In this document: positions 1-64,000 of the stretch, piece by piece
Layout of the letters: each line of letters begins with the position of its first letter
Numbering within the stretch: the stretch's first letter is position 1
Source of the DNA: Polaromonas sp. A23
GTDB lineage: Bacteria > Pseudomonadota > Gammaproteobacteria > Burkholderiales > Burkholderiaceae_C
Assembly: GCF_002001015.1 (NCBI RefSeq)
Contig: NZ_MUNO01000045.1
Coordinates: 124,001-188,000 of the forward strand
DNA length: 64,000 bases
Direction: 5' to 3'
The notes under the pieces: model-generated
The model's input: the letters and a program-made list of their open reading frames with translations, nothing else
What the model was told of the DNA's origin: nothing
The model's database searches: none
Program-made: the position numbers and the translations under genes

Positions 1-1867
1 GCAAATGGTGCTGCAGCCGGTAGTCGGAATACCGGAGCAGGTGCATGCGCAGCACCGAGCGGGTTGGCCATGGGCGTTCAAGGAACTCGGCCAACTCCGC
101 GCGCCAGAATTCAGGGGAAACACGGCCGGCCACAGCATCGAAGGCTCCTTGCGTTTCTTCGCGCAGGATCTCCCAGAGGTGCGACGGTGCGAGTCCGTAT
201 TCGCTGGTCAGCATCAACGCGATTTCGTGCAGGTGGCACACAAAGCACGCGTCGAGCACAAACGTACGCACCGGCTCGATGTCGTCGGAAAACACTGTGG
301 GAAGAATGCCCGGGTGGACATACGGCTTGAGCTCGTGCCCGCGCCCGGACAGCAGAGGCGCGTAGGTGCGGCCATCGCCAAAGTCGCGTATCAACAGCTT
401 CCTGGGCAGGCCATCCGCGGAAAACAGCACCGATGTATTTTGCTGGTGCGCCTCCAGCCCAATACCGTAAAGCAGGTAAATGCCAATCACCGGTCGCGTG
501 ACAACGCGCGCGTACTGCCGAAAATAGGCCTCAACCGCCGCGGTCGACGCCGCACCGCCGTCGCGCTCCACCAGTTCCGTCATCAGTGGCTTGCCATTGG
601 CGGGCGACGTGGTGAATAAGGCAGCCACGGTGATGGGCAACAAGCCGTCAGACCGTTCAAAGGCCTCCTTGCCAGCCCGAAAGGCCACAGACAGGTGGCG
701 GCCGGGCCTGTCCTCCTGCCGCGCGGCGTGCCGGTAGTGGAATGCGACTTCTTCCGGAAAGATCGAAAGTGTCTGGTCCAAGCCGTTCTCCTCCGCCAGT
801 ATTTTCTGGATTACCGTGCTGATGCGCGGCCCCATATGGATCGACTTGGCCTGCAGGCTGCGCTGTTCGCTGGTGAGCCACAGCGCGACAGGCAGCTTGA
901 TCAAGGGGGCTGGCAAGCACGGCATCATGGTGCGAAAGGACATCGTCGGCAGTGTTTCGATGTCGGGGCCGTCCGTGATCAGCAGGCCTTCTGCGATCTC
1001 GGTGGCGTATTCTTTTTTCACATAGTGCTCAAGGTGCCAGGGGTGGATGGGCAAGGGCAACCAGTCGGCCTCGTCCAGCTGCCTGGCGTTCAGCTGTTCC
1101 TTCCAGCTTGCCCACAGCGCCGGAAAATTACTTGCGAACCAGTCATGGTAGGCGTGGACATGCGGCATGCGTTCCATGTACGCCATGTCCTTGCGCAATG
1201 CGGCGATCCGAACCCCGACCCGGGCATTGAACTCTGGCGACAGCAATGCCACCCCTTCGGGAGTGAGGTCCGGCTTGGACTTCCAGGTGGGATAAAACGG
1301 ATGGCCTTCGAGCGAGCCCCATTGGTCAAGAAGGCCGGCCGCGTCTCGGGTGCTGGCTTGGCGGTGCAGGTAGTCGACCAGTCCGCCGGCGCCGGTCGAA
1401 TCGATCAACTCCTTCAGGCGCTGATTCCAGCCCTGCCGATGGACACGTGCCAGTGCATCGTTTTGAATGCTGTTGACCATGTCCGCCTTCAGCCCCTCCA
1501 CGCCGTCATCGCCGGGTGAAAAATCAAAGCTGCTTCGCAACAGGCTAATCAGCTGGTCGGGTGTTTCGACCACCGTCCTGGCATCACCGGCGCCGATGAG
1601 GGTGATGGCACCGCGATTTATAAAGGTGTCGGCGGGGGCGGCCCAGAGGTTCTCGAAAAAAACCAACGCATGTTTGTCCCAAAGTGGAAACCAGGCTGAG
1701 TGGCCTTGCGGGGCGAACACCAGCAGGCTTTTGTCCAGGATCTTCTCGGCGAAGAGGCAGCGGACCACACGGCGCATGGCATTGGTCCGTGAAAAAGCCA
1801 TCACGGCATTCCCGGATGCAGGGTCAGCTGCAGGCTTCGTTTGCGGCAGAGCAGAGTTTTTTTTCAT
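1..1867 (-). CDS. IucA/IucC-family NIS siderophore synthetase (3' truncated by window edge)
   Basis: The protein is an ATP-dependent NRPS-independent siderophore synthetase, a family that condenses a carboxylic acid such as citrate with an amine or amino acid in the cytoplasm. About 620 residues are visible. Recognisable family motifs are HPWH, the nucleotide/phosphate segment LPTMSFRTMMP, the YGIGLEAHQQNT stretch and RDFGDGR. The C-terminus lies left of the window. The start at 1867 (MKKNSALP) is a choice; an in-frame ATG four codons upstream at 1879 is equally possible, and neither has a strong ribosome site. It lies 37 bp downstream of the opine dehydrogenase gene in the same direction, so it should be in the same siderophore operon. 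Its exact substrates cannot be read from sequence; citrate plus a diaminopropionate-derived amine would fit the neighbours. Confidence 0.9.
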   Translation of the reverse strand, partial: MKKNSALPQTKPAADPASGNAVMAFSRTNAMRRVVRCLFAEKILDKSLLVFAPQGHSAWFPLWDKHALVFFENLWAAPADTFINRGAITLIGAGDARTVVETPDQLISLLRSSFDFSPGDDGVEGLKADMVNSIQNDALARVHRQGWNQRLKELIDSTGAGGLVDYLHRQASTRDAAGLLDQWGSLEGHPFYPTWKSKPDLTPEGVALLSPEFNARVGVRIAALRKDMAYMERMPHVHAYHDWFASNFPALWASWKEQLNARQLDEADWLPLPIHPWHLEHYVKKEYATEIAEGLLITDGPDIETLPTMSFRTMMPCLPAPLIKLPVALWLTSEQRSLQAKSIHMGPRISTVIQKILAEENGLDQTLSIFPEEVAFHYRHAARQEDRPGRHLSVAFRAGKEAFERSDGLLPITVAALFTTSPANGKPLMTELVERDGGAASTAAVEAYFRQYARVVTRPVIGIYLLYGIGLEAHQQNTSVLFSADGLPRKLLIRDFGDGRTYAPLLSGRGHELKPYVHPGILPTVFSDDIEPVRTFVLDACFVCHLHEIALMLTSEYGLAPSHLWEILREETQGAFDAVAGRVSPEFWRAELAEFLERPWPTRSVLRMHLLRYSDYRLQHHL

Positions 1868-1904
1868 AAGGTTCAGCATCGGTCACGGTTTGAAAAAAGA
1901 GGTG

Positions 1905-3077
1905 TCAGGCTGGCCAGTGGTCGGGGAAATAATCAAGCGCGGAACCACGCAAGCCGTTCATGTAAGACACATTCCACTTGAAGATCTCCGCGATGTGCGG
2001 CACCGGCACTTTCAGCCGTCCGGCCATCGCGACGAGCAGCGAAAGGCCATAAGCCACATCTTCGTGAAATGCCCGGCTTTCCGTATCAATGGTGTAGCCG
2101 GTACCGCCGGGCGCAGGGACAAGGGGCGCCTCTATGGCGTCATAGGCCTGATTGGTTCGCAGCACGGACAGCATGGAGGCTGGGTCACGTATCTGGTCGC
2201 CGTAGGCTTCAATGATCTCCTGCTTCAAAGGTTTGACCGAGGACAGGTCAAGGCCCAGGCGCTGTTCGATGGCCTTGCAAAGCATCAGGCTCTCCTGGTC
2301 GCTGCGCTCCAGGAAGTAGGCACCCAGCTCGGTGCAGTCCGTCCACCAGCACATGCGTGCGGGAAAGACTCGCTTGTGCCACTGTCCGTAAGGCCCGACC
2401 AGTCCATACACCACTGAGCTGTGCATGATGGGGTTACCGGGAGTCAGAGTGATTTCGAGGTAATGGCCCAGCAACTCGACCGGTGCCGTGTACAGCCTGC
2501 GCAGGTGTGCCAGCAGCTCATCGCGCGCTGCATCGCCTTCCCGCGCATGCGTTCCGATGTACAGCGTGCTCTTGGGGCCACCCATCCTGACCGACACGCC
2601 GGGCTTGAGGTCGTAGGCCGTGTGCGGGACGTCCTTCATGCCCCAGATGACAGCGTTGGACCGGCTCTGCAGCGCCTTCTCGGCCAGCCAGTCAAACCCG
2701 CAAAAGCCCGGAATGGCGCCCACGTACACGGGTTTGTCCGGCGGCAGGTGCGGCGCGATCTCTTGCAACAGGGCCGGCCTTGCGTGGGCTGGCACCGTGA
2801 CAATCACCACATCGGCATCGGCAATAACCTCGGCCGGCTCGCTGGCCACCACATCCAGCCGCGCGGCGAGCGAGCCGCCATCCGGCAGCAGCGCGGTGAT
2901 GGCACCCCCATTGCGATGGCGCTCGATCACTTCGCTGCGGCTGGTGAGCAGCGACACTTTCACGCCGGCAAGCTGCTTGAACAGCACCGCGTTCAGGTGG
3001 CCTGTGCGGCCCCCGCCGCAGAGGGCCACACGGAGCGGCCGATGGACCGGGTCGCGGCCTCCGGCATATTCCATCAT
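1905..3077 (-). CDS. NAD/NADP octopine/nopaline dehydrogenase-family protein
   Basis: This is a 390-residue opine dehydrogenase-type oxidoreductase. The N-terminal Rossmann motif is CGGGRTGHLNA. The helical domain carries NPIMHSSVVYG and the family segment DTESRAFHEDVAYG. Opine dehydrogenases interconvert N-linked amino-acid/keto-acid secondary amines with an amino acid plus a keto acid, using NAD(P). The start at 3077 overlaps the SbnA-like stop as ATGA, which suggests translational coupling. In staphyloferrin B clusters the enzyme after SbnA is SbnB, which oxidatively cleaves an opine-like intermediate to 2,3-diaminopropionate and 2-oxoglutarate. This unrelated-fold dehydrogenase sits in SbnB's place and plausibly does that job, which is inference. 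A metallophore-type reductive condensation is the alternative. Confidence 0.85.
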   Translation of the reverse strand: MMEYAGGRDPVHRPLRVALCGGGRTGHLNAVLFKQLAGVKVSLLTSRSEVIERHRNGGAITALLPDGGSLAARLDVVASEPAEVIADADVVIVTVPAHARPALLQEIAPHLPPDKPVYVGAIPGFCGFDWLAEKALQSRSNAVIWGMKDVPHTAYDLKPGVSVRMGGPKSTLYIGTHAREGDAARDELLAHLRRLYTAPVELLGHYLEITLTPGNPIMHSSVVYGLVGPYGQWHKRVFPARMCWWTDCTELGAYFLERSDQESLMLCKAIEQRLGLDLSSVKPLKQEIIEAYGDQIRDPASMLSVLRTNQAYDAIEAPLVPAPGGTGYTIDTESRAFHEDVAYGLSLLVAMAGRLKVPVPHIAEIFKWNVSYMNGLRGSALDYFPDHWPA

Positions 3078-4117
3078 GCGATGCTTAGACGGGGAACAGC
3101 ACTGGGTGTGTCCTCCATGCTTTCCTGGGCAAGCCATCCGCCCAGCCGTTCCCAGATTTTGGGATCGAGAAGATCGCGCTCCTTGAGCCAGGCCTCGCTG
3201 AAGACGGTGTGGAGGTATTTCTCGCCGCCATCTGCCACGACGGCGACGATGTTGCCGGTAATCTGGCCGCCATGGATCAGCTCGAGCGCCTTGTAAATAA
3301 CACCCCCTGTAGATCCGCCGACCAGAAGCCCGGTGTGACGGGCCATATAACGGGCGGTTTCAAAAGCCTGCGAATCGGTGACTTGCACACCGAGGTCGAT
3401 GCAGCTGTAGTCGAGCACCAGGCCGACGGTATCGCCCTGCGGCGTGCCCGTACCGGACTGGTAGTAAGGCCGGCCGGGCTGGCCAAAGATGATGGAGCCG
3501 GCGGGCTCGACCGCGATGGTTTTGGTGCGGGGATTGTGCAGTTTCAATCCGCTTGCAATCCCGGTCATCGACCCCCCTGTTCCGACGCAACCCACGTATG
3601 CGCCCACGGGGCCTTCGACTTGCTCAATGACCTCCCGCACGAAGTCGAAGTAACCACCCGCGTTTGCGACATTGTCAGACTGGTTCATGAACACGGCATT
3701 GGGGATCTGGCTGGCCAGTTCCGCCGCCAGGCGCTGGCGCTCGACGACGGCCACTTCGTCTTCGTTGTAATTGCCGTCGACATAACGGATCTCCGCGCCC
3801 AGCGCGCGCATCACCGCAATTTTGTCGGGCGCCGCATGGTGGTCGACGACGGCGATGAACCGCAATCCGAACTCTATGGTGGCAATGGCCAGCCCGATGC
3901 CGGTGTTGCCGGAGGAGGACTCCACCACCACCCCGCCGGGCTTGAGGCGCCCAGCCTTGAGGGCGGCGATCACCATGTTGCGGGCCATGCGGTCCTTGAT
4001 GCTGCCGCCGGGATTGTTTTTCTCAATCTTCAGCAGCAGCGTGGCGTTCTTCCCGGCGATGGGAAATCCGAGAATCGGCGTGTTGCCGATAAGGTCAGTC
4101 ACTTTGCTCAATATCAT
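3074..4117 (-). CDS. sbnA: SbnA-like PLP-dependent 2,3-diaminopropionate synthase (cysteine synthase family)
   Basis: The protein has 347 residues and the cysteine synthase/OASS fold. The PLP-lysine segment is NNPGGSIKDR and the substrate loop is ESSSGNTGIG; a glycine-rich phosphate-binding stretch (VGTGGSMTG) follows. SbnA condenses O-phosphoserine with glutamate into an opine-like precursor of 2,3-diaminopropionate. Its place between a decarboxylase and an opine dehydrogenase in a siderophore operon argues for this role over cysteine synthesis. The start at 4117 (MILSKVTDL) is chosen because AAGGGAG lies about 8 bases upstream; it overlaps the decarboxylase 3' end by 23 bases. An upstream ATG at 4138 would also be in frame. 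Confidence 0.85.
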   Translation of the reverse strand: MILSKVTDLIGNTPILGFPIAGKNATLLLKIEKNNPGGSIKDRMARNMVIAALKAGRLKPGGVVVESSSGNTGIGLAIATIEFGLRFIAVVDHHAAPDKIAVMRALGAEIRYVDGNYNEDEVAVVERQRLAAELASQIPNAVFMNQSDNVANAGGYFDFVREVIEQVEGPVGAYVGCVGTGGSMTGIASGLKLHNPRTKTIAVEPAGSIIFGQPGRPYYQSGTGTPQGDTVGLVLDYSCIDLGVQVTDSQAFETARYMARHTGLLVGGSTGGVIYKALELIHGGQITGNIVAVVADGGEKYLHTVFSEAWLKERDLLDPKIWERLGGWLAQESMEDTPSAVPRLSIA

Positions 4118-5552
4118 CCAGTTGCTCCCTTGGGTCATCAGGTGAAACATCGAAACCGCCGGTTGCATTGCAATGCACGGCAATCCGGCGGGGCATGGGG
4201 TGGCGGTGAAACTCGTTTTCCAGCAGGTCCATCTGGTAGCCGCCGGTGTTGGCATAGACCAGCAGATCCCCGGCACAGGGAGGCCGGTTGAAGCTGATCA
4301 AGCGATTGGTGAGAACGTCGTCGTCCAGGCAGCTATGCCCGGCGATATAGGCATGAAAAGAAAGAGGCACACCGCAGACCTCGCGGGTGGCCGTTGCGGA
4401 AACCAAAATGGGGTCCTGCAGGAATTCGGATGCAAACCAGGTTTCGCAGGCGCTGAAACTGCTGCCCTCTACAAATATCACGTGGTGGCCGCCCGCGAGG
4501 CGCTTGACGCGGGTCACCCTGAAGACGGAAATGGCAGCCTGGTCGGCGAGGCTGCGTCCGGGCTCGATCGCCAGCGCAATGTCTTCCTTCCTGAGGTATT
4601 GGGCAATCGACAGATCGCCGCGGCAAGGCGAGTCCAGCAGGCGATTCAACCATTCGAAGGCGTCAAGCCGACCGCCATAGGGGTAAAACGCCTCCGGGAC
4701 CCTCGCGTTGCGGTAATGGCTGCTGTTTTGCCCGCGCAGGAATATCTCGTACCCGTCGCTGTCCACGTACTGGATCGGCATGCCGCCGCCGATGTCGATG
4801 ATCCCCGGCGTGAGCCCCATGGCGCGCGCCGCCTCCACGTAGGGGATGAGTTCGCGCAGGGCCTGCGCTCGCGTTTCAAGTGCGTAACCACCAAGATGAA
4901 AGTGAAAGCCTTCAAAAGCCAGCCGGGCACTCTCCTGCGACAGTTGCCCCATGCACCGCAACAGGTCGTCGGAGCCCATTCCAAAGCGGCTCGCCTGCGA
5001 CAGGGCCGGCCGGTAGCGAAGGAGAACCCGCGCCCGGCGAGAAGATTCGTTCTGCCCCATGCATGCCATCAAACCATGCAGCTCTTCCACGGAATCGATG
5101 GAAATCAATCCATAGCTGGCAACCAGTTCGGCATGAAACGCCCGGGTCTTCGCCGGGCCTGTCGCGCACAAATGCGCAGGATCCGCTCCGGCATGCAGGG
5201 CATCGCGCCATTCGTGAATACTGGAGACATCCACCCCGACGCCCGCTTCCACGGCCGCGCGAACGAGTGCCTGGGATTTGTTGACTTTTGCCCCGTAGAA
5301 AATCAGGTGCCGCAACCCGTGCGCGTTCAGTACTGCGCGGAATGCCAGGACATTGCGCACAAGACTGTGCGGCCACACCACGTGGAGTGGTGAGCCATAC
5401 TGCTCCACCATCTCCGCGAGGATTGCCGGGCACGCATAAACGAGCCGGGCTATTTTGGGGTCAAGAACAGGTGTGAGCGGCGCGGTCGGCTGCCCTGACA
5501 TAGGCTGCGGGAATTCAATGCCGGTCTGAGCGAGCATAAGGTTGTCTTGCAC
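4095..5552 (-). CDS. Group IV PLP-dependent decarboxylase (SbnH-like)
   Basis: This 485-residue alanine-racemase-fold decarboxylase belongs to the ornithine/diaminopimelate/arginine decarboxylase group. The PLP lysine lies in FYGAKVNKSQ. The glycine loop is IDIGGGMP, and the active-site Cys/Asp segment is HSCLDDDVL. SbnH of staphyloferrin B synthesis decarboxylates a citryl-diaminopropionate intermediate, and the gene neighbours make this the likely role. Lysine/diaminopimelate decarboxylase function is the main alternative. The gene begins 28 bp after the receptor gene. Its long N-terminal arm (about 40 residues before the barrel) is rich in proline and threonine. Confidence 0.85.
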   Translation of the reverse strand: MQDNLMLAQTGIEFPQPMSGQPTAPLTPVLDPKIARLVYACPAILAEMVEQYGSPLHVVWPHSLVRNVLAFRAVLNAHGLRHLIFYGAKVNKSQALVRAAVEAGVGVDVSSIHEWRDALHAGADPAHLCATGPAKTRAFHAELVASYGLISIDSVEELHGLMACMGQNESSRRARVLLRYRPALSQASRFGMGSDDLLRCMGQLSQESARLAFEGFHFHLGGYALETRAQALRELIPYVEAARAMGLTPGIIDIGGGMPIQYVDSDGYEIFLRGQNSSHYRNARVPEAFYPYGGRLDAFEWLNRLLDSPCRGDLSIAQYLRKEDIALAIEPGRSLADQAAISVFRVTRVKRLAGGHHVIFVEGSSFSACETWFASEFLQDPILVSATATREVCGVPLSFHAYIAGHSCLDDDVLTNRLISFNRPPCAGDLLVYANTGGYQMDLLENEFHRHPMPRRIAVHCNATGGFDVSPDDPREQLDDIEQSD

Positions 5553-5580
5553 GGATGTTCTCGTTGCCTTGGAAAAGCCG

Positions 5581-7848
5581 TTAGAAGTCCACCGCCGCCG
5601 ACATCAGCAGCGTACGCGGCGCGCCCTGGACAAAGGCGCCATACGAAGCGACGCCCGACCAATAGGCCTTGTTGAATGCGTTCTGCAGGCTGGCGCGGAA
5701 AACAGTCTGTTTTCCGGAAATCTTGGTGGTGTAGCGCGCACCCAGATCAATGCGTGTCCACGCCGGGATCTCTTGCGTGTTGGCCTGGTTGACGCTCTGT
5801 TCGCCTGTGTAGAACGCGCCGGCGGTCAGGGTGAGCCCACCCACCCAGGAGGTGTCCCATTCCGCGCCTAGATTGGCTTGCACCGCAGGAACTCCGACCG
5901 GTGTCTTGCCCAGCGTTGCAGCGCTGTTTGTCCGCGTCAGCTTGGCATCGATCAAGGTGACGCCGCCCAGCAAGCGGATGCCCGGCGTGGCTTGGCCGAG
6001 CATATTCAACTCCAGGCCACGGTTGCGCTGCTCGGCATCGACCGCAAACACGTTCCCGGTCAGTTGCCCGCTGGGTTTTTCGATCTGGAACAGGCTGGCA
6101 GTGGTAATCAACGCGCCATGATCAAACTTGACCCCGATCTCATGCTGCCTGGACTTGTAGGGGGCGAAGACCACTCCGGCATTGGAGGCTGTCTGCGGCG
6201 CCACGTCACCCTTGCTCAAGCCTTCGATGTAATTTGCATAAAGGGAAACGTTTTGCCAGGGCTTGACGACCAGGCCCGCCAAAGGAGTGACCGCGGACTT
6301 TTCATAAGTCGATGCAAGCGCGCCTGTGGCTGGATTGAAGTTATCGGATTTGACGCGTTGCTGGCGCGCGCCGATGGTGAGCAGTACACGGTCGTCAAGC
6401 ATCGACAAGGTATCGCTGAGCGCCGCGCCGCTCAGGGTGGTCTCGGAGATCTTCGAAACCTGGGCAGGTGGCGCGACATTCTGCGCGGCCCGCTCAACCG
6501 GCGAATAGATGTTGGAGAGCACAGCTGTACCGTTGGTGGAGCCGCGGTCCAGGCGGTCCCGGTAACTGCTGACCTGCAAGGTCACCGCATGCCGTATGGC
6601 TGCTGTATCAAAGCGGGCACGCACGCCGGTATCAGCGGTGGCGCGGTCAATGTCGAACCTGAAATAGGCCGGCACCGTGCTGGTGTCGCCCGCGGCATTG
6701 AGGATGTTGGACGTGCCGAAAAGCCGCGCCACGGTTGTTTTCCCTCCCCCCGCGTTCGCAAACACCGTCAGCTTGTCGCTGAGTTCGTATTCCGCACGCA
6801 GCAAGGCCGACTGGTCCTCGACCTTGGACCATTCCCATGCCTGCGTAACATTGCGCCTGCCATCAGGCGCCGCGGGCACCACACTTGCAGCAGGCAACAG
6901 GAATGGACGCGACGGCGCGTCAAAACGCTCCACCTGGCTGATGAGGTCCAGCGACGCGGAAAGCCGCTCGCCCTGGAAGTCCAGCGCGGCCGCACCCACA
7001 CTCGCCTTGCGAGATTGTTTATCCACGGCGGTGTCGCCCTGCTGATGCCCGGCATTGACGCGCACACCGAACTGGCGGTCCGCACCAAAGCGGCGGCTCA
7101 CATCGAGATGGCCTCCGCCCTGTGGACCAGAAGCATAGTCAGCCGTAAAACGCGTCAGGTCGGTCTTCAGCGCCCGCTTTGGAACCACATTGATCACGCC
7201 CCCGATGCCACTGTTCGGTGACATGCCATACAAGAGGGCGCCGGGGCCCTTCAGGACCTCCACGCGCTCAATGTAGTCGGTAAAGAGCCGGTAGTTAGGC
7301 GCGACCCCGTACTGTCCGTCAAATGCGATCTCGCCCACATTCCCCTCGCCAATCGGGAAGCCGCGGATAAAAAATGCATCCAGCAGACCGCCCGTTTGAC
7401 CCGTCGAGCGCACGGACGAATCTGCGGCCAAAACGTCCGCAACCGTGCCCGCCTGCCGGTCCTGAATCATTTGCGCGGTGTAGCTGCTGACACTGAAGGG
7501 CGTTTTCATGATGTCCGTATTGCCCAGCAAGCCGAGCCGCGCCCCCCGTGCCGCCTGCCCACCGGCATAAGGCGCCGGAAGACCGTCCGCCCGTTGTTCG
7601 CGGACGATTACCTCGGAGAGAGTTTTGGAACCCTCTGTCTTGACACTTTCCACCGCCTCTTCAGTGACAGGTCGCACTGCCTGCGCCTGCGCCTGCGCCT
7701 CGCCCAGACAACTGATACCCAGCAGCCCCACCACAGCCACGCGCCTGGCAGGGGCCAACAGATTAACGAGGCCGAACGGCGGATGCGGCAAAAAACGCGA
7801 GGTAAAGACTGGGAGACGAGGGTGATACCCGGTGAGCATGATGCGCAT
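5581..7848 (-). CDS. TonB-dependent siderophore receptor
   Basis: This is a 755-residue outer-membrane ferric-siderophore receptor. An N-terminal signal-like stretch (VAVVGLLGISCLGEAQAQ) is followed by a TonB-box-like region. The plug domain contains FFIRGFP and ERVEVLKGPGALLYGM, and a 22-strand-type barrel ends with the expected terminal phenylalanine. There is no FecA-like N-terminal signalling extension, so it should act only in uptake. It is the first gene of the minus-strand siderophore operon and lies downstream of a Fur-box-like site at 7931-7945. The start is uncertain: ATG at 7848 or, three codons in, ATG at 7839, both after AAAAGGA. Confidence 0.92.
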   Translation of the reverse strand: MRIMLTGYHPRLPVFTSRFLPHPPFGLVNLLAPARRVAVVGLLGISCLGEAQAQAQAVRPVTEEAVESVKTEGSKTLSEVIVREQRADGLPAPYAGGQAARGARLGLLGNTDIMKTPFSVSSYTAQMIQDRQAGTVADVLAADSSVRSTGQTGGLLDAFFIRGFPIGEGNVGEIAFDGQYGVAPNYRLFTDYIERVEVLKGPGALLYGMSPNSGIGGVINVVPKRALKTDLTRFTADYASGPQGGGHLDVSRRFGADRQFGVRVNAGHQQGDTAVDKQSRKASVGAAALDFQGERLSASLDLISQVERFDAPSRPFLLPAASVVPAAPDGRRNVTQAWEWSKVEDQSALLRAEYELSDKLTVFANAGGGKTTVARLFGTSNILNAAGDTSTVPAYFRFDIDRATADTGVRARFDTAAIRHAVTLQVSSYRDRLDRGSTNGTAVLSNIYSPVERAAQNVAPPAQVSKISETTLSGAALSDTLSMLDDRVLLTIGARQQRVKSDNFNPATGALASTYEKSAVTPLAGLVVKPWQNVSLYANYIEGLSKGDVAPQTASNAGVVFAPYKSRQHEIGVKFDHGALITTASLFQIEKPSGQLTGNVFAVDAEQRNRGLELNMLGQATPGIRLLGGVTLIDAKLTRTNSAATLGKTPVGVPAVQANLGAEWDTSWVGGLTLTAGAFYTGEQSVNQANTQEIPAWTRIDLGARYTTKISGKQTVFRASLQNAFNKAYWSGVASYGAFVQGAPRTLLMSAAVDF

Positions 7849-7930
7849 GTCCTTTTATTGTTTGAGAGAGATATGAAGACGGGAGAAAAGTCAGAAGGTA
7901 AAAATCAAATCTCCATAATCTTAATTGAAA

Positions 7931-7945
7931 TAAGAATGATTCTCA
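7931..7945 (-). promoter_or_regulatory. Fur box-like operator
   Basis: On the minus strand the site reads TGAGAATCATTCTTA, a 7-1-7 dyad matching 12 of 15 positions of the Fur core TGATAATCATTATCA. It sits about 85 bp upstream of the receptor start in an AT-rich stretch, as expected for iron repression of the siderophore operon. Confidence 0.65.
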
Positions 7946-8048
7946 ATTACATTTTTAGATAAAGAGCAACCGCATGTTTATTGTTGGGACGCGCGAGTAA
8001 GCGGCAGCACCCATCGATCTCCCGCAGTCAAGATTTGCAAAACCCCCT

Positions 8049-8211
8049 AGTACTGCAACCCGGAAGTATCGAAACATGAAAGCGCGTCTTCGTACCCATG
8101 GCGGCGTTGCAATCCTTGCGAAGGCGGCCAGCCTTCGCTGCGGCTTGCGCCTTGCCCTGGGCACGAATCCATCACTTTCATCTTGTCTCGCTACTTCCGG
8201 GTTGCAGTACT
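8049..8211. repeat. MITE-like palindromic element
   Basis: Perfect 20-bp terminal inverted repeats (agtactgcaacccggaagta at 8049-8068 and its complement at 8192-8211) bound a 163-bp segment. The arms continue with imperfect pairing (catgaaag/ctttcat). The centre is a perfect 8-bp stem, gcgaaggc (8118-8125) and gccttcgc (8131-8138), at the element midpoint. It has no convincing ORF. A non-autonomous transposable element or large intergenic hairpin fits; no clear target duplication is visible. Confidence 0.55.
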
Positions 8212-8472
8212 GGCGCAGTACAGACCGTCTGGAGCTATGGATGCGGGCATGGCAGCGAACATCGGCGTCCACCATGGGCGGAGCAGCGCGGATCACCCCC
8301 GCAATAAACGCAGCGAAGCAACGGCGGGACAGACCGTATTCGCGCCACAACTTCGGCTGAAAAGTGCCTCGCTGCGTCCACGATCCCCCGGCGAAAATGC
8401 TTGGGAGTCGACCCGGCGCTGTTCATCACGGGGACCGGACATGTGGCGCTCAGGGAATATGGCGCAGAAATG
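8212..8472. other. Intergenic stretch without a recognisable gene
   Basis: This GC-rich stretch lies between the palindromic element and the tRNA-Asp terminator. Short overlapping reading frames exist on the minus strand, but none has a recognisable domain or a good ribosome site. It may be decayed sequence. I see no further repeats or regulatory motifs in it. Confidence 0.5.
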
Positions 8473-8505
8473 AAAAAAGGTCAGCAGATATGTACCTGCT
8501 AACCT
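8473..8505 (-). terminator. Rho-independent terminator of the tRNA-Asp gene
   Basis: On the minus strand a 10-bp stem (AGGTTAGCAG pairing with CTGCTGACCT, one G-T pair) with an 8-base loop is followed directly by TTTTTT. It lies 10 bp beyond the CCA end of the tRNA-Asp fragment and is the expected native terminator of that tRNA. Confidence 0.8.
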
Positions 8506-8514
8506 TCATCAATT

Positions 8515-8563
8515 TGGCGGAGTGGACGGGACTCGAACCCGCGACCCCCGGCGTGACAGGCCG
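8515..8563 (-). tRNA. tRNA-Asp(GTC) 3' fragment; ICE left attachment site
   Basis: The minus strand carries tRNA-Asp from about nucleotide 28 of the molecule (anticodon stem) to the encoded CCA. The anticodon loop CTGTCAC, T-loop GGTTCGAGTCC and acceptor 3' strand are all visible. Upstream of position 8563 the sequence no longer matches a tRNA, so the 5' part is missing. This is the usual mark left when an element integrates into a tRNA 3' end. The integrase gene begins 285 bp away. The complete tRNA-Asp gene should lie at the other element end, outside this window. Confidence 0.88.
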
Positions 8564-8847
8564 TAAAATGACAAAACTGCACCAACTTAGTGCGACAGCC
8601 TGAGACGCTATGAATCCAGCGACACAACTACAAGTCCTTGTTTATAAAAGACTTTATTGTCTCGCGCTGCCTCAAGCGATCTGAAGTCGAATTTTTCAAG
8701 CGCGTGCAAAGTGTTCCCACGCTGTTCCCACGGAACCCGTTTTTGAGCTATTCTGTTCCCATATTGCCGGGGGTCGTGGATCGACATCGGAGCGTGGGAA
8801 CAACTGCCCGGCCACCCCTTGCGACCCCCTTCACCAAGAAGCACAGG

Positions 8848-10227
8848 ATGGCTCACTTTCAATTGACAGATCGGGCGGTCAAGACCGCCAAAGCAACAGA
8901 CAAAGAACGCCTGATGGCCGACGGTGGCGGGTTGTTCCTGCGTGTCCTGCCAACTGGCTACAAGTCGTGGATGCTGGTCTACGGCTTCAACGGCAAGCGC
9001 CAGAAACTGGCCTTGGGCAACGCCGCCGACGTGTCGCTCGCCAAGGCCCGCGAAGCCGCCTCCGAGGAGCGCGCCCGCATCGCCTCCGGCGCCGACCCGC
9101 GTGTGGCGATGATGGAGCGCGAGGCCGAGCAGTCCGCTCAGCGCGAGGCCCTCATCGCCGCGGAGATCCAGCGCAAACGCGAGGCATCCACCCTGAACGA
9201 CCTGTTCGATGCCTGGCTCGAGAACGGCGTGCAGCGCTCCGACGGCAACGCCGAACTGCGCCGCACGTTCGATAAGGACATCCTGTCCCGCCTCGGAAAC
9301 AAGCCGGTACGCGGCATTACCGACATTGAGCTGCGCGACGCGCTGCGCAAGGTCGGTCGCAGCCGTGGCCGTGGGCGCACGGCTGAACGCATGCTGTCCG
9401 AGATTAGGCAAATGTACCGTTGGGCGATCAAGCGCCAGCCCTGGAAAGCGCTGCTCAGCGAGGGCAATCCGGCCGAGCTGGTCGAGACCAAGCAGGTGGT
9501 TCCCAATGGCTACGAACCCGTCATCCGTGAGCGTGTCCTCAAGCCTGCCGAAATCCGCGAGTTGCGCGACATCTTCGACACCACGTTTGCGCAGTACGAA
9601 ATGGCGGAGAACCGGCGTAGCGCCGATCGCCCGCTGCAGCGCGAAACGCAACTGGCCTTGTGGCTCTGCCTCGGCACGGCCTGCCGCATCGGTGAGCTGC
9701 TGATGGCCCGATGGGAGCACATCGACCTCGAATCCGGCACCTGGTTCGTTCCGCGCGAGAACACTAAGACGCGCGTGGAGTGGCAGGTCTACCTGTCGGA
9801 CTTCGCACTGCGTCACTTCAAGGAACTGCATGGGCTCACCGGCGAAGGTGAAGGCAAAAGCGAGTGGTGCTTCCCCGCTCGCCAGAAAGAGGGTCACATC
9901 GACGTCAAGACCGTTTCCAAGCAGGTCGGCGACAGACAGATGCGCTTCAAGAACCGCAAGCCGCTCAAGAACCGCCGAAACGACGACACGCTGGTGCTGT
10001 CCAAAGGCGAGAACGGGGAATGGACCCCGCATGATCTGCGCCGCACCGCGGCCACGATGATGCAGGCGCTCGGCGTCAGCCTGGATGTCATCGACCGTTG
10101 CCAGAACCACGTCATGCCAGGCAGCAAGGTGCGCCGGCACTACCTGCACCACGACTACGCCGACGAGAAACGCGAAGCCTGGCGCAAGCTCGGCGAGCGG
10201 CTCGATGCGGCCCTGCTCGACGGCTGA
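8848..10227 (+). CDS. int: P4-type tyrosine recombinase (ICE integrase)
   Basis: The 459-residue site-specific tyrosine recombinase integrates and excises the element at tRNA-Asp. The N-terminus (MAHFQLTDRAVKTAK) is the DUF4102 arm-binding domain typical of P4-like integrases. Catalytic residues are visible: Arg near 279 in CRIGELL, HDLRR near 394-398, and Tyr near 431 in RRHYLHH. The start at 8848 is chosen because the protein then begins like the family; the frame is open for 70 more codons upstream, but that part looks non-coding. The gene points away from the attachment site into the element. The 285 bp upstream, next to the att site, hold its likely promoter. Confidence 0.95.
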   Translation: MAHFQLTDRAVKTAKATDKERLMADGGGLFLRVLPTGYKSWMLVYGFNGKRQKLALGNAADVSLAKAREAASEERARIASGADPRVAMMEREAEQSAQREALIAAEIQRKREASTLNDLFDAWLENGVQRSDGNAELRRTFDKDILSRLGNKPVRGITDIELRDALRKVGRSRGRGRTAERMLSEIRQMYRWAIKRQPWKALLSEGNPAELVETKQVVPNGYEPVIRERVLKPAEIRELRDIFDTTFAQYEMAENRRSADRPLQRETQLALWLCLGTACRIGELLMARWEHIDLESGTWFVPRENTKTRVEWQVYLSDFALRHFKELHGLTGEGEGKSEWCFPARQKEGHIDVKTVSKQVGDRQMRFKNRKPLKNRRNDDTLVLSKGENGEWTPHDLRRTAATMMQALGVSLDVIDRCQNHVMPGSKVRRHYLHHDYADEKREAWRKLGERLDAALLDG

Positions 10228-10583
10228 CGCCTGCCTCGCTGTAGGGCATCTGCCACCCTCCCCGCCCCTGGCGATGCTGGGGTCACGTCGGCATGGTCAT
10301 CATGCGGCGAGCGGGGCGCGCGGTAGCCGCCGGGATCGTTGATCCACGCCTGGAGCGCTGCCGGCGTCCAGCCACATGCCCGCCCACCCAAATGCACCGG
10401 CGGCGGAAAAATCCCGTCGGCGATCCGGCGGTACACCGTGGCGCGGCTCAAGGCGGTGATGCGCATCACGTCGGCGATGCGGAAGAAGGCCGGCGCAGCG
10501 GTGGTTAGGGGCGGGACCCCCGCGCCGGACTTCCGAGGATCATCGGATTCGTTGGTAGACAAGCTGCACACTCCTGAGAACAT
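10155..10583 (-). CDS. AlpA-family HTH regulator/excisionase
   Basis: This small DNA-binding protein has a clear AlpA/MerR-like helix-turn-helix (FRIADVMRITALSRATVYRR) followed by the usual HLGGRACGW wing. AlpA proteins control integrase expression or act as excision directionality factors. The last 60 or so residues are a low-complexity Arg/Ser-rich tail not seen in short AlpA proteins. Its 3' end overlaps the 3' end of int by 73 bases on the opposite strand, so the two messages are convergent. The start at 10583 is one option; a TTG at about 10556 preceded by CAGGAG is another. Confidence 0.75.
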   Translation of the reverse strand: MFSGVCSLSTNESDDPRKSGAGVPPLTTAAPAFFRIADVMRITALSRATVYRRIADGIFPPPVHLGGRACGWTPAALQAWINDPGGYRAPRSPHDDHADVTPASPGAGRVADALQRGRRQPSSRAASSRSPSLRQASRFSSA

Positions 10584-10801
10584 CAGGGCAGCAGATTGCC
10601 CGGCAGCGCCGCCGAGAACGACCCATCCTGGCGTACCGCAGCGCAATCGCAGCGCAACCGCGCTCAGTCTCCTAGCGGGGGCGGTCAGTCCAGTGCCAGC
10701 GACTTGGATTGATCGGAATTGTCGTGGCCCGGCTTCGACTCAATCGCGGCGTGCCAGCTGATCTGCACCCTCTGTTGATCAACCCGCACCCTCCATCCGC
10801 G

Positions 10802-11683
10802 TTACTTCGGGGAAATGACATCGGCGGTAGCCGCGCGCTTGAGCGGATGCAGCAGCTGGCCCCAGTAGTCCCGCGGATAGTCCTTTTCTCGCAGGCCCAC
10901 CGCCTCGTCGCCCAGCTGGTCCCTGCTGTCAAAGTAGGTCCCCATGGCCCTGTCCCAGATCATGAAGAACTCGCCGAAGTTCACCTGCGCGTCTTCGAAG
11001 TCCCGCTTATGGTGCCAACGATGCGTCTCGGCAACCCCGATCACGTGTCGCATGGGTCCAAGGCTGTAGTCCAGGTTGGAGTGCTGGAATGTCAAGTGAA
11101 CGACCAGGATCGCTAGCCAGGCCGCGACAAGCTCCGAGGGAGTGCCCATCGCGAACAGGACGGTCAGTCCAGGCGCCGCCATCAGTGCGGCATGCAACGG
11201 ATGCCGCCGCTCGCCGTTGAGCCAGTACAGGCGCTCGGCACTGTGGTGCGGCGCATGCAGGCGCCAAAGCCAGGGCACGGCATGGCTGACGCGATGCACG
11301 GCATAGAGACCGAGGTCGAACACGGCAGCCACGAGCAGCAACTGGGTCCACAAGGGCCACTGCACGGGAAACAGGCGCCACTCCGACGGCACGAAGTCGC
11401 CCAGTCTGGCGATCCACACGGCGGTCAGCTGGATGACCGCGAGGTTGACAACAGTGTGCGCGATGTCGGTGTGGGTATCGCCGTGGTCCACCAGCCAGGC
11501 CGCGCGGAAGGGCCGGAATCGCTCGAGGAACGCAACGGCGAGCACGCCGGCTAGCGAGATCGCGGGCACGATGGGCCAGTACGGCATGCCGGCATAGAGC
11601 GTGTAGACAATGGCCAGTGCCGAACCGCCGAATACCAGCGGATAGCTACCCCAGCGCAGGACTGATTGTGCGAGTTGCTTCAT
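10802..11683 (-). CDS. Sterol desaturase/fatty acid hydroxylase-family membrane protein
   Basis: This 293-residue membrane di-iron oxygenase-type protein has four or more hydrophobic segments and the family histidine clusters HRVSH, HAPHHS and HRWHHK. Members hydroxylate or desaturate lipids, sterols or carotenoids; the substrate here is unknown. It is the last gene of the long minus-strand run that starts near 22.5 kb, 64 bp after the AraC-type gene. This suggests lipid modification under the same control, which is inference. The 218 bp between it and the AlpA gene hold no recognisable gene. Confidence 0.85.
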   Translation of the reverse strand: MKQLAQSVLRWGSYPLVFGGSALAIVYTLYAGMPYWPIVPAISLAGVLAVAFLERFRPFRAAWLVDHGDTHTDIAHTVVNLAVIQLTAVWIARLGDFVPSEWRLFPVQWPLWTQLLLVAAVFDLGLYAVHRVSHAVPWLWRLHAPHHSAERLYWLNGERRHPLHAALMAAPGLTVLFAMGTPSELVAAWLAILVVHLTFQHSNLDYSLGPMRHVIGVAETHRWHHKRDFEDAQVNFGEFFMIWDRAMGTYFDSRDQLGDEAVGLREKDYPRDYWGQLLHPLKRAATADVISPK

Positions 11684-11747
11684 GTCGGTACCTTGGTTCT
11701 GATGGGTGCCGACGATAGAGGCGCGCCGCGCTTGCGGCTTGAACGAA

Positions 11748-12485
11748 TCAGTCGATCGCGCCGGAAAGCGCGACTTGTCTCAGCAGGTTCGCCGGGCTGC
11801 TTCCCAACGTGGCTCGGAACGTCCGGCTCAGATGGGCCGAGTCGGAGAACCCGGCCAGATGGGCGGCATCGGTAAGACTGCCTCCTGCCGCAAGCTGCCG
11901 CAGCGTCTCGATCAGGCGCACCCACTTCAGGTAGCTGCGAAGGGGCAGGCCCGTCTGCTCCACGAACCAGTGCGAAAAGCGCTCGGGCGACAGATGAACC
12001 ATCGCCGCCAGGCTGCGCCTGTCGGTCTCTCCCCTGCAGGCTCGAAGTTCGCGCACGACCGCTTCCAGTCGCTTGTCTGCAGCATGCGGCGGGTCCGGCC
12101 GGAAGATGCTTTGAACGGTCGCCAGGTCGTCTGCATTCGCGACGTCCAGCAGCCGCCGGGCCATGTCGGGATCGAGCGCCACAGCGGGTTGGTGCGGGCG
12201 CAATCGCAGCGCCGTCGCCTCGGGTGCGAGCGCATCCAGGTAGATCGAAAGCACCGCGCCGCCGCCGAGCCTATGACGCGTCCCGGCCGGAATCGCCAGT
12301 GCCTGATCTTGCAGGCGACCGGCCGGGGTCTCCACCTCGACGACCCCTTCCAGGCCCACCGTGATCTGGTGGGCAAGGTGCTGGTGCCAGTCGTGTGCGC
12401 CGACGCTTCCACGGAACACGCCTACCCCGGGGGCGATCCAAGCGCGCCCAGCCCAAGCGAGGCCGTCCGGTTCCAACGACTTCAA
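11748..12485 (-). CDS. AraC-family transcriptional regulator
   Basis: The 245-residue protein has an N-terminal cupin-like sensor (HDWHQHLAHQITVGLEG, a His-rich barrel motif) and a C-terminal double HTH (SLTDAAHLAGFSDSAHLSRT). The start is set at TTG 12485 because it overlaps the cadR stop as TTGA, which suggests coupled translation. No ATG lies in a sensible place, since the first upstream ATG (12602) would lie deep inside cadR. It may regulate the adjacent desaturase gene; its effector is unknown. Confidence 0.8.
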   Translation of the reverse strand: MKSLEPDGLAWAGRAWIAPGVGVFRGSVGAHDWHQHLAHQITVGLEGVVEVETPAGRLQDQALAIPAGTRHRLGGGAVLSIYLDALAPEATALRLRPHQPAVALDPDMARRLLDVANADDLATVQSIFRPDPPHAADKRLEAVVRELRACRGETDRRSLAAMVHLSPERFSHWFVEQTGLPLRSYLKWVRLIETLRQLAAGGSLTDAAHLAGFSDSAHLSRTFRATLGSSPANLLRQVALSGAID

Positions 12486-12955
12486 TGCGCTGGCTTCGGG
12501 CTGCGCGGTCCCTGCGGGGGCCGCCGGTGCCCGACCGAGTGCACCCCTTGACCCGTGGACTTTCGGACGGTGACTTGCTTCAGGCCATCCAGGACGCCGC
12601 ATTCGGCCGCCACGCCATCACATTGCAGTCGAAGCGACTTGAGCTCCCTTTGGAGTTCTTTCAGGTCGCGGATGCGCTGAGCCACGTGCTCGATGTGCTC
12701 GTCCAGAACGTCGTTGACGGCATGACAGTTCTCGCGGGGCGCATCCTGGAATCGAAGCAGCGCGCGGATTTCATCGAGCGTCATGTCGAGCGAGCGGCAG
12801 TGCCGGATGAAACCGAGCCGCTCCAGGTGCTCGTGCCCGTAGAGCCGGTAGTTTCCGTCGCTGCGAGGGGGCTCCTTCAACAAACCCTCGCGCTCGTAGA
12901 AGCGGATGGTTTCCGCCTGGGTCTGGGTCACTTTCGCGAGTTCGCCGATCTTCAT
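12482..12955 (-). CDS. cadR: CadR, MerR-family Cd(II)/Pb(II)-responsive regulator
   Basis: The 157-residue activator/repressor has an N-terminal MerR HTH (MKIGELAKVT...ETIRFYEREGLL) followed by the dimerisation helix. Cysteines at positions 77, 112 and 119 match the Cd(II)-binding trio described for Pseudomonas CadR. The PbrR Cys14 is absent, and there is no His-rich tail. MerR proteins bind promoters with an over-long 19-20-bp spacer and untwist them when metal binds. Several such promoters occur in this window (12990, 21112, 22498, 35484, 36492). The C-terminal 30 residues are unusually basic and Pro-rich. Confidence 0.92.
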   Translation of the reverse strand: MKIGELAKVTQTQAETIRFYEREGLLKEPPRSDGNYRLYGHEHLERLGFIRHCRSLDMTLDEIRALLRFQDAPRENCHAVNDVLDEHIEHVAQRIRDLKELQRELKSLRLQCDGVAAECGVLDGLKQVTVRKSTGQGVHSVGHRRPPQGPRSPKPAH

Positions 12956-12989
12956 GGGAAGGCCTTTCCAACCCCGAAGTGTAGCGCTG

Positions 12990-13012
12990 AACCTTGAAGT
13001 GCCTGTAGAGTT
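12990..13012 (-). promoter_or_regulatory. CadR-type operator dyad upstream of cadR
   Basis: The minus strand reads AACTCTACAG, a short spacer, then CTTCAAGGTT. It matches the cadA operator at about 15 of 22 positions. The -35 equivalent (CCAACT) and -10 equivalent (CAGCGC) are poor, so this may be an autoregulatory binding site with a weak promoter. Confidence 0.4.
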
Positions 13013-13050
13013 GGGCGTCGCCGGTGCCAGCGCCGATGTAGTTGGCTTAC

Positions 13051-13620
13051 TCATCGCAAGATGCGGGTGATGACCGCGGCCACCGCCGCGACAAAGGCCA
13101 CTACGCTCGGCAGGGCAGTCAAGGCCATGCCAAACGCGCGCGCCCCCGCCCCGTCCGGGTATCCGCGCAGGAACGCCACCCGGCCCACGGCGAAGAGCAC
13201 CACGGATGCGCCAACAAACGGCATTGCCTGGCCCCTTAGCAGCAGAAGGACGGCCAGCAGCAAGATGATCGTGACCGTGGCCTGCTCCAGCGTGTTCTGC
13301 AGGAAGGCCGCATACACCGCGATCCGCAGGCTCGGCTGACCGTAGGCCGAGCCGCGAATGTCCTGCGCGGAAAGCCGTCTGCCGCGCGAGACCAGGCCGA
13401 TGCCGACCATGATCCACAGGACGATGAAGAGGCTGGCACCCGCTCCGAACGTCAATGCCGAATCGAGGTCGTCCGGGAAGTGCAGCAAGTTCGGTAGAAA
13501 CAGGTAAGCAAGTCCGTACGTCACTGCACAGACGACCGCCGCTGCGCCGCTGCGCCAATGCACCTTGCGCTGCTCCTGTCGAAGTTCGTCTTCCGTCAAT
13601 TGGTAGGGTGTCATAGCCAT
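13051..13620 (-). CDS. MAPEG-family membrane protein
   Basis: This 189-residue protein has about four transmembrane segments. The MAPEG hallmark around NTLEQATV is followed by an Arg-containing helix (VGRVAFLRGYPDG). MAPEG proteins include glutathione- and lipid-handling membrane enzymes; bacterial members are mostly uncharacterised. The start at 13620 shares bases with the tlpA stop (TGATG), which indicates coupling to the metal operon. A role in thiol or lipid chemistry beside TlpA and Sco is plausible but unproven. Confidence 0.7.
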   Translation of the reverse strand: MAMTPYQLTEDELRQEQRKVHWRSGAAAVVCAVTYGLAYLFLPNLLHFPDDLDSALTFGAGASLFIVLWIMVGIGLVSRGRRLSAQDIRGSAYGQPSLRIAVYAAFLQNTLEQATVTIILLLAVLLLLRGQAMPFVGASVVLFAVGRVAFLRGYPDGAGARAFGMALTALPSVVAFVAAVAAVITRILR

Positions 13621-14228
13621 CACTTCCCCCGCGCGCCCGACAGCGCCTGCAGAGCCTCGACGATCTGCGGGCTGTCCCATTCCGCGGTTCCGCTCATGCG
13701 GCCCAGTTCACGGCCTTGCCGGTCCAGCAGCAAGGTTGTGGGCACGCTGACCGCCTTGAGCGTGAAGATCGCGGCCGCATCCGCGTCCAGGTAGACAGCC
13801 AGATGTTTGATTCCCACCGACGCATAGAAGGACTTGACCTGGTCCAATGCCTTGGCGCCTGCGTCCATGGAGAGCGCGACGACCTGGAATTCGCCACCAC
13901 CCAACTGCGCCTGCAGCCGGTCCAAGGAAGGCATTTCCTGGCGGCACGGCGGGCACCACGTGGCCCAGATATTCAGCAGGACCACCTTCCCCCTGAAACT
14001 CGAGAGATCGACCGGCCGCCCCGTGCCATCCAGCACTCTCAGGTCCGGCAGCGGCACAGGCTGCGCGCGCATCACAAGCGGCAGAGCGCTCACGCTGGCG
14101 CTTCCGGCCGGCCGATTGGAGTAGAGGTATGCGAACAGGCCCAGCCCGGCCGCAGCCGGCAGGCCCAGCGCAAGCATCCAGCGCCGACGGCGACTGCCCG
14201 TGAATTCATCAACCAGGGCCTGCATCAC
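13620..14228 (-). CDS. TlpA-like membrane-anchored thiol-disulfide oxidoreductase
   Basis: The 202-residue protein has an N-terminal membrane anchor (WMLALGLPAAAGLGLFAYLY) and a periplasmic thioredoxin fold with active site WATWCPPC. A cis-Pro segment (SVPTTLLLD) follows. Such proteins reduce periplasmic cysteines, often those of Sco and CcoN/CoxB copper-site assembly factors. Its start overlaps the Sco gene stop (ATGA), which supports a joint redox-copper role. It was probably acquired with the metal operon. Confidence 0.88.
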   Translation of the reverse strand: MMQALVDEFTGSRRRRWMLALGLPAAAGLGLFAYLYSNRPAGSASVSALPLVMRAQPVPLPDLRVLDGTGRPVDLSSFRGKVVLLNIWATWCPPCRQEMPSLDRLQAQLGGGEFQVVALSMDAGAKALDQVKSFYASVGIKHLAVYLDADAAAIFTLKAVSVPTTLLLDRQGRELGRMSGTAEWDSPQIVEALQALSGARGK

Positions 14229-14899
14229 GCACCACCCAGAAGCAGCTTGGCATCGGCGGCCAGTGCCTCGGCGCCAACGCCATACCGCGCATACAGCCGC
14301 AGTCGGCCACGCGGGTCATAGACGAAGCTGGCCGCCGTATGGTCCATCGTGTACGAACTGGGCGACTGCCCCGGATTCTTTCGGATGTGGAGCTTGAATT
14401 CTTTTGCCACTTGTTCAAGCTGGCCCGGCTCTGGCCGCAGCGCTACGAAGGCGGGATCGAAATTGGCCAGGTAGGTCTTCAGCACTTGCGAGGTGTCGCG
14501 CTCCGGGTCAACGGTCACGAAGATTGCCTTCAGCCTGGCCCCGTCCGGGCCCATCAGCTTCTTGGCCTGCACAATTTCGGTCAAGGTGGTTGGGCAGACG
14601 TCCGGGCACTGCGTGAAGCCGAAGAAGACGACGGCTACTTCGCCGTTGAAGTCCTTGAGGCTGCGCGTCACGCCATTGTGATCGGGCAAGAGGAAGTCGC
14701 CCGCATAACCCGCTCCGGTGATGTCGATCAGCTTGAAGGGGCTGGGTACGGGATAGGACTTGGACTGCACAAGAAATACGGTCGGCGCGGCGAGCAGCAT
14801 GAAGATCCCGACCACCAGCGCGACTCGCTTGCGCTCCACCTTCGCGTCCTGCGGCCCGTTCGACATTCGGCGAAGCTTGCGAGCGCTGGAGTTGCTCAT
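14225..14899 (-). CDS. SCO1/SenC-family copper-binding protein
   Basis: The 224-residue membrane-anchored protein has a TM helix near residues 25-45 and a thioredoxin-like domain. The Cu-binding Cys pair is CPDVCPTT, and the distal His lies in TMDHTAAS. Sco proteins deliver copper to cytochrome oxidase CuA or act as thiol reductases. It is translationally coupled (ATGA) to both lspA upstream and tlpA downstream. Its presence in a Cd/Pb-type operon rather than a cox cluster suggests metal detoxification or repair of oxidase assembly under metal stress, which is inference. Confidence 0.88.
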   Translation of the reverse strand: MSNSSARKLRRMSNGPQDAKVERKRVALVVGIFMLLAAPTVFLVQSKSYPVPSPFKLIDITGAGYAGDFLLPDHNGVTRSLKDFNGEVAVVFFGFTQCPDVCPTTLTEIVQAKKLMGPDGARLKAIFVTVDPERDTSQVLKTYLANFDPAFVALRPEPGQLEQVAKEFKLHIRKNPGQSPSSYTMDHTAASFVYDPRGRLRLYARYGVGAEALAADAKLLLGGA

Positions 14900-15393
14900 G
14901 CCTTCTCCTGCGCCTGCGGTTGCTTCGAAGCGGTGAACGATGCAAGCACCAGGCAAGCCGCGCCCAATGTGATGGCGATGTCTGCCACATTGAACGCTGG
15001 CCAATGCCATCCGGCGAGATGGAAATCCAGGTAGTCGATGACCTGTCCGCGCAGGGCTCGATCAAAGGCATTTCCCAGCGCGCCCCCCAGGATCAGACTG
15101 AAGGCCAGCGACTCGCTGCGCGGCCGAGGTTGCCGCAACATCCAGATCAACCAGGCGGAAGCCGCGATCGCAATGGCCAGGAAGAACCAGCGCTGCCACC
15201 CGCCCGCGCCGGCAAGGAAACTGAAGGCTGCACCCGGATTCAGGACATGGACCAAGTTGAAGAACGCCGTGACCGGATAGGACCAACCCAGGGGCGTGGT
15301 GGCGTCGATGGTGCTTTTGGCGGCCTGGTCGGCGGCGAGAACAACAAAGGCGAGCGAGAACCAGGGAGCTTGTCGATGTGGATGCATATTCAC
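14896..15393 (-). CDS. lspA: Lipoprotein signal peptidase (LspA; PbrC-like)
   Basis: The 165-residue four-helix inner-membrane aspartyl protease removes lipoprotein signal peptides. The catalytic Asp residues lie in GGALGNAFDR and NVADIAI. Chromosomal LspA is normally beside ileS; this accessory copy sits in a metal operon, like PbrC of the Cupriavidus lead-resistance operon. Its start overlaps the TRAP permease stop as ATGA. Confidence 0.92.
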   Translation of the reverse strand: MNMHPHRQAPWFSLAFVVLAADQAAKSTIDATTPLGWSYPVTAFFNLVHVLNPGAAFSFLAGAGGWQRWFFLAIAIAASAWLIWMLRQPRPRSESLAFSLILGGALGNAFDRALRGQVIDYLDFHLAGWHWPAFNVADIAITLGAACLVLASFTASKQPQAQEKA

Positions 15394-16802
15394 TTGGTGG
15401 GAATGGGGTCTGGGGGCGGTTCTGGTGCCACTTCGGGCGGCGCTTTCAACGCGTCTTCGACCTGCTTATCTGTCAGCGTGGCCGCCGGCGGCGGTGTGCT
15501 GGCGATTCCGGGGAACGCCACGAGGATGCCCACCATCACCATCTGCAGTATTAGAAACGGGATGGCGCCGAGGTAGATGTCGGACGTTCGAACTTCCGGC
15601 GGTGCCACGCTGCGCAGGTTGTACAGCGCGATGCCGAACGGCGGGTGCATGAAAGAGGTCTGCAGGACCACCGCCACGATGACGGTGAACCAGACCATGT
15701 CGATGCCGAGCTTGCGGGCCACCGGCGCGATCAGGGGCACGACGATGAAGGCGATCTCGAAGAAGTCGAGAAAGAATCCGAGCAAGAAGATGCCGATACA
15801 CACGAACAGCAGGAAGGGCAGCTGTCCCTGCGGCAGGTGGCCGAAGAGTTGTTCGATCCAGGCCTGCCCGTTGAAACCTCGAAACACCAGCATGAAGAAG
15901 GATGCACCCAGCAGCAGGAAGATCACGCTGGAACACAAGACGCCTGCGTTGGTGAGCGCTTCGGTCAGCCGCTGACGGCTCAGGCGGCGCTTGGCCAGCC
16001 CGATCAGCAGCGCGGCGCATACGCCCACCGCACCGCCTTCGGTCGGGGTGGCGACGCCGAAGAAGATCGACGCCAGGATTGCCAGGATGAGCATCAATGG
16101 AAAACCGGCCGCCACCGCAGCCTCCTTCCACGCGTTCGAAAAGGAGGAGGTGGTGGCATCTATCAAGGGCGGCGCCAAACCGGGGCGCCACCGGGTTGCG
16201 ACGACGACGTACACCAGGTAGAGACCGACCAGCATGGCGCTGGGCAGCAGGGCCGCGTGGAATATCTCCACCAGCGGTACCTCGACCTGCTCGGCCAGCA
16301 CGATGAGCACCAGGCTAGGCGGCAGCATCTGCGCCAGCGTGCCGGCGGCCGCGATCGAGCCGGTGGCCAGCTTGGGGTCGTAACCCGCCTTGAGCATGGT
16401 CGGTAGCGCTATCAGGCCCATGGCAATGACCGAGGCCGACACGAACCCGGTAATGGCGGACAGCATGGATCCCACGATGAGGGTGGCCACCAGCAAGCCG
16501 CCGGGCTGCTTTCGGAACAGGCGGCCGAGGGCAACGAGGGTGTCCTCAGCGATCCCGGTTCGCTCCAGGATCAGGCCCATCAGCACGAACATGGGAATCG
16601 CCAGGAAGTTGTCGCTGTTGAAAACGCCCTGCACCCGCAGCGGCATGTTCATCAGAAACGGCGCTGTGAACTGTCCGCTGAGAACGCCCGCCATGCCGAA
16701 CACCGCAGCAACCGCCGCCAGGGAGAAGGCGACGGGGAACCCGGCCAGCAGCACGACCACCAGAGTGCCGAACATGACGGGCGCGATGAGTTCGGGACTC
16801 AT
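15390..16802 (-). CDS. TRAP transporter large permease (DctM-like)
   Basis: The 470-residue polytopic membrane protein belongs to the DctM/TRAP large-subunit family, with about 12 hydrophobic segments. Family stretches include GLILERTGIAEDTL, GFVSASVIAMG and FFGVATPTEGGAVG. The C-terminus is a Pro-rich cytoplasmic tail (PPPDPIPTK). TRAP systems import organic acids with Na+ and normally need a periplasmic DctP binding protein, and none is encoded in this operon. The start at 16802 overlaps the small-subunit stop (ATGA). Confidence 0.9.
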   Translation of the reverse strand: MSPELIAPVMFGTLVVVLLAGFPVAFSLAAVAAVFGMAGVLSGQFTAPFLMNMPLRVQGVFNSDNFLAIPMFVLMGLILERTGIAEDTLVALGRLFRKQPGGLLVATLIVGSMLSAITGFVSASVIAMGLIALPTMLKAGYDPKLATGSIAAAGTLAQMLPPSLVLIVLAEQVEVPLVEIFHAALLPSAMLVGLYLVYVVVATRWRPGLAPPLIDATTSSFSNAWKEAAVAAGFPLMLILAILASIFFGVATPTEGGAVGVCAALLIGLAKRRLSRQRLTEALTNAGVLCSSVIFLLLGASFFMLVFRGFNGQAWIEQLFGHLPQGQLPFLLFVCIGIFLLGFFLDFFEIAFIVVPLIAPVARKLGIDMVWFTVIVAVVLQTSFMHPPFGIALYNLRSVAPPEVRTSDIYLGAIPFLILQMVMVGILVAFPGIASTPPPAATLTDKQVEDALKAPPEVAPEPPPDPIPTK

Positions 16803-17371
16803 GGACGGCCGCCATGCAACACGGTTTGTGCGCCGCGCCGGGCTGGCAGGACACCGGCGAGGAAGGCGATGCAGCGCACGGCTTCGGCGATGCCCTGGGA
16901 GCCCAGCGAGAGGAATCCCAGGGGGATCATCCCCTTCATGATCCACGCGGGAAATGTGCTCAGGCTTTCGCGGCTACCGCGCGTTTCGCCGCTGGCGAAG
17001 GACCGCGCGAACTCCGGAGCAGTCACCCAGACAGCGACCACGCAGAGCGGCAGCAGCACGACGATAACCCCCACCAAGTCAAGCCAGGCCATGCCCCGTG
17101 GCCCGAGCCATCCCGAGAAGACGTCGACGCGCACATGCTCATCGCGCTGCAGCGCAAAGGCGGCCATCAGAAGCACCGCCGCCGCGAAGAAATGCGGCTG
17201 CACGTCGTACATGCTTGAAGACGCCACGCCCAACAGCTTGCGGCTGAACGCATTGCCGGCGATGAGGACGGCATTGGCCAGCAGGCCCCAGCGCACCGCG
17301 AACGCCATCTGGCGATTGACGGTGTCGATGCGGCTCGCAAGGCGCAGCGCTGCGGCGAATCCGAACCTCAT
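16799..17371 (-). CDS. TRAP transporter small permease (DctQ-like)
   Basis: The 190-residue protein has four predicted membrane helices in the DctQ arrangement (NAVLIAGNAFSRKLLG, QRDEHVRVDVFSGWL). It partners the large permease. The start at 17371 overlaps the PAP2 gene stop as ATGA. The frame is open far upstream, but that part lies inside the PAP2 gene and does not resemble the family. Confidence 0.88.
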   Translation of the reverse strand: MRFGFAAALRLASRIDTVNRQMAFAVRWGLLANAVLIAGNAFSRKLLGVASSSMYDVQPHFFAAAVLLMAAFALQRDEHVRVDVFSGWLGPRGMAWLDLVGVIVVLLPLCVVAVWVTAPEFARSFASGETRGSRESLSTFPAWIMKGMIPLGFLSLGSQGIAEAVRCIAFLAGVLPARRGAQTVLHGGRP

Positions 17372-17976
17372 CGCGTAGCCCGCCACTCGTCGACTGCTCG
17401 CTTCAACGACACGGCCCAACCATGGGTCGCTGCAACGCAGGCGGCGCCGAGCAGGAAGCCGGCCACAACATCCGCCGGGAAATGCGCGCCCAGTGCCACG
17501 CGGGACCAGCCGACGGCTGCAGCGAGTGCGAGCAGAAGCAACCGGAACGGCCATGGACCCAGTGGCCAGAGGCAAGCTACAACGGCTGCGGTATAGACAG
17601 CATGGCCGCTGGGAAACGCATGAAGGCTGTCGGGCGCGCCAAGCACCCACGCCATATCGTTGGCATAAAGGTCAGACGGCCGCGGTAGCGAAAACGTGGC
17701 CTTGGCCGTCCAGGCCAGGAGCATGGCGACCAGGACACCGACCCCAAACCGGAACGGTGCCAGAGCCGCGGGCTCACAGCGCTTGACCGCTCGCCAGCCC
17801 AGCAGAAGCAGACCCATGATTGGCGCGCCCCAATAGCTGCCGATTGCGGAGAGCGCGCGAGCCACGCCGATCCAGTCCGCCGACACGGATCGGTTGGTCC
17901 ACAGCATCAGTTGGGTGTTGAGACCGCCCCAGTCATACACCCAATGCCGCAAGAGTCCCATGTCGCCAGCGCCCAT
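17368..17976 (-). CDS. PAP2-family phosphatase (PbrB-like undecaprenyl pyrophosphate phosphatase)
   Basis: The 202-residue membrane phosphatase carries the three PAP2 signatures: KATFSLPRP, PSGHA and SRVALGAHFPADV. In the pbr lead operon the equivalent protein releases phosphate in the periplasm, which is thought to trap Pb(II) exported by the P-type ATPase. The gene starts 5 bp after cadA. A second in-frame ATG at 17961 is an alternative start. Lipid A or C55-PP turnover is the general family function. Confidence 0.88.
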   Translation of the reverse strand: MGAGDMGLLRHWVYDWGGLNTQLMLWTNRSVSADWIGVARALSAIGSYWGAPIMGLLLLGWRAVKRCEPAALAPFRFGVGVLVAMLLAWTAKATFSLPRPSDLYANDMAWVLGAPDSLHAFPSGHAVYTAAVVACLWPLGPWPFRLLLLALAAAVGWSRVALGAHFPADVVAGFLLGAACVAATHGWAVSLKRAVDEWRATR

Positions 17977-17981
17977 CGCGC

Positions 17982-20900
17982 TCAGGCGCCGCGCGTTTTC
18001 AGCAGCCGCAGGCCGTTGAACACCACCAGCAGGCTTGCTCCCATGTCCGCGAACACCGCCATCCACAGGGTCGCGGTGCCCGTCAGCGCCAGCACCAGGA
18101 AGACTGCCTTGATGCCCAGCGCCAGCACGATGTTCTGCTTCAGGATCGCCCCCGTCTTGCGGCTGAGGCGAATGAACTGCGGGATCTTGCGCAGGTCGTC
18201 GTCCATCAGCGCCACGTCGGCCGTCTCGATCGCGGTGTCGGTACCCGCCGCCCCCATAGCGAAGCCGATGCTGGACTTGGCGAGCGCCGGTGCGTCATTG
18301 ATGCCATCGCCAACCATCCCCACCGTGCCGTGCGCGGCCAGTTCGGCGTCGATGGCCTTGAGCTTGTCTTCCGGCAGCAGCCCGCCACGCGCGTCGTCGA
18401 TGCCCACGTCGCGTGCGATCACGCTGGCCGTCTGCTGGTTGTCGCCGGTGAGCATGACCGTGCGCACGCCCAGGGCGTGTAGTTCGCCGATCGCCTCCCG
18501 ACTGGAGTCGCGCACGGTGTCCGCTACCCCGATGACGGCCAAAGCCTCGTTCTGGCTGGCGATAGCTATGGCGGTCTTGCCCTCCCCCTCGAGCTTCTTC
18601 AGCGCGGCTTCAGCGGCCGCGCTGCCGATCCCCAGTTCCTGCAGCAACCTGTGACTGCCGAGGTAGTACCACTGTCCGCCAACCCGACCCTTGACACCGC
18701 GTCCGGTGAGCGATTCGAAATCGTCCGCTTCACCCAGCGCCTGACCATGCTTTTCGCGCCAGTAGGTGGCGACAGCGCCCGAGACAGGATGGTCGGAACG
18801 CGCGGCCAGGCTCGCCGCCAGGCGCAGTGCCTCGTTCTCATCGGACCCGAGTGTCACGACATCGGTGACGACAGGCTTGCCCTGCGTGATCGTTCCCGTT
18901 TTGTCCAGCGCGAGCGACTTGAGCAGGCGACCCTGTTCCAGGTACGCACCCCCCTTGATCAAGATGCCGCGGCGCGCCGCCGCCGCAAGGCCGCTCACCA
19001 CCGTGACCGGCGTGGAAATCACGAGGGCGCAGGGGCAGGCGATGACCAGCATCACCAGCGCCTTGTAGACCCAGTCCATCCACGCGCCCCCGAGGAAAAG
19101 GGGCGGCACCAGCATGACTGCCATCGCCACCGCAAAGACCGCGGGGGTGTAGACCTTGGCGAACTGGTCGATGAAGCGCTGGGTGGGCGCGCGGCTACCC
19201 TGGGCCTCTTCGACCGCCTTGATGATGCGCGCCAGCGTGGAGTGCGTGGCCTCGGCCGTCACGCGATAGACGAAGGAGCCGGTTTCGTTGATCGTCCCGG
19301 CGAACACCGTATCACCGGCACCTTTGGCCACCGGGATGCTCTCACCCGTGATGGGCGCCTGGTTGACCGCCGACTGGCCGCTTTCCAGGATGCCGTCCAG
19401 CGGAATGCGTTCGCCTGGCCGGATGCGAACGAGTTGCCCCACGGCCACTGTCTTGGCTGGCACCTCCAGCCAGCTGCTATCGGGTTGCTGCACGGTGGCT
19501 TGCTCCGGCGCCATTGCCAGCAGACCCCGGATCGCGTTGCGGGCGCGGTCCAGCGACAGCACCTCGATCACCTCGGCCAGGGCGAACAGGAACATTACCA
19601 TTGCCGCCTCGGGCCACTGGCCGATCAAGATCGCACCGGTCACCGCGATCGACATCAGCGCGTTGATGTTGAGGATGCCGCTCTTGAGGGCCAGCCAGCC
19701 CTTTTTGTAGGTGGGCCAGCCGCCGGTAGCGATGGATACCAGCGCAAGGCCGATCACTGGCCAGGCAGAGTCATTCCCCGTGCTGAATGCAATGGCTTCG
19801 GCCACGGCGGCGCTCAGGCCGGAGACGGCCATCAAGCCCCACTGCCGCTTGCTGACCGAGGGTCTGGGAGACTCCTCGATGGCGGGGCTGCCTCCATCCG
19901 GCACGGCCTTCATGCCGATCGAGTGCAGCGCAGACTCCAGGTCGGCGGCCGGCGCCGTGTGCGACACAGTCAGCTTGCGCTGCATCAGATTGAAGTCCAG
20001 CGACTGGACACCCGGCATGTTCTGCAGCTTCTCGCGGATCAGGCCTTCCTCCGTGGGGCAATCCATGTTCTCGATCCGATAGATGCTGCGCTGCGCGCCG
20101 CCAGGGGTAGAGGCAACTGCCTCGGCGGGCGGCAAGCCGATGTCCTTCAGCGCGGTGACGATGGTCTCGGTCGACGGCAATGTGTGCCGCACAGTCAGCT
20201 TGCGCTGCATCAAATTGAAATCGAGGCCATCGATCCCCTCGAGCGAGCCCAGTCGCTTGCGGATCAGGCCCTCTTCCGTGGGGCAATCCATCTTTTCGAT
20301 GCGGAACGTGTCGGTGCGCAGAGTTGCACCTGCGGATCCACCGTGCGTTGGCGTCGGTATCTGCGCGTCCCCCGGCGGCATGCCAATCTCCGTCAGCACC
20401 CGCAGGATTGGAGCTGTGTCGGGCAACCGGTGCACGACGGTCAGCCGGCGCTGCGGCAGGTCGAATTCCAACTCCTCGATACCGGCCGTGCCTTGCAAGG
20501 CCTCGCGCACTTGACGCTCCTCGTTGCGGCAATCCATCTTCGGCACGTGGAAGGTGGATCGGATTGCCGGTTCGCCTGGCTGGCGCAGCGTCGCGGGCAT
20601 CCCCAAGGCCGCGAGCGCATCCATGACCGCAATGGAATCGGGCAAGCGATGCTCGACCGTCAAGACACGCTGCGCGAGGTCGAAGTGCAAGTCCTCGACA
20701 CCGGCAACCTGTCCAAGGCTGGCGCGGATTTGCGCGACTTCGTTCTTGCAGTCCATGCGAGGAACGTGGAAGGCTTCCGTGCGCACTTCTTCCTGCCGCC
20801 CAGGCGGAAGTCCGAGCTCCACGAGCGCCGAGGTCACAACTGACAGGTCGTCGAGCCGGTGAGTCACGGTCAGTCGATGCTGCTGCAGGTCGAACCCAAG

Positions 20901-21080
20901 TGCTTCGACCCCGGCAATCTGCCCCAAGCGCTGCCGGAGCTGGCGCTCTTCGCTCGGACAATCCATCTTCTCGATGTAGAAGACGGTGTCGGTCGCTGGC
21001 CGCGCCGAGCCGACCAGGGGATCGCTGGCCAGCGATTCACATGCGGCGGTACCGCACGATTTTGTATTGCTGGAATCCAT
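17982..21080 (-). CDS. cadA: Heavy-metal P1B-type ATPase (CadA/PbrA-like) with five N-terminal metal-binding repeats
   Basis: The 1032-residue exporter of divalent soft metals (Cd, Pb, Zn) has a standard ATPase core: membrane CPC motif (CPCALVISTP), phosphorylation site DKTGTI, SDHP and GDGINDAPAL. The N-terminus holds five tandem ferredoxin-like repeats of about 70-80 residues. Each has M-D-C-x-x-E in place of the usual C-x-x-C, with Cys at about 41, 111, 184, 266 and 341. One repeat is typical for the family. The start at 21080 is chosen for GGAGA eight bases upstream; ATG 21095 would lie only about 10 bases after the predicted transcription start. Confidence 0.95.
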   Translation of the reverse strand: MDSSNTKSCGTAACESLASDPLVGSARPATDTVFYIEKMDCPSEERQLRQRLGQIAGVEALGFDLQQHRLTVTHRLDDLSVVTSALVELGLPPGRQEEVRTEAFHVPRMDCKNEVAQIRASLGQVAGVEDLHFDLAQRVLTVEHRLPDSIAVMDALAALGMPATLRQPGEPAIRSTFHVPKMDCRNEERQVREALQGTAGIEELEFDLPQRRLTVVHRLPDTAPILRVLTEIGMPPGDAQIPTPTHGGSAGATLRTDTFRIEKMDCPTEEGLIRKRLGSLEGIDGLDFNLMQRKLTVRHTLPSTETIVTALKDIGLPPAEAVASTPGGAQRSIYRIENMDCPTEEGLIREKLQNMPGVQSLDFNLMQRKLTVSHTAPAADLESALHSIGMKAVPDGGSPAIEESPRPSVSKRQWGLMAVSGLSAAVAEAIAFSTGNDSAWPVIGLALVSIATGGWPTYKKGWLALKSGILNINALMSIAVTGAILIGQWPEAAMVMFLFALAEVIEVLSLDRARNAIRGLLAMAPEQATVQQPDSSWLEVPAKTVAVGQLVRIRPGERIPLDGILESGQSAVNQAPITGESIPVAKGAGDTVFAGTINETGSFVYRVTAEATHSTLARIIKAVEEAQGSRAPTQRFIDQFAKVYTPAVFAVAMAVMLVPPLFLGGAWMDWVYKALVMLVIACPCALVISTPVTVVSGLAAAARRGILIKGGAYLEQGRLLKSLALDKTGTITQGKPVVTDVVTLGSDENEALRLAASLAARSDHPVSGAVATYWREKHGQALGEADDFESLTGRGVKGRVGGQWYYLGSHRLLQELGIGSAAAEAALKKLEGEGKTAIAIASQNEALAVIGVADTVRDSSREAIGELHALGVRTVMLTGDNQQTASVIARDVGIDDARGGLLPEDKLKAIDAELAAHGTVGMVGDGINDAPALAKSSIGFAMGAAGTDTAIETADVALMDDDLRKIPQFIRLSRKTGAILKQNIVLALGIKAVFLVLALTGTATLWMAVFADMGASLLVVFNGLRLLKTRGA

Positions 21081-21111
21081 CGCTTGACTCTCCATTTATC
21101 TCGATGAGGTC

Positions 21112-21142
21112 ACGATACACCTTGTAGTCGCTTCAGAGTCAA
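21112..21142 (-). promoter_or_regulatory. MerR/CadR-type promoter of cadA (19-bp spacer)
   Basis: On the minus strand TTGACT (-35) and TATCGT (-10) are separated by 19 bases that hold the partial dyad CTGAAGCGACTACAAGGTG. The long spacer is the hallmark of MerR-family activation. It lies directly before cadA and after the CDF gene. Confidence 0.8.
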
Positions 21143-21171
21143 GCTGGCTCCGTTGGCCATTCGGCCTTCGC

Positions 21172-21825
21172 TCATTCGGTGCGGTGGGCGGTTTGCTCAG
21201 AGCTGGACGCAGCTGACTCGCGTGAAGCCTTGCGTGCGTGTTCGAGGATTTCCCTGCCGCCATTAGCCGCAAACAGGGCCGAGACGATGCCCAGGATGAG
21301 GTCCGGAAGATTCGATCCCAGCCACAGAACGAGCAAGCCGCTGACGAGGATCGCCATGTTCACGATCGAGTCGTTGCTCGTGAAGATGGCGGATGCCTTG
21401 AAATTGACGTCTTCGCCCTTGTGCCGCTTGAGCAGGCGCAGGCAGAACACATTGATCGCCGCATTCACCGCGGCCATCGCCATCATGGCCGGCCCGATAG
21501 GCGCTTCCGAACCCATGAACCTGCGGATCACCTCGCCGACCAGCAGGATCGACAGGCCAATCAGCAACCACCCGGACAGACGGGCCGCTATCACCTTGGC
21601 GCGCACGCTACGGCCAACCGCGTAGATGCCCACCGCGTACACCGACGCGTCCGCCAGGTTGTCCAGCGCGGCGCCGATCAACGCGGTTGAAGACGCCCAC
21701 ACGCCCACACCCATTCCCAGCGCGCTCTGGGCCAGGTTGATCAGCAGCACGTACCACAGGATCCTGCGGTCCTGCGCATTGCTGGACGCAAGGTCCATCG
21801 CGGCAAATTCGTCGTCGTCGTCCAC
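21172..21825 (-). CDS. Cation transporter, CDF-like
   Basis: This 217-residue membrane protein has about six hydrophobic segments and a CDF-like metal-site helix (DNLADASVYAVGIYAVG). CDF proteins export Zn, Cd or Co from the cytoplasm by proton antiport. It is shorter than classic CDF exporters and lacks their long cytoplasmic C-terminal domain. GTG 21825 shares a base with the dsbA stop (TAGTG) after AAGGGCGG; ATG 21798 is the alternative start. It should be cotranscribed with dsbA under the 22498 promoter. Confidence 0.8.
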   Translation of the reverse strand: MDDDDEFAAMDLASSNAQDRRILWYVLLINLAQSALGMGVGVWASSTALIGAALDNLADASVYAVGIYAVGRSVRAKVIAARLSGWLLIGLSILLVGEVIRRFMGSEAPIGPAMMAMAAVNAAINVFCLRLLKRHKGEDVNFKASAIFTSNDSIVNMAILVSGLLVLWLGSNLPDLILGIVSALFAANGGREILEHARKASRESAASSSEQTAHRTE

Positions 21826-22460
21826 TATCCGCCCTTGCGCGCTAAATCCAGCAGGTACTCGGTCACCGACAGGGATTTGGCATTCGCTCCGGCCAGCGAA
21901 CCGGACGTGAGCCAGCGGCCATTCACACCGATCGACGGCGTGCCTTCGATCGCGTAGCCGGTCGCCAGCGCGGTGGCCTGCTTCACTTTCGCCGTGACAC
22001 CGAAGGAATCCATCGTCTGCAGGAACCGTGCACGGTCCACGCCATGGGCCGCAACGAAGGTTCCGATCTGATCGGGCGTGTCGAGCTTCTTGCGTTCGGC
22101 GTGAAGGGCTGCGAACACCTTCGGGTGCAGCTGCTCCACCAAACCCATCGCCTCGATCGCGAAGTACAGCTTCTGGTGGATCACGAGGTCCTCCCGAAAC
22201 GCCACGGGGATACGGCGGAACAGAACGTCGCGCGGCAGCTTCTTCTGCCATGCGTCGATCATGGGTTCGAAGGTGTTGCAGTGCCCGCAGCTGTAGGCGA
22301 AGAACTCCAGCACCTCCACCTTGCCCGCGTCGCGCGTGGGTTGCCGAGACTGCAGGACCAGATAGCTGCGGCCTTCCACGGGGCGGTCCTGGGCAGCCGC
22401 AGGCACCATCCACACGGCCATGGGAGTCAAAAGAGATGCAGCAAGAAGTCGTCGTTTCAT
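21825..22460 (-). CDS. dsbA: DsbA-family periplasmic thiol:disulfide oxidoreductase
   Basis: The 211-residue exported protein has a signal peptide ending near PAAAQ. The DsbA active site CGHC sits in FFAYSCGHCNTF, and the cis-Pro segment is EGTPSIGVNG. It oxidises cysteine pairs in secreted proteins. It is the first gene after a MerR-type promoter and is coupled to the CDF gene, so metal-induced expression is likely. It is probably a second copy beside a chromosomal dsbA. Confidence 0.92.
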   Translation of the reverse strand: MKRRLLAASLLTPMAVWMVPAAAQDRPVEGRSYLVLQSRQPTRDAGKVEVLEFFAYSCGHCNTFEPMIDAWQKKLPRDVLFRRIPVAFREDLVIHQKLYFAIEAMGLVEQLHPKVFAALHAERKKLDTPDQIGTFVAAHGVDRARFLQTMDSFGVTAKVKQATALATGYAIEGTPSIGVNGRWLTSGSLAGANAKSLSVTEYLLDLARKGG

Positions 22461-22497
22461 AGGAGTTCGGAAGTGCGCGGTTTTCGCAAAGCCCCTA

Positions 22498-22528
22498 ATT
22501 GGAAACTATAAAGTCGGTACAAGGTCAA
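22498..22528 (-). promoter_or_regulatory. MerR/CadR-type promoter of dsbA (19-bp spacer)
   Basis: On the minus strand TTGACC and TCCAAT are separated by 19 bases (TTGTACCGACTTTATAGTT). The central CGACT and the spacer length match the cadA and dsbB promoters. The predicted transcript starts about 30 bases before the dsbA ATG. Confidence 0.65.
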
Positions 22529-22626
22529 GTCAGGAAACTTGCGAGCAGCGCGACCATGGGGTATTCGGTCCGCAGGAGGTGGTGCTGCCTAGAATGCCGA
22601 AGCGCAGCAGACCGGGTCGTCAAAAA

Positions 22627-23136
22627 ATGAGCATGAGAAAACTGATCGCCACGATGGCCGCGGTTGCCGCGGTTGCCGCGTTGCTTGGCGCCGGGCTGCT
22701 TTACAGCACAAGTTCCGGCGAAGCGCCTCAAGCCACGTTTGTTCTTCTCGACGGATCATCGAGGACAGCCAATGACTTTCGCGGGAAGGTCACCTTGGTC
22801 AACTTCTGGGCCACGAGCTGCACCACCTGTGTGGCAGAGATGCCGATGATCGTGCGGACCTATGAGAAGTACCACTCGCGTGGGTACGAGACGCTTGCGG
22901 TCGCCATGAGCTACGACCCGCCGGCCTATGTTGTCAACTTCGCCAGCACTCGCAAGCTGCCGTTCGCCGTCGCCCTGGACAACACCGGTGCAGTGGCGAA
23001 GGCCTGGGGCGATGTGAAGGTCACACCGACGACCTTTGTCGTGAACAAGCGCGGTCAGATCGTCAAGAGGTACGTTGGCCAGCCGAACTTCGGCGAGCTC
23101 GAAAAGCTGATCGAAGAATTGCTTGCCGAGGCATGA
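22627..23136 (+). CDS. TlpA-family thioredoxin-like protein
   Basis: The 169-residue protein has an N-terminal signal anchor (MAAVAAVAALLGAGLLY) and a TlpA-type domain with active site WATSCTTC and cis-Pro segment VTPTTFVVN. The Cys-Thr-Thr-Cys pair differs from the CPPC of the other TlpA here. It is divergent from dsbA across a 166-bp region that holds the dsbA MerR-type promoter. It probably reduces periplasmic disulfides. Confidence 0.88.
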   Translation: MSMRKLIATMAAVAAVAALLGAGLLYSTSSGEAPQATFVLLDGSSRTANDFRGKVTLVNFWATSCTTCVAEMPMIVRTYEKYHSRGYETLAVAMSYDPPAYVVNFASTRKLPFAVALDNTGAVAKAWGDVKVTPTTFVVNKRGQIVKRYVGQPNFGELEKLIEELLAEA

Positions 23137-23186
23137 GCGCCCGCGCATTCAAAGGACGACACGACGCCACAGAACCTCTCTGATTT

Positions 23187-24449
23187 ATGACTCGCAACCA
23201 GCTACCCTTCGTAAAACCGATCCTCCGGAATGTCACGGTGTGCATGGCGGCATGGCTGTCGGTCGCAGTCGGGCCCGCTTGGAGCAGTACCGCTGGAGCG
23301 ACGACGCCGTCAACCCCCATCCAGACGCGCGCACGCAGCGGGCAACTTGATGCAGAAGCTCGCCTCTTGGAAGTTTATCGGTTGATGGGCGTCGGCGGAG
23401 CGCGTGCGGCGCTGGAGGCATCTGAAAAGCTGGTCAAGGACTATCCGACATTTCAGCTGGCCCAACTGGTTTACGGCGATCTCCTCTCGGCACGAGTGAA
23501 GCCGGTGCGAATGCTTGGAGACATTCCGGCGGAACTGCCCCAGGCCGCCCACAAGACACTGGACGATCTTCGCGCGGAATCGCAGCTTCGCGTTACTGCC
23601 GTGAGGGAGCGCCCCCCATTTGGTTCGGTGCCATCTCAGTTTGTTGGCCTCTCCCCGCGCAACAAGCACGCCATCGCCATTGACGTGTCAAACGCCCGGC
23701 TTTACCTCTTCGAGAACTCCAGCAGTGGTGTCAGGTTGGTCGCGGACTACTACATGTCTGTGGGCAAAGCCGGCGTCGACAAGAGCGTAGAAGGCGACCA
23801 GCGCACGCCTATCGGGACCTACTTCATCACCAGCAACCTGGATCCGAGAACCTTGAAGGACCTGTATGGGGTCGGTGCGCTCCCCATCAACTACCCCAAC
23901 GCGCTGGACGTACGACGAGGCAAGACGGGCAGCGGCATTTGGCTGCATGGCACCCCGGCGAACCAGTTCTCCCGGGCGCCGCGGGCCACCGATGGCTGTG
24001 TCGCTGTCGCGAACCCCGACCTCCAACGCATCATCAAGACCGTGGAGATTCGCACCACCCCGGTGGCGATTGCCAAAAAACTTCACTGGGTGCGGAGCGA
24101 AAGCCTGGCGTCCGAGAAAACAGCATTCGAGGAGCGGTTGCGCTCATGGGCGACCGCCAAATCCACAGCCGAGCAGCCCAAGCTCATGGCCTACTATGCC
24201 CCCGATTTCCTCGCGGATGGTAAGAACCTGCGTGCTTACAGCACCGTTTTGGAAAACGAGACAATACGCGTCAGGGGGCGCGTCGTCCAGCTCAGTGACA
24301 TCTCCCTTGTTCGCTCAGGCGACGATGCCGAGATCATGATTGCCACGTTCGGAGAGGTCATAGCCGGGGCGAAGTCAGGGCGCACCCTGCGTCAGTATTG
24401 GCAGCGCCAGCGCAATGGATGGAAGATTTTTTACGAGGGTGTGGTCTGA
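23187..24449 (+). CDS. L,D-transpeptidase (YkuD) with C-terminal NTF2-like domain
   Basis: This 420-residue exported protein has an N-terminal signal region (residues 12-35), a helical stretch and then a YkuD domain at about 150-300. The catalytic pattern is GIWLHGTP with Cys in RATDGCVAV. The last 110 residues (YYAPDFLADG...) look like the NTF2/SnoaL-like module found on Ybis-type transpeptidases. Such enzymes form 3-3 peptidoglycan crosslinks or attach lipoproteins. It begins 50 bp after the TlpA-like gene on the same strand and may be cotranscribed. Confidence 0.9.
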   Translation: MTRNQLPFVKPILRNVTVCMAAWLSVAVGPAWSSTAGATTPSTPIQTRARSGQLDAEARLLEVYRLMGVGGARAALEASEKLVKDYPTFQLAQLVYGDLLSARVKPVRMLGDIPAELPQAAHKTLDDLRAESQLRVTAVRERPPFGSVPSQFVGLSPRNKHAIAIDVSNARLYLFENSSSGVRLVADYYMSVGKAGVDKSVEGDQRTPIGTYFITSNLDPRTLKDLYGVGALPINYPNALDVRRGKTGSGIWLHGTPANQFSRAPRATDGCVAVANPDLQRIIKTVEIRTTPVAIAKKLHWVRSESLASEKTAFEERLRSWATAKSTAEQPKLMAYYAPDFLADGKNLRAYSTVLENETIRVRGRVVQLSDISLVRSGDDAEIMIATFGEVIAGAKSGRTLRQYWQRQRNGWKIFYEGVV

Positions 24450-24582
24450 GTCAGGTCAGGCATCACCGTCGTCCGCACCCCCGTTCTCATGCATTCCGCG
24501 CAAAACCCTCGAAGGCCGGTGAGGTTTTTCATCCTGACTTTATGGAGCGTGGCTGGCATTCAACGAATACTTGGAGGCGTCA

Positions 24583-24834
24583 ATGCAAACAACTCTACCT
24601 ACGAGTCAACGAGTGAAGGCGCTTGCAAACCAAGCGACGGAGTTCAAGCAAAATAGCGACAATTGCTCCGGCCAAAGCGAATCCTGGAGCGAGCTAAATT
24701 TCGACAAATTTGCTCAGATATTTGTTGAAGAATGCGTCAGCGTGATTGAGCAACACTGCCTAAGTGTGGATCAGCGTCCGATCAACGTCAGTTCGTTGAA
24801 GATGGCACTGCGTGCTCATTTTGGGACTGAATAA
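24583..24834 (+). CDS. Small protein of unknown function, phage-like C-terminus
   Basis: This 83-residue acidic, soluble protein has no named domain. The central FAQIFVEECVSVIEQH and the ending LRAHFG resemble the FAELIVREC...HFG pattern of small hypothetical proteins common in tailed phages. The match is by eye and weak. A near-perfect ribosome site (GGAGG, five bases before ATG) supports translation. Its codons are more AT-rich than those of the neighbours, which hints at separate ancestry. Confidence 0.6.
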   Translation: MQTTLPTSQRVKALANQATEFKQNSDNCSGQSESWSELNFDKFAQIFVEECVSVIEQHCLSVDQRPINVSSLKMALRAHFGTE

Positions 24835-24928
24835 TCACACTCAGTGGCGACGAAGTTGACGACTTGCCACACTAATGCAGTGGCTTGGCATCCACAATCA
24901 TCTTGGTAGTTCAGTTCACCCTGATCCC

Positions 24929-25306
24929 ATGACATACGTGGTCACCGAAAACTGCATCCGATGTAAATACACGGACTGCGTGGACGTGTGTCCTGTGGAT
25001 TGCTTCCGCGAAGGCCCCAACATGCTGGTCATCGCGCCGGACGAATGCATCGACTGTGGGGTCTGCGTTCCAGAGTGTCCCGCCGACGCGATCTTCGGTG
25101 AGGACGATGTGCCGCCGGACCAGCGTGATTTCATAATACTGAACGCCGAACTCGCTCGAGCGCCCGGTTGGCGCCCCCTCGTCCGCACGATCCTTCCATT
25201 GCCGGATGCCGACATCTGGAACGGCAAGCCCGGCAAGCGCGAATTGCTGGGGCGAAACTGGACTGACAACTTGCCCCAACCCCCGACGGGCAAGCCTATG
25301 CGGTGA
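24929..25306 (+). CDS. fdxA: 7Fe ferredoxin (FdxA-like)
   Basis: The 125-residue electron carrier has [18 protein letters not shown] near the N-terminus (3Fe-4S ligands plus one for the 4Fe cluster), followed by [12 protein letters not shown] for the 4Fe-4S cluster. The C-terminal extension of about 55 residues is usual for proteobacterial FdxA. The start is at MTYVVTENC, the family start. The gene faces a remnant of dsbD downstream. A decayed second copy of its 3' half lies at 31826-32014. Confidence 0.92.
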
Positions 25307-25393
25307 AAGCAATACGATGTCAGAGCGATGCGACGGCTGCGCACCTCATCCACGCTCAATACCTCGGATAACACTACCGGCGGCCTGCAATTT
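25208..25393. repeat. Left copy of fdxA-dsbD junction repeat
   Basis: This 186-bp segment covers the fdxA 3' end and its downstream flank. It is repeated in direct orientation at 31915-32104, with roughly nine differences in the best 125 bases by eye and a few small indels. Weaker similarity extends left to about 25101. Together the copies bracket the catabolic operon. Confidence 0.85.
25320..25393 (-). pseudogene. dsbD 3' remnant
   Basis: The minus strand still encodes VVLSEVLSVDEVR, identical to the C-terminus of the intact DsbD at 32028-34217. Two bases are then missing, so the frame runs past the ancestral stop. Nothing of the upstream dsbD sequence is present. It is the left partner of the duplicated fdxA-dsbD junction. 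Confidence 0.8.
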
Positions 25394-25423
25394 TAAATCC
25401 GACTGGCTCGTACCAACTTGCGC

Positions 25424-26473
25424 TTAACGCATGAGCCCTTGCTTGCTCAGCCACTCCTGGATTCGTGCTGCCACTTCGTCTGAATTGCGATCCATCATCA
25501 CCATGTGAGTATTGCCGGCGATGCCCACCTCTGGCAATGCGAGCCTATCGGCCACGGCGCCAGTCTTCGCCAAGCCAGTGCGGAACCGCTCCTGACGGGC
25601 AGTGATACCTTGCCAGAACGGGTAGCGCTGAAGGTTGTCTCCCCACACCCAAAGAACCGGGACGTTGCGCAGGCGCGTGTAGTCCGTCGTGTCCGGGTCA
25701 GGCGAGCCAGACGGCTCCACAACCACCAGAGCCTTGACCTTTTCCGGCTTCGCGAGGGCAGCCTGGAAGGCAAAGTTCGCACCTTGGCTGTGCACCACAA
25801 TGACGCAGGGGCATTGCTTATCCACGTACGCGTTGTACGCAGCCTGCGTTGCAGCGTCGTTCGTGGACCACCGCGGAATGCCTTGTTTGGCGAATTGGTC
25901 AAAGAAGTCGACCGGGAACTGCGTGCCTGGAAGAGCGCGCCGCTTCGCAGCGGTAGTGTCATACGAGCCGTTCTCTCCGATACGGAACAGCTCCCACGCC
26001 TCCCTCTTCGGACGGAAGAACGGTTCGCTTTTGAAGATTTCAGGGTAGCGCGCCCATGACGCCCGCCCCCGCTCCACGGCGTCGCTAACGTAGACGTCGT
26101 GCCCGGCATTGAGGAAGTAGCTTTCCCACCCGGCGCCGCCGTCGGGTTTGGTCTCGAAGGTCACACCAGCGAGTCCGCCCCCGTGCCAAAGCATGAGTGG
26201 GTACTTCGCCTTGGGACTAGCGAGACGCGTGTAGCGCGCATATAGCGACTCGACCTCGAAATCACCGTTGGGGTCAACCTTGAGGGGCGGTGCGCCGGGC
26301 GTGAACGTAATCTCCTTCGTCGGCAGTCCGGCCAAAGTGACACTACGTCCTCCAACGTGATAGCTGCCGACCTCCTTGACTTGGAAGCCGCCCGTGCTCG
26401 CGCAGCCCGTTGCGGCCACGGCTAAGCCCAGCGCCCCGACGATTTTCAGAAGACTCTGAGTGGTTGTATTCAT
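25424..26473 (-). CDS. Alpha/beta hydrolase lipoprotein (esterase-like)
   Basis: The 349-residue protein has a lipoprotein signal (lipobox ending AATGC at about residue 24) and an alpha/beta hydrolase fold. The nucleophile elbow is VVHSQGANF, the oxyanion region is LMLWHGGGLAG, and the terminal His is in GNTHMVMMD. It probably hydrolyses an ester outside the cytoplasmic membrane. It is the last gene of the minus-strand catabolic operon, 2 bp after a Bug receptor gene. The start at 26473 puts the signal peptide at the N-terminus. Confidence 0.85.
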   Translation of the reverse strand: MNTTTQSLLKIVGALGLAVAATGCASTGGFQVKEVGSYHVGGRSVTLAGLPTKEITFTPGAPPLKVDPNGDFEVESLYARYTRLASPKAKYPLMLWHGGGLAGVTFETKPDGGAGWESYFLNAGHDVYVSDAVERGRASWARYPEIFKSEPFFRPKREAWELFRIGENGSYDTTAAKRRALPGTQFPVDFFDQFAKQGIPRWSTNDAATQAAYNAYVDKQCPCVIVVHSQGANFAFQAALAKPEKVKALVVVEPSGSPDPDTTDYTRLRNVPVLWVWGDNLQRYPFWQGITARQERFRTGLAKTGAVADRLALPEVGIAGNTHMVMMDRNSDEVAARIQEWLSKQGLMR

Positions 26474-26475
26474 GA

Positions 26476-27447
26476 TTAGTCTGCCTTTATTCCTGCTGTT
26501 TTGATGACCTTGCCCCAACGCGAATACTCGACTGCGGCGAATGCTCGCATCTGCATTGGGTCGAGGAACGCTGCTTCTGCTCCCTGACCGGCGGCCCGCT
26601 CGCTGAACGCTCGCGTGCGCATAATTTTTTGGACCTCTGCCGCGACGTAGTCCACGATTTTTTGTGGAGCACCCGCGTGCGTGTACAGGGCGAACCAGCT
26701 CGCCACGTCAAAGTCCTTGATGCCCACTTCCTCGGCAGTCGGGACGTTCGGTAGCGTCGTGAGCCGCTTGCGCGAGGCGACCAAAAGCGGGCGCATTTTG
26801 CCGCTCTGAATGTGGGGAATAAGGGGAGGAGCCGTTGTCAATGTCAGATCCACCTGACTCGCGAGCAGGTCCGCCACGATTGGGCCGGTGCCTCGATATG
26901 GGATGTGCGTCATGAAGACACCGGCATTGCTCTTGAATAGCTCCGCTGCGACGTGCTGGACAGACCCGTTGCCGCCAGACGCGTAGTTGAGCCTGCCTGG
27001 GCGCGCTTTGGCGTAGCGGACCAGATCCTGGGCGGTTTTGATTTCGTCCAACGTGGAGCGCACGATCAACACCTGGGGCGCGGAGTAGACGTTGCACACC
27101 GGCTGCAGGTCGCGCATAGGGTCGTACGGCAACTTCACCAGATGGGGCGTCATGACGTGGAATCCGGAGAACGCCATCAGCATCGTGTGACCGTCCGGCC
27201 GGGCGGCCATGACTGCCTGGCTGCCCACAACGCCGTTCGCACCACCTTTGTTCTCGACGACCACTGTTTGGCCCAGAGCCTTGCTCAGAGGCTCCTGCAG
27301 TGCCCTCGCTGCGATGTCAGCGGTACCACCGGCCGGCGCAGGCACGATGATGGTTAGTGGTCGTTCCAGCAGTTCCTGAGCGAACGCTGGCGCTGCGACT
27401 ACTGCAGCAGTGCCCACCACGAGTGAGCGGCGTGAAATACCAGGCAT
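26476..27447 (-). CDS. Bug/tripartite tricarboxylate transporter substrate-binding protein (copy 1)
   Basis: This 323-residue periplasmic receptor has a Tat-like twin-arginine start (ISRRSLVVGTAAVVAAPAFA). The Bug signatures are IIVPAPAGGTADIAAR, NYASGGNGSVQH and FMTHIPYRGTGP. Bug proteins bind carboxylates with high affinity and are greatly expanded in Burkholderiales, often without a linked permease, as here. It is clearly paralogous to the next gene upstream. Confidence 0.92.
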   Translation of the reverse strand: MPGISRRSLVVGTAAVVAAPAFAQELLERPLTIIVPAPAGGTADIAARALQEPLSKALGQTVVVENKGGANGVVGSQAVMAARPDGHTMLMAFSGFHVMTPHLVKLPYDPMRDLQPVCNVYSAPQVLIVRSTLDEIKTAQDLVRYAKARPGRLNYASGGNGSVQHVAAELFKSNAGVFMTHIPYRGTGPIVADLLASQVDLTLTTAPPLIPHIQSGKMRPLLVASRKRLTTLPNVPTAEEVGIKDFDVASWFALYTHAGAPQKIVDYVAAEVQKIMRTRAFSERAAGQGAEAAFLDPMQMRAFAAVEYSRWGKVIKTAGIKAD

Positions 27448-27507
27448 GTCTTGTCTCCTTCGTTGTTATCGGGAAAAGCAACGAGGCGCCCGTCAGGCGC
27501 CCCGCAT

Positions 27508-28473
27508 TCAGTCAGCCTTGATGTTCGCGACCTTCACGATGCGTCCCCACATCTTTCGCTCGTCATCAGCAAGCTTGGCCAGCGCGGAGCCGTCCAGAAA
27601 CACTGCCTTGGCCCCCTGGTCTTCGGCGCGCTTGCGAAAGGCTTCAGACTCCACAACTTGGCGGATGGCGGCCGTTAGCTTCGTCGACACATCGGCCGAC
27701 AAGCCAGCGGGCCCGTAGACGGCAAACCAAGAAGAAGCCACTAACGGGATGCCCAGCTCCATGGCCGTGGGCACCTGCGGCAGCACGGCAAGCCGGGTCT
27801 TGCCAGTGACCATCAGAGGCTTCATCTTGCCGGCTCGCACGTGAGCCAACAGCGGCGGCGGGGTCGTAATGGTCAGGTCCACGGTACCAGCCAAGATGTC
27901 CGTCACCGTCGGGCCAGTTCCGCGGTATGGGATGTGCGTGATGAAAGTTTTGGTGAGGTCTTTGAGCAATTCAGTGGTCACGTGCTGCAACGAGCCGTTG
28001 CCGCTGGATGCGTAGTTCACCTTGCCAGGGTTGGCCTTCACGTAGTTGATGAACTCGCCAGCCGTGTTGGCTGGGAAGTCTGCTCGCACGACGAGCAATT
28101 GCGGTGCGTCGATGAGGTGACCCAGCGGCTTGAGGTCTCTCCCGGGGTCAAAGCCCTGAACCGGCTGAATCTGGGGGGTGATGCTGTGAAACCCAGAATA
28201 CTGTACGAGCAGCGTGTTCCCATCTGGAGCCGCTCGGGCAACGAACTGGCCAGCGATGTTGCCGTTCCCGCCCCCTCGGTTGTCCACCACCACAGACGTA
28301 CCAAGTATGCGGCCCAGCGGTTCGGCCAGCATCCGCGCCGAAATGTCGGTCGTTCCGCCGGCCGCAGTCGGGACCACCAGGGTGATTGGCCGCTTCAGGT
28401 CCTGCGCGAGTAGCGGGGAAGATGCGAGCGCGGCTGCTGCCGCAACAGCTGCGACGAGATTTCTACGGTTCAT
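27508..28473 (-). CDS. Bug/tripartite tricarboxylate transporter substrate-binding protein (copy 2)
   Basis: The 321-residue paralogue of the neighbouring Bug protein shows the same motifs (LVVPTAAGGTTDISAR, NYASSGNGSLQH, FITHIPYRGTGP). Its signal peptide ends near SPLLAQ. Both proteins end in NIKAD/GIKAD, so the pair looks like a tandem duplication with later divergence. The start at 28473 is chosen because GGAGA lies six bases before it; an ATG four codons upstream is also in frame. Confidence 0.92.
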   Translation of the reverse strand: MNRRNLVAAVAAAAALASSPLLAQDLKRPITLVVPTAAGGTTDISARMLAEPLGRILGTSVVVDNRGGGNGNIAGQFVARAAPDGNTLLVQYSGFHSITPQIQPVQGFDPGRDLKPLGHLIDAPQLLVVRADFPANTAGEFINYVKANPGKVNYASSGNGSLQHVTTELLKDLTKTFITHIPYRGTGPTVTDILAGTVDLTITTPPPLLAHVRAGKMKPLMVTGKTRLAVLPQVPTAMELGIPLVASSWFAVYGPAGLSADVSTKLTAAIRQVVESEAFRKRAEDQGAKAVFLDGSALAKLADDERKMWGRIVKVANIKAD

Positions 28474-28497
28474 AAGTGTCTCCATTTGATTGTGGGT

Positions 28498-29433
28498 TCA
28501 GGCGGCTACCTGCGCGACGAGGGCGCTGGGCGGGGGATGTAGGTCTTGGATCCGCCCGGCTTTGGCCACTTGTCCGGGGACCTGGTGTCCAACGAGTTCG
28601 GGAAGCGCACGCGCGAGCGCAAACAGCCGCGGCAGGTCTATGCCGGTGTCGTAGCCCATGGCGTCCAACATGTGGATGGCGTCCTCGGAACAGATGTTCC
28701 CGCTCGCTCCTGGTGCATACGGACAGCCACCCAGGCCACCTAGCGAAGCATCGAAGCAGACCACTCCCTCCTGAACGGCCGCCAACACGTTGGCCAGTCC
28801 CATACCCCGAGTGTTATGAAAGTGAAGGGTCAGCTGCAGCTGTGAATACCGAGACAGCAGCACTTGCGACATTCGTGCAACTTGCCCGGGATGGGCCATT
28901 CCTGTGGTGTCGCAGATGGTCAGGCCACGCACTCCTAGCTCGGCAAAGCGGTCGGCCCAGCGGATAACTTCCTCCTGCGCCACGGTGCCCTCCATGGGAC
29001 AGCCGAAGCAAGTTGAAAGGGAAACATTGATGGCAGCGTGGCCCTGCGCGAGCCAGATGACCTCTCTCAGGCCAGCGAAGCTCTGTTCCCGGCTCATCCG
29101 CAGGTTGGCGAGGTTGTGAGTCTCCGAGGTGGACATCACGATGTTTAACTCGTCGGCCCTCGCTTCCAACGCGCGCTCCGCGCCTCGGAGGTTCGGAACC
29201 AGCACCGTGTACTCGACGCCACGTACCCGAGCGATGCGGCCCATCACCTCGTCGGCGTCACGCAGAGCAGGAATGGCCCTTGCCGAGGTGAACGAGGTGA
29301 CTTCAATCTTCGCGAAACCGCACTCGGACAAGGCGTTAACCAGTGCAATCTTCTGGTCTGTGGGTACGAACTCGGGTTCGATCTGGAAGCCGTCTCGGGT
29401 GACAACCTCATGAAAGTAGATGCGGGGCCTCAT
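28498..29433 (-). CDS. HMG-CoA lyase-like aldolase
   Basis: The 311-residue TIM-barrel metal-dependent lyase has metal and active-site motifs EVVTRDGFQ, CFGCPMEG, CDTTGMAHP, LHFHNTRGMGLAN and GLGGCPYAPGASGN. The family cleaves 3-hydroxy-3-methylglutaryl-CoA or related 3-hydroxyacyl-CoAs into acetyl-CoA plus a keto acid. The start overlaps the CoA-transferase stop as ATGA. Coupling to a CaiB-type transferase suggests an acid that is activated to its CoA ester and then cleaved; citramalyl-type substrates are also possible. Confidence 0.88.
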   Translation of the reverse strand: MRPRIYFHEVVTRDGFQIEPEFVPTDQKIALVNALSECGFAKIEVTSFTSARAIPALRDADEVMGRIARVRGVEYTVLVPNLRGAERALEARADELNIVMSTSETHNLANLRMSREQSFAGLREVIWLAQGHAAINVSLSTCFGCPMEGTVAQEEVIRWADRFAELGVRGLTICDTTGMAHPGQVARMSQVLLSRYSQLQLTLHFHNTRGMGLANVLAAVQEGVVCFDASLGGLGGCPYAPGASGNICSEDAIHMLDAMGYDTGIDLPRLFALARALPELVGHQVPGQVAKAGRIQDLHPPPSALVAQVAA

Positions 29434-30674
29434 AGCGACTGCCCTGCGATGACGCCGGCGGCCTTAAGCCTATCGACCTGCTCCTTACCAAAGCCGAGTC
29501 CTGTAAGCACCTCGCGGGTATCCTGTCCCACAGATGGTGCATTGCGTCGATGGGCTCCAGGAGTGCGAGACAGCTTGGGGACGATGCCTGGAATCATGAG
29601 TTTGCTGCCATCGTTCAGCGCAACCTCTTGCAGCATGCCCCTGGCCTTGTAGTGGGGGTCCTTGGCGATGTCGGCCACGGTGTATATCCGGCTTGCCGGC
29701 ACCGAGGCCGTCTCGAGCGCGTGCATCACTTCGTCCACCGGACGCAATGCAGTCCACTCACCGATGGCCGCGTCGAGCTCTGCGACGTCCTGCACGCGCC
29801 CTGCGTTGTCCGCGAACCGCGGGTCGCTGCCAAGGTCCTGCCGGCCGATGACCTCCATCAGGCGCTTGAAGATGCTGTCGCCGTTGCCGGCAATCAATGC
29901 AAACCCGCCATCACTGCAACGGTACGCGTTGCTGGGGGCGATTCCCGGGAGTGCACTCCCTGCGGGCTCACGGACCGCCCCGAAAGCGCTGTATTCCGGC
30001 AGCAGACTCTCCATGCAGTTGAACACCGACTCGTACAGAGCCACGTCGATGACCTGGCCTAACCCTGAGAGCTGACGCTCCTGCAACGCCATGAGGATTC
30101 CGATGACGCCGTGCAGGGCGGACAGCGTGTCTCCAATGGAGACACCCACACGCACAGGCACACGTCCGGGCTCGGCAGTGAGATGGCGCAAGCCACCCAT
30201 CGCCTCGCCCACCACCCCGAAGCCGGGACGGTCACGGTATGGGCCTGTTTGGCCGTAGCCGCTGATTCGCAGCATCACCAGCCGAGGGTTTTCCTCTAGG
30301 AGGCGGTCAGGGCCGAGTCCCCATTCCTCCATGACGCCAGGGCGAAAGTTCTCGATGAGGACGTCGGCTTCGCTTGCGAGCTTTCGGACAATGTCCTGCG
30401 CCTCGGGCCTCTTCAAGTCGAGGGCCAACGACTTCTTGTTGCGAGACTGGGCCTGCCACCAAACAGATGTCCCGTCCTTCAACATGCGCCAGCGACGCAG
30501 CGGGTCACCTGCGCCGGGCTGTTCGACTTTAACGACGTCCGCACCAAAATCGGCCAAGGTCTTTGCAGCGAAAGGGCCAGCGATAAGCTGCCCAAGTTCC
30601 AAGACTTTGAGACCGGTTAACGGACCTGCACCTACGCCTGCACTGTTCATACGGCGTAATGTGTCAGCCATCAC
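29430..30674 (-). CDS. CaiB/BaiF-family CoA transferase
   Basis: This 414-residue family III CoA transferase begins its domain at LKVLELGQLIAGPFAAKTLADFGADVVK and carries the standard ENFRPGVMEEWGLG and VIDVALYESVFN segments. It moves CoA between carboxylic acids in the cytoplasm. It lies 15 bp after the LysR gene and overlaps the HMG-CoA lyase-like gene, so the three should be cotranscribed. The substrate is unknown. Confidence 0.9.
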   Translation of the reverse strand: MMADTLRRMNSAGVGAGPLTGLKVLELGQLIAGPFAAKTLADFGADVVKVEQPGAGDPLRRWRMLKDGTSVWWQAQSRNKKSLALDLKRPEAQDIVRKLASEADVLIENFRPGVMEEWGLGPDRLLEENPRLVMLRISGYGQTGPYRDRPGFGVVGEAMGGLRHLTAEPGRVPVRVGVSIGDTLSALHGVIGILMALQERQLSGLGQVIDVALYESVFNCMESLLPEYSAFGAVREPAGSALPGIAPSNAYRCSDGGFALIAGNGDSIFKRLMEVIGRQDLGSDPRFADNAGRVQDVAELDAAIGEWTALRPVDEVMHALETASVPASRIYTVADIAKDPHYKARGMLQEVALNDGSKLMIPGIVPKLSRTPGAHRRNAPSVGQDTREVLTGLGFGKEQVDRLKAAGVIAGQSL

Positions 30675-30689
30675 GCCTGAGGACCATTG

Positions 30690-31622
30690 CTACTTTCGGC
30701 GGGGAGCCTTCGCAATCGGAGTAGGCTCCGCCAGGAAGTCAATGAGCTGGTTTACGGCGTCGTCTGTCGGTTGCCGGGCCGCCCCGATAAGCAGGCGCCT
30801 CTGGGCCCAGAGGTCTGCCAACGGGCGCCAGGTCAGTCCCATCGCTCCAGCCATTGGTAAAGCGGCGCCTTTTGGGAGAACGGCCAGGCCCATGCCGGAG
30901 GCGACCAGGTGGCACACTGCATCGAAGCTGCGCACCTGCATTCGCAGGCGCAGGGGCTTGCCGGCCGCCAGCGCAGCTTGTTGCTGCTGCTGCAGCATTG
31001 CCGCTCCCGCTGGCAGACTTATGAAGTCTTCGTCGAGAGCTTGAGCGAAGGGAAGTCTCGAACGGCCTCCGAGTCTGTGGCCCTTGGGTAGAACGATGAC
31101 CAACTCGTCTTCTCGGAACAGACGGGTCTCAATGTTCGCTGTATCCGGCCCCTCGACGAAGATGGCCAAGTCGCAGCGGCCCTCTCGCATTGCAGCTGCA
31201 GCGGCCTCGGACAGCTGCTCTTCCAGGTCGACACGTACCTGCGGTTGCCGCTCGCTGTATTGCGCAAGCAGTGCAGGGAGGAATTGGCTGATAGCCGCCG
31301 TGCTGGCGCACAGGCGAATGTGCCGTACGACTCCATGCTGTAGGTCAGTCAGTTCCGCGCCGAGTCGCTCGACGGTTTGCAGCAGAGTCAATCCGTGCTT
31401 CGCAAACACACGACCTGCAGCTGTAGGACGGACCCCGCGGGCATGACGTTCGAACAGCGGCGCCCCAATAGCGGTTTCAAGGTCGCGAATTCGACGACTG
31501 GCTGCAGCCAGAGCCAAATTCGCATCTTGCGCGGCTCGAGTAAGGCTGCCTCGCTGTGCACAAGCAACTGCAAGCTTCACTGATACTAGATCGAAACGTG
31601 CAAGGTTGTACGGGAGGTCCAT
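30690..31622 (-). CDS. LysR-family transcriptional regulator (catabolic operon)
   Basis: The 310-residue protein has an N-terminal winged HTH (GSLTRAAQDANLALAAASRRIRDL, split by a typical turn) and a LysR substrate-binding domain. It points the same way as the catabolic genes and appears to be the first gene of their operon, whereas most LysR genes are divergent from their targets. The roughly 200 bp upstream (31623-31825) must hold the operon promoter; no clear LysR box was assigned. Confidence 0.88.
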   Translation of the reverse strand: MDLPYNLARFDLVSVKLAVACAQRGSLTRAAQDANLALAAASRRIRDLETAIGAPLFERHARGVRPTAAGRVFAKHGLTLLQTVERLGAELTDLQHGVVRHIRLCASTAAISQFLPALLAQYSERQPQVRVDLEEQLSEAAAAAMREGRCDLAIFVEGPDTANIETRLFREDELVIVLPKGHRLGGRSRLPFAQALDEDFISLPAGAAMLQQQQQAALAAGKPLRLRMQVRSFDAVCHLVASGMGLAVLPKGAALPMAGAMGLTWRPLADLWAQRRLLIGAARQPTDDAVNQLIDFLAEPTPIAKAPRRK

Positions 31623-31825
31623 GGCCCACTTTCTTCGAAGTCAACGCGAAGGTTCAGGAACTTGCATTCATGAGCAGGCCAGCGTGCTGACATTGACAAC
31701 ACTCGGTTGTGATTCCCCGCGCCTTTTCCGCGTGACTTTACTGTAATCGCGCAGGTCGTTGACTTAGCTAAGTAGACGTTGCGGGGCAAGATAGTTGTCG
31801 GATCGCAAGAAAAGTGAACCGTTGC

Positions 31826-32014
31826 GAGGACGATTTGCCGCTGGGCCAGCTCGCCTTTAGGCAGCTGAACGCCTAACCCGCTCACGCGCGCGGGTGACGC
31901 CCCTCGTGCCCGGAGCCGACATCTGGAACGGTAAAGGCCGGCAAACGCGAATTGCTGGAGCGAAACTGGACTGACAACTTGCGCCAACCCCCGACGGGCA
32001 AGTCTATGCGGTGA
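31826..32014 (+). pseudogene. fdxA 3' remnant (right junction copy)
   Basis: This is a degenerate copy of the fdxA 3' half. The last 100 bases, from gccgacatctgg to the stop, are nearly identical to 25208-25303. The part before that has indels that break the frame, and the cysteine-coding 5' half is absent. It marks the right end of the bracketed catabolic segment. Confidence 0.8.
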
Positions 32015-32104
32015 AAGCAATACGAGGTCAGAGAGATGCGACGGCTGCACGCACCTCATCCACGCTCAGCACTTCGGAGAGCACCACCGGCTGCCTGCCA
32101 CTTT
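31915..32104. repeat. Right copy of fdxA-dsbD junction repeat
   Basis: This is the direct-repeat partner of 25208-25393. Here the dsbD half is intact and functional while the fdxA half is decayed, the mirror image of the left copy. Confidence 0.85.
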
Positions 32105-34217
32105 GGTAGAGCACGTAGACGGGCACCCCGTTGCGGCCCAGCTGACCCAGGGCTTCGGTGACAGCCGGGTCGCGCCGTGTCCAATCGGCCCGCACCAGTG
32201 CGACATTCTTGGCTGAGAGGTCAGCCAGCACCGCCGGGTTCGCCAAGGTGGTTTTCTTGTTGTACTGGCAAGTCACGCACCAGGCCGCCGTGAAGTCGAC
32301 AAACACGGGACGGCCCGTTGCCAGGAGTTGCTCGACGCGTCCCGGCTCCCAGGGTTGCCACGCACCGTCGCTGGCAGCCGTAGTCGGCCGCGCATCGACT
32401 GCGGTAATGTTCTGACCTGCATGCCACATCAGCAGCGCGAGCACCACCAAAGAAATGCCACCCACGATACCCCGCGAACGTCCAATCAGCGTGAGGGACC
32501 AGATCACCATGCTCATGGCGACCAGCAGCACCAACAGGGAAGCGGCTCCATCAATCCCGCTTTGTTGGCCCAGTACCCACAGCAGCCAGGTCACCGTCGC
32601 GAACATCGGGAAGGCCATGAACTGGCGCAGCGTCACCATCCAGGGTCCGGGCCGAGGTAGCAACCTGGCCACGGCGGGAATCCAGCCTGCGGCGAGGTAG
32701 GGCAAGGCCATGCCGAAGCCGAGGGCGGCGAACACGAGCAAGGCCTGCGGCGTCGGCAGCGTGACCGCCAGGCCGAGAGAAGCACCCATGAATGGTGCGG
32801 TACAGGGCGAGGCGATCGCCACGGCCAGCACTCCGGACAAGAACGAATTGGCCACTGGATGCCTGCTCTCCAGGGTAGCCAGTTTGCTCGGCAAAAAGGC
32901 GCCGAACTCGAACACTCCGGCGAGATTCAGGCCGATCACGGTGAATAGCGCCGCCAGGGTCGCGACCACCAGCGGGGACTGCAGCTGAAAGCCCCAACCA
33001 AGCTGCTGGCCCGCCGCGCGCAGACCGATCAGCAAGGCGCCGAGCAGCACAAACGACAGCACCACGCCCGCCGAAAACGCCAAGCCGCTGACGCGGTGGG
33101 CACGCCTGTCGTCGGCATGGCGCGCGAAACCCATCACCTTGATCGCCAGCACGGGGAAGACGCATGGCATCAGATTGAGAATCAGGCCGCCGAGCAGTGC
33201 GCCCAGCAGCGCTGCCGCCAAGGTCAGTGACACGGCGGGGGCGGGCTGGCTCAGGCTGTTGCGGCGCAACGCTTCTTCCAGCGCGGGGGACACGCCGGTT
33301 GCAGCCACAACTTGCGGCCATTGGCCCACGACTTGGGCCTCCGTGCGCCATCCCTTGTCTCCCAGGGTCAGCACCAAAGGCATCACCGCCGGGCTCTGGC
33401 TGCGCTGGAGTGACAGAGGCACGACTGCGTTCCAAACCTTGCCGTCCCAGGATTGCGTGACCGGCGCCGCGGTCTCGATCACCTCCTTCGTCTCCGGGAA
33501 GAACCCCAGCACCTTGCCGTGCGCCTCCGCCGGCAAACCGGGCACGCTGACCCTGAGCATGCCACCATCGATTCGAACCGTGCCGGCGCCAGCCAGCGGC
33601 CGGGGCTGTGCCTGGAAGCTGGCATTGAAGACATCCGCGTAAAGGGCTGTGGCACTGCGCGCGGGAATCTTGAGCGCGAACTCGCCCTCTTCGGGCACAC
33701 ACTCCTGCCGGCATATCAGCCACTGCGCTTTCAGCTTGATTTCCAAGTCACCGCCCAGGAGCGAAGGCTTGAACTGAGGCGTGACGGTAAGCGGCACGGG
33801 CAACAGCACTGTGCCGCTGTAGCCGTAGTTGGCCAGATTTCCGATCGGGTACTTCTTCGGTATCGGCCAGGCGATTTCACCGGCCTCCACGCCCGGCGGC
33901 AACGTCCACTGCAGCTGCGTCGGGAGGCCGGAATCTCCGGAGTTCTTCCAGTACGTGTGCCACTCTGGCTGGTGGGCCAGCTGCAGGCCCACCCACAACG
34001 CCTTGCCCGGCTCGACGCCATCTGGCGCATGGGCCAGCAATTCGGCCCGCGCGCGCTCGGTCGTGACCACGCTCTTGACCACTTGCGCTTTGACCGGCAG
34101 GGCGAATGCACTCCCGACGATCAGCAGGGCGGCACACGCGAGGCGCGCGAACGCCAAGGGCGCACTTGCCGCGCGAAGGACACGCGGCCTGCTCCGCGAC
34201 CAACTTGACTTTCTCAT
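32028..34217 (-). CDS. dsbD: DsbD/ScsB-like thiol:disulfide interchange protein
   Basis: The 729-residue protein carries electrons from cytoplasmic thioredoxin to the periplasm. It has a signal peptide, an N-terminal periplasmic domain with a Cys pair (WLICRQECVPEE), and an eight-helix membrane domain with MPCVFPVLAIK and ASPCTAPFMG. The C-terminal thioredoxin domain carries AAWCVTCQYNK. All redox cysteines are present. It lies 11 bp downstream of the DsbA-like gene in the same run as dsbB. Its 3' end is duplicated at 25320-25393. Confidence 0.93.
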   Translation of the reverse strand: MRKSSWSRSRPRVLRAASAPLAFARLACAALLIVGSAFALPVKAQVVKSVVTTERARAELLAHAPDGVEPGKALWVGLQLAHQPEWHTYWKNSGDSGLPTQLQWTLPPGVEAGEIAWPIPKKYPIGNLANYGYSGTVLLPVPLTVTPQFKPSLLGGDLEIKLKAQWLICRQECVPEEGEFALKIPARSATALYADVFNASFQAQPRPLAGAGTVRIDGGMLRVSVPGLPAEAHGKVLGFFPETKEVIETAAPVTQSWDGKVWNAVVPLSLQRSQSPAVMPLVLTLGDKGWRTEAQVVGQWPQVVAATGVSPALEEALRRNSLSQPAPAVSLTLAAALLGALLGGLILNLMPCVFPVLAIKVMGFARHADDRRAHRVSGLAFSAGVVLSFVLLGALLIGLRAAGQQLGWGFQLQSPLVVATLAALFTVIGLNLAGVFEFGAFLPSKLATLESRHPVANSFLSGVLAVAIASPCTAPFMGASLGLAVTLPTPQALLVFAALGFGMALPYLAAGWIPAVARLLPRPGPWMVTLRQFMAFPMFATVTWLLWVLGQQSGIDGAASLLVLLVAMSMVIWSLTLIGRSRGIVGGISLVVLALLMWHAGQNITAVDARPTTAASDGAWQPWEPGRVEQLLATGRPVFVDFTAAWCVTCQYNKKTTLANPAVLADLSAKNVALVRADWTRRDPAVTEALGQLGRNGVPVYVLYQSGRQPVVLSEVLSVDEVRAAVASL

Positions 34218-34228
34218 CTCATCTCACT

Positions 34229-34885
34229 TCACTGCGGGTAAGCCGCTTTGAGCTCTCGACTGACCAGCGCTTTGAGCTGTTCTTCGCCAAAGTCCTTCAA
34301 CGGTTTTCCGTTCACGAAAAATCCCGGCGTGCGGGTGACGTTCAGGGCCTTGGCATCGGCCATATCTTGTTCGATGTTGGCCAGGACCTGAGGTGAGTTG
34401 GCATCCTCGCGGGCTTTCCTGAGGTTCAGGCCGGTGCCGTCCACGATGGACCAGATCAAATCGGGCCGGGGATTGTGGTCAGCTCCCCAGGTTCGCTGGG
34501 CGTTGAGCAAGGTGCGGTTCACCGGCCAGAAGAGGCCTTGAAGCCTGGCCGCCTCGAGAACTTTCACGGCGGTGTCGGCGCCGGCATGGAACGGCGTGTA
34601 CCGCACGACCAGTTGAACCTTGCCGGGGTGGCTGTCCACAAGGTCCTTCACCAGGGGGTAGAAGGCCCTGCAGGTCTCGCAGGCCGGATCGAAGAATTCG
34701 ACGATCCTGACCTTGGCCTGCGCAGAGCCATACGTCGGAGAATGCGGGCGATTAAACACGGAGTCGCTTTGGCGGGCGAGTTCGCCAAGGCGTTCGTCCT
34801 CCATCCTGTCGTACAGGTAGACGCCCAAGCCGAACAGCAGGATCACGGCCATGGCCGAAATCAGAAGGATTCGCTGCCGGTTCAT
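34229..34885 (-). CDS. DsbA-like thioredoxin-fold protein (CxxC = CETC)
   Basis: The 218-residue membrane-anchored protein has a TM helix near residues 6-22. Its DsbA/DsbG-type thioredoxin domain has active site DPACETC, and the cis-Pro segment is TRTPGFFVNG. It resembles partners of BdbC-type DsbB proteins. Its start overlaps the dsbB stop as ATGA, so oxidase and carrier are made together. Its likely role is periplasmic disulfide formation. Confidence 0.88.
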   Translation of the reverse strand: MNRQRILLISAMAVILLFGLGVYLYDRMEDERLGELARQSDSVFNRPHSPTYGSAQAKVRIVEFFDPACETCRAFYPLVKDLVDSHPGKVQLVVRYTPFHAGADTAVKVLEAARLQGLFWPVNRTLLNAQRTWGADHNPRPDLIWSIVDGTGLNLRKAREDANSPQVLANIEQDMADAKALNVTRTPGFFVNGKPLKDFGEEQLKALVSRELKAAYPQ

Positions 34886-35346
34886 CGGGACAAAACTTTC
34901 CGGGTTGCAAACAGCAACAAGACAATGATGACGGTGAATGAAACCAGCGAGAGCATCGGGATGGTGACCAGGCCCCCCAATTCCAGGCTGACCTCGGCGC
35001 AAGACACGCCCGTGCCGCATGGCTGCAGGCCCTTTGGGATGTAGCCCGAATAAAGCAGCCAGTGGTAAAACGCGGCCAGCCAGCCGGCTCCGGCCAGCGG
35101 CATGGCGTATTTGATACCTCCCGAATCTTGCGTGTAGAGCCCAATGGCGAGGATGGGCACCAGGGGGAACATTGCGATACGCTGATACCAGCACAGCACG
35201 CACGGCGCCAGCTTCATGACCTCGCTGAAGAACAAGCTGCCCAGGGTTGCGACGAACGCAACCAAGAAAGCCAGCAGTAAAAGGGACCACTGCGGCGATG
35301 GAATGTTGGCGCGAGGAGGCGTGGTGTTTGAAAGACCAATTGGCAT
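34882..35346 (-). CDS. dsbB: DsbB/BdbC-family disulfide bond formation protein
   Basis: The 154-residue four-helix membrane quinone oxidoreductase has a first Cys pair in APCVLCWYQRIAMFP and a second in PCGTGVSC. It reoxidises the coupled DsbA-like carrier. The start at 35346 (MPIGLSN) is preferred because the frame upstream, to a GTG at 35400, looks like leader sequence. A MerR-type promoter lies at 35484-35514. Confidence 0.88.
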   Translation of the reverse strand: MPIGLSNTTPPRANIPSPQWSLLLLAFLVAFVATLGSLFFSEVMKLAPCVLCWYQRIAMFPLVPILAIGLYTQDSGGIKYAMPLAGAGWLAAFYHWLLYSGYIPKGLQPCGTGVSCAEVSLELGGLVTIPMLSLVSFTVIIVLLLFATRKVLSR

Positions 35347-35483
35347 GGAGTCGATTGCAGAGGCTTGATTGCAAGCCGTAGAGGGAAAATATGAAAGCAC
35401 CTATGGAGACGTCGCTTGCATGCGAGTCGTGCTGATCAGCTTAGTTCCCGCGAGTCGATCCAGTTTGTTAATGGTGAGCGCCT

Positions 35484-35514
35484 ATTTGAAAGCCTAAAGT
35501 CGGTAGAGAGTCAA
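35484..35514 (-). promoter_or_regulatory. MerR/CadR-type promoter of the dsbB operon (19-bp spacer)
   Basis: On the minus strand TTGACT and TCAAAT are separated by 19 bases (CTCTACCGACTTTAGGCTT). It shares the -35, the central ACCGACTTTA and the spacer length with the dsbA promoter. It sits between the nadE stop and dsbB. Confidence 0.7.
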
Positions 35515-35525
35515 GCGGCCACCCA

Positions 35526-36350
35526 TCAATTTTGCTCGGGCTGGACAGGAAGGGTGCGTTTGTGTCGGCTGGCGAGGTAGAACCGTTCGATGATCGCCAA
35601 GGTGGATTCCGGCACGGGCCGTCCTTCCAGGAATGCGTCGATCTCGTCATAACCGACGCCGAATGCCGACTCGTCCGGAAGCTGAGGGCGCAGCGTCTCC
35701 AGATCGGCCGTTGGAATTTTCCGGACTAGTTCGGCCGGTGCGCCAAGGTGGGAAGCGAGCTCGCGCACGCGTCCTTTCGTCAGTCCCGAAAGCGGCGCCA
35801 CGTCACACGCGCCGTCCCCGAACTTGGTGAAAAACCCCATGAGGGCTTCGGCCGCATGGTCGGTGCCGATGACGAGGCCACGCCGCGCACCGGCGACCGC
35901 GTACTGGGCGATCATGCGTTGTCGCGCCTTGATGTTGCCCAGGACGAAATCTTCCTGGGACGCATGCTCGAACGCTTGCCCCGCCGCCTTCAGGCTTGCC
36001 AGCATGGCATCGGATGCCGGTTGGATGTTCACGGTGAGGACCTCGTCAGGATCAATGAATTCCAGCGCCCGCCGGGCATCCTGTTCGTCCGCTTGCGAGC
36101 CATAGGGAAGGCGCATCGCGACAAACTTGGCGCCCGCTCGCTGGGGGCGGGCTTTGTAAACCGCGAGTTGGCACAGACGACCCGCCACGGTCGAATCGAC
36201 CCCGCCGCTGATGCCGAGGACGAGACAATCCATTCTGGATTGGACGAGGTAAGTGCAAAGAAAATCCACGCGGCGCGCGGCTTCAGCTTGGGCGTCGAAA
36301 GCGGGGCTGACGCCAAGTTCGCGTGCAATTGCGATCCGGTCGAGTTGCAT
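35526..36350 (-). CDS. nadE: NH3-dependent NAD+ synthetase
   Basis: The 274-residue enzyme makes NAD from deamido-NAD, ATP and ammonia. The ATP pyrophosphatase P-loop is GISGGVDST, and the length matches the ammonia-dependent NadE of E. coli. There is no nitrilase-type glutaminase domain. The start at 36350 follows AGGAG by eight bases. An accessory NAD synthetase in a metal/redox island is unusual; it could sustain NAD(P)H supply for thiol reduction, which is inference. Confidence 0.92.
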   Translation of the reverse strand: MQLDRIAIARELGVSPAFDAQAEAARRVDFLCTYLVQSRMDCLVLGISGGVDSTVAGRLCQLAVYKARPQRAGAKFVAMRLPYGSQADEQDARRALEFIDPDEVLTVNIQPASDAMLASLKAAGQAFEHASQEDFVLGNIKARQRMIAQYAVAGARRGLVIGTDHAAEALMGFFTKFGDGACDVAPLSGLTKGRVRELASHLGAPAELVRKIPTADLETLRPQLPDESAFGVGYDEIDAFLEGRPVPESTLAIIERFYLASRHKRTLPVQPEQN

Positions 36351-36491
36351 GGGGGCACTCCTGAGCGAAATTGATGAAGTATGGCGCGGGGCTGCATCGC
36401 CTCCTACCAAGCTGCGAGGAATGGCGTGGTGTCTGCTACCCACCGATGACGGGCGACAATTTCTGAGACCTTGACGACTGTGCGGCGGCAC

Positions 36492-36522
36492 TTGACATTG
36501 AAGTCGCTGCAGGGTTTCCAAT
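36492..36522 (+). promoter_or_regulatory. MerR/CadR-type promoter of the DUF3703 gene (19-bp spacer)
   Basis: TTGACA and TCCAAT are separated by 19 bases (TTGAAGTCGCTGCAGGGTT). The spacer length, the TCCAAT -10 and the GAAGTCGCT centre match the other members. It drives plus-strand transcription, divergent from nadE. Confidence 0.7.
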
Positions 36523-36544
36523 GCAGTGCTTTCACACCACGAGA

Positions 36545-36937
36545 ATGAGCATGCGTCGATCGCCGATCCTCCAGGAGGACCGAGAAATTTACGCGCACCT
36601 GATCCAACAGTTCAGGGGTAGCACAGACCAGAACTCAGAACAGCGCTGGCAATGGTTGACGGCCGCCCACATTGCCGGACAGGAACGCATGGGCCTTCAC
36701 CTGCACATTCACCTGATGATGCTTCGCTTCGCTGCGGCTGAACGGGACTGGCCGGAGGCTGCTGGCCAAGCGCTGCGCCTCCTGTTGGTACCCATGGGGA
36801 ATGGGACGGGCAGGCTCCCGCTAGGCAATATCGGGAGGGCAACCGTCAGTGCATTCAAGCCCATGTCAGTGTCGCCGGAGCTACGCCGGCTGATCGATGA
36901 CGCTCGCGACGCGGTCAGAGTAGCTCGTCTACGATGA
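36545..36937 (+). CDS. DUF3703-family protein
   Basis: The 130-residue, mostly helical soluble protein contains RFAAAERDWPEAAGQALRLLL and GRLPLGNIGRATVSAF, which identify the DUF3703 family often seen next to metal-efflux genes. Its function is unknown. It has its own MerR-type promoter 23 bp upstream, which supports metal-responsive expression. ATG 36551, two codons later, is an alternative start. Confidence 0.8.
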   Translation: MSMRRSPILQEDREIYAHLIQQFRGSTDQNSEQRWQWLTAAHIAGQERMGLHLHIHLMMLRFAAAERDWPEAAGQALRLLLVPMGNGTGRLPLGNIGRATVSAFKPMSVSPELRRLIDDARDAVRVARLR

Positions 36938-37002
36938 TGAACTTTCTGGTGCGCAGCTCATCCACAACTTTGGCATCTTCCCAAACGTCCTAAAATAGCG
37001 TT

Positions 37003-37392
37003 ATGTTCGTTCGCCGTCGACATCGCCTGCTCACAGTGATCTTCGCACTGTTCAGCCTGCTGTTCATGCAGCTGGCGGTGGCCGGCTATGCGTGCCCGGT
37101 CGAGAGCAACGTAGCCGAGACGGTGTCTATGGCTGAAGCCGGGATGCCTTGCGCCGGTGAAATGGTCAAAGACACGGAGCAGCCCAGCTTGTGCCATGCG
37201 CACTGCCAGCCTGCCCAACAGACGGTCGAAAAGGTTCAGGCGCCCACTCCGATGGGCGCTTTGGCGACTGGTTCCGCCTACACGATCAAACCCACTCGAA
37301 TTTCCCCGCCGGCACGTCCGGCCCAAGCACCATCGCTGTTGCGAACTACGGCTCCGCCGATCGCCGTTCGCAACTGCTGCTTCCGAATCTGA
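37003..37392 (+). CDS. Small exported Cys/His/Met-containing protein upstream of cusC
   Basis: The 129-residue protein has a strong N-terminal signal peptide (LLTVIFALFSLLFMQLAVAGYA). The mature part contains CPVE, MPCAGEM and LCHAHCQ motifs that could bind soft metal ions. Similar small exported proteins precede RND copper or czc operons, but I do not recognise a named family. It is 68 bp upstream of cusC and likely cotranscribed. No strong ribosome site is visible. Confidence 0.65.
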   Translation: MFVRRRHRLLTVIFALFSLLFMQLAVAGYACPVESNVAETVSMAEAGMPCAGEMVKDTEQPSLCHAHCQPAQQTVEKVQAPTPMGALATGSAYTIKPTRISPPARPAQAPSLLRTTAPPIAVRNCCFRI

Positions 37393-37460
37393 CACCCCAG
37401 ACCGTCTGACGCTGCCTGCGCTTCGCGCCGGCAGTCTGTTCTTCGTCGTCTGGAGTTGTC

Positions 37461-38738
37461 ATGTTTCATTCCCCATTGAGACGCTCGCGCGCCGCGGCCG
37501 TGTGGGTCGCATTCCTCACCTTGCCTGCATGGGCGACCGAGCCCCTGACGTTGCCGGAGGCCCAGGCGCTCGCCGTCGCACGCTCCCAGCTGTTGGCGGC
37601 CAACAGTGCGTCCATAACGGCCTCGCGCGAGATGGCCACCGCGGCAGGCCAGCTGCCCGACCCCGTACTTAAGTTCGGCATCGAAAACCTGCCCATCAAC
37701 GGGCCGGACCGCCTCAGCCTTTCGCGCGACTTCATGACCATGCGACGCATCGGCCTGTCGCAGGAATTGCCACGTGCAGACAAGCGCCAGCTTCGGACCG
37801 AGCGCTTTGAGCGGGAAGCCGCGCGCACCCAGGCCGAGCGCCAGCTGAACCTGGTCAACATCCGGCGCGAGACTGCAAAAGCGTGGCTGGAGCACTACTA
37901 CACACAGCAGATGCGGGCGCTGGTATTGCAGCAGATTGAAGAGGCAAAGCTGCAGACACAGACGGCCGAGACGGGCTTTGGCTCCGGCCGCAACAGCCAG
38001 GCAGATGTCTTTGCGGCCCGCGCGGCATTGGCGATGCTGCAGGACCGCTTGAGCCAGCTGGTGCGGCAGGAAAAGAATGCCGCGCTGATGCTGGCGCGTT
38101 GGGTCGGCACGGCCGCCGAGCGCCCCGTCGCAGGCGCGCCCTCCTGGCAGCAAAGCCATCTCGACGAAGGACGGCTGGAAGAACACTTCCAGTACCACCC
38201 CGATCTCGTCATGCTCAGGGCTCAAATCGAGACCGCGCAGACTGAAGCACGGCTTGCAGATGCCAACAGGAAGCCGGACTGGAGTGTCGAGGGCAGCTAC
38301 AGCCAGCGTGGCTCGGCCTACTCCAACATGGTTTCGTTCGGTATTTCCATTCCCCTGCAATGGGACCGCGCCAATCGCCAGGACCGCGAATTGGCAGCCA
38401 GGCTCGCCATGGTGGATGAGGCGCGCGCCAAGTACGAAGAGATGCTGCGCAACCACGACGCAGAAGTGCGCGGCCTGCTCAACGACTGGCGCAATGGCAA
38501 GGAGCGGGTGGCACGCTACCGGGACGAACTCATTCCGCTGGCGAAACAGCGGACCGAGGCAGCCTTGACAAGCTACCGGACTGGCAAAAGCGACCTGGCA
38601 AGCACGCTCACGGCCCGCCGGGACGAGGTGGAGACCCAGATACAGGCATTGACCGTTGAGATGGAAACGGCCCGTGCCTGGGCCCAGGTCAACTTTTTGA
38701 TCCCTGAACACAGCACCGCTGCGAAGGACAAACCATGA
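37461..38738 (+). CDS. cusC: CusC/CzcC-like outer-membrane factor (TolC family)
   Basis: The 425-residue outer-membrane channel component of a tripartite metal efflux pump has a signal peptide ending at PAWA. Two coiled-coil OEP repeats follow, with the family segments VNIRRETAKAWLEHYY and ALTSYRTGKSDLASTL. GGAG lies six bases before the start. Its stop overlaps the cusB start (ATGA). Confidence 0.9.
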   Translation: MFHSPLRRSRAAAVWVAFLTLPAWATEPLTLPEAQALAVARSQLLAANSASITASREMATAAGQLPDPVLKFGIENLPINGPDRLSLSRDFMTMRRIGLSQELPRADKRQLRTERFEREAARTQAERQLNLVNIRRETAKAWLEHYYTQQMRALVLQQIEEAKLQTQTAETGFGSGRNSQADVFAARAALAMLQDRLSQLVRQEKNAALMLARWVGTAAERPVAGAPSWQQSHLDEGRLEEHFQYHPDLVMLRAQIETAQTEARLADANRKPDWSVEGSYSQRGSAYSNMVSFGISIPLQWDRANRQDRELAARLAMVDEARAKYEEMLRNHDAEVRGLLNDWRNGKERVARYRDELIPLAKQRTEAALTSYRTGKSDLASTLTARRDEVETQIQALTVEMETARAWAQVNFLIPEHSTAAKDKP

Positions 38739-40393
38739 ACCGGAAACACATCGCCATTGCAATGGCTGTCGCCGTGGCCCTGGCTGCATTCGGCTACGCG
38801 GCTTTCGAGATGGGCATGCGGCGCGGCGGCGGCATGACCGCTGCGCCCGGAGCAGCCGCACCGGGTGCAGCAGCGCCAGCAGAAGCAGGTGCAGTACCCG
38901 CTGCGCCCGGCCCTTTGCCGCAAAGCATCGCCGAAGGCGAAGAAGCCACCCGCCGCCACATCGCAGCCGGCCTGAAAGCCGGCGAGATGGACCCTGTCAC
39001 CGGCCGCAAGGTGCTGTATTACCACGACCCCATGGTTCCGGCCAGCAAGTTCGACAAGCCCGCCAAGTCGCCCTTCATGAACATGATGCTGGTGCCCGTG
39101 TACGCCGACGGCGACAGCGACCAGAGCAAGGTCACCGTCAGTCCCCGCACCCAGCAGAACCTGGGTGTGCGCACGGCAGTCGTCACCGAGGGCAAGCTGA
39201 CGCCGCAGGTGGCCGCCGTCGGCAGCATCGCTTTCAACGAGCGCGACCAGGTGATGGTGCAGGCCCGCGCCACCGGCTTTGTCGAGCGCCTGCACGTGCG
39301 CGCCACGCTGGACCGGGTGAGCAAGGGCCAGCCGCTCGCCGAGCTGTATGTGCCCGACTGGGTGGCGGCGCAGGAAGAATTCCTCTCGCTCAAGCGCATG
39401 GATGGCACCAATCTTGAAGGGCTGGTCGATGGCGCACGCCAGCGGATGCGCCAGGCCGGCATGAGCGAGGAACAAATCCGTCTGGTGGAGCGGACACTGA
39501 AAACCCAGGCCCGCACCACGATCCACGCGCCGATTGGCGGGGTGGTGGTGGAACTGTCGGTGCGGGAGGGCATGACCGTGATGGCGGGGGCGCCGCTGTT
39601 CCGTATCAACGGCATGTCCACAGTCTGGGCCAACGCCGAGGTGCCGGAAAGCCAGGCCGCGCTGGTGCGGCCGGGCGCCATGGTGCAGGCGCAAAGCCCG
39701 GCCGTGCCCGGCGTGGCCTTCCAGGGCCGGGTCCAGGCCATCCTGCCGGACGTGAATGCGACCACACGCACGCTCAAGGCCCGCCTCGAGCTGGCCAACC
39801 CCGGCGCGCGGCTGGTGCCCGGCATGTTCGTGTCCATGCAGTTCATGGACACACGCGGCGAAACGGCGCTGCTGATCCCGACCGAAGCCGTGATCCAGAC
39901 CGGCAAGCGCGCGGTGGTGATGATCGCCGAAGAGAACGGCAAATTCAGGCCGGTGGAAGTGCAGGCCGGCATCGAGTCGGGCGGCCAGACCGAGATTAAG
40001 AGCGGCCTGCAGGCCGGCCAGCGCGTCGTGGTGTCGTCGCAGTTCCTGATCGACTCCGAAGCCAGCCTGAAAGGCGTGGAAGCCCGCCTGAACGACGCTC
40101 CCAAACCGACCGCAGCCAACACCGCGGCGCGGCATGAAGGCGAGGCGAAGATCGAGGCCATCGGGCGCGACAGCCTGACCTTGTCGCACGGGCCGATCGC
40201 GTCGCTGAAGATGGGCGCGATGACGATGGAGTTCAAGTCGCCGCCGCCCAGCGCGCTGCCGCGCAACCTGGAAGTCGGCGACCGCGTCAGCTTCGAGTTC
40301 TACATGGGTGCAGACGGGCCGCAATTGACCCGTGTCGCACCGGCACCCAGCTTGCCGCCATCCCTGCAACAACCCCAGGGCACCGGCAAATGA
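38735..40393 (+). CDS. cusB: CusB-like membrane-fusion protein with C-terminal CusF-like domain
   Basis: This 552-residue periplasmic adaptor has a signal anchor and then an Ala/Pro-rich linker. A heavy-metal-binding YHS-type segment follows (LYYHDPMVP...[14 protein letters not shown]). The middle is the usual barrel, lipoyl and hairpin domains. The last 80 residues ([18 protein letters not shown]) match the metal-binding strand of CusF, so a metallochaperone domain is fused to the adaptor. It feeds Cu(I)/Ag(I) to CusA. Confidence 0.92.
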
Positions 40394-43300
40394 TCGCCGC
40401 CCTGATCCGCTGGTCCATCGTCAACCGCTTCCTTGTGGTGCTGGCGACGCTGGGCCTGAGCGCCTGGGGCGTCTATGCCCTGCTGCGCACGCCGCTGGAC
40501 GCCCTGCCCGATCTGTCGGACGTGCAGGTCATCATCCGCACCACCTATCCGGGCCAGGCGCCGCGCATCGTCGAAAACCAGATCACCTACCCGCTCACCA
40601 CCACCATGTTGTCGGTGCCAGGCGCCAAGACGGTGCGCGGCTATTCGTTCTTCGGCGACTCGTTCGTGTATGTGCTGTTCGAGGACGGCACCGATATGTA
40701 CTGGGCACGCTCGCGTGTGCTCGAGTACCTGAACCAGGTGCAATCACGCCTGCCGCCCTCGGCCAAGGCATCGCTGGGGCCGGACGCTACCGGTGTCGGC
40801 TGGATCTACCAGTACGCACTGGTGGACCGCGGCGGCACGCAGGACGCAGGCCAGCTGCGCGCGCTGCAGGACTGGTTCCTGAAGTACGAACTCAAGACCG
40901 TGCCGAATGTGGCGGAAGTAGCTTCCGTCGGCGGCATGGTGCGGCAGTACCAGATCGTGCTGGACCCGGACAAGATGGCGGCCTACGCCATTCCGCACAC
41001 GCGGGTGACCGAAGCCGTGCAGAAGGCCAACCAGGAAACCGGCGGCTCGGTGCTGGAGCTGGGCGAGGCCGAGTACGTGGTGCGTGCCACGGGCTACCTC
41101 ACCTCGCTCGAAGACTTCCGCAAGATTCCCCTCATGACGACGCCGGCCGGTGTGTCGGTGCGCCTTGGCGATGTGGCGCGCATCCAGATCGGTCCCGAGA
41201 TGCGGCGCGGGATCGGCGAACTGGACGGCGAAGGCGAAGCCACGGGCGGCGTGATCGTGATGCGCTCGGGCAAGAACGCGCTGGAAACGATCGAGGCGGT
41301 GAAGGCCAAGCTCAAGTCCCTACAGGCCAGCCTGCCCAAGGGCGTGGAGATCGTTCCGGTGTACGACAGGTCCAGCCTGATCGAGCGCGCGATCGACAAC
41401 CTGAGCTTCAAGCTGCTGGAAGAGTTTCTGGTGGTGGCGGTGGTCTGCTTCATCTTTTTGTTCCACCTGCGTTCGGCCCTGGTCGCCATCATCTCGCTGC
41501 CGCTGGGCATTCTGGCGGCCTTCATCGTCATGTACTACCAGGGCGTGAATGCCAACATCATGTCGCTTGGCGGCATCGCCATTGCCGTCGGCGCGATGGT
41601 GGATGCGGCGGTGGTGATGATCGAGAACGCGCACAAGCACCTGGAGCACTGGGCGCATGAAAACCCGGACTACAAGCTGCAGGGCGAGGCACGCTGGCGG
41701 GTGATTGGTGATGCGGCGGCGGAAGTCGGACCGGCGCTGTTCTTCTCGTTGCTGATCATCACGCTGTCCTTCATCCCGGTATTCACCCTGGAAGCTCAGG
41801 AAGGAAGACTGTTTTCACCGCTGGCTTTCACCAAGACCTATGCAATGGCAGCGGCCGCGGGCCTGTCGGTGACCTTGATCCCGGTGCTGATGGGCTATCT
41901 GATTCGCGGGCGCATCCCCCAAGAGAAGTCCAACCCGTTGAATCGTTTCCTGATTGCGGTGTACCAGCCTTTGCTCAACGGCGTGCTGCGGGCACCGAAA
42001 CTGACCCTGGTCGTTGCGGTGGCGATCCTGCTCACTGCTGCCTGGCCGCTGGCGCGTATCGGCGGCGAGTTCATGCCGCGGCTGGACGAAGGCGATCTGC
42101 TGTACATGCCATCCGCCCTGCCCGGCCTGTCGTCCGGCAAGGCGGCCGAGCTGCTGCAACAAACAGACAGGCTGATCAAGACCGTGCCGGAAGTCCTGAG
42201 CGTGTATGGCAAAGCAGGGCGGGCCGAGACGGCAACCGACCCGGCGCCGATGGAAATGTTCGAGACCACCATCCAGTTCAAGCCGAAGGACCAGTGGCGG
42301 CCGGGCATGACGCAAGACAAGCTGGTCGAGGAACTGGACAAGATCGTCCGCATTCCAGGTCTGTCCAATATCTGGGTTCCTCCCATTCGCAACCGCATCG
42401 ACATGCTCGCCACCGGCATCAAGAGCCCGGTGGGCGTCAAGGTGGCGGGTACGGACCTGATCGAGATAGACAAGGCCACCGCCGAGATCGAACGGGTACT
42501 GAAGGACGTTCCCGGCGTCACCAGCGCGCTGGCCGAGCGCCTGACCGGTGGCCGCTATGTGGACGTCAACATCCGCCGTGATGCGGCGGCCCGCTTCGGC
42601 ATGAACATCGCCGATGTCCAGTCCATCATCAGCTCGGGCGTCGGCGGCGAGAACATCGGCGAGACCGTCGAGGGCCTGCAGCGCTTCCCGATCAACGTGC
42701 GCTACCCGCGCGAAATCCGGGACTCGCTGGAAAAGCTGCGCAGCCTGCCGATCGTGAGCCCTCAGGGCGCGCGCCTAGTGCTCTCCGATGTGGCTGAAGT
42801 GCGCATCACCGATGGGCCGCCGATGCTCCGAAGTGAAAATGCTCGCCTATCCGGCTGGGTCTACGTGGATATCCGCGGCCGCGACCTGCGCTCCGCCGTG
42901 CAAGACATGCAAAAGGCGGTTGCAGAGAAGGTCGAACTCTCGCCGGGCTACTCAATCTCCTGGTCCGGGCAGTTCGAGTTCCTGGAGCGCGCGACGGCCA
43001 AGCTGAAGGTGGTGGTGCCGTTCACGCTGCTGATCATCTTCGTGTTGCTGTACCTGACCTTCAAACGCTTCGAGGAGGCGTTCCTGATCATGACGACGCT
43101 GCCGTTTGCGCTCGTGGGTGGCATTTGGCTGCTCTACCTCCTGGACTACAACCTGTCGGTAGCCGGCGCCGTGGGCTTCATCGCGCTGGCAGGCGTCTCG
43201 GCGGAGTTCGGCGTGATCATGCTGCTGTACCTGAAGCACGCCTGGGAAGCGCGGCTCAAGCGCGAGACCACCGGCGAGCAGGATCTGCTGGACGCCATCC

Positions 43301-43584
43301 GCGAGGGTGCGGTCCTGCGCGTGCGCCCCAAGGCGATGACCGTCGCGGTCATCCTGGCCGGCCTGTTCCCGATCATGTGGGGAACGGGAACCGGCTCGGA
43401 GGTCATGCAGCGGATCGCCGCCCCGATGGTCGGGGGAATGATCACCGCGCCGCTGCTGTCCATGTTCGTCATCCCCGCGGCCTACCTGTTGCTCCGGCGC
43501 CGGCGGGAGGGTGCGGCGACGGGAACCAAGTCGCCGAGTGGAAAATCAGTTTTCTTTAACCTGTTCACAAGGAAAATTTCATGA
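40390..43584 (+). CDS. cusA: CusA/SilA-like heavy-metal RND efflux pump
   Basis: The 1064-residue inner-membrane RND transporter of the HME subfamily has 12 helices and two large periplasmic loops. Signatures include [16 protein letters not shown] near the N-terminus, [16 protein letters not shown] in the TM4 region and [16 protein letters not shown]. It exports Cu(I)/Ag(I) by proton antiport, with CusB and CusC. It is coupled by ATGA overlaps to cusB and cusF. Confidence 0.95.
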
Positions 43585-43928
43585 ACAAGTCAGCGTTTGT
43601 TTTGGCCATGTCTTTGGGGGTTGCGGCGTCGGGCGGTGCCCTGGCGCAGCAAAAAATGGATGACATGAAGGGGATGGACATGGCCAAGAGGCCGGCCGCC
43701 GGCGCAAGTGCCACTCATCAGACGAAGGCAACGGTCAAAAAGGTCGATGCGAAGGCCGGTACCGCGACGCTGGCGCATGAGCCTGTAGCCACCCTGAACT
43801 GGCCGTCGATGACCATGGCGTTCAAGGTCAAGGAGAAAAAGCTGATGGACAAGCTCAGTGAGGGCAAGACCGTCGAGGTCGAGTTCGTCAAGGACGGCAA
43901 TGACTATGTCGTCACAAAAGTGAAGTGA
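43581..43928 (+). CDS. cusF: CusF-like periplasmic copper/silver chaperone
   Basis: The 115-residue exported protein has a signal peptide ending at GALAQ, a Met-rich stretch (MDDMKGMDM) and the CusF fold. The metal ligands are seen as [14 protein letters not shown], with the His, two Met and capping Trp of the family in order. It passes metal to CusB. It is a second CusF module beside the one fused to CusB. Confidence 0.9.
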
Positions 43929-43976
43929 CTTTGAGGAAAAGGTGCAGTCCCGCACACTATCATCGAGCATGCGCGA

Positions 43977-44000
43977 ATCGAAACCAGAGTTGGTTTCGAT
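43977..44000. terminator. Perfect 10-bp inverted repeat after cusF
   Basis: atcgaaacca and tggtttcgat flank a 4-base loop. It lies about 50 bp beyond cusF, between convergent cargo and trb genes, where a shared terminator is expected. There is no T-run, so intrinsic termination is uncertain. A 43-codon ORF (43969-44100, plus strand) spans it but has no ribosome site and no recognisable domain. Confidence 0.35.
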
Positions 44001-44104
44001 CGCCTTCAACAAAGAAGCCGGTCAACAGGCTCTGGTTCGCCCAACGCGATCTGAAATGAAGGTCCACAAGGGGAACCGCATCAGTTTTATGGAAGCATGA
44101 CCGA

Positions 44105-44356
44105 TCATTCGCTCTGATTCTTGCGATTCGCAAGTCTCGGGCTCAAGGCTCTGAAGCCACGATCTCGCTTCATGAAGGCGTCCAGCATATGAGGGATCAG
44201 CACTACCGCATCAACCATATCGCCATGGATTTGGCTGTGCACAGCGGCATAACGGTCGAGTAGGGACTTCGCCTCGGTCGTCAATGCGATCGTGACCTTC
44301 ACCACATCCGTGCGGGGGAGCTTGCCCAACCCAAGTTTTCCCTTTGCATTACTCAT
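44105..44356 (-). CDS. DUF2274-family protein
   Basis: The 83-residue protein begins with the DUF2274 pattern (KLGLGKLPRTDVVKVTIALT) and a helix (AKSLLDRYAAVHSQ). It is the usual last gene of this trb operon type, directly after trbI and coupled to it by ATGA. Its function is unknown; the position suggests an accessory DNA-binding or regulatory role in conjugation. Confidence 0.85.
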   Translation of the reverse strand: MSNAKGKLGLGKLPRTDVVKVTIALTTEAKSLLDRYAAVHSQIHGDMVDAVVLIPHMLDAFMKRDRGFRALSPRLANRKNQSE

Positions 44357-45639
44357 TGCGAAGATCCCCGCTGGAAGAACAACGGCTGATACGGCCGCAG
44401 CACTAGGTCCTTGCTCACCATCACCCGCATCGGAAAGCCCGGCCGGATCGTCAGCGTAGGCTGGATGCTCATGTTGCGCTTCGTGATCTCTTGGCCGACT
44501 TGGTTCACCGTCTCCTGCGCGCTCTCACGCCCAGCGATGACAATCCGGTTGCCATCGGTGCGACTCTCAGGTGCCGCCAACTCGGCCCCGATGCCCAGCA
44601 GCGTGGACAGCGCAGCGCCGACCAGGATGCGGTCCCAATGCCAATCGACGCCATCCTCGAGCCCGGCGTTGCCCGCAGGGTCGATGCCGGGCAGACGGTC
44701 CAGCGCAACCGACGACGTGTCCGGAAGAATCAGCCGTGTCCACACCAGCAGCACACGCCGCTGGCCGAAGGCCACCTGGCTGTCGTAGCGGCCGATCAGG
44801 CGTGAGCCCTGTGGGATCAGCAGATGGCGGCCCGTGGCGGTGTCGTAAACCGCCTCGGACACGTTGGCGATGACCTGCCCCGGCAAATCGGAGTTGATCC
44901 CAGTCACCAGCGCAGCGGGGATGACGGTGCCTGCCATCACCTGGTAAGGCGACGCCGGCAACTGCAAGCTGCCGGGATTGCGCGTCGTCATGTCGCCTGC
45001 CTTCGCGATGAACGCATCCTTCTGATCCTGCCGGTTCTGCGCGGCCGTTGGATTTGATGGCTGCGCTGCTGGAGCCATGGTCCCCATCGGATTGAATGGC
45101 TGATTGCCCGAAGTCAATGCCGAAGGATCAACGGCGGCCTGCGCCGCACCCGGCTTCGGTCCGCCGCTGCTACCACCGCTTCGAAAAAACACCGAAGACC
45201 GCGCCGCCTCTTCAGCGGCAAGTCGCTCGGTCTGCGCGGGATCGACCCCGCCGCCCGGGGGACGTGTCTCCATCGGCTGCTGTGCCTTGACAATGGCCGG
45301 TCCCAGGTCTCCGGGTAGCGGCTCGCCCAGCACCGGTGGCCCGTGCTTCACGGTCGGCGGAATCCCGGCATAGTCCTTGGGCAACTGGTTCAGGTTCTCG
45401 GCGCGCGAGACGCGATCGACGTTGTACAACTCGGCGGCAGGATTACGCTGGCGCTTGTTCGACTGCAGCGACCACAGAGTGCCGCCAAGCACGGCGGCGG
45501 CCAGGGCGCCAGCACCGAGCGCCAGCATGCGGCGATTCAGGCGCGTGACAGGACGCGGCGAAGCGCGCAAGGCGACGGATTCGGGCGCGACCTTCGAGGC
45601 CGCGGTTGATGCCGTATCGGGCATGTCTGGCGTTCCCAT
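44353..45639 (-). CDS. trbI: TrbI, conjugal transfer T4SS protein (VirB10-like)
   Basis: This 428-residue inner-to-outer-membrane scaffold of the mating channel has a single TM helix near residues 32-48 and a long Pro-rich periplasmic linker. The C-terminal VirB10 beta-domain contains ATGRHLLIPQGSRLIGRYDSQ and ALDRLPGIDPAGN. The start at 45639 lies two bases after the trbG stop. Confidence 0.93.
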   Translation of the reverse strand: MGTPDMPDTASTAASKVAPESVALRASPRPVTRLNRRMLALGAGALAAAVLGGTLWSLQSNKRQRNPAAELYNVDRVSRAENLNQLPKDYAGIPPTVKHGPPVLGEPLPGDLGPAIVKAQQPMETRPPGGGVDPAQTERLAAEEAARSSVFFRSGGSSGGPKPGAAQAAVDPSALTSGNQPFNPMGTMAPAAQPSNPTAAQNRQDQKDAFIAKAGDMTTRNPGSLQLPASPYQVMAGTVIPAALVTGINSDLPGQVIANVSEAVYDTATGRHLLIPQGSRLIGRYDSQVAFGQRRVLLVWTRLILPDTSSVALDRLPGIDPAGNAGLEDGVDWHWDRILVGAALSTLLGIGAELAAPESRTDGNRIVIAGRESAQETVNQVGQEITKRNMSIQPTLTIRPGFPMRVMVSKDLVLRPYQPLFFQRGSSQ

Positions 45640-45641
45640 GC

Positions 45642-46652
45642 TCAGTTCCTCCGCGTGGCGCCCGAACTGACACCATCGGTGCGCTCGATGCGCACCACCT
45701 GCGCCTTGTCGCCGCCCAGTCGCAGTTCGGCAGCGCCGAACAGCCGGTCCACCACGTAGTACGGCGAGCGGAAGCGGTAGTTCACCAGCTGCCCATCCCC
45801 TCGCGCGCCAATCACGAACAAGGGCGGCAACTCGCCCTGCGCGATGCCGCCGGGGAACTGGATGTAGACGCGTTCGCCGTCGTCGAAGGCGCGCAGCGGC
45901 TTCCACGGCGGGCTGTCGCCGCTGACGGCATAGCGGAACCTGATCTGCTCCAGCGTCATCCCAGTTTCCACCGGCGCGCTGGCCTGAGCCTGATGCGCCT
46001 GCTTCTGCAGGGCCAGCATCCGGTCCTTCGGGTAGTCCCAGGACACCGAGGCCATCCAGGCTTGTGGCGTCGAGGAGAGTTCCAGCAGGTAGGTGCGACG
46101 GTTCGTCGTCACCACCAGGTTGGTTTTCAGGCCAACGCGCGTGGGCTTCACAAGGATGTTCACGCGCAGCGTCGCACCCGTCCCGCTGGCCGTATCGCCG
46201 ACGATCCAGCGGGCGGTATCGCCGGCCGAAACCGTCACCAACTCCTCGCCCTGCTGCAAGGCGATGACGGTCACACGCCCAGGGCTGGTGTAGACCTGAT
46301 ACAGCGCGCCATCGGCGTAGGGCCAGACCTGGATGGCGTTGACATAGCCCTCGCGTGTGGGCGCGATGCGCGCCTCCGCGTTGGCCCGGGAAACGCGCAG
46401 CTTCTCGTCCACGGGTTCCGGCTCCATCTTCGCCTCAGTCGCGTTCGGCAGCGCCTTCATCTGCTCGGGCAACGGCAAGGGCTTCGGCATTTCAACCACC
46501 TCGATAGGCTTCGGTGGTTCCGACAGCGGCTGCGCGGCAACGGCAACGGGCTCGTCCAGTGAGATCGTCGGCGGCGGCTTGCCCTGCGTGGCGCAACCAG
46601 CGAGGGTCAGCAAGATCAACGGCAGTACGGATCTACGGAAATGAGTATTCAT
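45642..46652 (-). CDS. trbG: TrbG, conjugal transfer lipoprotein (VirB9-like)
   Basis: This 336-residue protein has a lipobox (LTLAGC) at the N-terminus and an acidic/Pro-rich linker. The VirB9 domain carries YQVYTSPGRVTVIALQQGE and an RFRYAVSGD segment. It forms the outer-membrane core complex with TrbI. It overlaps trbF by ATGA. Confidence 0.93.
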   Translation of the reverse strand: MNTHFRRSVLPLILLTLAGCATQGKPPPTISLDEPVAVAAQPLSEPPKPIEVVEMPKPLPLPEQMKALPNATEAKMEPEPVDEKLRVSRANAEARIAPTREGYVNAIQVWPYADGALYQVYTSPGRVTVIALQQGEELVTVSAGDTARWIVGDTASGTGATLRVNILVKPTRVGLKTNLVVTTNRRTYLLELSSTPQAWMASVSWDYPKDRMLALQKQAHQAQASAPVETGMTLEQIRFRYAVSGDSPPWKPLRAFDDGERVYIQFPGGIAQGELPPLFVIGARGDGQLVNYRFRSPYYVVDRLFGAAELRLGGDKAQVVRIERTDGVSSGATRRN

Positions 46653-47362
46653 GGCTTTGTTCCTTTCATTGCATCGGTGGCTTCTAGTTCACGGCTCCAG
46701 GACAGGCCGTTGACGTAGATGCCGAGTGGGTTCTTGCGCAGGCGCTGTTCGGTGCGCGGCGGCTGCAGCACCACGGACAACACGGCCGTCCAGCGCTCCG
46801 TTCCCGAAGGCGAGCCGTTGGCATAGCTGCGCTCGATCCAGCGCACCTGGAAAGACGTGTCGCTGGCCCGCACAACGCTCGTCACCTCCACGGCCACCGA
46901 GCTTTGCCCGATGCGCGAGAACGGATCGTTCGCTCGCGCGTAGTCGTTCAAGGTGGCGGCACCGCGGTCCGTCGTGTACTCGTAGGCTTCGAGCCAGTTC
47001 TGCCGCACCACGATTGGGTCGATCGACAGCGAGCGCACGTCGGTGACGAAGCGCGCCAGGTGGTGCGCGATCTGCGCGTCGTTCGGCTTGTAGGGCGTGG
47101 CCGCTTCGCCGACCGCGCGCACCTGGCCGGCGTTGTCCACCTCTACGACGAAGGGCGTCACGATGGACTGGGCCGAGCGCCACACGAGGCCGCCGGCCAT
47201 CAGCAGCGCGAGCGACAGGCAACCGAAGGCCATTAGCCGCCAGTTCTTGGCCTGCACGCGCGCGCTGCCGATGCGCTGGTCCCAGACCTGCGCGGCGGCC
47301 TGGTAGGGAGTGACGGGCTCGGGCGTCTCCGAGTACCGCACCTGGGGTCGTTTGAATCGCAT
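46649..47362 (-). CDS. trbF: TrbF, conjugal transfer inner-membrane protein (VirB8-like)
   Basis: The 237-residue bitopic protein has a TM helix near residues 45-62 and a VirB8/NTF2-like periplasmic domain ending with a conserved NPLGIYVNGLSWSREL segment. It nucleates T4SS assembly. It lies 9 bp downstream of trbL. Confidence 0.92.
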   Translation of the reverse strand: MRFKRPQVRYSETPEPVTPYQAAAQVWDQRIGSARVQAKNWRLMAFGCLSLALLMAGGLVWRSAQSIVTPFVVEVDNAGQVRAVGEAATPYKPNDAQIAHHLARFVTDVRSLSIDPIVVRQNWLEAYEYTTDRGAATLNDYARANDPFSRIGQSSVAVEVTSVVRASDTSFQVRWIERSYANGSPSGTERWTAVLSVVLQPPRTEQRLRKNPLGIYVNGLSWSRELEATDAMKGTKP

Positions 47363-47371
47363 CTGGATCTC

Positions 47372-48739
47372 CTAAGAATTTGAGTCGTCGCGCAAGCTCG
47401 GGCTGGCGCCGCTGCCGCCGGCATCGCCCGAACGCAATGCATGCGCGGCCGTCGTTGCTGCATGCGTGATCTGCTGTTTGCGGCGCATCTGCTTGGCCCA
47501 TGCGGGCTCGGCCGCTGGCGTTCTCGATTCGCTTGCGTCCGTCGCCTTGGCTGACGCGGGTGCAGCGGCATCGGCGACAAAGTTCCCCACGCCGTCCTTA
47601 ACCGCCTTGGCGCCGGATGCCACGCGCTGACCCACGGCGCTGGCGCCGCTGCGTGCAACGTTGGCCAGGCCGGCGCCTGCCGCGCGCATGCCGCCTGCGC
47701 CCGATGCGGCGGCTCCGGCCTGATAAGCCGATTTCGCGCCGGTGGCCATTGAACTGACAGACCGCGCAGCGGCAGCGCCCCCGCCGATGGCAGCGCGCGC
47801 AGCACCAGGTGCCATGCGTGCCCCAGCAGCCACCGCCGAACCGGCTCCCGCCACGGCCGCGCCGCCGGCAACGGCCAGACCCGCAGCACCCAGCGCAGTC
47901 CCCACCGCCGCGCCTGCGCCAAGCTGCGGCGCACCAGACACCAGTCCGGTGGCAATGCCCGGCCCAAATATGCCCAACCCCAGCATCGCCAGCGAGGCCA
48001 GCATGATGACCAGCGCATGGTCGATGGACGGCTCGGTACCCGGCGGCACCGTGAACTCGGCGAACAGGCCAGTGCCGATTCCGACGATCACAGCCAGCAC
48101 CAGCACTTTGATTCCCGAAGACACCACATTGCCAAGCACCCGCTCAGCCAAGAAGGCCGTCTTGTTCCACAGCGCGAACGGCACCAGCACGAAGCCGGCG
48201 AGCGTGGTCAGCTTGAACTCGATCAGGGTGACGAAGAGCTGCACCGCGAGCACGAAGAAGCTCACGATCAACACCAGCCAAGCCAGGAACAGCACGGTGA
48301 TGACATCAAGATTTGCGAACACCTCCGGAAAACCCGTCAGATCACTGATCTGCCGCATGATCGGCGCGCCGGCCTCCACGCCCACCCGCGCCAGCCGGCC
48401 CGGCTGCAGCAACTCGCCCTGTGTCATCGACGAACCGGACGCCACCAGTCCGAGCCCGGCGAAGGACCGGAACACGATGCCCGACAGGCTGTTGAAGTTG
48501 TTCAGGATGAAGGCGAAGGCGCCGACATACAGCACCTTCTTGATCAGCTTGCCGATCACATCGTCGCCACCACCGCCGCTGGCATTGCTCATCGCCCAGA
48601 AGAGGCCTGCCAGCGTCATGTCGATCACGACCAGTGTGGCGGTCAGAAACCCCACCTCGCCGCCCAGCAGGCCGAACCCGGAATCGATGTAGCGCGAGAA
48701 GACGTCGAGGAAGCGGTCGATGACCGACAGGTCATTCAT
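47372..48739 (-). CDS. trbL: TrbL, conjugal transfer membrane protein (VirB6-like)
   Basis: The 455-residue protein has about six membrane helices in the first 260 residues (for example VIGKLIKKVLYVGAFAFIL). A long Ala/Gly-rich cytoplasmic tail follows, typical of P-type TrbL. It forms the inner-membrane DNA channel platform. Confidence 0.92.
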   Translation of the reverse strand: MNDLSVIDRFLDVFSRYIDSGFGLLGGEVGFLTATLVVIDMTLAGLFWAMSNASGGGGDDVIGKLIKKVLYVGAFAFILNNFNSLSGIVFRSFAGLGLVASGSSMTQGELLQPGRLARVGVEAGAPIMRQISDLTGFPEVFANLDVITVLFLAWLVLIVSFFVLAVQLFVTLIEFKLTTLAGFVLVPFALWNKTAFLAERVLGNVVSSGIKVLVLAVIVGIGTGLFAEFTVPPGTEPSIDHALVIMLASLAMLGLGIFGPGIATGLVSGAPQLGAGAAVGTALGAAGLAVAGGAAVAGAGSAVAAGARMAPGAARAAIGGGAAAARSVSSMATGAKSAYQAGAAASGAGGMRAAGAGLANVARSGASAVGQRVASGAKAVKDGVGNFVADAAAPASAKATDASESRTPAAEPAWAKQMRRKQQITHAATTAAHALRSGDAGGSGASPSLRDDSNS

Positions 48740-48742
48740 CGT

Positions 48743-49024
48743 TCAGTCCTTGGCAGCTGGTGCTGACGCCGCGGGTGCCTGCGCCTGCGGTGTGTGTTTC
48801 GGCCCACCGCTGCCGAAGAAGCGCCGACGCGTGGCCTCGGCCACGGCATTGCACTGGTCGTCACCGACCTTGGCGTGGTCGGCCTTGCACTGCGCGCGCA
48901 ATTCCGTCAGGCGCTCGGGATTGGCTACCAGCGACTCGACGGACTCGATGGGCGCAGGTTTGCTGCAAGCGACCAGCAACATGGCTGCGACAGCGGCCAG
49001 GATCATGCTTAAGAGCTGTTTCAT
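48743..49024 (-). CDS. Entry-exclusion-type lipoprotein (EexN/TrbK-like)
   Basis: The 93-residue lipoprotein has signal LAAVAAMLLVAC and a short conserved Cys pair (RAQCKADHAKVGDDQC). The EexN family is placed between trbJ and trbL in these elements. Such proteins stop redundant mating with cells that already carry the element. Confidence 0.78.
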   Translation of the reverse strand: MKQLLSMILAAVAAMLLVACSKPAPIESVESLVANPERLTELRAQCKADHAKVGDDQCNAVAEATRRRFFGSGGPKHTPQAQAPAASAPAAKD

Positions 49025-49035
49025 GGTCGCTCCCC

Positions 49036-49764
49036 TCAGTTGCCGTAGAAGTTGACCGTGTAGGGCGTGTACGGGGTGCCATCGCCCTGGAAGCGCCGAC
49101 GAACTTCGTGCGCGCGCTCCTGCACCGCCACCTGCCGCGCCTGCTCCAGCGCCGCGGCTCGGTCCTGCGTGATCTGGAGCTGCTGCGCTTGCATGGCTTG
49201 GCGCGACTGCAAGGCCAGCAACTGGTTCGTCGCCTGCATTGCCTGTAAGGCACCGACGGCCGACTGGCTGCGGTTCACCAGGTCGGTCAAGGTCCGTTCG
49301 TCCGACGTGAAGTTCTGCACCGCTTGGGACTGCACCTTGGTCGCGGTGCGCAGTGCTTCGAGCGAATGGGTCCAGCGCGTGCGCGCATCGGTCGCCATCT
49401 GCGTGCCCGAGACCGCTGCCGAATACGATTCGGGATATAGCCGACGGAAATCCGTCTCCATCTGCGCGACGTTGAAGGCCAGGCCCTGTCCCTGCTGGAT
49501 CAGCTGGTTCGTCGCCGACAAGGCGGCGCGCAGCTCTCCCAGCGCGCTGAAATTCAGGCTCGTCAGATTGCGCGCCTGGTTCGTCAGCATCTGCGCCTCG
49601 TTCTGCAGCTGGCGGATCTGGTTGTTGATCTGCTCCAGCGTGCGCGCGGCCGTGAGGATGTTCTGCGAATAGTTCGAGGGATCGAAGACGATCCACTGCG
49701 CGTGTGCGGCAGGCCCAAGTGCGATCAGCGATGCCGCCGCGGCGGCGAGAAAGTGCTCTTTCAT
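49036..49764 (-). CDS. trbJ: TrbJ, conjugal transfer protein (VirB5-like)
   Basis: The 242-residue exported coiled-coil protein has a signal peptide ending at GPAAHAQ. The body is mostly helical and Gln-rich (LEQINNQIRQLQNEAQML), and it ends in YTVNFYGN. It is thought to be a pilus-tip or assembly factor. The start overlaps the trbE stop. Confidence 0.9.
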   Translation of the reverse strand: MKEHFLAAAAASLIALGPAAHAQWIVFDPSNYSQNILTAARTLEQINNQIRQLQNEAQMLTNQARNLTSLNFSALGELRAALSATNQLIQQGQGLAFNVAQMETDFRRLYPESYSAAVSGTQMATDARTRWTHSLEALRTATKVQSQAVQNFTSDERTLTDLVNRSQSAVGALQAMQATNQLLALQSRQAMQAQQLQITQDRAAALEQARQVAVQERAHEVRRRFQGDGTPYTPYTVNFYGN

Positions 49765-52199
49765 GGCGAGTTCTCCTGAGGTGATGAAGGGAAGGACGGA
49801 AACGATGGGATGAGGTCCGCAGCCCATTCCAGACCGCGATGGCGCAGCCAAGCTGCGGCGAATTCCGGAGAGTTGCCGGCACCGGACACGGCATCGATGG
49901 CTCGTTGGTCTTCCGGTGTGGACGCACCGGCGAAGGCCAGCGCTACCGACCCGAGCCCGAGGTCGAAGACGCGGTTGCCCAGCCGAGACTGGTAGTAGTA
50001 GTCCCGCTTGGGCTGTGCGGTCGCGACGATCTCGATCTGCCGGCTGTTGAGTCCAAAGCCTTCGTAGATCACCCGAATCTGCGGCTCGGTCGCCTGCGGG
50101 TTTGGCAGGAAGATGCGGCTCGCGCAGCTTTCCACGATGGCCGGGGCGATGGTCGAGTCCTTGATGTCCGCCAGGGACTGCGTAGCGAAGATCACCGAGA
50201 CGTTCTTCTTGCGCAGCGTCTTGAGCCACTGGCGGATGCGCGAGGCGAACACCGGGTCGTCCAGGAACAGCCAGGCCTCATCCAGGATCAGCAACGTGGG
50301 CGCACCATCGAAGCGCTCGTCGAAGTGGGCGAACAGGTAGCCCAGAACCGCCAGCACTGCGGCCTTGCTGTGCATCAGCTCCTCCATCTCGAAGCCCTGC
50401 ACGGAGGCAGCGCCAAGCCGATCGGCGTCGGCGTCAAGCAGCTTGCCGTGGGCACCACCGAGCACGTAGGGCTGCAGGGCCTGCCGCAATGCGTTGGACT
50501 GCAGAAGGACCGACAAGCCAGTCATGGTGCGCTGCTCGAGCGGCGCGCTGGCAAGGCTGCTCAGCGCCGACCAGACGGCGTCCTTCTCAGGTGGGCCGAC
50601 GGCGACGCCTTCCTGAAGCAAGCGCCCTTCGATCCACTCGGCCGCCCAGGCGCGATAGCCCTCCCGGTCGATACGTGCTAGCGGCTGGAACGCAATGGCG
50701 CCGTCGGTGCCGAGGTCGTAGTGCTCGCCACCGAGCCCGAGGATGGTGGCCCGCATCGAACGCCCCATGTCGAACGCGAAGATGCGCGAACCCGGGTAGC
50801 GGCGGAACTGCATCGCAAGGGTCGCGAGCAGCACCGACTTGCCCATGCCCGTCGGTCCCACGATCAGCGTGTGGCCCACGTCGCCAATGTGCGTGACCAG
50901 ACGGAACGGCGTCGCACCATCGGTGCGGGTGACGATCAATGGCGGACCATCGAGATGCGCATTGCGCTCCGGCCCCGCCCACACGGCCGAAACCGGCATC
51001 ATGTGCGCGAGGTTCAGAGTCGAGACGATGGGTTGACGGACGTTGGCGTAGGCGTGGCCCGGTACCGACGACAGCCAGGCATCGACTGCGTTCAAGGTCT
51101 CGGGTATGGTGACGAAGCCCCTGCCCTGGATGGCTCGCTCCACTGCGCGCAGCTTTTCGTCGGCCGCCGTGGCGTCGGAGTCGAGTACCGACACTGTGGC
51201 TGTGACGTAGCCGAAGGCCACTTGGTCGCCGCCCAGTTCCTGCAGCGCCGCGTCGGCGTCCGATGCCTTGTTCGATGCATCGGAGTCCACCAGCGGACTC
51301 TCCTGCTGGAAGATCGTCTCGCGCAGCAGCGCGACAATGTTCTTGCGCTTGGCAAACCACTGGCGCCGCAGGCGGCGCAACTCCTTCTCGGATTCAGCCT
51401 TGTCGAGGCAGAGGAAGCGCGTGCTCCAACGATAGGCAAAGCCCAGACGATTCAGATCGTCCAGCAAACCCGGCCAAGTCGAGGTCGGAAAGCCTCGGAC
51501 GGACAACACCCGAAGGTGCTGACTCCCCAGCATTGGCGCCAGACCGCCCACCAACGGTTGATCGGCCAGCAGCGCATCCAGGTGCATGGCGACCTCGGGC
51601 ACGGCCACCGTATGCCGGCGCGTGGATACGCAGCCGTGCAGGTAGGTCAAGGTCTGCGCGTCGTCCAGCCACGAGATCTCCGGCATTACGCCGTCGAGCA
51701 GACCGAAGAGGCGTTCGGTCTCCGACACGAAGGCTTGGAGCCGCTCGCGCCAATCCACGCCTTCGGACCGGTGGTTCTCATAAAGCATCCGGGCGGCACG
51801 GGCCGTCGATTCCTCAGGCGGCAGGTAGAGCAGCGTCAGGTGGAAGCTGCTTTCGAAGTGGCTGGCGTCCGCCGCGAAGGAGGCGCGACGCTCTTCGTCG
51901 ACCAGCCAGGACAGCGGCTCCGGAAAATCCGAATCGGGATAATCGGCCGCTTCGCGCCGCTCCGCGTCAACGAACAAGGCCCAGCCGGAGCCCAGCCGCC
52001 GCAGCGCGTTGTTTAGCCGCGCCGATATGGCGACCAGTTCGCCCTGCGTCGCGCTGTCCAAATCCGGCCCGCGGAACTGTGCCGTGCGCTGGAACGAGCC
52101 ATCCTTGTTCAGCACGACGCCCGGCGCCACTAGCCCGGCCCACGGGAGCCAGTCGGCCAGCAGCGCCGGACGATTGCGGTATTCGGTGAGGTTCAACAC
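49761..52199 (-). CDS. trbE: TrbE, conjugal transfer ATPase (VirB4-like)
   Basis: The 812-residue hexameric ATPase powers the secretion channel. Walker A is VGPTGMGKSVLLATL and Walker B is LLILDEAWLFL. The N-terminal CagE/TrbE domain is complete. The start is set at GTG 52199 (VLNLTEYRNRP), the usual N-terminus, since no ATG lies in range and GAGGT precedes it. Confidence 0.93.
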   Translation of the reverse strand: MLNLTEYRNRPALLADWLPWAGLVAPGVVLNKDGSFQRTAQFRGPDLDSATQGELVAISARLNNALRRLGSGWALFVDAERREAADYPDSDFPEPLSWLVDEERRASFAADASHFESSFHLTLLYLPPEESTARAARMLYENHRSEGVDWRERLQAFVSETERLFGLLDGVMPEISWLDDAQTLTYLHGCVSTRRHTVAVPEVAMHLDALLADQPLVGGLAPMLGSQHLRVLSVRGFPTSTWPGLLDDLNRLGFAYRWSTRFLCLDKAESEKELRRLRRQWFAKRKNIVALLRETIFQQESPLVDSDASNKASDADAALQELGGDQVAFGYVTATVSVLDSDATAADEKLRAVERAIQGRGFVTIPETLNAVDAWLSSVPGHAYANVRQPIVSTLNLAHMMPVSAVWAGPERNAHLDGPPLIVTRTDGATPFRLVTHIGDVGHTLIVGPTGMGKSVLLATLAMQFRRYPGSRIFAFDMGRSMRATILGLGGEHYDLGTDGAIAFQPLARIDREGYRAWAAEWIEGRLLQEGVAVGPPEKDAVWSALSSLASAPLEQRTMTGLSVLLQSNALRQALQPYVLGGAHGKLLDADADRLGAASVQGFEMEELMHSKAAVLAVLGYLFAHFDERFDGAPTLLILDEAWLFLDDPVFASRIRQWLKTLRKKNVSVIFATQSLADIKDSTIAPAIVESCASRIFLPNPQATEPQIRVIYEGFGLNSRQIEIVATAQPKRDYYYQSRLGNRVFDLGLGSVALAFAGASTPEDQRAIDAVSGAGNSPEFAAAWLRHRGLEWAADLIPSFPSFPSSPQENSP

Positions 52200-52206
52200 G
52201 GTGACC

Positions 52207-52479
52207 TCACACGTCCAGCAGCTGCCGGTGCTTGATGTGTCGCGCGAAGACCAGCATGAACTGCGGGTCCGAACGCGCACCCCAGACAGCCAGCGAGTGC
52301 CCAACGATCCACAACACGAGACCGGGCAGCCAGAGCTGTAGCCCTACGCCGACGGCAGCGGCTAGCGTGCCGGTGGCAATCGCCACGGTGCGTGGGGCAC
52401 CGCCCAGCAGGATCGGTTCGGTCAGCGACCGGTGCAGCGGCACCTCGAATCCGGCCAGGCTTCCGGTAGCGGTGCTCAT
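52207..52479 (-). CDS. trbD: TrbD, conjugal transfer protein (VirB3-like)
   Basis: This 90-residue protein has two membrane helices (TLAAAVGVGLQLWLPGLVLW) after the conserved FEVPLHRSLTEPILLGG start. It ends in the FARHIKHRQLLDV segment typical of TrbD. It is coupled to trbC by ATGA. Confidence 0.92.
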   Translation of the reverse strand: MSTATGSLAGFEVPLHRSLTEPILLGGAPRTVAIATGTLAAAVGVGLQLWLPGLVLWIVGHSLAVWGARSDPQFMLVFARHIKHRQLLDV

Positions 52480-52808
52480 GCCAGCACCGCCCCGCCCGTG
52501 AAGCTGAAGAAGGTCAGGAAGAAGCTGGACGCGGCGAAGGCGATCGACAGACCAAACACGATCTGGATCAGCTTGCGGAAGCCGCCACTGGTGTCGCCGA
52601 AGGCCAGCGCGAGGCCGGTGGCGATGATGACGATCACCGCGATGATGCGCGCCACCGGTCCCTGAATGGATTCGAGCACCGATTGCAGCGGCGCCTCCCA
52701 GGGCATATTGGAGCCGGCTGCATGCGCGGGTAGTGCCACGGCGAGCAACAGCGCCGCTGCAGCGACGAAGTGCAAAAGCGGTTTTACGGAACGGCGTGAA
52801 TGTGTCAT
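52476..52808 (-). CDS. trbC: TrbC, conjugal pilin (VirB2-like)
   Basis: The 110-residue pre-pilin has a long signal peptide ending at PAHA, then two hydrophobic helices joined by a short loop with GDTSGGFRK, as in P-type pilins. IncP TrbC is cyclised by the TraF protease encoded at 60055. Confidence 0.92.
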   Translation of the reverse strand: MTHSRRSVKPLLHFVAAAALLLAVALPAHAAGSNMPWEAPLQSVLESIQGPVARIIAVIVIIATGLALAFGDTSGGFRKLIQIVFGLSIAFAASSFFLTFFSFTGGAVLA

Positions 52809-53821
52809 GACGGGTCTCCTGTGATGGAAGGGTTGGACGAAGGAAGGGTCGGGAAAGAAGACAGCTCGGTATCGAGCTGATAGCCATGGCTGTCGTGGCC
52901 GATGACACGCGCGATCTCGCGCACGCGGCGCGCCCGGCCGCGGCCGGCGATGAAGACGATCACGTTGACTGCCTCGGCGATCAGGGCACGCGGCACGGTC
53001 ACGCTGACCTCCTGCACCAGTTGCTCCAGCCGCGTGAGCGCACCGTGCGCCGAGCCGGCATGCACGGTTGCAATGCCGCCGGGGTGTCCGGTGCCCCAGG
53101 CTTTGAGCAGGTCGAGTGCCTCGGAACCGCGCACCTCGCCGACGACGATGCGATCCGGACGCAGCCGCAAGGTGGCGCGTACCAGGTCGGCCATCGTGCT
53201 CACGCCCGGCTCGGTACGCATGCCCACGTGGTCGTCGGAACGGCACTGCAGCTCCACCGTGTCCTCGAGGATCAGCACACGGTCGCGCGTCTCGGCGATC
53301 TCGTCGAGCAAGGCATTGGCCAGCGTGGTTTTGCCGGTGCTGGTGCCGCCCGCCACGACGATGTTCAGGCGCTCGCGCACTGCGCGGCGCAGGAACGCCG
53401 CCTGATCCTCGGTCATCACGCCATCTGCTACGTAGTGCGCCAGCGTCATGATGCGCAGTGCCCGCTTTCGGATCGCGAACGATGGCGCGCGCACGACGGG
53501 CGGTAGGACGCCCAGGAAGCGTTCTCCGGTTTCGGGCAACTCTGCCGACAGGATCGGTGCGCCCGCATGCACCTCGGTGCGCACGTGCGCGGCCACCAGC
53601 CGGATGATTCGTTCGGCCACGGCGGGCGGCAGCGCCGCGCCGGTGGCTTCGCGGCCCGTGCCCAGGCGGTCCACCCATAGCGAGCCGTCCGGGTTCAGCA
53701 GGACTTCGACGACCTCGGGGTCCTCCAACGCTGCCGCGATCTCCGGCCCCATGGCCGTGCGCAGCATGCGGATGCGCCGCTCCAACGAGGCGTCCATGGC
53801 GTTCGGCTCAAGCAGATTCAC
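52805..53821 (-). CDS. trbB: TrbB, conjugal transfer ATPase (VirB11-like)
   Basis: The 338-residue secretion ATPase has Walker A GGTSTGKTTLANAL, an Asp box (ILEDTVELQ) and a His box (HPGGIATVHAG). The start is GTG 53821 because AGGAGG lies six bases upstream. That overlaps the CopG gene end by 14 bases. Confidence 0.93.
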   Translation of the reverse strand: MNLLEPNAMDASLERRIRMLRTAMGPEIAAALEDPEVVEVLLNPDGSLWVDRLGTGREATGAALPPAVAERIIRLVAAHVRTEVHAGAPILSAELPETGERFLGVLPPVVRAPSFAIRKRALRIMTLAHYVADGVMTEDQAAFLRRAVRERLNIVVAGGTSTGKTTLANALLDEIAETRDRVLILEDTVELQCRSDDHVGMRTEPGVSTMADLVRATLRLRPDRIVVGEVRGSEALDLLKAWGTGHPGGIATVHAGSAHGALTRLEQLVQEVSVTVPRALIAEAVNVIVFIAGRGRARRVREIARVIGHDSHGYQLDTELSSFPTLPSSNPSITGDPS

Positions 53822-54275
53822 TATGAACCTCCTGAGATTCGGTGCCTGAACCCACTTGGGCTGCTTCCGCAGGTTCGATGTCCTCATGGACCTCCCGCAC
53901 CAGGCTGCGCCCGCGCTGGATGTGGCGCGCGAGCTGTTCAATGAACTGCGTATAGCGGGCCCTGCCCTGTGCGCGCGCCGCGTCCTGCTGGCCCTCGGGC
54001 ACCGGCAGCGAGACCGTCAGGAAGTAGCGGACGTAGAGGGCTGTCGTCTCAATCAGCACGTTCTGGTCACGCTCCAGACGGTCGAACTGGCGCGAGAGCC
54101 GGTCCAGGCGCTTGGCGATGGCCGCCTCGCGCTGGTCCTCGCCGTCCGGCGAAAGGAACGAGGCCAGCGCGGCGGCGATCACGGCGGACTTCGACACGCC
54201 CTTGTGCACCGCGACCTGGTCCAGCCGTTTCGCGTGCTCTGGCTCGATGAAGATATTCAGGCGGGCGCGGGTCAT
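53808..54275 (-). CDS. CopG/ribbon-helix-helix-type protein of the tra region
   Basis: This 155-residue protein starts with an RHH fold (ARLNIFIEPEHAKRLDQVAVHKGVSK, broken by its turn) and continues into a coiled coil (RLDRLSRQFDRLERDQ) and a membrane-like segment. It is the usual gene between traG and trbB in this element family and probably autoregulates the trb genes. It is coupled to traG by ATGA. Confidence 0.85.
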   Translation of the reverse strand: MTRARLNIFIEPEHAKRLDQVAVHKGVSKSAVIAAALASFLSPDGEDQREAAIAKRLDRLSRQFDRLERDQNVLIETTALYVRYFLTVSLPVPEGQQDAARAQGRARYTQFIEQLARHIQRGRSLVREVHEDIEPAEAAQVGSGTESQEVHSESA

Positions 54276-56275
54276 AGCGCGATCCCGTCGTCAGGGTCCA
54301 GCGCGGCCAGACGCGCGGTGCGCATCAGCTGCCGGTTCACGTCCTGCGGCCGTAGCGGCGCGTCGTCTTCGTCATCGAGCACCAACAGGCCGTCGGCGTT
54401 TGGAAACGACGGTGCATCGGCGGTGACATCCAGCTCGGGCTTGAGCTGGTGTCCACCCTCGTCGGCAAGGCCGCTCGCATCTCCGGCTGATGAAGGCATC
54501 CGCGCTGCTAGCGGTGGCAGTCCGCTCCAGTCGTCAGGCCGTGCCGCAGGTCGGTCCGCGTAGACGCCCGCAGCCGGCGCGGGTGCAGGCAGGACGCGCG
54601 TGGTGAAGTTCCGGTCCTGGTAGTACCGCAGCTTCTTCGCCTTGATGGGCGGATGGCCCGAGACCATCACCACGGCATCGTCGGGCGGCAGTTGCATCAC
54701 TTCGCCCGGTGTCAGCAGCGGCCGGGCCGTTTCCTGGCGCGAGACCATCAGATGCCCGAGCCAAGGCGCGAGCCGGTGCCCCGCGTAGTTGCGCTGTGCG
54801 CGCAGCTCCGTCGCCGTTCCCAGCGCTTCGGAGATACGCTTGGCCGTGCGCTCGTCGTTCGTTGCGAACGCGATGCGCACGTGGCAGTTGTCGAGGATGG
54901 AATGGTTCTGGCCGTAGGCCTTGTCGATCTGGTTGAGGGACTGTGCGATCAGGTAGGCCCGCAGCCCGTAGCCGGCCATGAACGCCAAGGCGCTCTCGAA
55001 GAAGTCCAGCCGGCCGAGCGCCGGGAACTCGTCGAGCATCAGCAGCAGCTTGTGCTTGCGCGCGATTCCGTCCGAACCATCGAGAGATTCGGTCAGCCGC
55101 CGGCCGACCTGGTTAAGGATCAGGCGGATCAGCGGCTTGGTACGGCTGATGTCCGATGGCGGCACGACCAGGTAGAGCGACACGGGGTGCGCGGCCGAGA
55201 TCAGGTCCGCGATCCGCCAGTCACAGCGCGAGGTGACTTCGGCCACCGTGGGGTCACGATACAGGCCCAGGAAGCTCATTGCGGTGGACAGCACACCCGA
55301 GCGCTCGTTGTCGCTTTTGTTGAGCACTTCGCGTGCAGCCGAAGCGACGACGGGATGGACCCCTTCGCCAAGATGCCCGGTAGTCATCATCCGGTGCAGC
55401 GTTACCTCAAACGGGCACGCCGGATCGGACAGAAAGTTGGCTACGCCGCGCAACGTCTTGTCTACGCCGGCATACAGCACGTGCAGGATGGCACCCACCA
55501 GCAGGGCATGGCTGGTCTTCTCCCAGTGGTTGCGCCGCTCAAGCGCACCTTCGGGATCGACCAGGATGTCGGCGATGTTCTGCACGTCGCGCACCTCGTG
55601 CATGCCGCGCCGCACTTCGAGCAGTGGGTTGTATGCGGCCGACTTCATGTCGGTCGGGTTGAACAGCAGGCAATGAGAGAAGCGCGAGCGCCAGCCTGCG
55701 GTGAGGTTCCAGTTCTCGCCCTTAATGTCGTGAATGACAACCGATCCCGACCAGGACAGCAGCGTCGGTATCACCAGGCCCACGCCCTTGCCGGAGCGCG
55801 TCGGGGCAAATGCCATCACGTGCTCCGGACCTTCGTGGCGCAGGTAGTCGGCGTTCTTGTGCGCTGTCCTTCCAAGGAACACGCCTGCCGGTCGCGTCAG
55901 TCCAGCTTCAGCGATCTCCTCTCGCTCGGCCCATCGAGCGGAACCGTAGGTCGTGACCTGCTTGGCCAACCGTGAACGCCAGACGGCCATGCCGATGGCC
56001 GCACCGGTGGCCAGCATTCCACTCGACGCGGCAATGATCCCACCGCGCTCGAATATTTTTGGTGCGTACGCATCGAAGAAGTACCACCACTCGAAGAGCT
56101 TCCACGGCTCGTAGACCGGCATGCCAGAGATGGCGAACCAAGGTTGCCCGAGCCGGGCTTGATGGCCAAGCGCATGCGCCGTCCACTGCGTACCCGCCCA
56201 GACGCCGCCGAGGGTCACACCCAGCACTACAACAATTTGTCCAAACAAAATCCCTGTCGCACCCCGGGTCGGCAT
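54272..56275 (-). CDS. traG: TraG, type IV coupling protein (VirD4-like)
   Basis: This 667-residue inner-membrane ATPase links the relaxosome to the channel. It has two N-terminal TM helices, Walker A APTRSGKGVGLVIP and Walker B LLLMLDEFPALG. The C-terminal tail is acidic (LDDEDDAPLRPQD). The start at 56275 gives the usual N-terminus (MPTRGATGILFG) after AAGGAG. Confidence 0.94.
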   Translation of the reverse strand: MPTRGATGILFGQIVVVLGVTLGGVWAGTQWTAHALGHQARLGQPWFAISGMPVYEPWKLFEWWYFFDAYAPKIFERGGIIAASSGMLATGAAIGMAVWRSRLAKQVTTYGSARWAEREEIAEAGLTRPAGVFLGRTAHKNADYLRHEGPEHVMAFAPTRSGKGVGLVIPTLLSWSGSVVIHDIKGENWNLTAGWRSRFSHCLLFNPTDMKSAAYNPLLEVRRGMHEVRDVQNIADILVDPEGALERRNHWEKTSHALLVGAILHVLYAGVDKTLRGVANFLSDPACPFEVTLHRMMTTGHLGEGVHPVVASAAREVLNKSDNERSGVLSTAMSFLGLYRDPTVAEVTSRCDWRIADLISAAHPVSLYLVVPPSDISRTKPLIRLILNQVGRRLTESLDGSDGIARKHKLLLMLDEFPALGRLDFFESALAFMAGYGLRAYLIAQSLNQIDKAYGQNHSILDNCHVRIAFATNDERTAKRISEALGTATELRAQRNYAGHRLAPWLGHLMVSRQETARPLLTPGEVMQLPPDDAVVMVSGHPPIKAKKLRYYQDRNFTTRVLPAPAPAAGVYADRPAARPDDWSGLPPLAARMPSSAGDASGLADEGGHQLKPELDVTADAPSFPNADGLLVLDDEDDAPLRPQDVNRQLMRTARLAALDPDDGIAL

Positions 56276-56550
56276 ACACCACTTCTCCTTCGCGTCTTGA
56301 TTCCAGTGCGCGCGTGCCGCAACGGCACCGCATGCCCGAGTCTGGAACCGAGTCGCCCCAACGCCCACCCACCTGGGCGTGATGGAGCGTGGTGAGGAGT
56401 ACGTCGGCGGAAATCGTGGCTTCGGACCAGATGGATGCAGGCTTCATGCGCGCAGACTCATCGGCGGGCCATCAGCATCGCGAGCTGTGCGCGGTGTGTC
56501 CAAGGCCGATCACGCCGCGCCACGAGTTGCGGGCGCGACACGCGTAACGA
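56276..56550. other. Intergenic region between tra lysR and traG
   Basis: This 275-bp GC-rich stretch has no convincing gene. A small perfect inverted repeat, gtgccg-caa-cggcac, lies at 56314-56328, just before traG on the minus strand. It could be an operator or an mRNA hairpin; nothing else is seen. Confidence 0.5.
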
Positions 56551-57438
56551 TTACTTCAAATCTTTTGCATGCGCAACGAAACGTTGCAAAGCCGGGCGCA
56601 AGCCGAAGCGCTGGTGCTTGTGCAAAACAAAGGTGGTGATGCGTTCGTCCTCATGCAGCGGCACAGCCACCACGTCATTGCGGCGCAGGGCCTTGACGTG
56701 GCCGGCATCCGCGAGGCCCACTCCCATGTGCGCAGCAATGCGCGTGACGTAGCCGGCGAGCGTACAGGCTTCACCAGACAACGTCGGCGTCGATGTGTAT
56801 CGGTGGACGATGACCTGCATCTGTCTCAAAAGGCCAGGCTGTCGCTCCGCATGGCATGACAGCAACGGGAAGGCCAGCACGTCGGCAATGGGTAGCGCGG
56901 ACTGCCCTGCGAGCTCGTGCCCAATAGGCAGCAGCGCCATCACCGGGTAGCTCCATGCAGGTTGCTGCGCAATGGCCTCATCATCAGGCAGGCCAAACGA
57001 GAAGCCCGCGTCGAGCTCCTCACGCTGCAGTGCATCCGCTAACTCCGAAGCGCGCATCTCAGTAAGTTCCAGCGGGATCTCCGGAGCGACCTCGCGCCAA
57101 CGGACCATGCACTCAGATAGTTTGGGCTGGGCGATTCCGTCGGCAACGCCAATGCGCAGCGGCGCTCGAAAGCGCGCGTCGGTTTCACGCACGGCACGAT
57201 AAGTGCGTTCGATGCGGATGAAGATCTTGCGTGCGTCCTGAAGCAGGCGCAGGCCGGCCGGCGTCAGGTGCAGCTTGCGGGGAGCGCGCACGAACAGCTG
57301 CACGCCCAATTGGTCTTCCAGATCGCGAACGGTGCGCGACAGCGGCGTTTGGTCAATGTGCACCCGCTCAGCGGCACGGCGGAAGTTGAGGTCCTCGGCA
57401 ACGGCAATGAAATAGCGCAGGTGTCGCAGTTCAATCAT
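56551..57438 (-). CDS. LysR-family regulator of the transfer region
   Basis: The 295-residue protein has a LysR HTH at the start (MIELRHLRYFIAVAED, then a typical RRAAERVHIDQTPLSRT) and a substrate-binding domain. LysR genes occupy this place between the relaxase and traG in related ICEs. The ATG overlaps the stop of a 34-residue leader ORF, so its translation may depend on the leader. The effector is unknown. Confidence 0.9.
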   Translation of the reverse strand: MIELRHLRYFIAVAEDLNFRRAAERVHIDQTPLSRTVRDLEDQLGVQLFVRAPRKLHLTPAGLRLLQDARKIFIRIERTYRAVRETDARFRAPLRIGVADGIAQPKLSECMVRWREVAPEIPLELTEMRASELADALQREELDAGFSFGLPDDEAIAQQPAWSYPVMALLPIGHELAGQSALPIADVLAFPLLSCHAERQPGLLRQMQVIVHRYTSTPTLSGEACTLAGYVTRIAAHMGVGLADAGHVKALRRNDVVAVPLHEDERITTFVLHKHQRFGLRPALQRFVAHAKDLK

Positions 57439-57539
57439 TGTCGCCTCGCCGCGTAACTGTTGGGCAGTGCGCGTCGGGGCAGGAGGCAAGGGCAATAAGA
57501 GAAGACAGGGTGCGTGACAGCGGACTCGAGACGGATCAT
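57435..57539 (-). CDS. 34-residue leader ORF coupled to tra lysR
   Basis: The ORF starts at ATG 57539 with AAGGAG eight bases upstream, far better than the lysR start itself, which has none. It ends TGA inside the lysR ATG (ATGA overlap). The peptide (MIRLESAVTHPVF...) has a Cys-Pro-Cys motif and several Arg and Pro residues. It may be a coupling or attenuator peptide. No family was recognised. Confidence 0.5.
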   Translation of the reverse strand: MIRLESAVTHPVFSYCPCLLPRRALPNSYAARRQ

Positions 57540-57732
57540 TTTTTTCACTCCTTGATGATTTTTATTAGCTGCTCAATCGGGTCATCCGCCGGTCACAGGT
57601 ACCGCGTGAGCGGTCCACGGCGGCTGATCCAGCTTTGCGCAGAACCGATAGTTTAGTTCACATTATTAGGGCGCTGACGCCGTGAGCACCGAATCTGTGG
57701 GCAGCTAGCTAGGAAAACCGGGACCGCTGCCG
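57540..57732. promoter_or_regulatory. AT-rich promoter region of the leader-lysR unit
   Basis: This stretch is much richer in A/T than the flanking ICE genes. On the minus strand it holds TAATAATG and ACTATC, possible -10 elements, and a T-N11-A-like area for LysR autoregulation. It lies between the relaxase stop and the leader ORF; no precise promoter is assigned. Confidence 0.4.
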
Positions 57733-59682
57733 TCAGATGCCCATGCCTCGTTGGCGCCCAAGCTGCCACGTGACCGCTTGGCCGCGGATGGCGCCCGAAA
57801 TCTGCTGCCCGAGACGTTGCTCAATAACGGGCCGCCATGGCACGAGGCTAAAGCCCATGCCGTCATCCAGCATGGCGAAGCGACCGCTGACGAGTTGGAT
57901 GCTCCGGCGGTAGACGCCGCTGGTGTACTGGCCTTCCTGCACCGGGCGGTAGGTCTGCCCGGTCTGATCCTGGATGGCCTTGCCGGCTGTAGTCAGTTCC
58001 ATGTCGCGCAGGGTTGTCAGCAGATTGCGTGCGAGCACAACGCGCTGGCGGCGCTGCTCGGCCAAACCTCTTTCGACCAGGAAATCGACACGGTCGCGCA
58101 TTGCGTCGCGCACTTGCGCCCCAAAGCCTTGGCCGGCCAAGGCCGAACCGTCGCCCACCAACTGCTTGTCCAGCCAAGTGGCGCCGATGGCGCGCACCTG
58201 CTGATCGATGGACAGATGCGATCGCAACTCGATCGCGAATCCGGGGGCCTTCTGGACATCATGCTGCCTGGCCTTCTGCAGCAGGTCCAGCGGCACCTTC
58301 CAGACGCCATCGGTGATGCGCTCCACGATGCCGGCGCGGCGCAGCGCTTCGAGTCGGCGCACGTTCACATCGGCAGTGGATTGCGGGTCGCGGTCGTTAT
58401 CCTGCTTCAGTTGCGACACGTGATCGGCGGTCTTGTAGAAGCCGTCTCGCGCGACGTTTGCGATGTGGCGGTCCACCGGCTTCTGCTGGCCCGGTGGCCT
58501 CGCCTCCACGATGCCGTGCATGGGCAGTTCTGCGAGGTCGGTACCGGCTGGCAGCTTCAGATAGTGAGCCCGTCCGTCGATGCCATCGACCACCAGGTAG
58601 CCGCGGTCGTGCAGTTCGTCGGCCAGCCCCTTGCCTGCGATCCGGCCGATGACGGGGGCAGTCTGCCGCTCATCGACCACGCATTCCCGCCGCAGACCCT
58701 TGAGCGCACGGCGCACGGTTTCAAGCGCGTCTTCGCGCTGGCCCATGTTGTCCAGTGTGGCCGCCATCCCGGGCTGGAGCTTCCAGCGGTTCGCATCCAT
58801 CCTCTCGGCCAGGCCCATGCCTTCGAGGTGCTGCAGCCGTGCCCGCAGCGCGTTCTGACGCTGGCGGTCTTGCGAGTTGCCCGTCAGGTCGATGCCATCG
58901 GCACCAGCTTGCCGAACCAGCGCACGGTCCAGGCTGGTAAGCCGCTGCTGGTCGACCTCCCGCAGCAGGCTCTGAGAGATTTCCGCCTCGGTGCGCGGCC
59001 CCAGCCATTCGGTGGCGATTTCACTGGCGCGTAAGCGCATGCCGTGGGCCATGTAGTCTGGGGCGATCACAAGATCTTCCCTGCCACTAGCGGGCCCGCC
59101 CGTATGGCCGTTCAGCACGATGTGCGTGTGCGGATTGTCTGTGTCCCAATGGTCCACGGCCACCCAGTCCAGTCGCGTCTCCAGGTCGATCTCCATGCGG
59201 CGCATCAGTTGGCGGGTGAAACCCTTCAGATCTTCCAGCTCCAGGCCGTCCTCGGCCGAGACGATGAAGCGGAACTGGTGGCGGTCATTCAAACCGCGTT
59301 CCTGAAAGGCCTTGAGATCGGCCGCGTCGGTGTCGGCGCCGTAAGCCTGGCCCTTCTGCCCATCGCGCGTGACGCCGTCGCGCTCGATGTAACGCAGGTG
59401 CACGGCAACCGAGTTTGGGCTGGCGCGCCGTAGCACGACGAAGCGGGACTTGATGACCACACGCCGCGCGTTCGGCCCCAGGCGCTGGCCGGCCATGGAG
59501 GCCGCGACGCGGCCTCGGCCGAACGTATTGGCGGGTCTGCCAAGGGCCTTGCGTGAGGGATTTGCGCCGGTCTTCGACACCTGCTTGAGAACCTGCGAAA
59601 CGAAGCGCTGCGAGCGCGGCCCGCCACGCGACTTCGGCGCCGCGGGTTTGACGCGAAAGCGGTCCTCGTCATTGCCAGCCAC
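57733..59682 (-). CDS. DUF3363-family relaxase (RlxS-like)
   Basis: This 649-residue relaxase/virD2-like protein nicks oriT. The three-His region is seen as DNPHTHIVLNG in the N-terminal third, with HQFRFIVSAEDG upstream, and the C-terminal half is the DUF3363 domain. The start is GTG 59682 with GGAG five bases before it; the frame is open upstream but runs into the hairpin-rich non-coding region. It follows traF and precedes lysR in the usual order. Confidence 0.9.
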   Translation of the reverse strand: MAGNDEDRFRVKPAAPKSRGGPRSQRFVSQVLKQVSKTGANPSRKALGRPANTFGRGRVAASMAGQRLGPNARRVVIKSRFVVLRRASPNSVAVHLRYIERDGVTRDGQKGQAYGADTDAADLKAFQERGLNDRHQFRFIVSAEDGLELEDLKGFTRQLMRRMEIDLETRLDWVAVDHWDTDNPHTHIVLNGHTGGPASGREDLVIAPDYMAHGMRLRASEIATEWLGPRTEAEISQSLLREVDQQRLTSLDRALVRQAGADGIDLTGNSQDRQRQNALRARLQHLEGMGLAERMDANRWKLQPGMAATLDNMGQREDALETVRRALKGLRRECVVDERQTAPVIGRIAGKGLADELHDRGYLVVDGIDGRAHYLKLPAGTDLAELPMHGIVEARPPGQQKPVDRHIANVARDGFYKTADHVSQLKQDNDRDPQSTADVNVRRLEALRRAGIVERITDGVWKVPLDLLQKARQHDVQKAPGFAIELRSHLSIDQQVRAIGATWLDKQLVGDGSALAGQGFGAQVRDAMRDRVDFLVERGLAEQRRQRVVLARNLLTTLRDMELTTAGKAIQDQTGQTYRPVQEGQYTSGVYRRSIQLVSGRFAMLDDGMGFSLVPWRPVIEQRLGQQISGAIRGQAVTWQLGRQRGMGI

Positions 59683-59904
59683 GAAGACTCCAGCGCACAG
59701 TGGCGCAGCGCATCGAAAGCGGCACGTGGCAGACGCCGCTGCTATGCGGATTCCAGCCTCTGCGCGGCACGCGCAAGACCCCTTGCGGTGCCGCCGCAAA
59801 CCCACGTGCAGACTGGCTTGGAGGGGCGCGACGTGCCACCCCCTTTATCTGGCCCTCCGTCTCCGCCTTCTGCTCCCGCTCCCGGCTCCGACTTGCCGCC
59901 AGCC

Positions 59905-59995
59905 GCACACAGGGTGTGCAACGCTGCCCGAGAGGCAGCGACGGTGCAGCGCGCGCTGCACGCTGGCGGCGGGCTCCCTGCACGACGGAGTGCAG
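59905..59995. other. Hairpin cluster, candidate oriT
   Basis: In about 90 bp there are four perfect inverted repeats: gcacac/gtgtgc (59905-59919), cgctgcc/ggcagcg (59922-59940), the 18-bp palindrome gtgcagcgcgcgctgcac (59944-59961) and ctgcac/gtgcag (59978-59995). They lie in the 372-bp non-coding gap between traF and the relaxase, where related elements place oriT. The remainder of the gap (59683-59904 and 59996-60054) shows no gene. Confidence 0.5.
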
Positions 59996-60054
59996 CGCGG
60001 GCGCGTGCCCCGCTGCAGTTCGGCAGCATGGGCGGTCGCGCGACGGAGCAAGGT

Positions 60055-60588
60055 TCATGGCTCGCTCCATGTCCACAGTGGCCGCGCGATGCCGAGCACG
60101 GCAGACGCGGCGATAGGGCCAAAGTAACGGCTGTCGAAGGACGCGGGATTCGTGTCGCTGAGCAGGAATAGCTCACCTGCGGCAAGGGGTCGGCATTGCG
60201 GCCAGGCTTGTAGCGGCCGGCGCGCGCCATCGTGCGTCCGCGCGGTCGCCACTACGGCGCCGTCGATGTGCACAGTCTGTCCGCGAACGCACACCGATTG
60301 CCGCGCGACAGCGCCGACACGTTTGAGGATCGGCACGCCGTTCGGAAGGTAGCCGCGCTGTCCCGCGAACGAGGCCACGTCGACGGGAAGCCGGGCCAGC
60401 ACGATGCTGCCGACGTGCAGCGAGGCGGCGTTGTCGATGCTGCTGACCCCGTACCAGCCGCGCGGCACGCTGTCCGTCGGGTTGTAGACCACGAACATGC
60501 GTTCATGCGCCGACATCGGCATGACGGCCGGCGCGCACAGCGCAGCCAGGCCGATCCCCATGCAGGTGAAGAGCACGCGCCGCCTCAT
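60055..60588 (-). CDS. traF: TraF, S26-type conjugal peptidase
   Basis: The 177-residue signal-peptidase-like Ser/Lys protease has an N-terminal membrane helix, the catalytic Ser region TDSVPRGWYGV, the Lys region VPILKRVGA and the terminal box SDTNPASFDSRYFGP. In IncP systems TraF cyclises the TrbC pilin. The start overlaps the DUF2840 stop. Confidence 0.92.
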   Translation of the reverse strand: MRRRVLFTCMGIGLAALCAPAVMPMSAHERMFVVYNPTDSVPRGWYGVSSIDNAASLHVGSIVLARLPVDVASFAGQRGYLPNGVPILKRVGAVARQSVCVRGQTVHIDGAVVATARTHDGARRPLQAWPQCRPLAAGELFLLSDTNPASFDSRYFGPIAASAVLGIARPLWTWSEP

Positions 60589-61100
60589 CTCAACGCTCCC
60601 CGCGCAAGATGTGCCGCATGCCGCTCGGTGGTGTAGTCCGGCGGCGGCTGGCGTGCTGCCAGCCGGTTGCCGACCGTGCGCCAGTATGTGACGGCCACTA
60701 CGGCCGGATCGATGCCCAGCGCCTCGATGGCATCGATCACATCGAGCACCGCCTTGACATGCTGCTCGCCATCGGCGCGCAACAGGATGCGCGCGCCGGG
60801 CGCTACGCCCGCGATGCGTTGCGCGCCATCGAACGGCATCGGTGCCTCCAGCACCATGAGCTGCCAGAGCGCCGTGCCGTAGTCATTGCCGATCCACTTC
60901 ACGCGGCAACAGACTGCGTTGGGTTCGAATGTCGCCACGCGCCGCCAGCGGTCCACCACCGTCTCGCGCACCGGCCGTCCGAAGCGCAGCCAGAGGTTCA
61001 CCCGATGCTCGACGAAGGCGAGCGAGACCCGCATATGGACAGGCCGCGGCACCACGGCCTGGGGCCAGGCCTGCCCAGTGAAGGGAAGCAACTGCGTCAT
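60585..61100 (-). CDS. DUF2840-family protein
   Basis: The 171-residue protein carries the conserved segments VNLWLRFGRPVRETVVDRWR and FEPNAVCCRVKWIGNDYGT. It is regularly placed between parA genes and traF in this ICE family. Its function is unknown. It is coupled by ATGA at both ends. Confidence 0.85.
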   Translation of the reverse strand: MTQLLPFTGQAWPQAVVPRPVHMRVSLAFVEHRVNLWLRFGRPVRETVVDRWRRVATFEPNAVCCRVKWIGNDYGTALWQLMVLEAPMPFDGAQRIAGVAPGARILLRADGEQHVKAVLDVIDAIEALGIDPAVVAVTYWRTVGNRLAARQPPPDYTTERHAAHLARGALR

Positions 61101-61360
61101 GGTTGACCTCCGCCGTACTCGCGTTCCAACAACTCGCGCAGCATCTCGGCTGCGGTGATGCCGCGTTTGAACGCGATCACCTTGATGCGGCCCCGTAGCG
61201 CCGGCGTCACGTCGATGGTCAGGCGGGCGGTGTAGATCGACGCCGTGGCGGCAACTTCTGGTGCGTCGGCCTGCCGTACCCATGTTGAGGCCGGATCGGC
61301 GGCCGGCTTGCGACCGATTGGTGCCCGCTTCGGCGCTGCAGATGACGCTGAAACCGTCAT
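61097..61360 (-). CDS. Ribbon-helix-helix partner of ParA
   Basis: The 87-residue basic protein has a disordered N-terminus and a C-terminal RHH fold (ARLTIDVTPALRGRIKVIAF...ITAAEMLRELLEREYG). It follows parA with an ATGA overlap, the arrangement of small centromere-binding proteins such as ParG. It probably binds DNA in element partitioning or autoregulation. Confidence 0.75.
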   Translation of the reverse strand: MTVSASSAAPKRAPIGRKPAADPASTWVRQADAPEVAATASIYTARLTIDVTPALRGRIKVIAFKRGITAAEMLRELLEREYGGGQP

Positions 61361-62115
61361 CGCAAAATCTCCTGCACTGCTTGCGTCAGCGCCGCGATCT
61401 CGCGCGCGGCGGCACACTTAGGCGAGGCTTCGCATGCAAGCCGGCCTGCGGCCACGCTGTCGGCGAACACGATGCGCTGCGAGACTTCGGCGTGCAGCGC
61501 GGCGAACGGTTGATCGGCCAGCGCTGCGCGCGCTTCGCGGCCGATCACGGTGCCGACCACGCGCCGGTTGATCACGAAGGCCGCGCGAAGCTGCGGCCTG
61601 AATACGCGGGCCTCGGCAATGAGCGTCACCATCTCGTGGCTCGCCCACACGTCGTAGGCGCTGGGCTGCACGGGGATCAGCACCAGGTCGGCGGCCAGCA
61701 GCGCGGAGCGCGCAAGGGCCGCGACCCGCGGCGGGCCGTCGATCACGACGTAGTCCGCCTCCAAGGCGATCTGCGGCGCTTCCTGGTGCAGCGAGTCCCT
61801 AGCCAGCCCGAACACGCCGTAGAGCCGTCCCCGTCCGTTCTGAAGCCGACGTTGCGCCCAGTCGAGCGCAGAGCCCTGCGGATCGGCGTCGAGCAGCGTG
61901 ACGCGGCTTCCAGTCATCGCCAGCTCGCCGGCCAGGTGCGTGGCGAGCGTGGTCTTGCCGGCGCCGCCTTTCTGGTTGAGTAGCGCGATCACCTTGCCAG
62001 GCTGGTCTTGTCTTCCTGATAAGCGGTTTTCGGCTGTTTGGGCTCTTCGGAATGCCTCCGGCATGGCATTGCCCGCTTTTTGAGCAGCCTCTATTCGCGC
62101 GCGCGTGAATTCCAT
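61357..62115 (-). CDS. parA: ParA-family partition ATPase
   Basis: The 252-residue protein carries the deviant Walker A LNQKGGAGKTTLATH, the A' segment DADPQGSALDW and Walker B VVIDGPP. It keeps the excised or replicating element stable. ATG 62115 is chosen because AAAGGGA precedes it; this adds 40 residues before the usual family start, which would be GTG 61992 (VIALLNQKGG). Confidence 0.9.
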   Translation of the reverse strand: MEFTRARIEAAQKAGNAMPEAFRRAQTAENRLSGRQDQPGKVIALLNQKGGAGKTTLATHLAGELAMTGSRVTLLDADPQGSALDWAQRRLQNGRGRLYGVFGLARDSLHQEAPQIALEADYVVIDGPPRVAALARSALLAADLVLIPVQPSAYDVWASHEMVTLIAEARVFRPQLRAAFVINRRVVGTVIGREARAALADQPFAALHAEVSQRIVFADSVAAGRLACEASPKCAAAREIAALTQAVQEILR

Positions 62116-62135
62116 TTATGTATCCCTTTAGATGT

Positions 62136-63140
62136 TTAGGGAGGCCCGAAACCGTTGCTGGGTGCGGCTTTCCGGCCGATCGGTGCGGGCGATCCACCGA
62201 TACTTCTGCGGGCGATCCACCGAGGGTCGTGCGGGCGATCTACCGAGTTCATCCCCACGCCACCCACAGGTTCTTCAGCAGAGGCTGTGGATAAGTCACT
62301 CTGGGAGGTTTCGGCTTGGCCGGGCCGAAAGGCCAGCCATTCGATGCCGCCGCTGCGTTCCAGGGACAGCTGGTAGCCGGGCAACGCCTGCCGCAGCGCG
62401 AGCTGGCGCACCTGCAGCGCGAAATCGGATGGGCGCTGCAGGCTCCCGGACTTCAAATGCAGGTGGCGCATCTCGAAACGCCAGCCCGCGGGCTGCCGGC
62501 CGCCGTGCTTGCGCACCAGCCGGTACAGCCAGCGCTCGATGCCACCTGAAAGCCGGAAATACGTGGGATCGAGCGTGAGCACCAGTGCCTCGTCCATCAC
62601 GCCGGTGAAGAACCAATCGGCCAGGATCAACTCGATGCCGTCGGAGCGACCATCGGGCCGGATGTATTCCTTCCACTCGTTGATCCAGGAGAAGCGGTGC
62701 ACCCGCTTGCCGCCGTTCGGGCGCTCGCGCTGGCGCAGCGTCGTGGCGACGGTGGTGGACTGCAGCCGGTCCAGCGCTGCGCGCAGCGCCAGGTAGTCGC
62801 TGCGACCGGTACCCCGCTGCGCGAAGCGCAGGATCTCGTAGGGCGTGGCCACCATCAGACGCGAAGGCGCGATGCCTTTTTTCTTCGCCTGGATGATCTG
62901 GCTGGCAGCCCAGATCAGAACGTCGGCATCCCAGATCGTGGCGATGCCGTGCTCGGGCACACCCTCGACGGTGAGCGTGATGCCACCGGCCTCGAAGCGG
63001 ATCGGGACGATGCGCGGCGACTTCGCCAGGGAGAAGAAGGGGTAGGCCATCAGGTCCTGCGCATCGCGCAGCGCCATGTCGCCGTGCGGCAGCGCGCGGA
63101 ACAGCGTGAGCTGTTCGCGTTCACTGTGGCGCTTCGACAT
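62136..63140 (-). CDS. repA: RepA-like replication initiator
   Basis: This 334-residue replication initiator protein A family member contains conserved parts QLTLFRALPHGDMALRDAQD, YPFFSLAKSPR and LSGGIERWLYRLVRKHGG. It probably starts replication of the excised element. The last 40 residues are poorly conserved and are encoded by DNA that holds three iterons and a DnaA box. Confidence 0.9.
   Translation of the reverse strand: MSKRHSEREQLTLFRALPHGDMALRDAQDLMAYPFFSLAKSPRIVPIRFEAGGITLTVEGVPEHGIATIWDADVLIWAASQIIQAKKKGIAPSRLMVATPYEILRFAQRGTGRSDYLALRAALDRLQSTTVATTLRQRERPNGGKRVHRFSWINEWKEYIRPDGRSDGIELILADWFFTGVMDEALVLTLDPTYFRLSGGIERWLYRLVRKHGGRQPAGWRFEMRHLHLKSGSLQRPSDFALQVRQLALRQALPGYQLSLERSGGIEWLAFRPGQAETSQSDLSTASAEEPVGGVGMNSVDRPHDPRWIARRSIGGSPAPIGRKAAPSNGFGPP
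62185..62246. repeat. Three iterons within the repA 3' end (candidate oriV)
   Basis: Three copies of the 16-mer gcgggcgatcYaccga start at 62185, 62208 and 62231, an exact 23-bp period. Only one base differs among them. Because 23 is not a multiple of three, the copies are read in different frames of repA, so the repeats cannot be explained by the protein sequence. Confidence 0.75.
62286..62294 (-). promoter_or_regulatory. Consensus DnaA box
   Basis: The minus strand reads TTATCCACA, a perfect DnaA box, 39 bp from the iteron block. Together with the iterons it suggests a theta-type replication origin inside repA. Confidence 0.65.
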
Positions 63141-63165
63141 GCGGCGGTTTCCCCTCGTGCGGCAT

Positions 63166-63462
63166 TCAGCGGACGGAGTCGCGCTGCACGTAGCCGGGAT
63201 CTGAAGTCATACCGTAGCTGTGACTGTCGGCCCATGCACGCAGGTCGGCAGCCGCGTAAACCACACGCGCGCCGAACTTGCGAAAGCGAGGACCGCCGCC
63301 CAGCACGCGCTGCTTCTCCAGCGTGCGCGGCGAGAGCCGCAGGAACGCGCCGGCTTCGTCCGTGGTCAGGAACTCGGGATTGACCGGCGCAGCTGGAACC
63401 GCAGCAGGCTGCGGCGCAGCCGCAGCGGCCGTGCGCGAAGGGAAAGAACTGCCAACTGCCAT
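63166..63462 (-). CDS. Helix-turn-helix protein (excisionase/HTH_17-like)
   Basis: The 98-residue protein has an Ala/Pro-rich N-terminus and then an HTH (FLTTDEAGAFLRLSPRTLEK) with a wing (GPRFRKFGARVVYAAADLRAW). It is the usual small regulator before repA in these ICEs. The start at 63462 is chosen for GGAGG five bases upstream; ATG 63474 is also possible. Confidence 0.85.
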   Translation of the reverse strand: MAVGSSFPSRTAAAAAPQPAAVPAAPVNPEFLTTDEAGAFLRLSPRTLEKQRVLGGGPRFRKFGARVVYAAADLRAWADSHSYGMTSDPGYVQRDSVR

Positions 63463-63554
63463 TGAGGCCTCCATCGCTGTGGATGGGCCGCAAACCATTC
63501 GCGGCCCGATGGAGGCAGTCTCGGGAACCATGCCCGATCAAGGCAGGGAGAGAT

Positions 63555-64000
63555 TCAGCGCATCGGTTCGTCTCCGGGGTGCCTCGCTGCGGGACGGGCC
63601 ACGCCGGCCAGGGCCAGGTAGTCGCCCGCCATGAACGCCTCGCCACGCCGAAGCAAGTGACGCACCTGCGCACGCAGTTCGCCGTCTTCGTGCCAGCGCA
63701 GGACGACGGCTTCCAGACCGAACAAGGCCTGGGCGATGTCGCGGTGCGACGCACCCGCCTGCGAGGCGTCGAGCGCCTGTAGAGCACGCATGTGCAGCAG
63801 CGCGGCGCGGGTTACCGGCCGTGCGGGGTCGAGCTGCGGGGGATGGCCTTCCAGAGCTTGCGCCTGCGCGTTGAAGGCGTCGAGTTGGCCACGCAGGCGC
63901 GGCGTCAGCGGCACGGCGCTCGCGTAGGCGGCGCCGTCAGCCACCGTGCCCGATAGCGACAAGCGCATGCGCTGGGCGCTGAGGTCGGCAGTCAGCGCCA
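63555..64000 (-). CDS. DUF2285-family DNA-binding-like protein (5' truncated by window edge)
   Basis: The C-terminal part of a DUF2285 protein is visible: LTPRLRGQLDAFNAQAQAL and SHRDIAQALFGLEAV, then RHLLRRGEAFMAGDYLALAG. The 5' end lies beyond the right edge, and the frame is still open at 64000. Such proteins sit upstream of the HTH and repA genes in this ICE family, with unknown function. Confidence 0.8.
   Translation of the reverse strand, partial: ALTADLSAQRMRLSLSGTVADGAAYASAVPLTPRLRGQLDAFNAQAQALEGHPPQLDPARPVTRAALLHMRALQALDASQAGASHRDIAQALFGLEAVVLRWHEDGELRAQVRHLLRRGEAFMAGDYLALAGVARPAARHPGDEPMR

Follow-up and report, generated by a model that had tools for sequence, protein, structure and literature searches.

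The minus strand of the window, by which we mean the whole 64-kb stretch of DNA analysed here, carries at 62136-63140 a repA gene encoding a replication initiator, whose match to the Pfam RPA family (PF10134, residues 25-258; E=1.6e-78) reaches 263.9 bits against a curated cut-off of 27 and whose TAA stop codon lies at 62136-62138. It is followed by parA for a partition ATPase (61357-62115, minus strand; NCBIfam NF041546 ParA_partition, 257 bits vs a cut-off of 180), a gene for a small ribbon-helix-helix (RHH) protein in the position of parB (61097-61417, minus strand; PF23807, E=2e-5, below cut-off), a DUF2840 gene, a TraF peptidase gene, an RlxS-type relaxase gene (57733-59805, minus strand; PF11843, E=9e-124; NF041267, E=1e-187, below the curated cut-off) and a conjugation block (44353-57495, minus strand) consisting of a LysR regulator gene in the place of traR, traG and trbB/E/L/F/G/I. 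This rep-par-tra-trb order, with a LysR regulator ahead of traG, is that of Tn4371, and the Tn4371-family integrative and conjugative elements (ICEs) share the backbone repA, parA, parB-like gene, DUF2840, traF, relaxase, traR, traG and trb (PMC2789088). On the plus strand, just inside the left end, lies the gene of a tyrosine integrase with an arm-binding domain (8638-10227; PF00589 and PF13356), next to the left att site (8514-8563), whose 50 bp match the 3' end of tRNA-Asp(gtc) exactly; the second att copy is that tRNA 3' end itself (contig positions 207320-207369). Integrase and att sites thus bear out the first-pass annotation, made from the sequence alone, in taking the host element for an ICE, here about 74.9 kb long and inserted in tRNA-Asp. 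Tn4371 itself uses an 8-bp attB (PMC2789088), in contrast to the tRNA-Asp target, 50-bp att repeat and arm-domain integrase found here, and no Tn4371-type integrase was found to the right of repA, the contig's sole PF00589 integrase being the one at the left end. Because its integration module differs from that of Tn4371, we call the element Tn4371-like rather than a member of the family.

Cargo genes were seen in two places. CusB-like (with a CusF domain) and CusA-like RND efflux genes lie beside trbI (38735-43584, plus strand) as metal-efflux cargo. Close to tRNA-Asp at the right end of the ICE, a Multiubiquitin-prokaryotic E2 fusion (PF14452, PF14462; L137 16217-18549, contig C33 about 203716-206048) adjoins a ThiF/JAB protein (PF00899, PF14464), forming a bacterial ubiquitin-like conjugation operon that looks like defence cargo; a pair made up of an AAA ATPase and an S8 subtilase lies close by (L137 7873-11264).

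Three direct repeats (iterons) and a perfect DnaA box are contained in the repA reading frame. In repA sense, the iterons read TCGGTAGATCGCCCGCA (62230-62246), TCGGTGGATCGCCCGCA (62207-62223) and again TCGGTGGATCGCCCGCA (62184-62200); they are copies of a 17-bp unit, TCGGTRGATCGCCCGCA, one of them with one mismatch, and successive copies start exactly 23 bp apart. Three repeats at a 23-bp period had been noted before, and count and period hold, but the unit is 17 bp long and not 16. As had also been proposed, the period shifts the frame each time: the first bases of the copies fall in codon phases 0, 2 and 1, so that every frame is used. Tandem Repeats Finder scored the array at 86, against 49 for the runner-up in the window, and 16 of the 17 columns are invariant across the three copies; dinucleotide shuffling of the 420-bp region, done 100 times, gave no more than 8 of 17. 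Searches allowing up to two mismatches found no further copy in the rest of the 64-kb window. The array has the form looked for in an origin beside repA, namely at least three regular direct repeats of about 17-22 bp. The perfect DnaA box, TTATCCACA (62286-62294, minus strand), lies 40 bp from the array and is the only perfect copy in 64 kb, in agreement with its earlier placement in the repA coding sequence. An alignment of close relatives points to a second, inverted DnaA-like box, which reads CCATCCACA in these relatives and is degenerate and weak in the window itself (CCACCCACA, 62260-62268, plus strand, three mismatches).

Beyond iteron 3 follow a GC-rich 44-bp spacer of constant length (62140-62183, minus strand) and an AT-rich block of 26 bp (62114-62139, minus strand; 27% GC), a putative DNA unwinding element that the first-pass annotation had missed. 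The block holds the repA stop codon and abuts the start of parA, and the candidate origin, ordered DnaA box, three iterons, spacer and AT-rich block, thus reaches past the end of repA. Only 0.15% of 26-bp windows are equally AT-rich. Its distance from the array is fixed: in 59 relatives, the 30-bp GC minimum begins a median of 45 bp past iteron 3 (interquartile range 43-47). At the corresponding place, relatives and plasmids carry TAAC-type repeats, with a mean of 2.6 TAAC motifs per 160 bp in the relatives vs 0.11 in the background. DnaA boxes are enriched family-wide as well: in the 59 relatives, the 75 bp just upstream of the array have perfect boxes at 10 of 3,953 positions, the background at 0 of 138,597. 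A spacer hairpin (GGCCG-AAA...TTT-CGGCC), plausible by eye, was rejected: the mean fold z-score was -0.48 (window, -0.91), just 15% of sequences fell below -1.5 and the consensus fold of a MAFFT alignment contained zero pairs.

A genome scan confirmed at least 586 relatives of the window's RepA, the best 80 of which form, together with the window, a close set of 81 loci. Arrays were detected with free spacing, as a fixed-period detector missed classical members, in which the first spacing is 24 and not 23. In this set of best 80 plus window, three iterons follow directly after the RPA domain in 81 of 81 loci, spaced 23/23 in 14 and 24/23 in 67, and the window's overall layout recurs there after repA. 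The array was also present in 102 of 103 wider loci with RepA identity of at least 45% and available downstream sequence; these numbers, like those for the 81, count loci and not independent lineages, because both sets contain near-copies. One relative with 59% identity (L103) is without a recognisable array, and in some distant RPA relatives the array is absent from the stretch examined. The iteron sequence varies between elements (GTGCTATCAGGCGTG, ...GGAGTAC, ...GGCAACA, GGTGGATCACCGGCG, GGGAATCACCCGCA), and the copies of one element have changed in concert, their mean identity being 0.903 within elements vs 0.697 (maximum 0.753) over 2,000 shuffles of the copies across elements; the columns flanking the 17-bp unit do not share this behaviour. 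A locus in the same genus (L116; G348 C11) has kept array, AT-rich block and parA with no repA upstream, and may be a decayed replicon or be served by RepA in trans.

No sequence relatives of RepA were found in the PDB. An AlphaFold model (mae38d79034e4; 31-row alignment, mean pLDDT 73.6) has a pLDDT of about 90 across most of residues 40-270 and predicts two winged helices, followed from residue 277 by a disordered tail (pLDDT <50). Foldseek matched the model to domains 2-3 of RctB, the initiator of Vibrio cholerae chromosome 2 (E=1e-11), and to mini-F RepE54 with its cognate DNA (E=8.5e-5), whereas comparison with a viral fold library gave no significant match. RctB and RepE are iteron-binding initiators; RepA is therefore predicted to fold like initiators of this kind, and the gene adjacent to the repeats appears to encode a winged-helix Rep, as at an oriV. 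In the lineage in which repA runs through the array, divergence at codon positions 1/2/3 is.08/.06/.30 for the RPA domain and.30/.29/.23 and.18/.19/.21 for the tail. Judged by these codon patterns, the RPA domain is under purifying selection and the tail above the origin is free of protein-level constraint. Together with the concerted change of the iteron copies, this supports the earlier view that selection acts here on the DNA.

We interpret 62114-62294 (minus strand) as the putative vegetative replication origin (oriV) of an RPA-family theta replicon on a Tn4371-like ICE, a reading to which we give a probability of about 0.86. In the mechanism we infer, the three 17-bp iterons would be the binding sites of RepA, an initiator with two winged helices, while host DnaA would occupy the adjacent box, and both would jointly open the AT-rich block beside parA. 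The host helicase would then be loaded and the excised circle copied theta-wise as a low-copy plasmid, which ParA and the small RHH protein may segregate. This suggests that plasmid-like replication is also open to a mobile element regarded as chromosomal. Several features count against an oriV: the iterons number just three, the second DnaA-like box is degenerate in the window, the AT-rich TAAC repeats have shrunk in the window's lineage to TAAAC...TAAAG, and the array is missing at L103 and from the stretch examined in some distant RPA relatives.

The shrunken AT-rich block would also fit a decayed or purely regulatory remnant, in which RepA on the array regulates itself or parA and the ICE replicates solely by rolling circle from relaxase and oriT, like SXT and ICEBs1. 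Array-only remnants do occur, as at L116, and relaxase-driven replication is documented in several ICEs (PMC4489591). However, only 26% of differing codons in the RPA domain are nonsynonymous, vs 74% in the tail, so that the initiator itself appears to be maintained by purifying selection, and the retention of both DnaA box and AT-rich block goes beyond the needs of regulation alone. In a relative, ICEKKS102Tn4677, moreover, attP had risen 130-fold from time zero after traR was induced, and attB 40-fold (PMC11448139), which hints weakly that the circle replicates. Altogether, we hold a remnant to be improbable.

The position of the array directly upstream of parA, with an RHH protein encoded after parA, could instead indicate a type Ib partition system, the repeats being the centromere (parS/parC) or operator of ParA and the RHH protein and not sites for RepA. 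Type Ib centromeres consist of short direct repeats, and iterated sites lie upstream of parA; the array beside parA but without repA at L116 would be in line with this. The free plasmids of the RPA family argue otherwise. On six of them (L121, L122, L125, L127, L132, L133), repeats of 21-23 bp in about four copies follow repA, in most cases with a DnaA box immediately ahead, and TCGGGGTATCACCCACC, the L122 iteron, visibly resembles the window's. Downstream of repA, the iterons are succeeded by a TAAC-rich AT block, also in the absence of a following parA: in these six, parA lies upstream or was not found in the stretch, and array and AT block still follow repA, as they also remain with repA in L129, which has no detectable parA. 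The array is thus linked to repA rather than to parA, and since array and AT block stay with repA when no parA lies downstream, the origin is set apart from the partition site. Furthermore, type Ib centromeres do not include DnaA boxes, and a 17-bp unit with 22-24 bp spacing fits winged-helix initiators, which makes a partition site a distinctly improbable explanation. A selected protein repeat in the RepA tail, as the place of the array within an open frame might suggest, is refuted by the frame and codon-position results: the copies lie in three frames, and the tail lacks codon-position bias, is predicted to be disordered and is missing in most relatives, including the same-genus locus L112. 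The earlier attribution of the array to RepA, as part of a plasmid-like oriV, stands on the 81 close loci, the RPA plasmids and the DnaA box and AT-block statistics. On one of the plasmids, pKira_2 (L121 2001-2836), the RepA reading is split in two by a stop near 2504, although the origin is intact; the interruption may be genuine, a frameshift or an error of assembly.

The first-pass annotation had also placed the origin within its own initiator gene, and the relatives do not support this as a design feature. In 69 of the 81 close loci (best 80 plus window), the repA stop precedes the array, which then occupies the repA-parA gap, and the frame runs through it in only 12. In a tree built from 59 RepA proteins, the inside or outside state changed at least five times, four of the changes being forced by well-supported branches, and the window's nearest neighbour by path, L112 from the same genus, has the array outside repA. 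There (L112/L117; G331 C9 about 122441-123606), the 3' end of repA has naturally been duplicated in tandem, so that RepA ends at residue 283 and box, iterons and AT-rich DNA persist, intact, outside the gene. The array lies in the window's repA frame because repA of this lineage is without the stop that closes repA of most relatives earlier; the GC-rich DNA would keep the frame open as far as the TAA-rich AT block, whose first TAA is the repA stop of the window. Given the number of changes and the outside array of L112, the embedding is labile and in all likelihood incidental. Stop-codon loss, and not design, can accordingly bring an origin to lie "inside a gene", and can do so repeatedly. Arrays embedded in the repA frame were also seen in separate lineages (L120 2833-2896; L100, L101, L085-L087); in L120, L100 and L085 the frame runs beyond the AT block as well, and on L120, a Ketogulonicigenium plasmid, repA overlaps the start of parA by 4 bp.

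Among known systems, the closest comparison is with the RPA-family (PF10134) plasmid replicons (pVS1 group, pUT1/pPDL2, Sphingomonadaceae and Burkholderiales plasmids), which have the initiator family in common with the window. Beside repA they, too, have iterons (21-23 bp), accompanied by a DnaA box and by an AT block rich in TAAC, but are free plasmids and not ICEs, and where an array was recognised in the plasmids examined here it mostly lies after the repA stop, with the exceptions of L120 and L130, which are probably ICEs on plasmids. For pPDL2/pUT1, the oriV was described upstream of repA, and a working mini-replicon has been obtained from pPDL2, an integrating element, with a RepA of the RPA/Rep-3 type, a DnaA box, iterons and AT-rich DNA (PMC3516476). 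pVS1 had already been linked to the RepA of Tn4371 (PMC2789088). Tn4371-family ICEs have the array with the spacing seen in the window, within the repA-parA gap; unlike them, the window's repA runs through the array. The element order of the window is also that of the RK2 (IncP) oriV, in which DnaA boxes, iterons and AT-rich 13-mers with the consensus TAAACnTTnTTTT follow one another (PMC4081077), and mini-F RepE matches RepA in predicted structure. The RK2 and F origins differ in belonging to another initiator sequence family, in having more iterons and DnaA boxes, and in lying outside the initiator gene. In phage lambda, ori is located inside the O gene. An origin overlapping the initiator coding sequence, as in the window, is known from repABC plasmids, whose oriV in repC requires an AT-rich region and has no iterons and no DnaA boxes (PMC3155836). 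Compared with repC and lambda, the overlap in the window is a lineage-specific extension of the frame across a usually separate origin. As for other integrative elements, the excised form of SXT/R391 replicates via relaxase and oriT (PMC4489591), and replication of SGI1 is reported to depend on an IncC helper (PMC7826253); in the sources consulted, neither is described with an iteron origin of an RPA RepA.

Iteron oriVs, origins within initiator genes (repC, PMC3155836) and replicating ICEs (PMC4489591) are already known. For Tn4371-type ICEs, we found no description of this origin in the open-access papers searched, none of which names Tn4371 together with iterons, and an earlier description elsewhere is possible. 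Iterons, oriV and DnaA go unmentioned in the main survey of Tn4371, and self-replication of the excised elements has stayed a "maybe" since repA was noted (PMC2789088). The locus is of above-average interest because this vague notion, that repA may replicate the ICE, becomes a testable 180-bp candidate origin: kept in every one of the close loci (best 80 plus window), it makes replication after excision directly accessible to a mini-replicon assay. Tn4371-type ICEs are widespread, to judge from the RepA relatives confirmed, and carry catabolic and resistance genes. More tentatively, and with the odds in our view somewhat against it, the family as a whole might consist of integrating theta plasmids with a complete RepA/oriV/ParA replicon, in which the concerted turnover of iterons would mark RepA-oriV specificity (incompatibility) types that decide on coexistence and on whether the circle is kept once the ICE has excised or entered a new host. 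The iteron types of Tn4371-type ICEs provide material for an incompatibility test. Several Tn4371-like repA-oriV modules were observed in one genome in Acidovorax facilis DSM 649 (L003, L005, L059) and Delftia tsuruhatensis (L022, L039), and some of these co-resident modules differ in iteron type, which makes them possible candidates for such a test. Among phylum-wide genomes, G187, G196 and G039 each contain two or three RPA repA loci.
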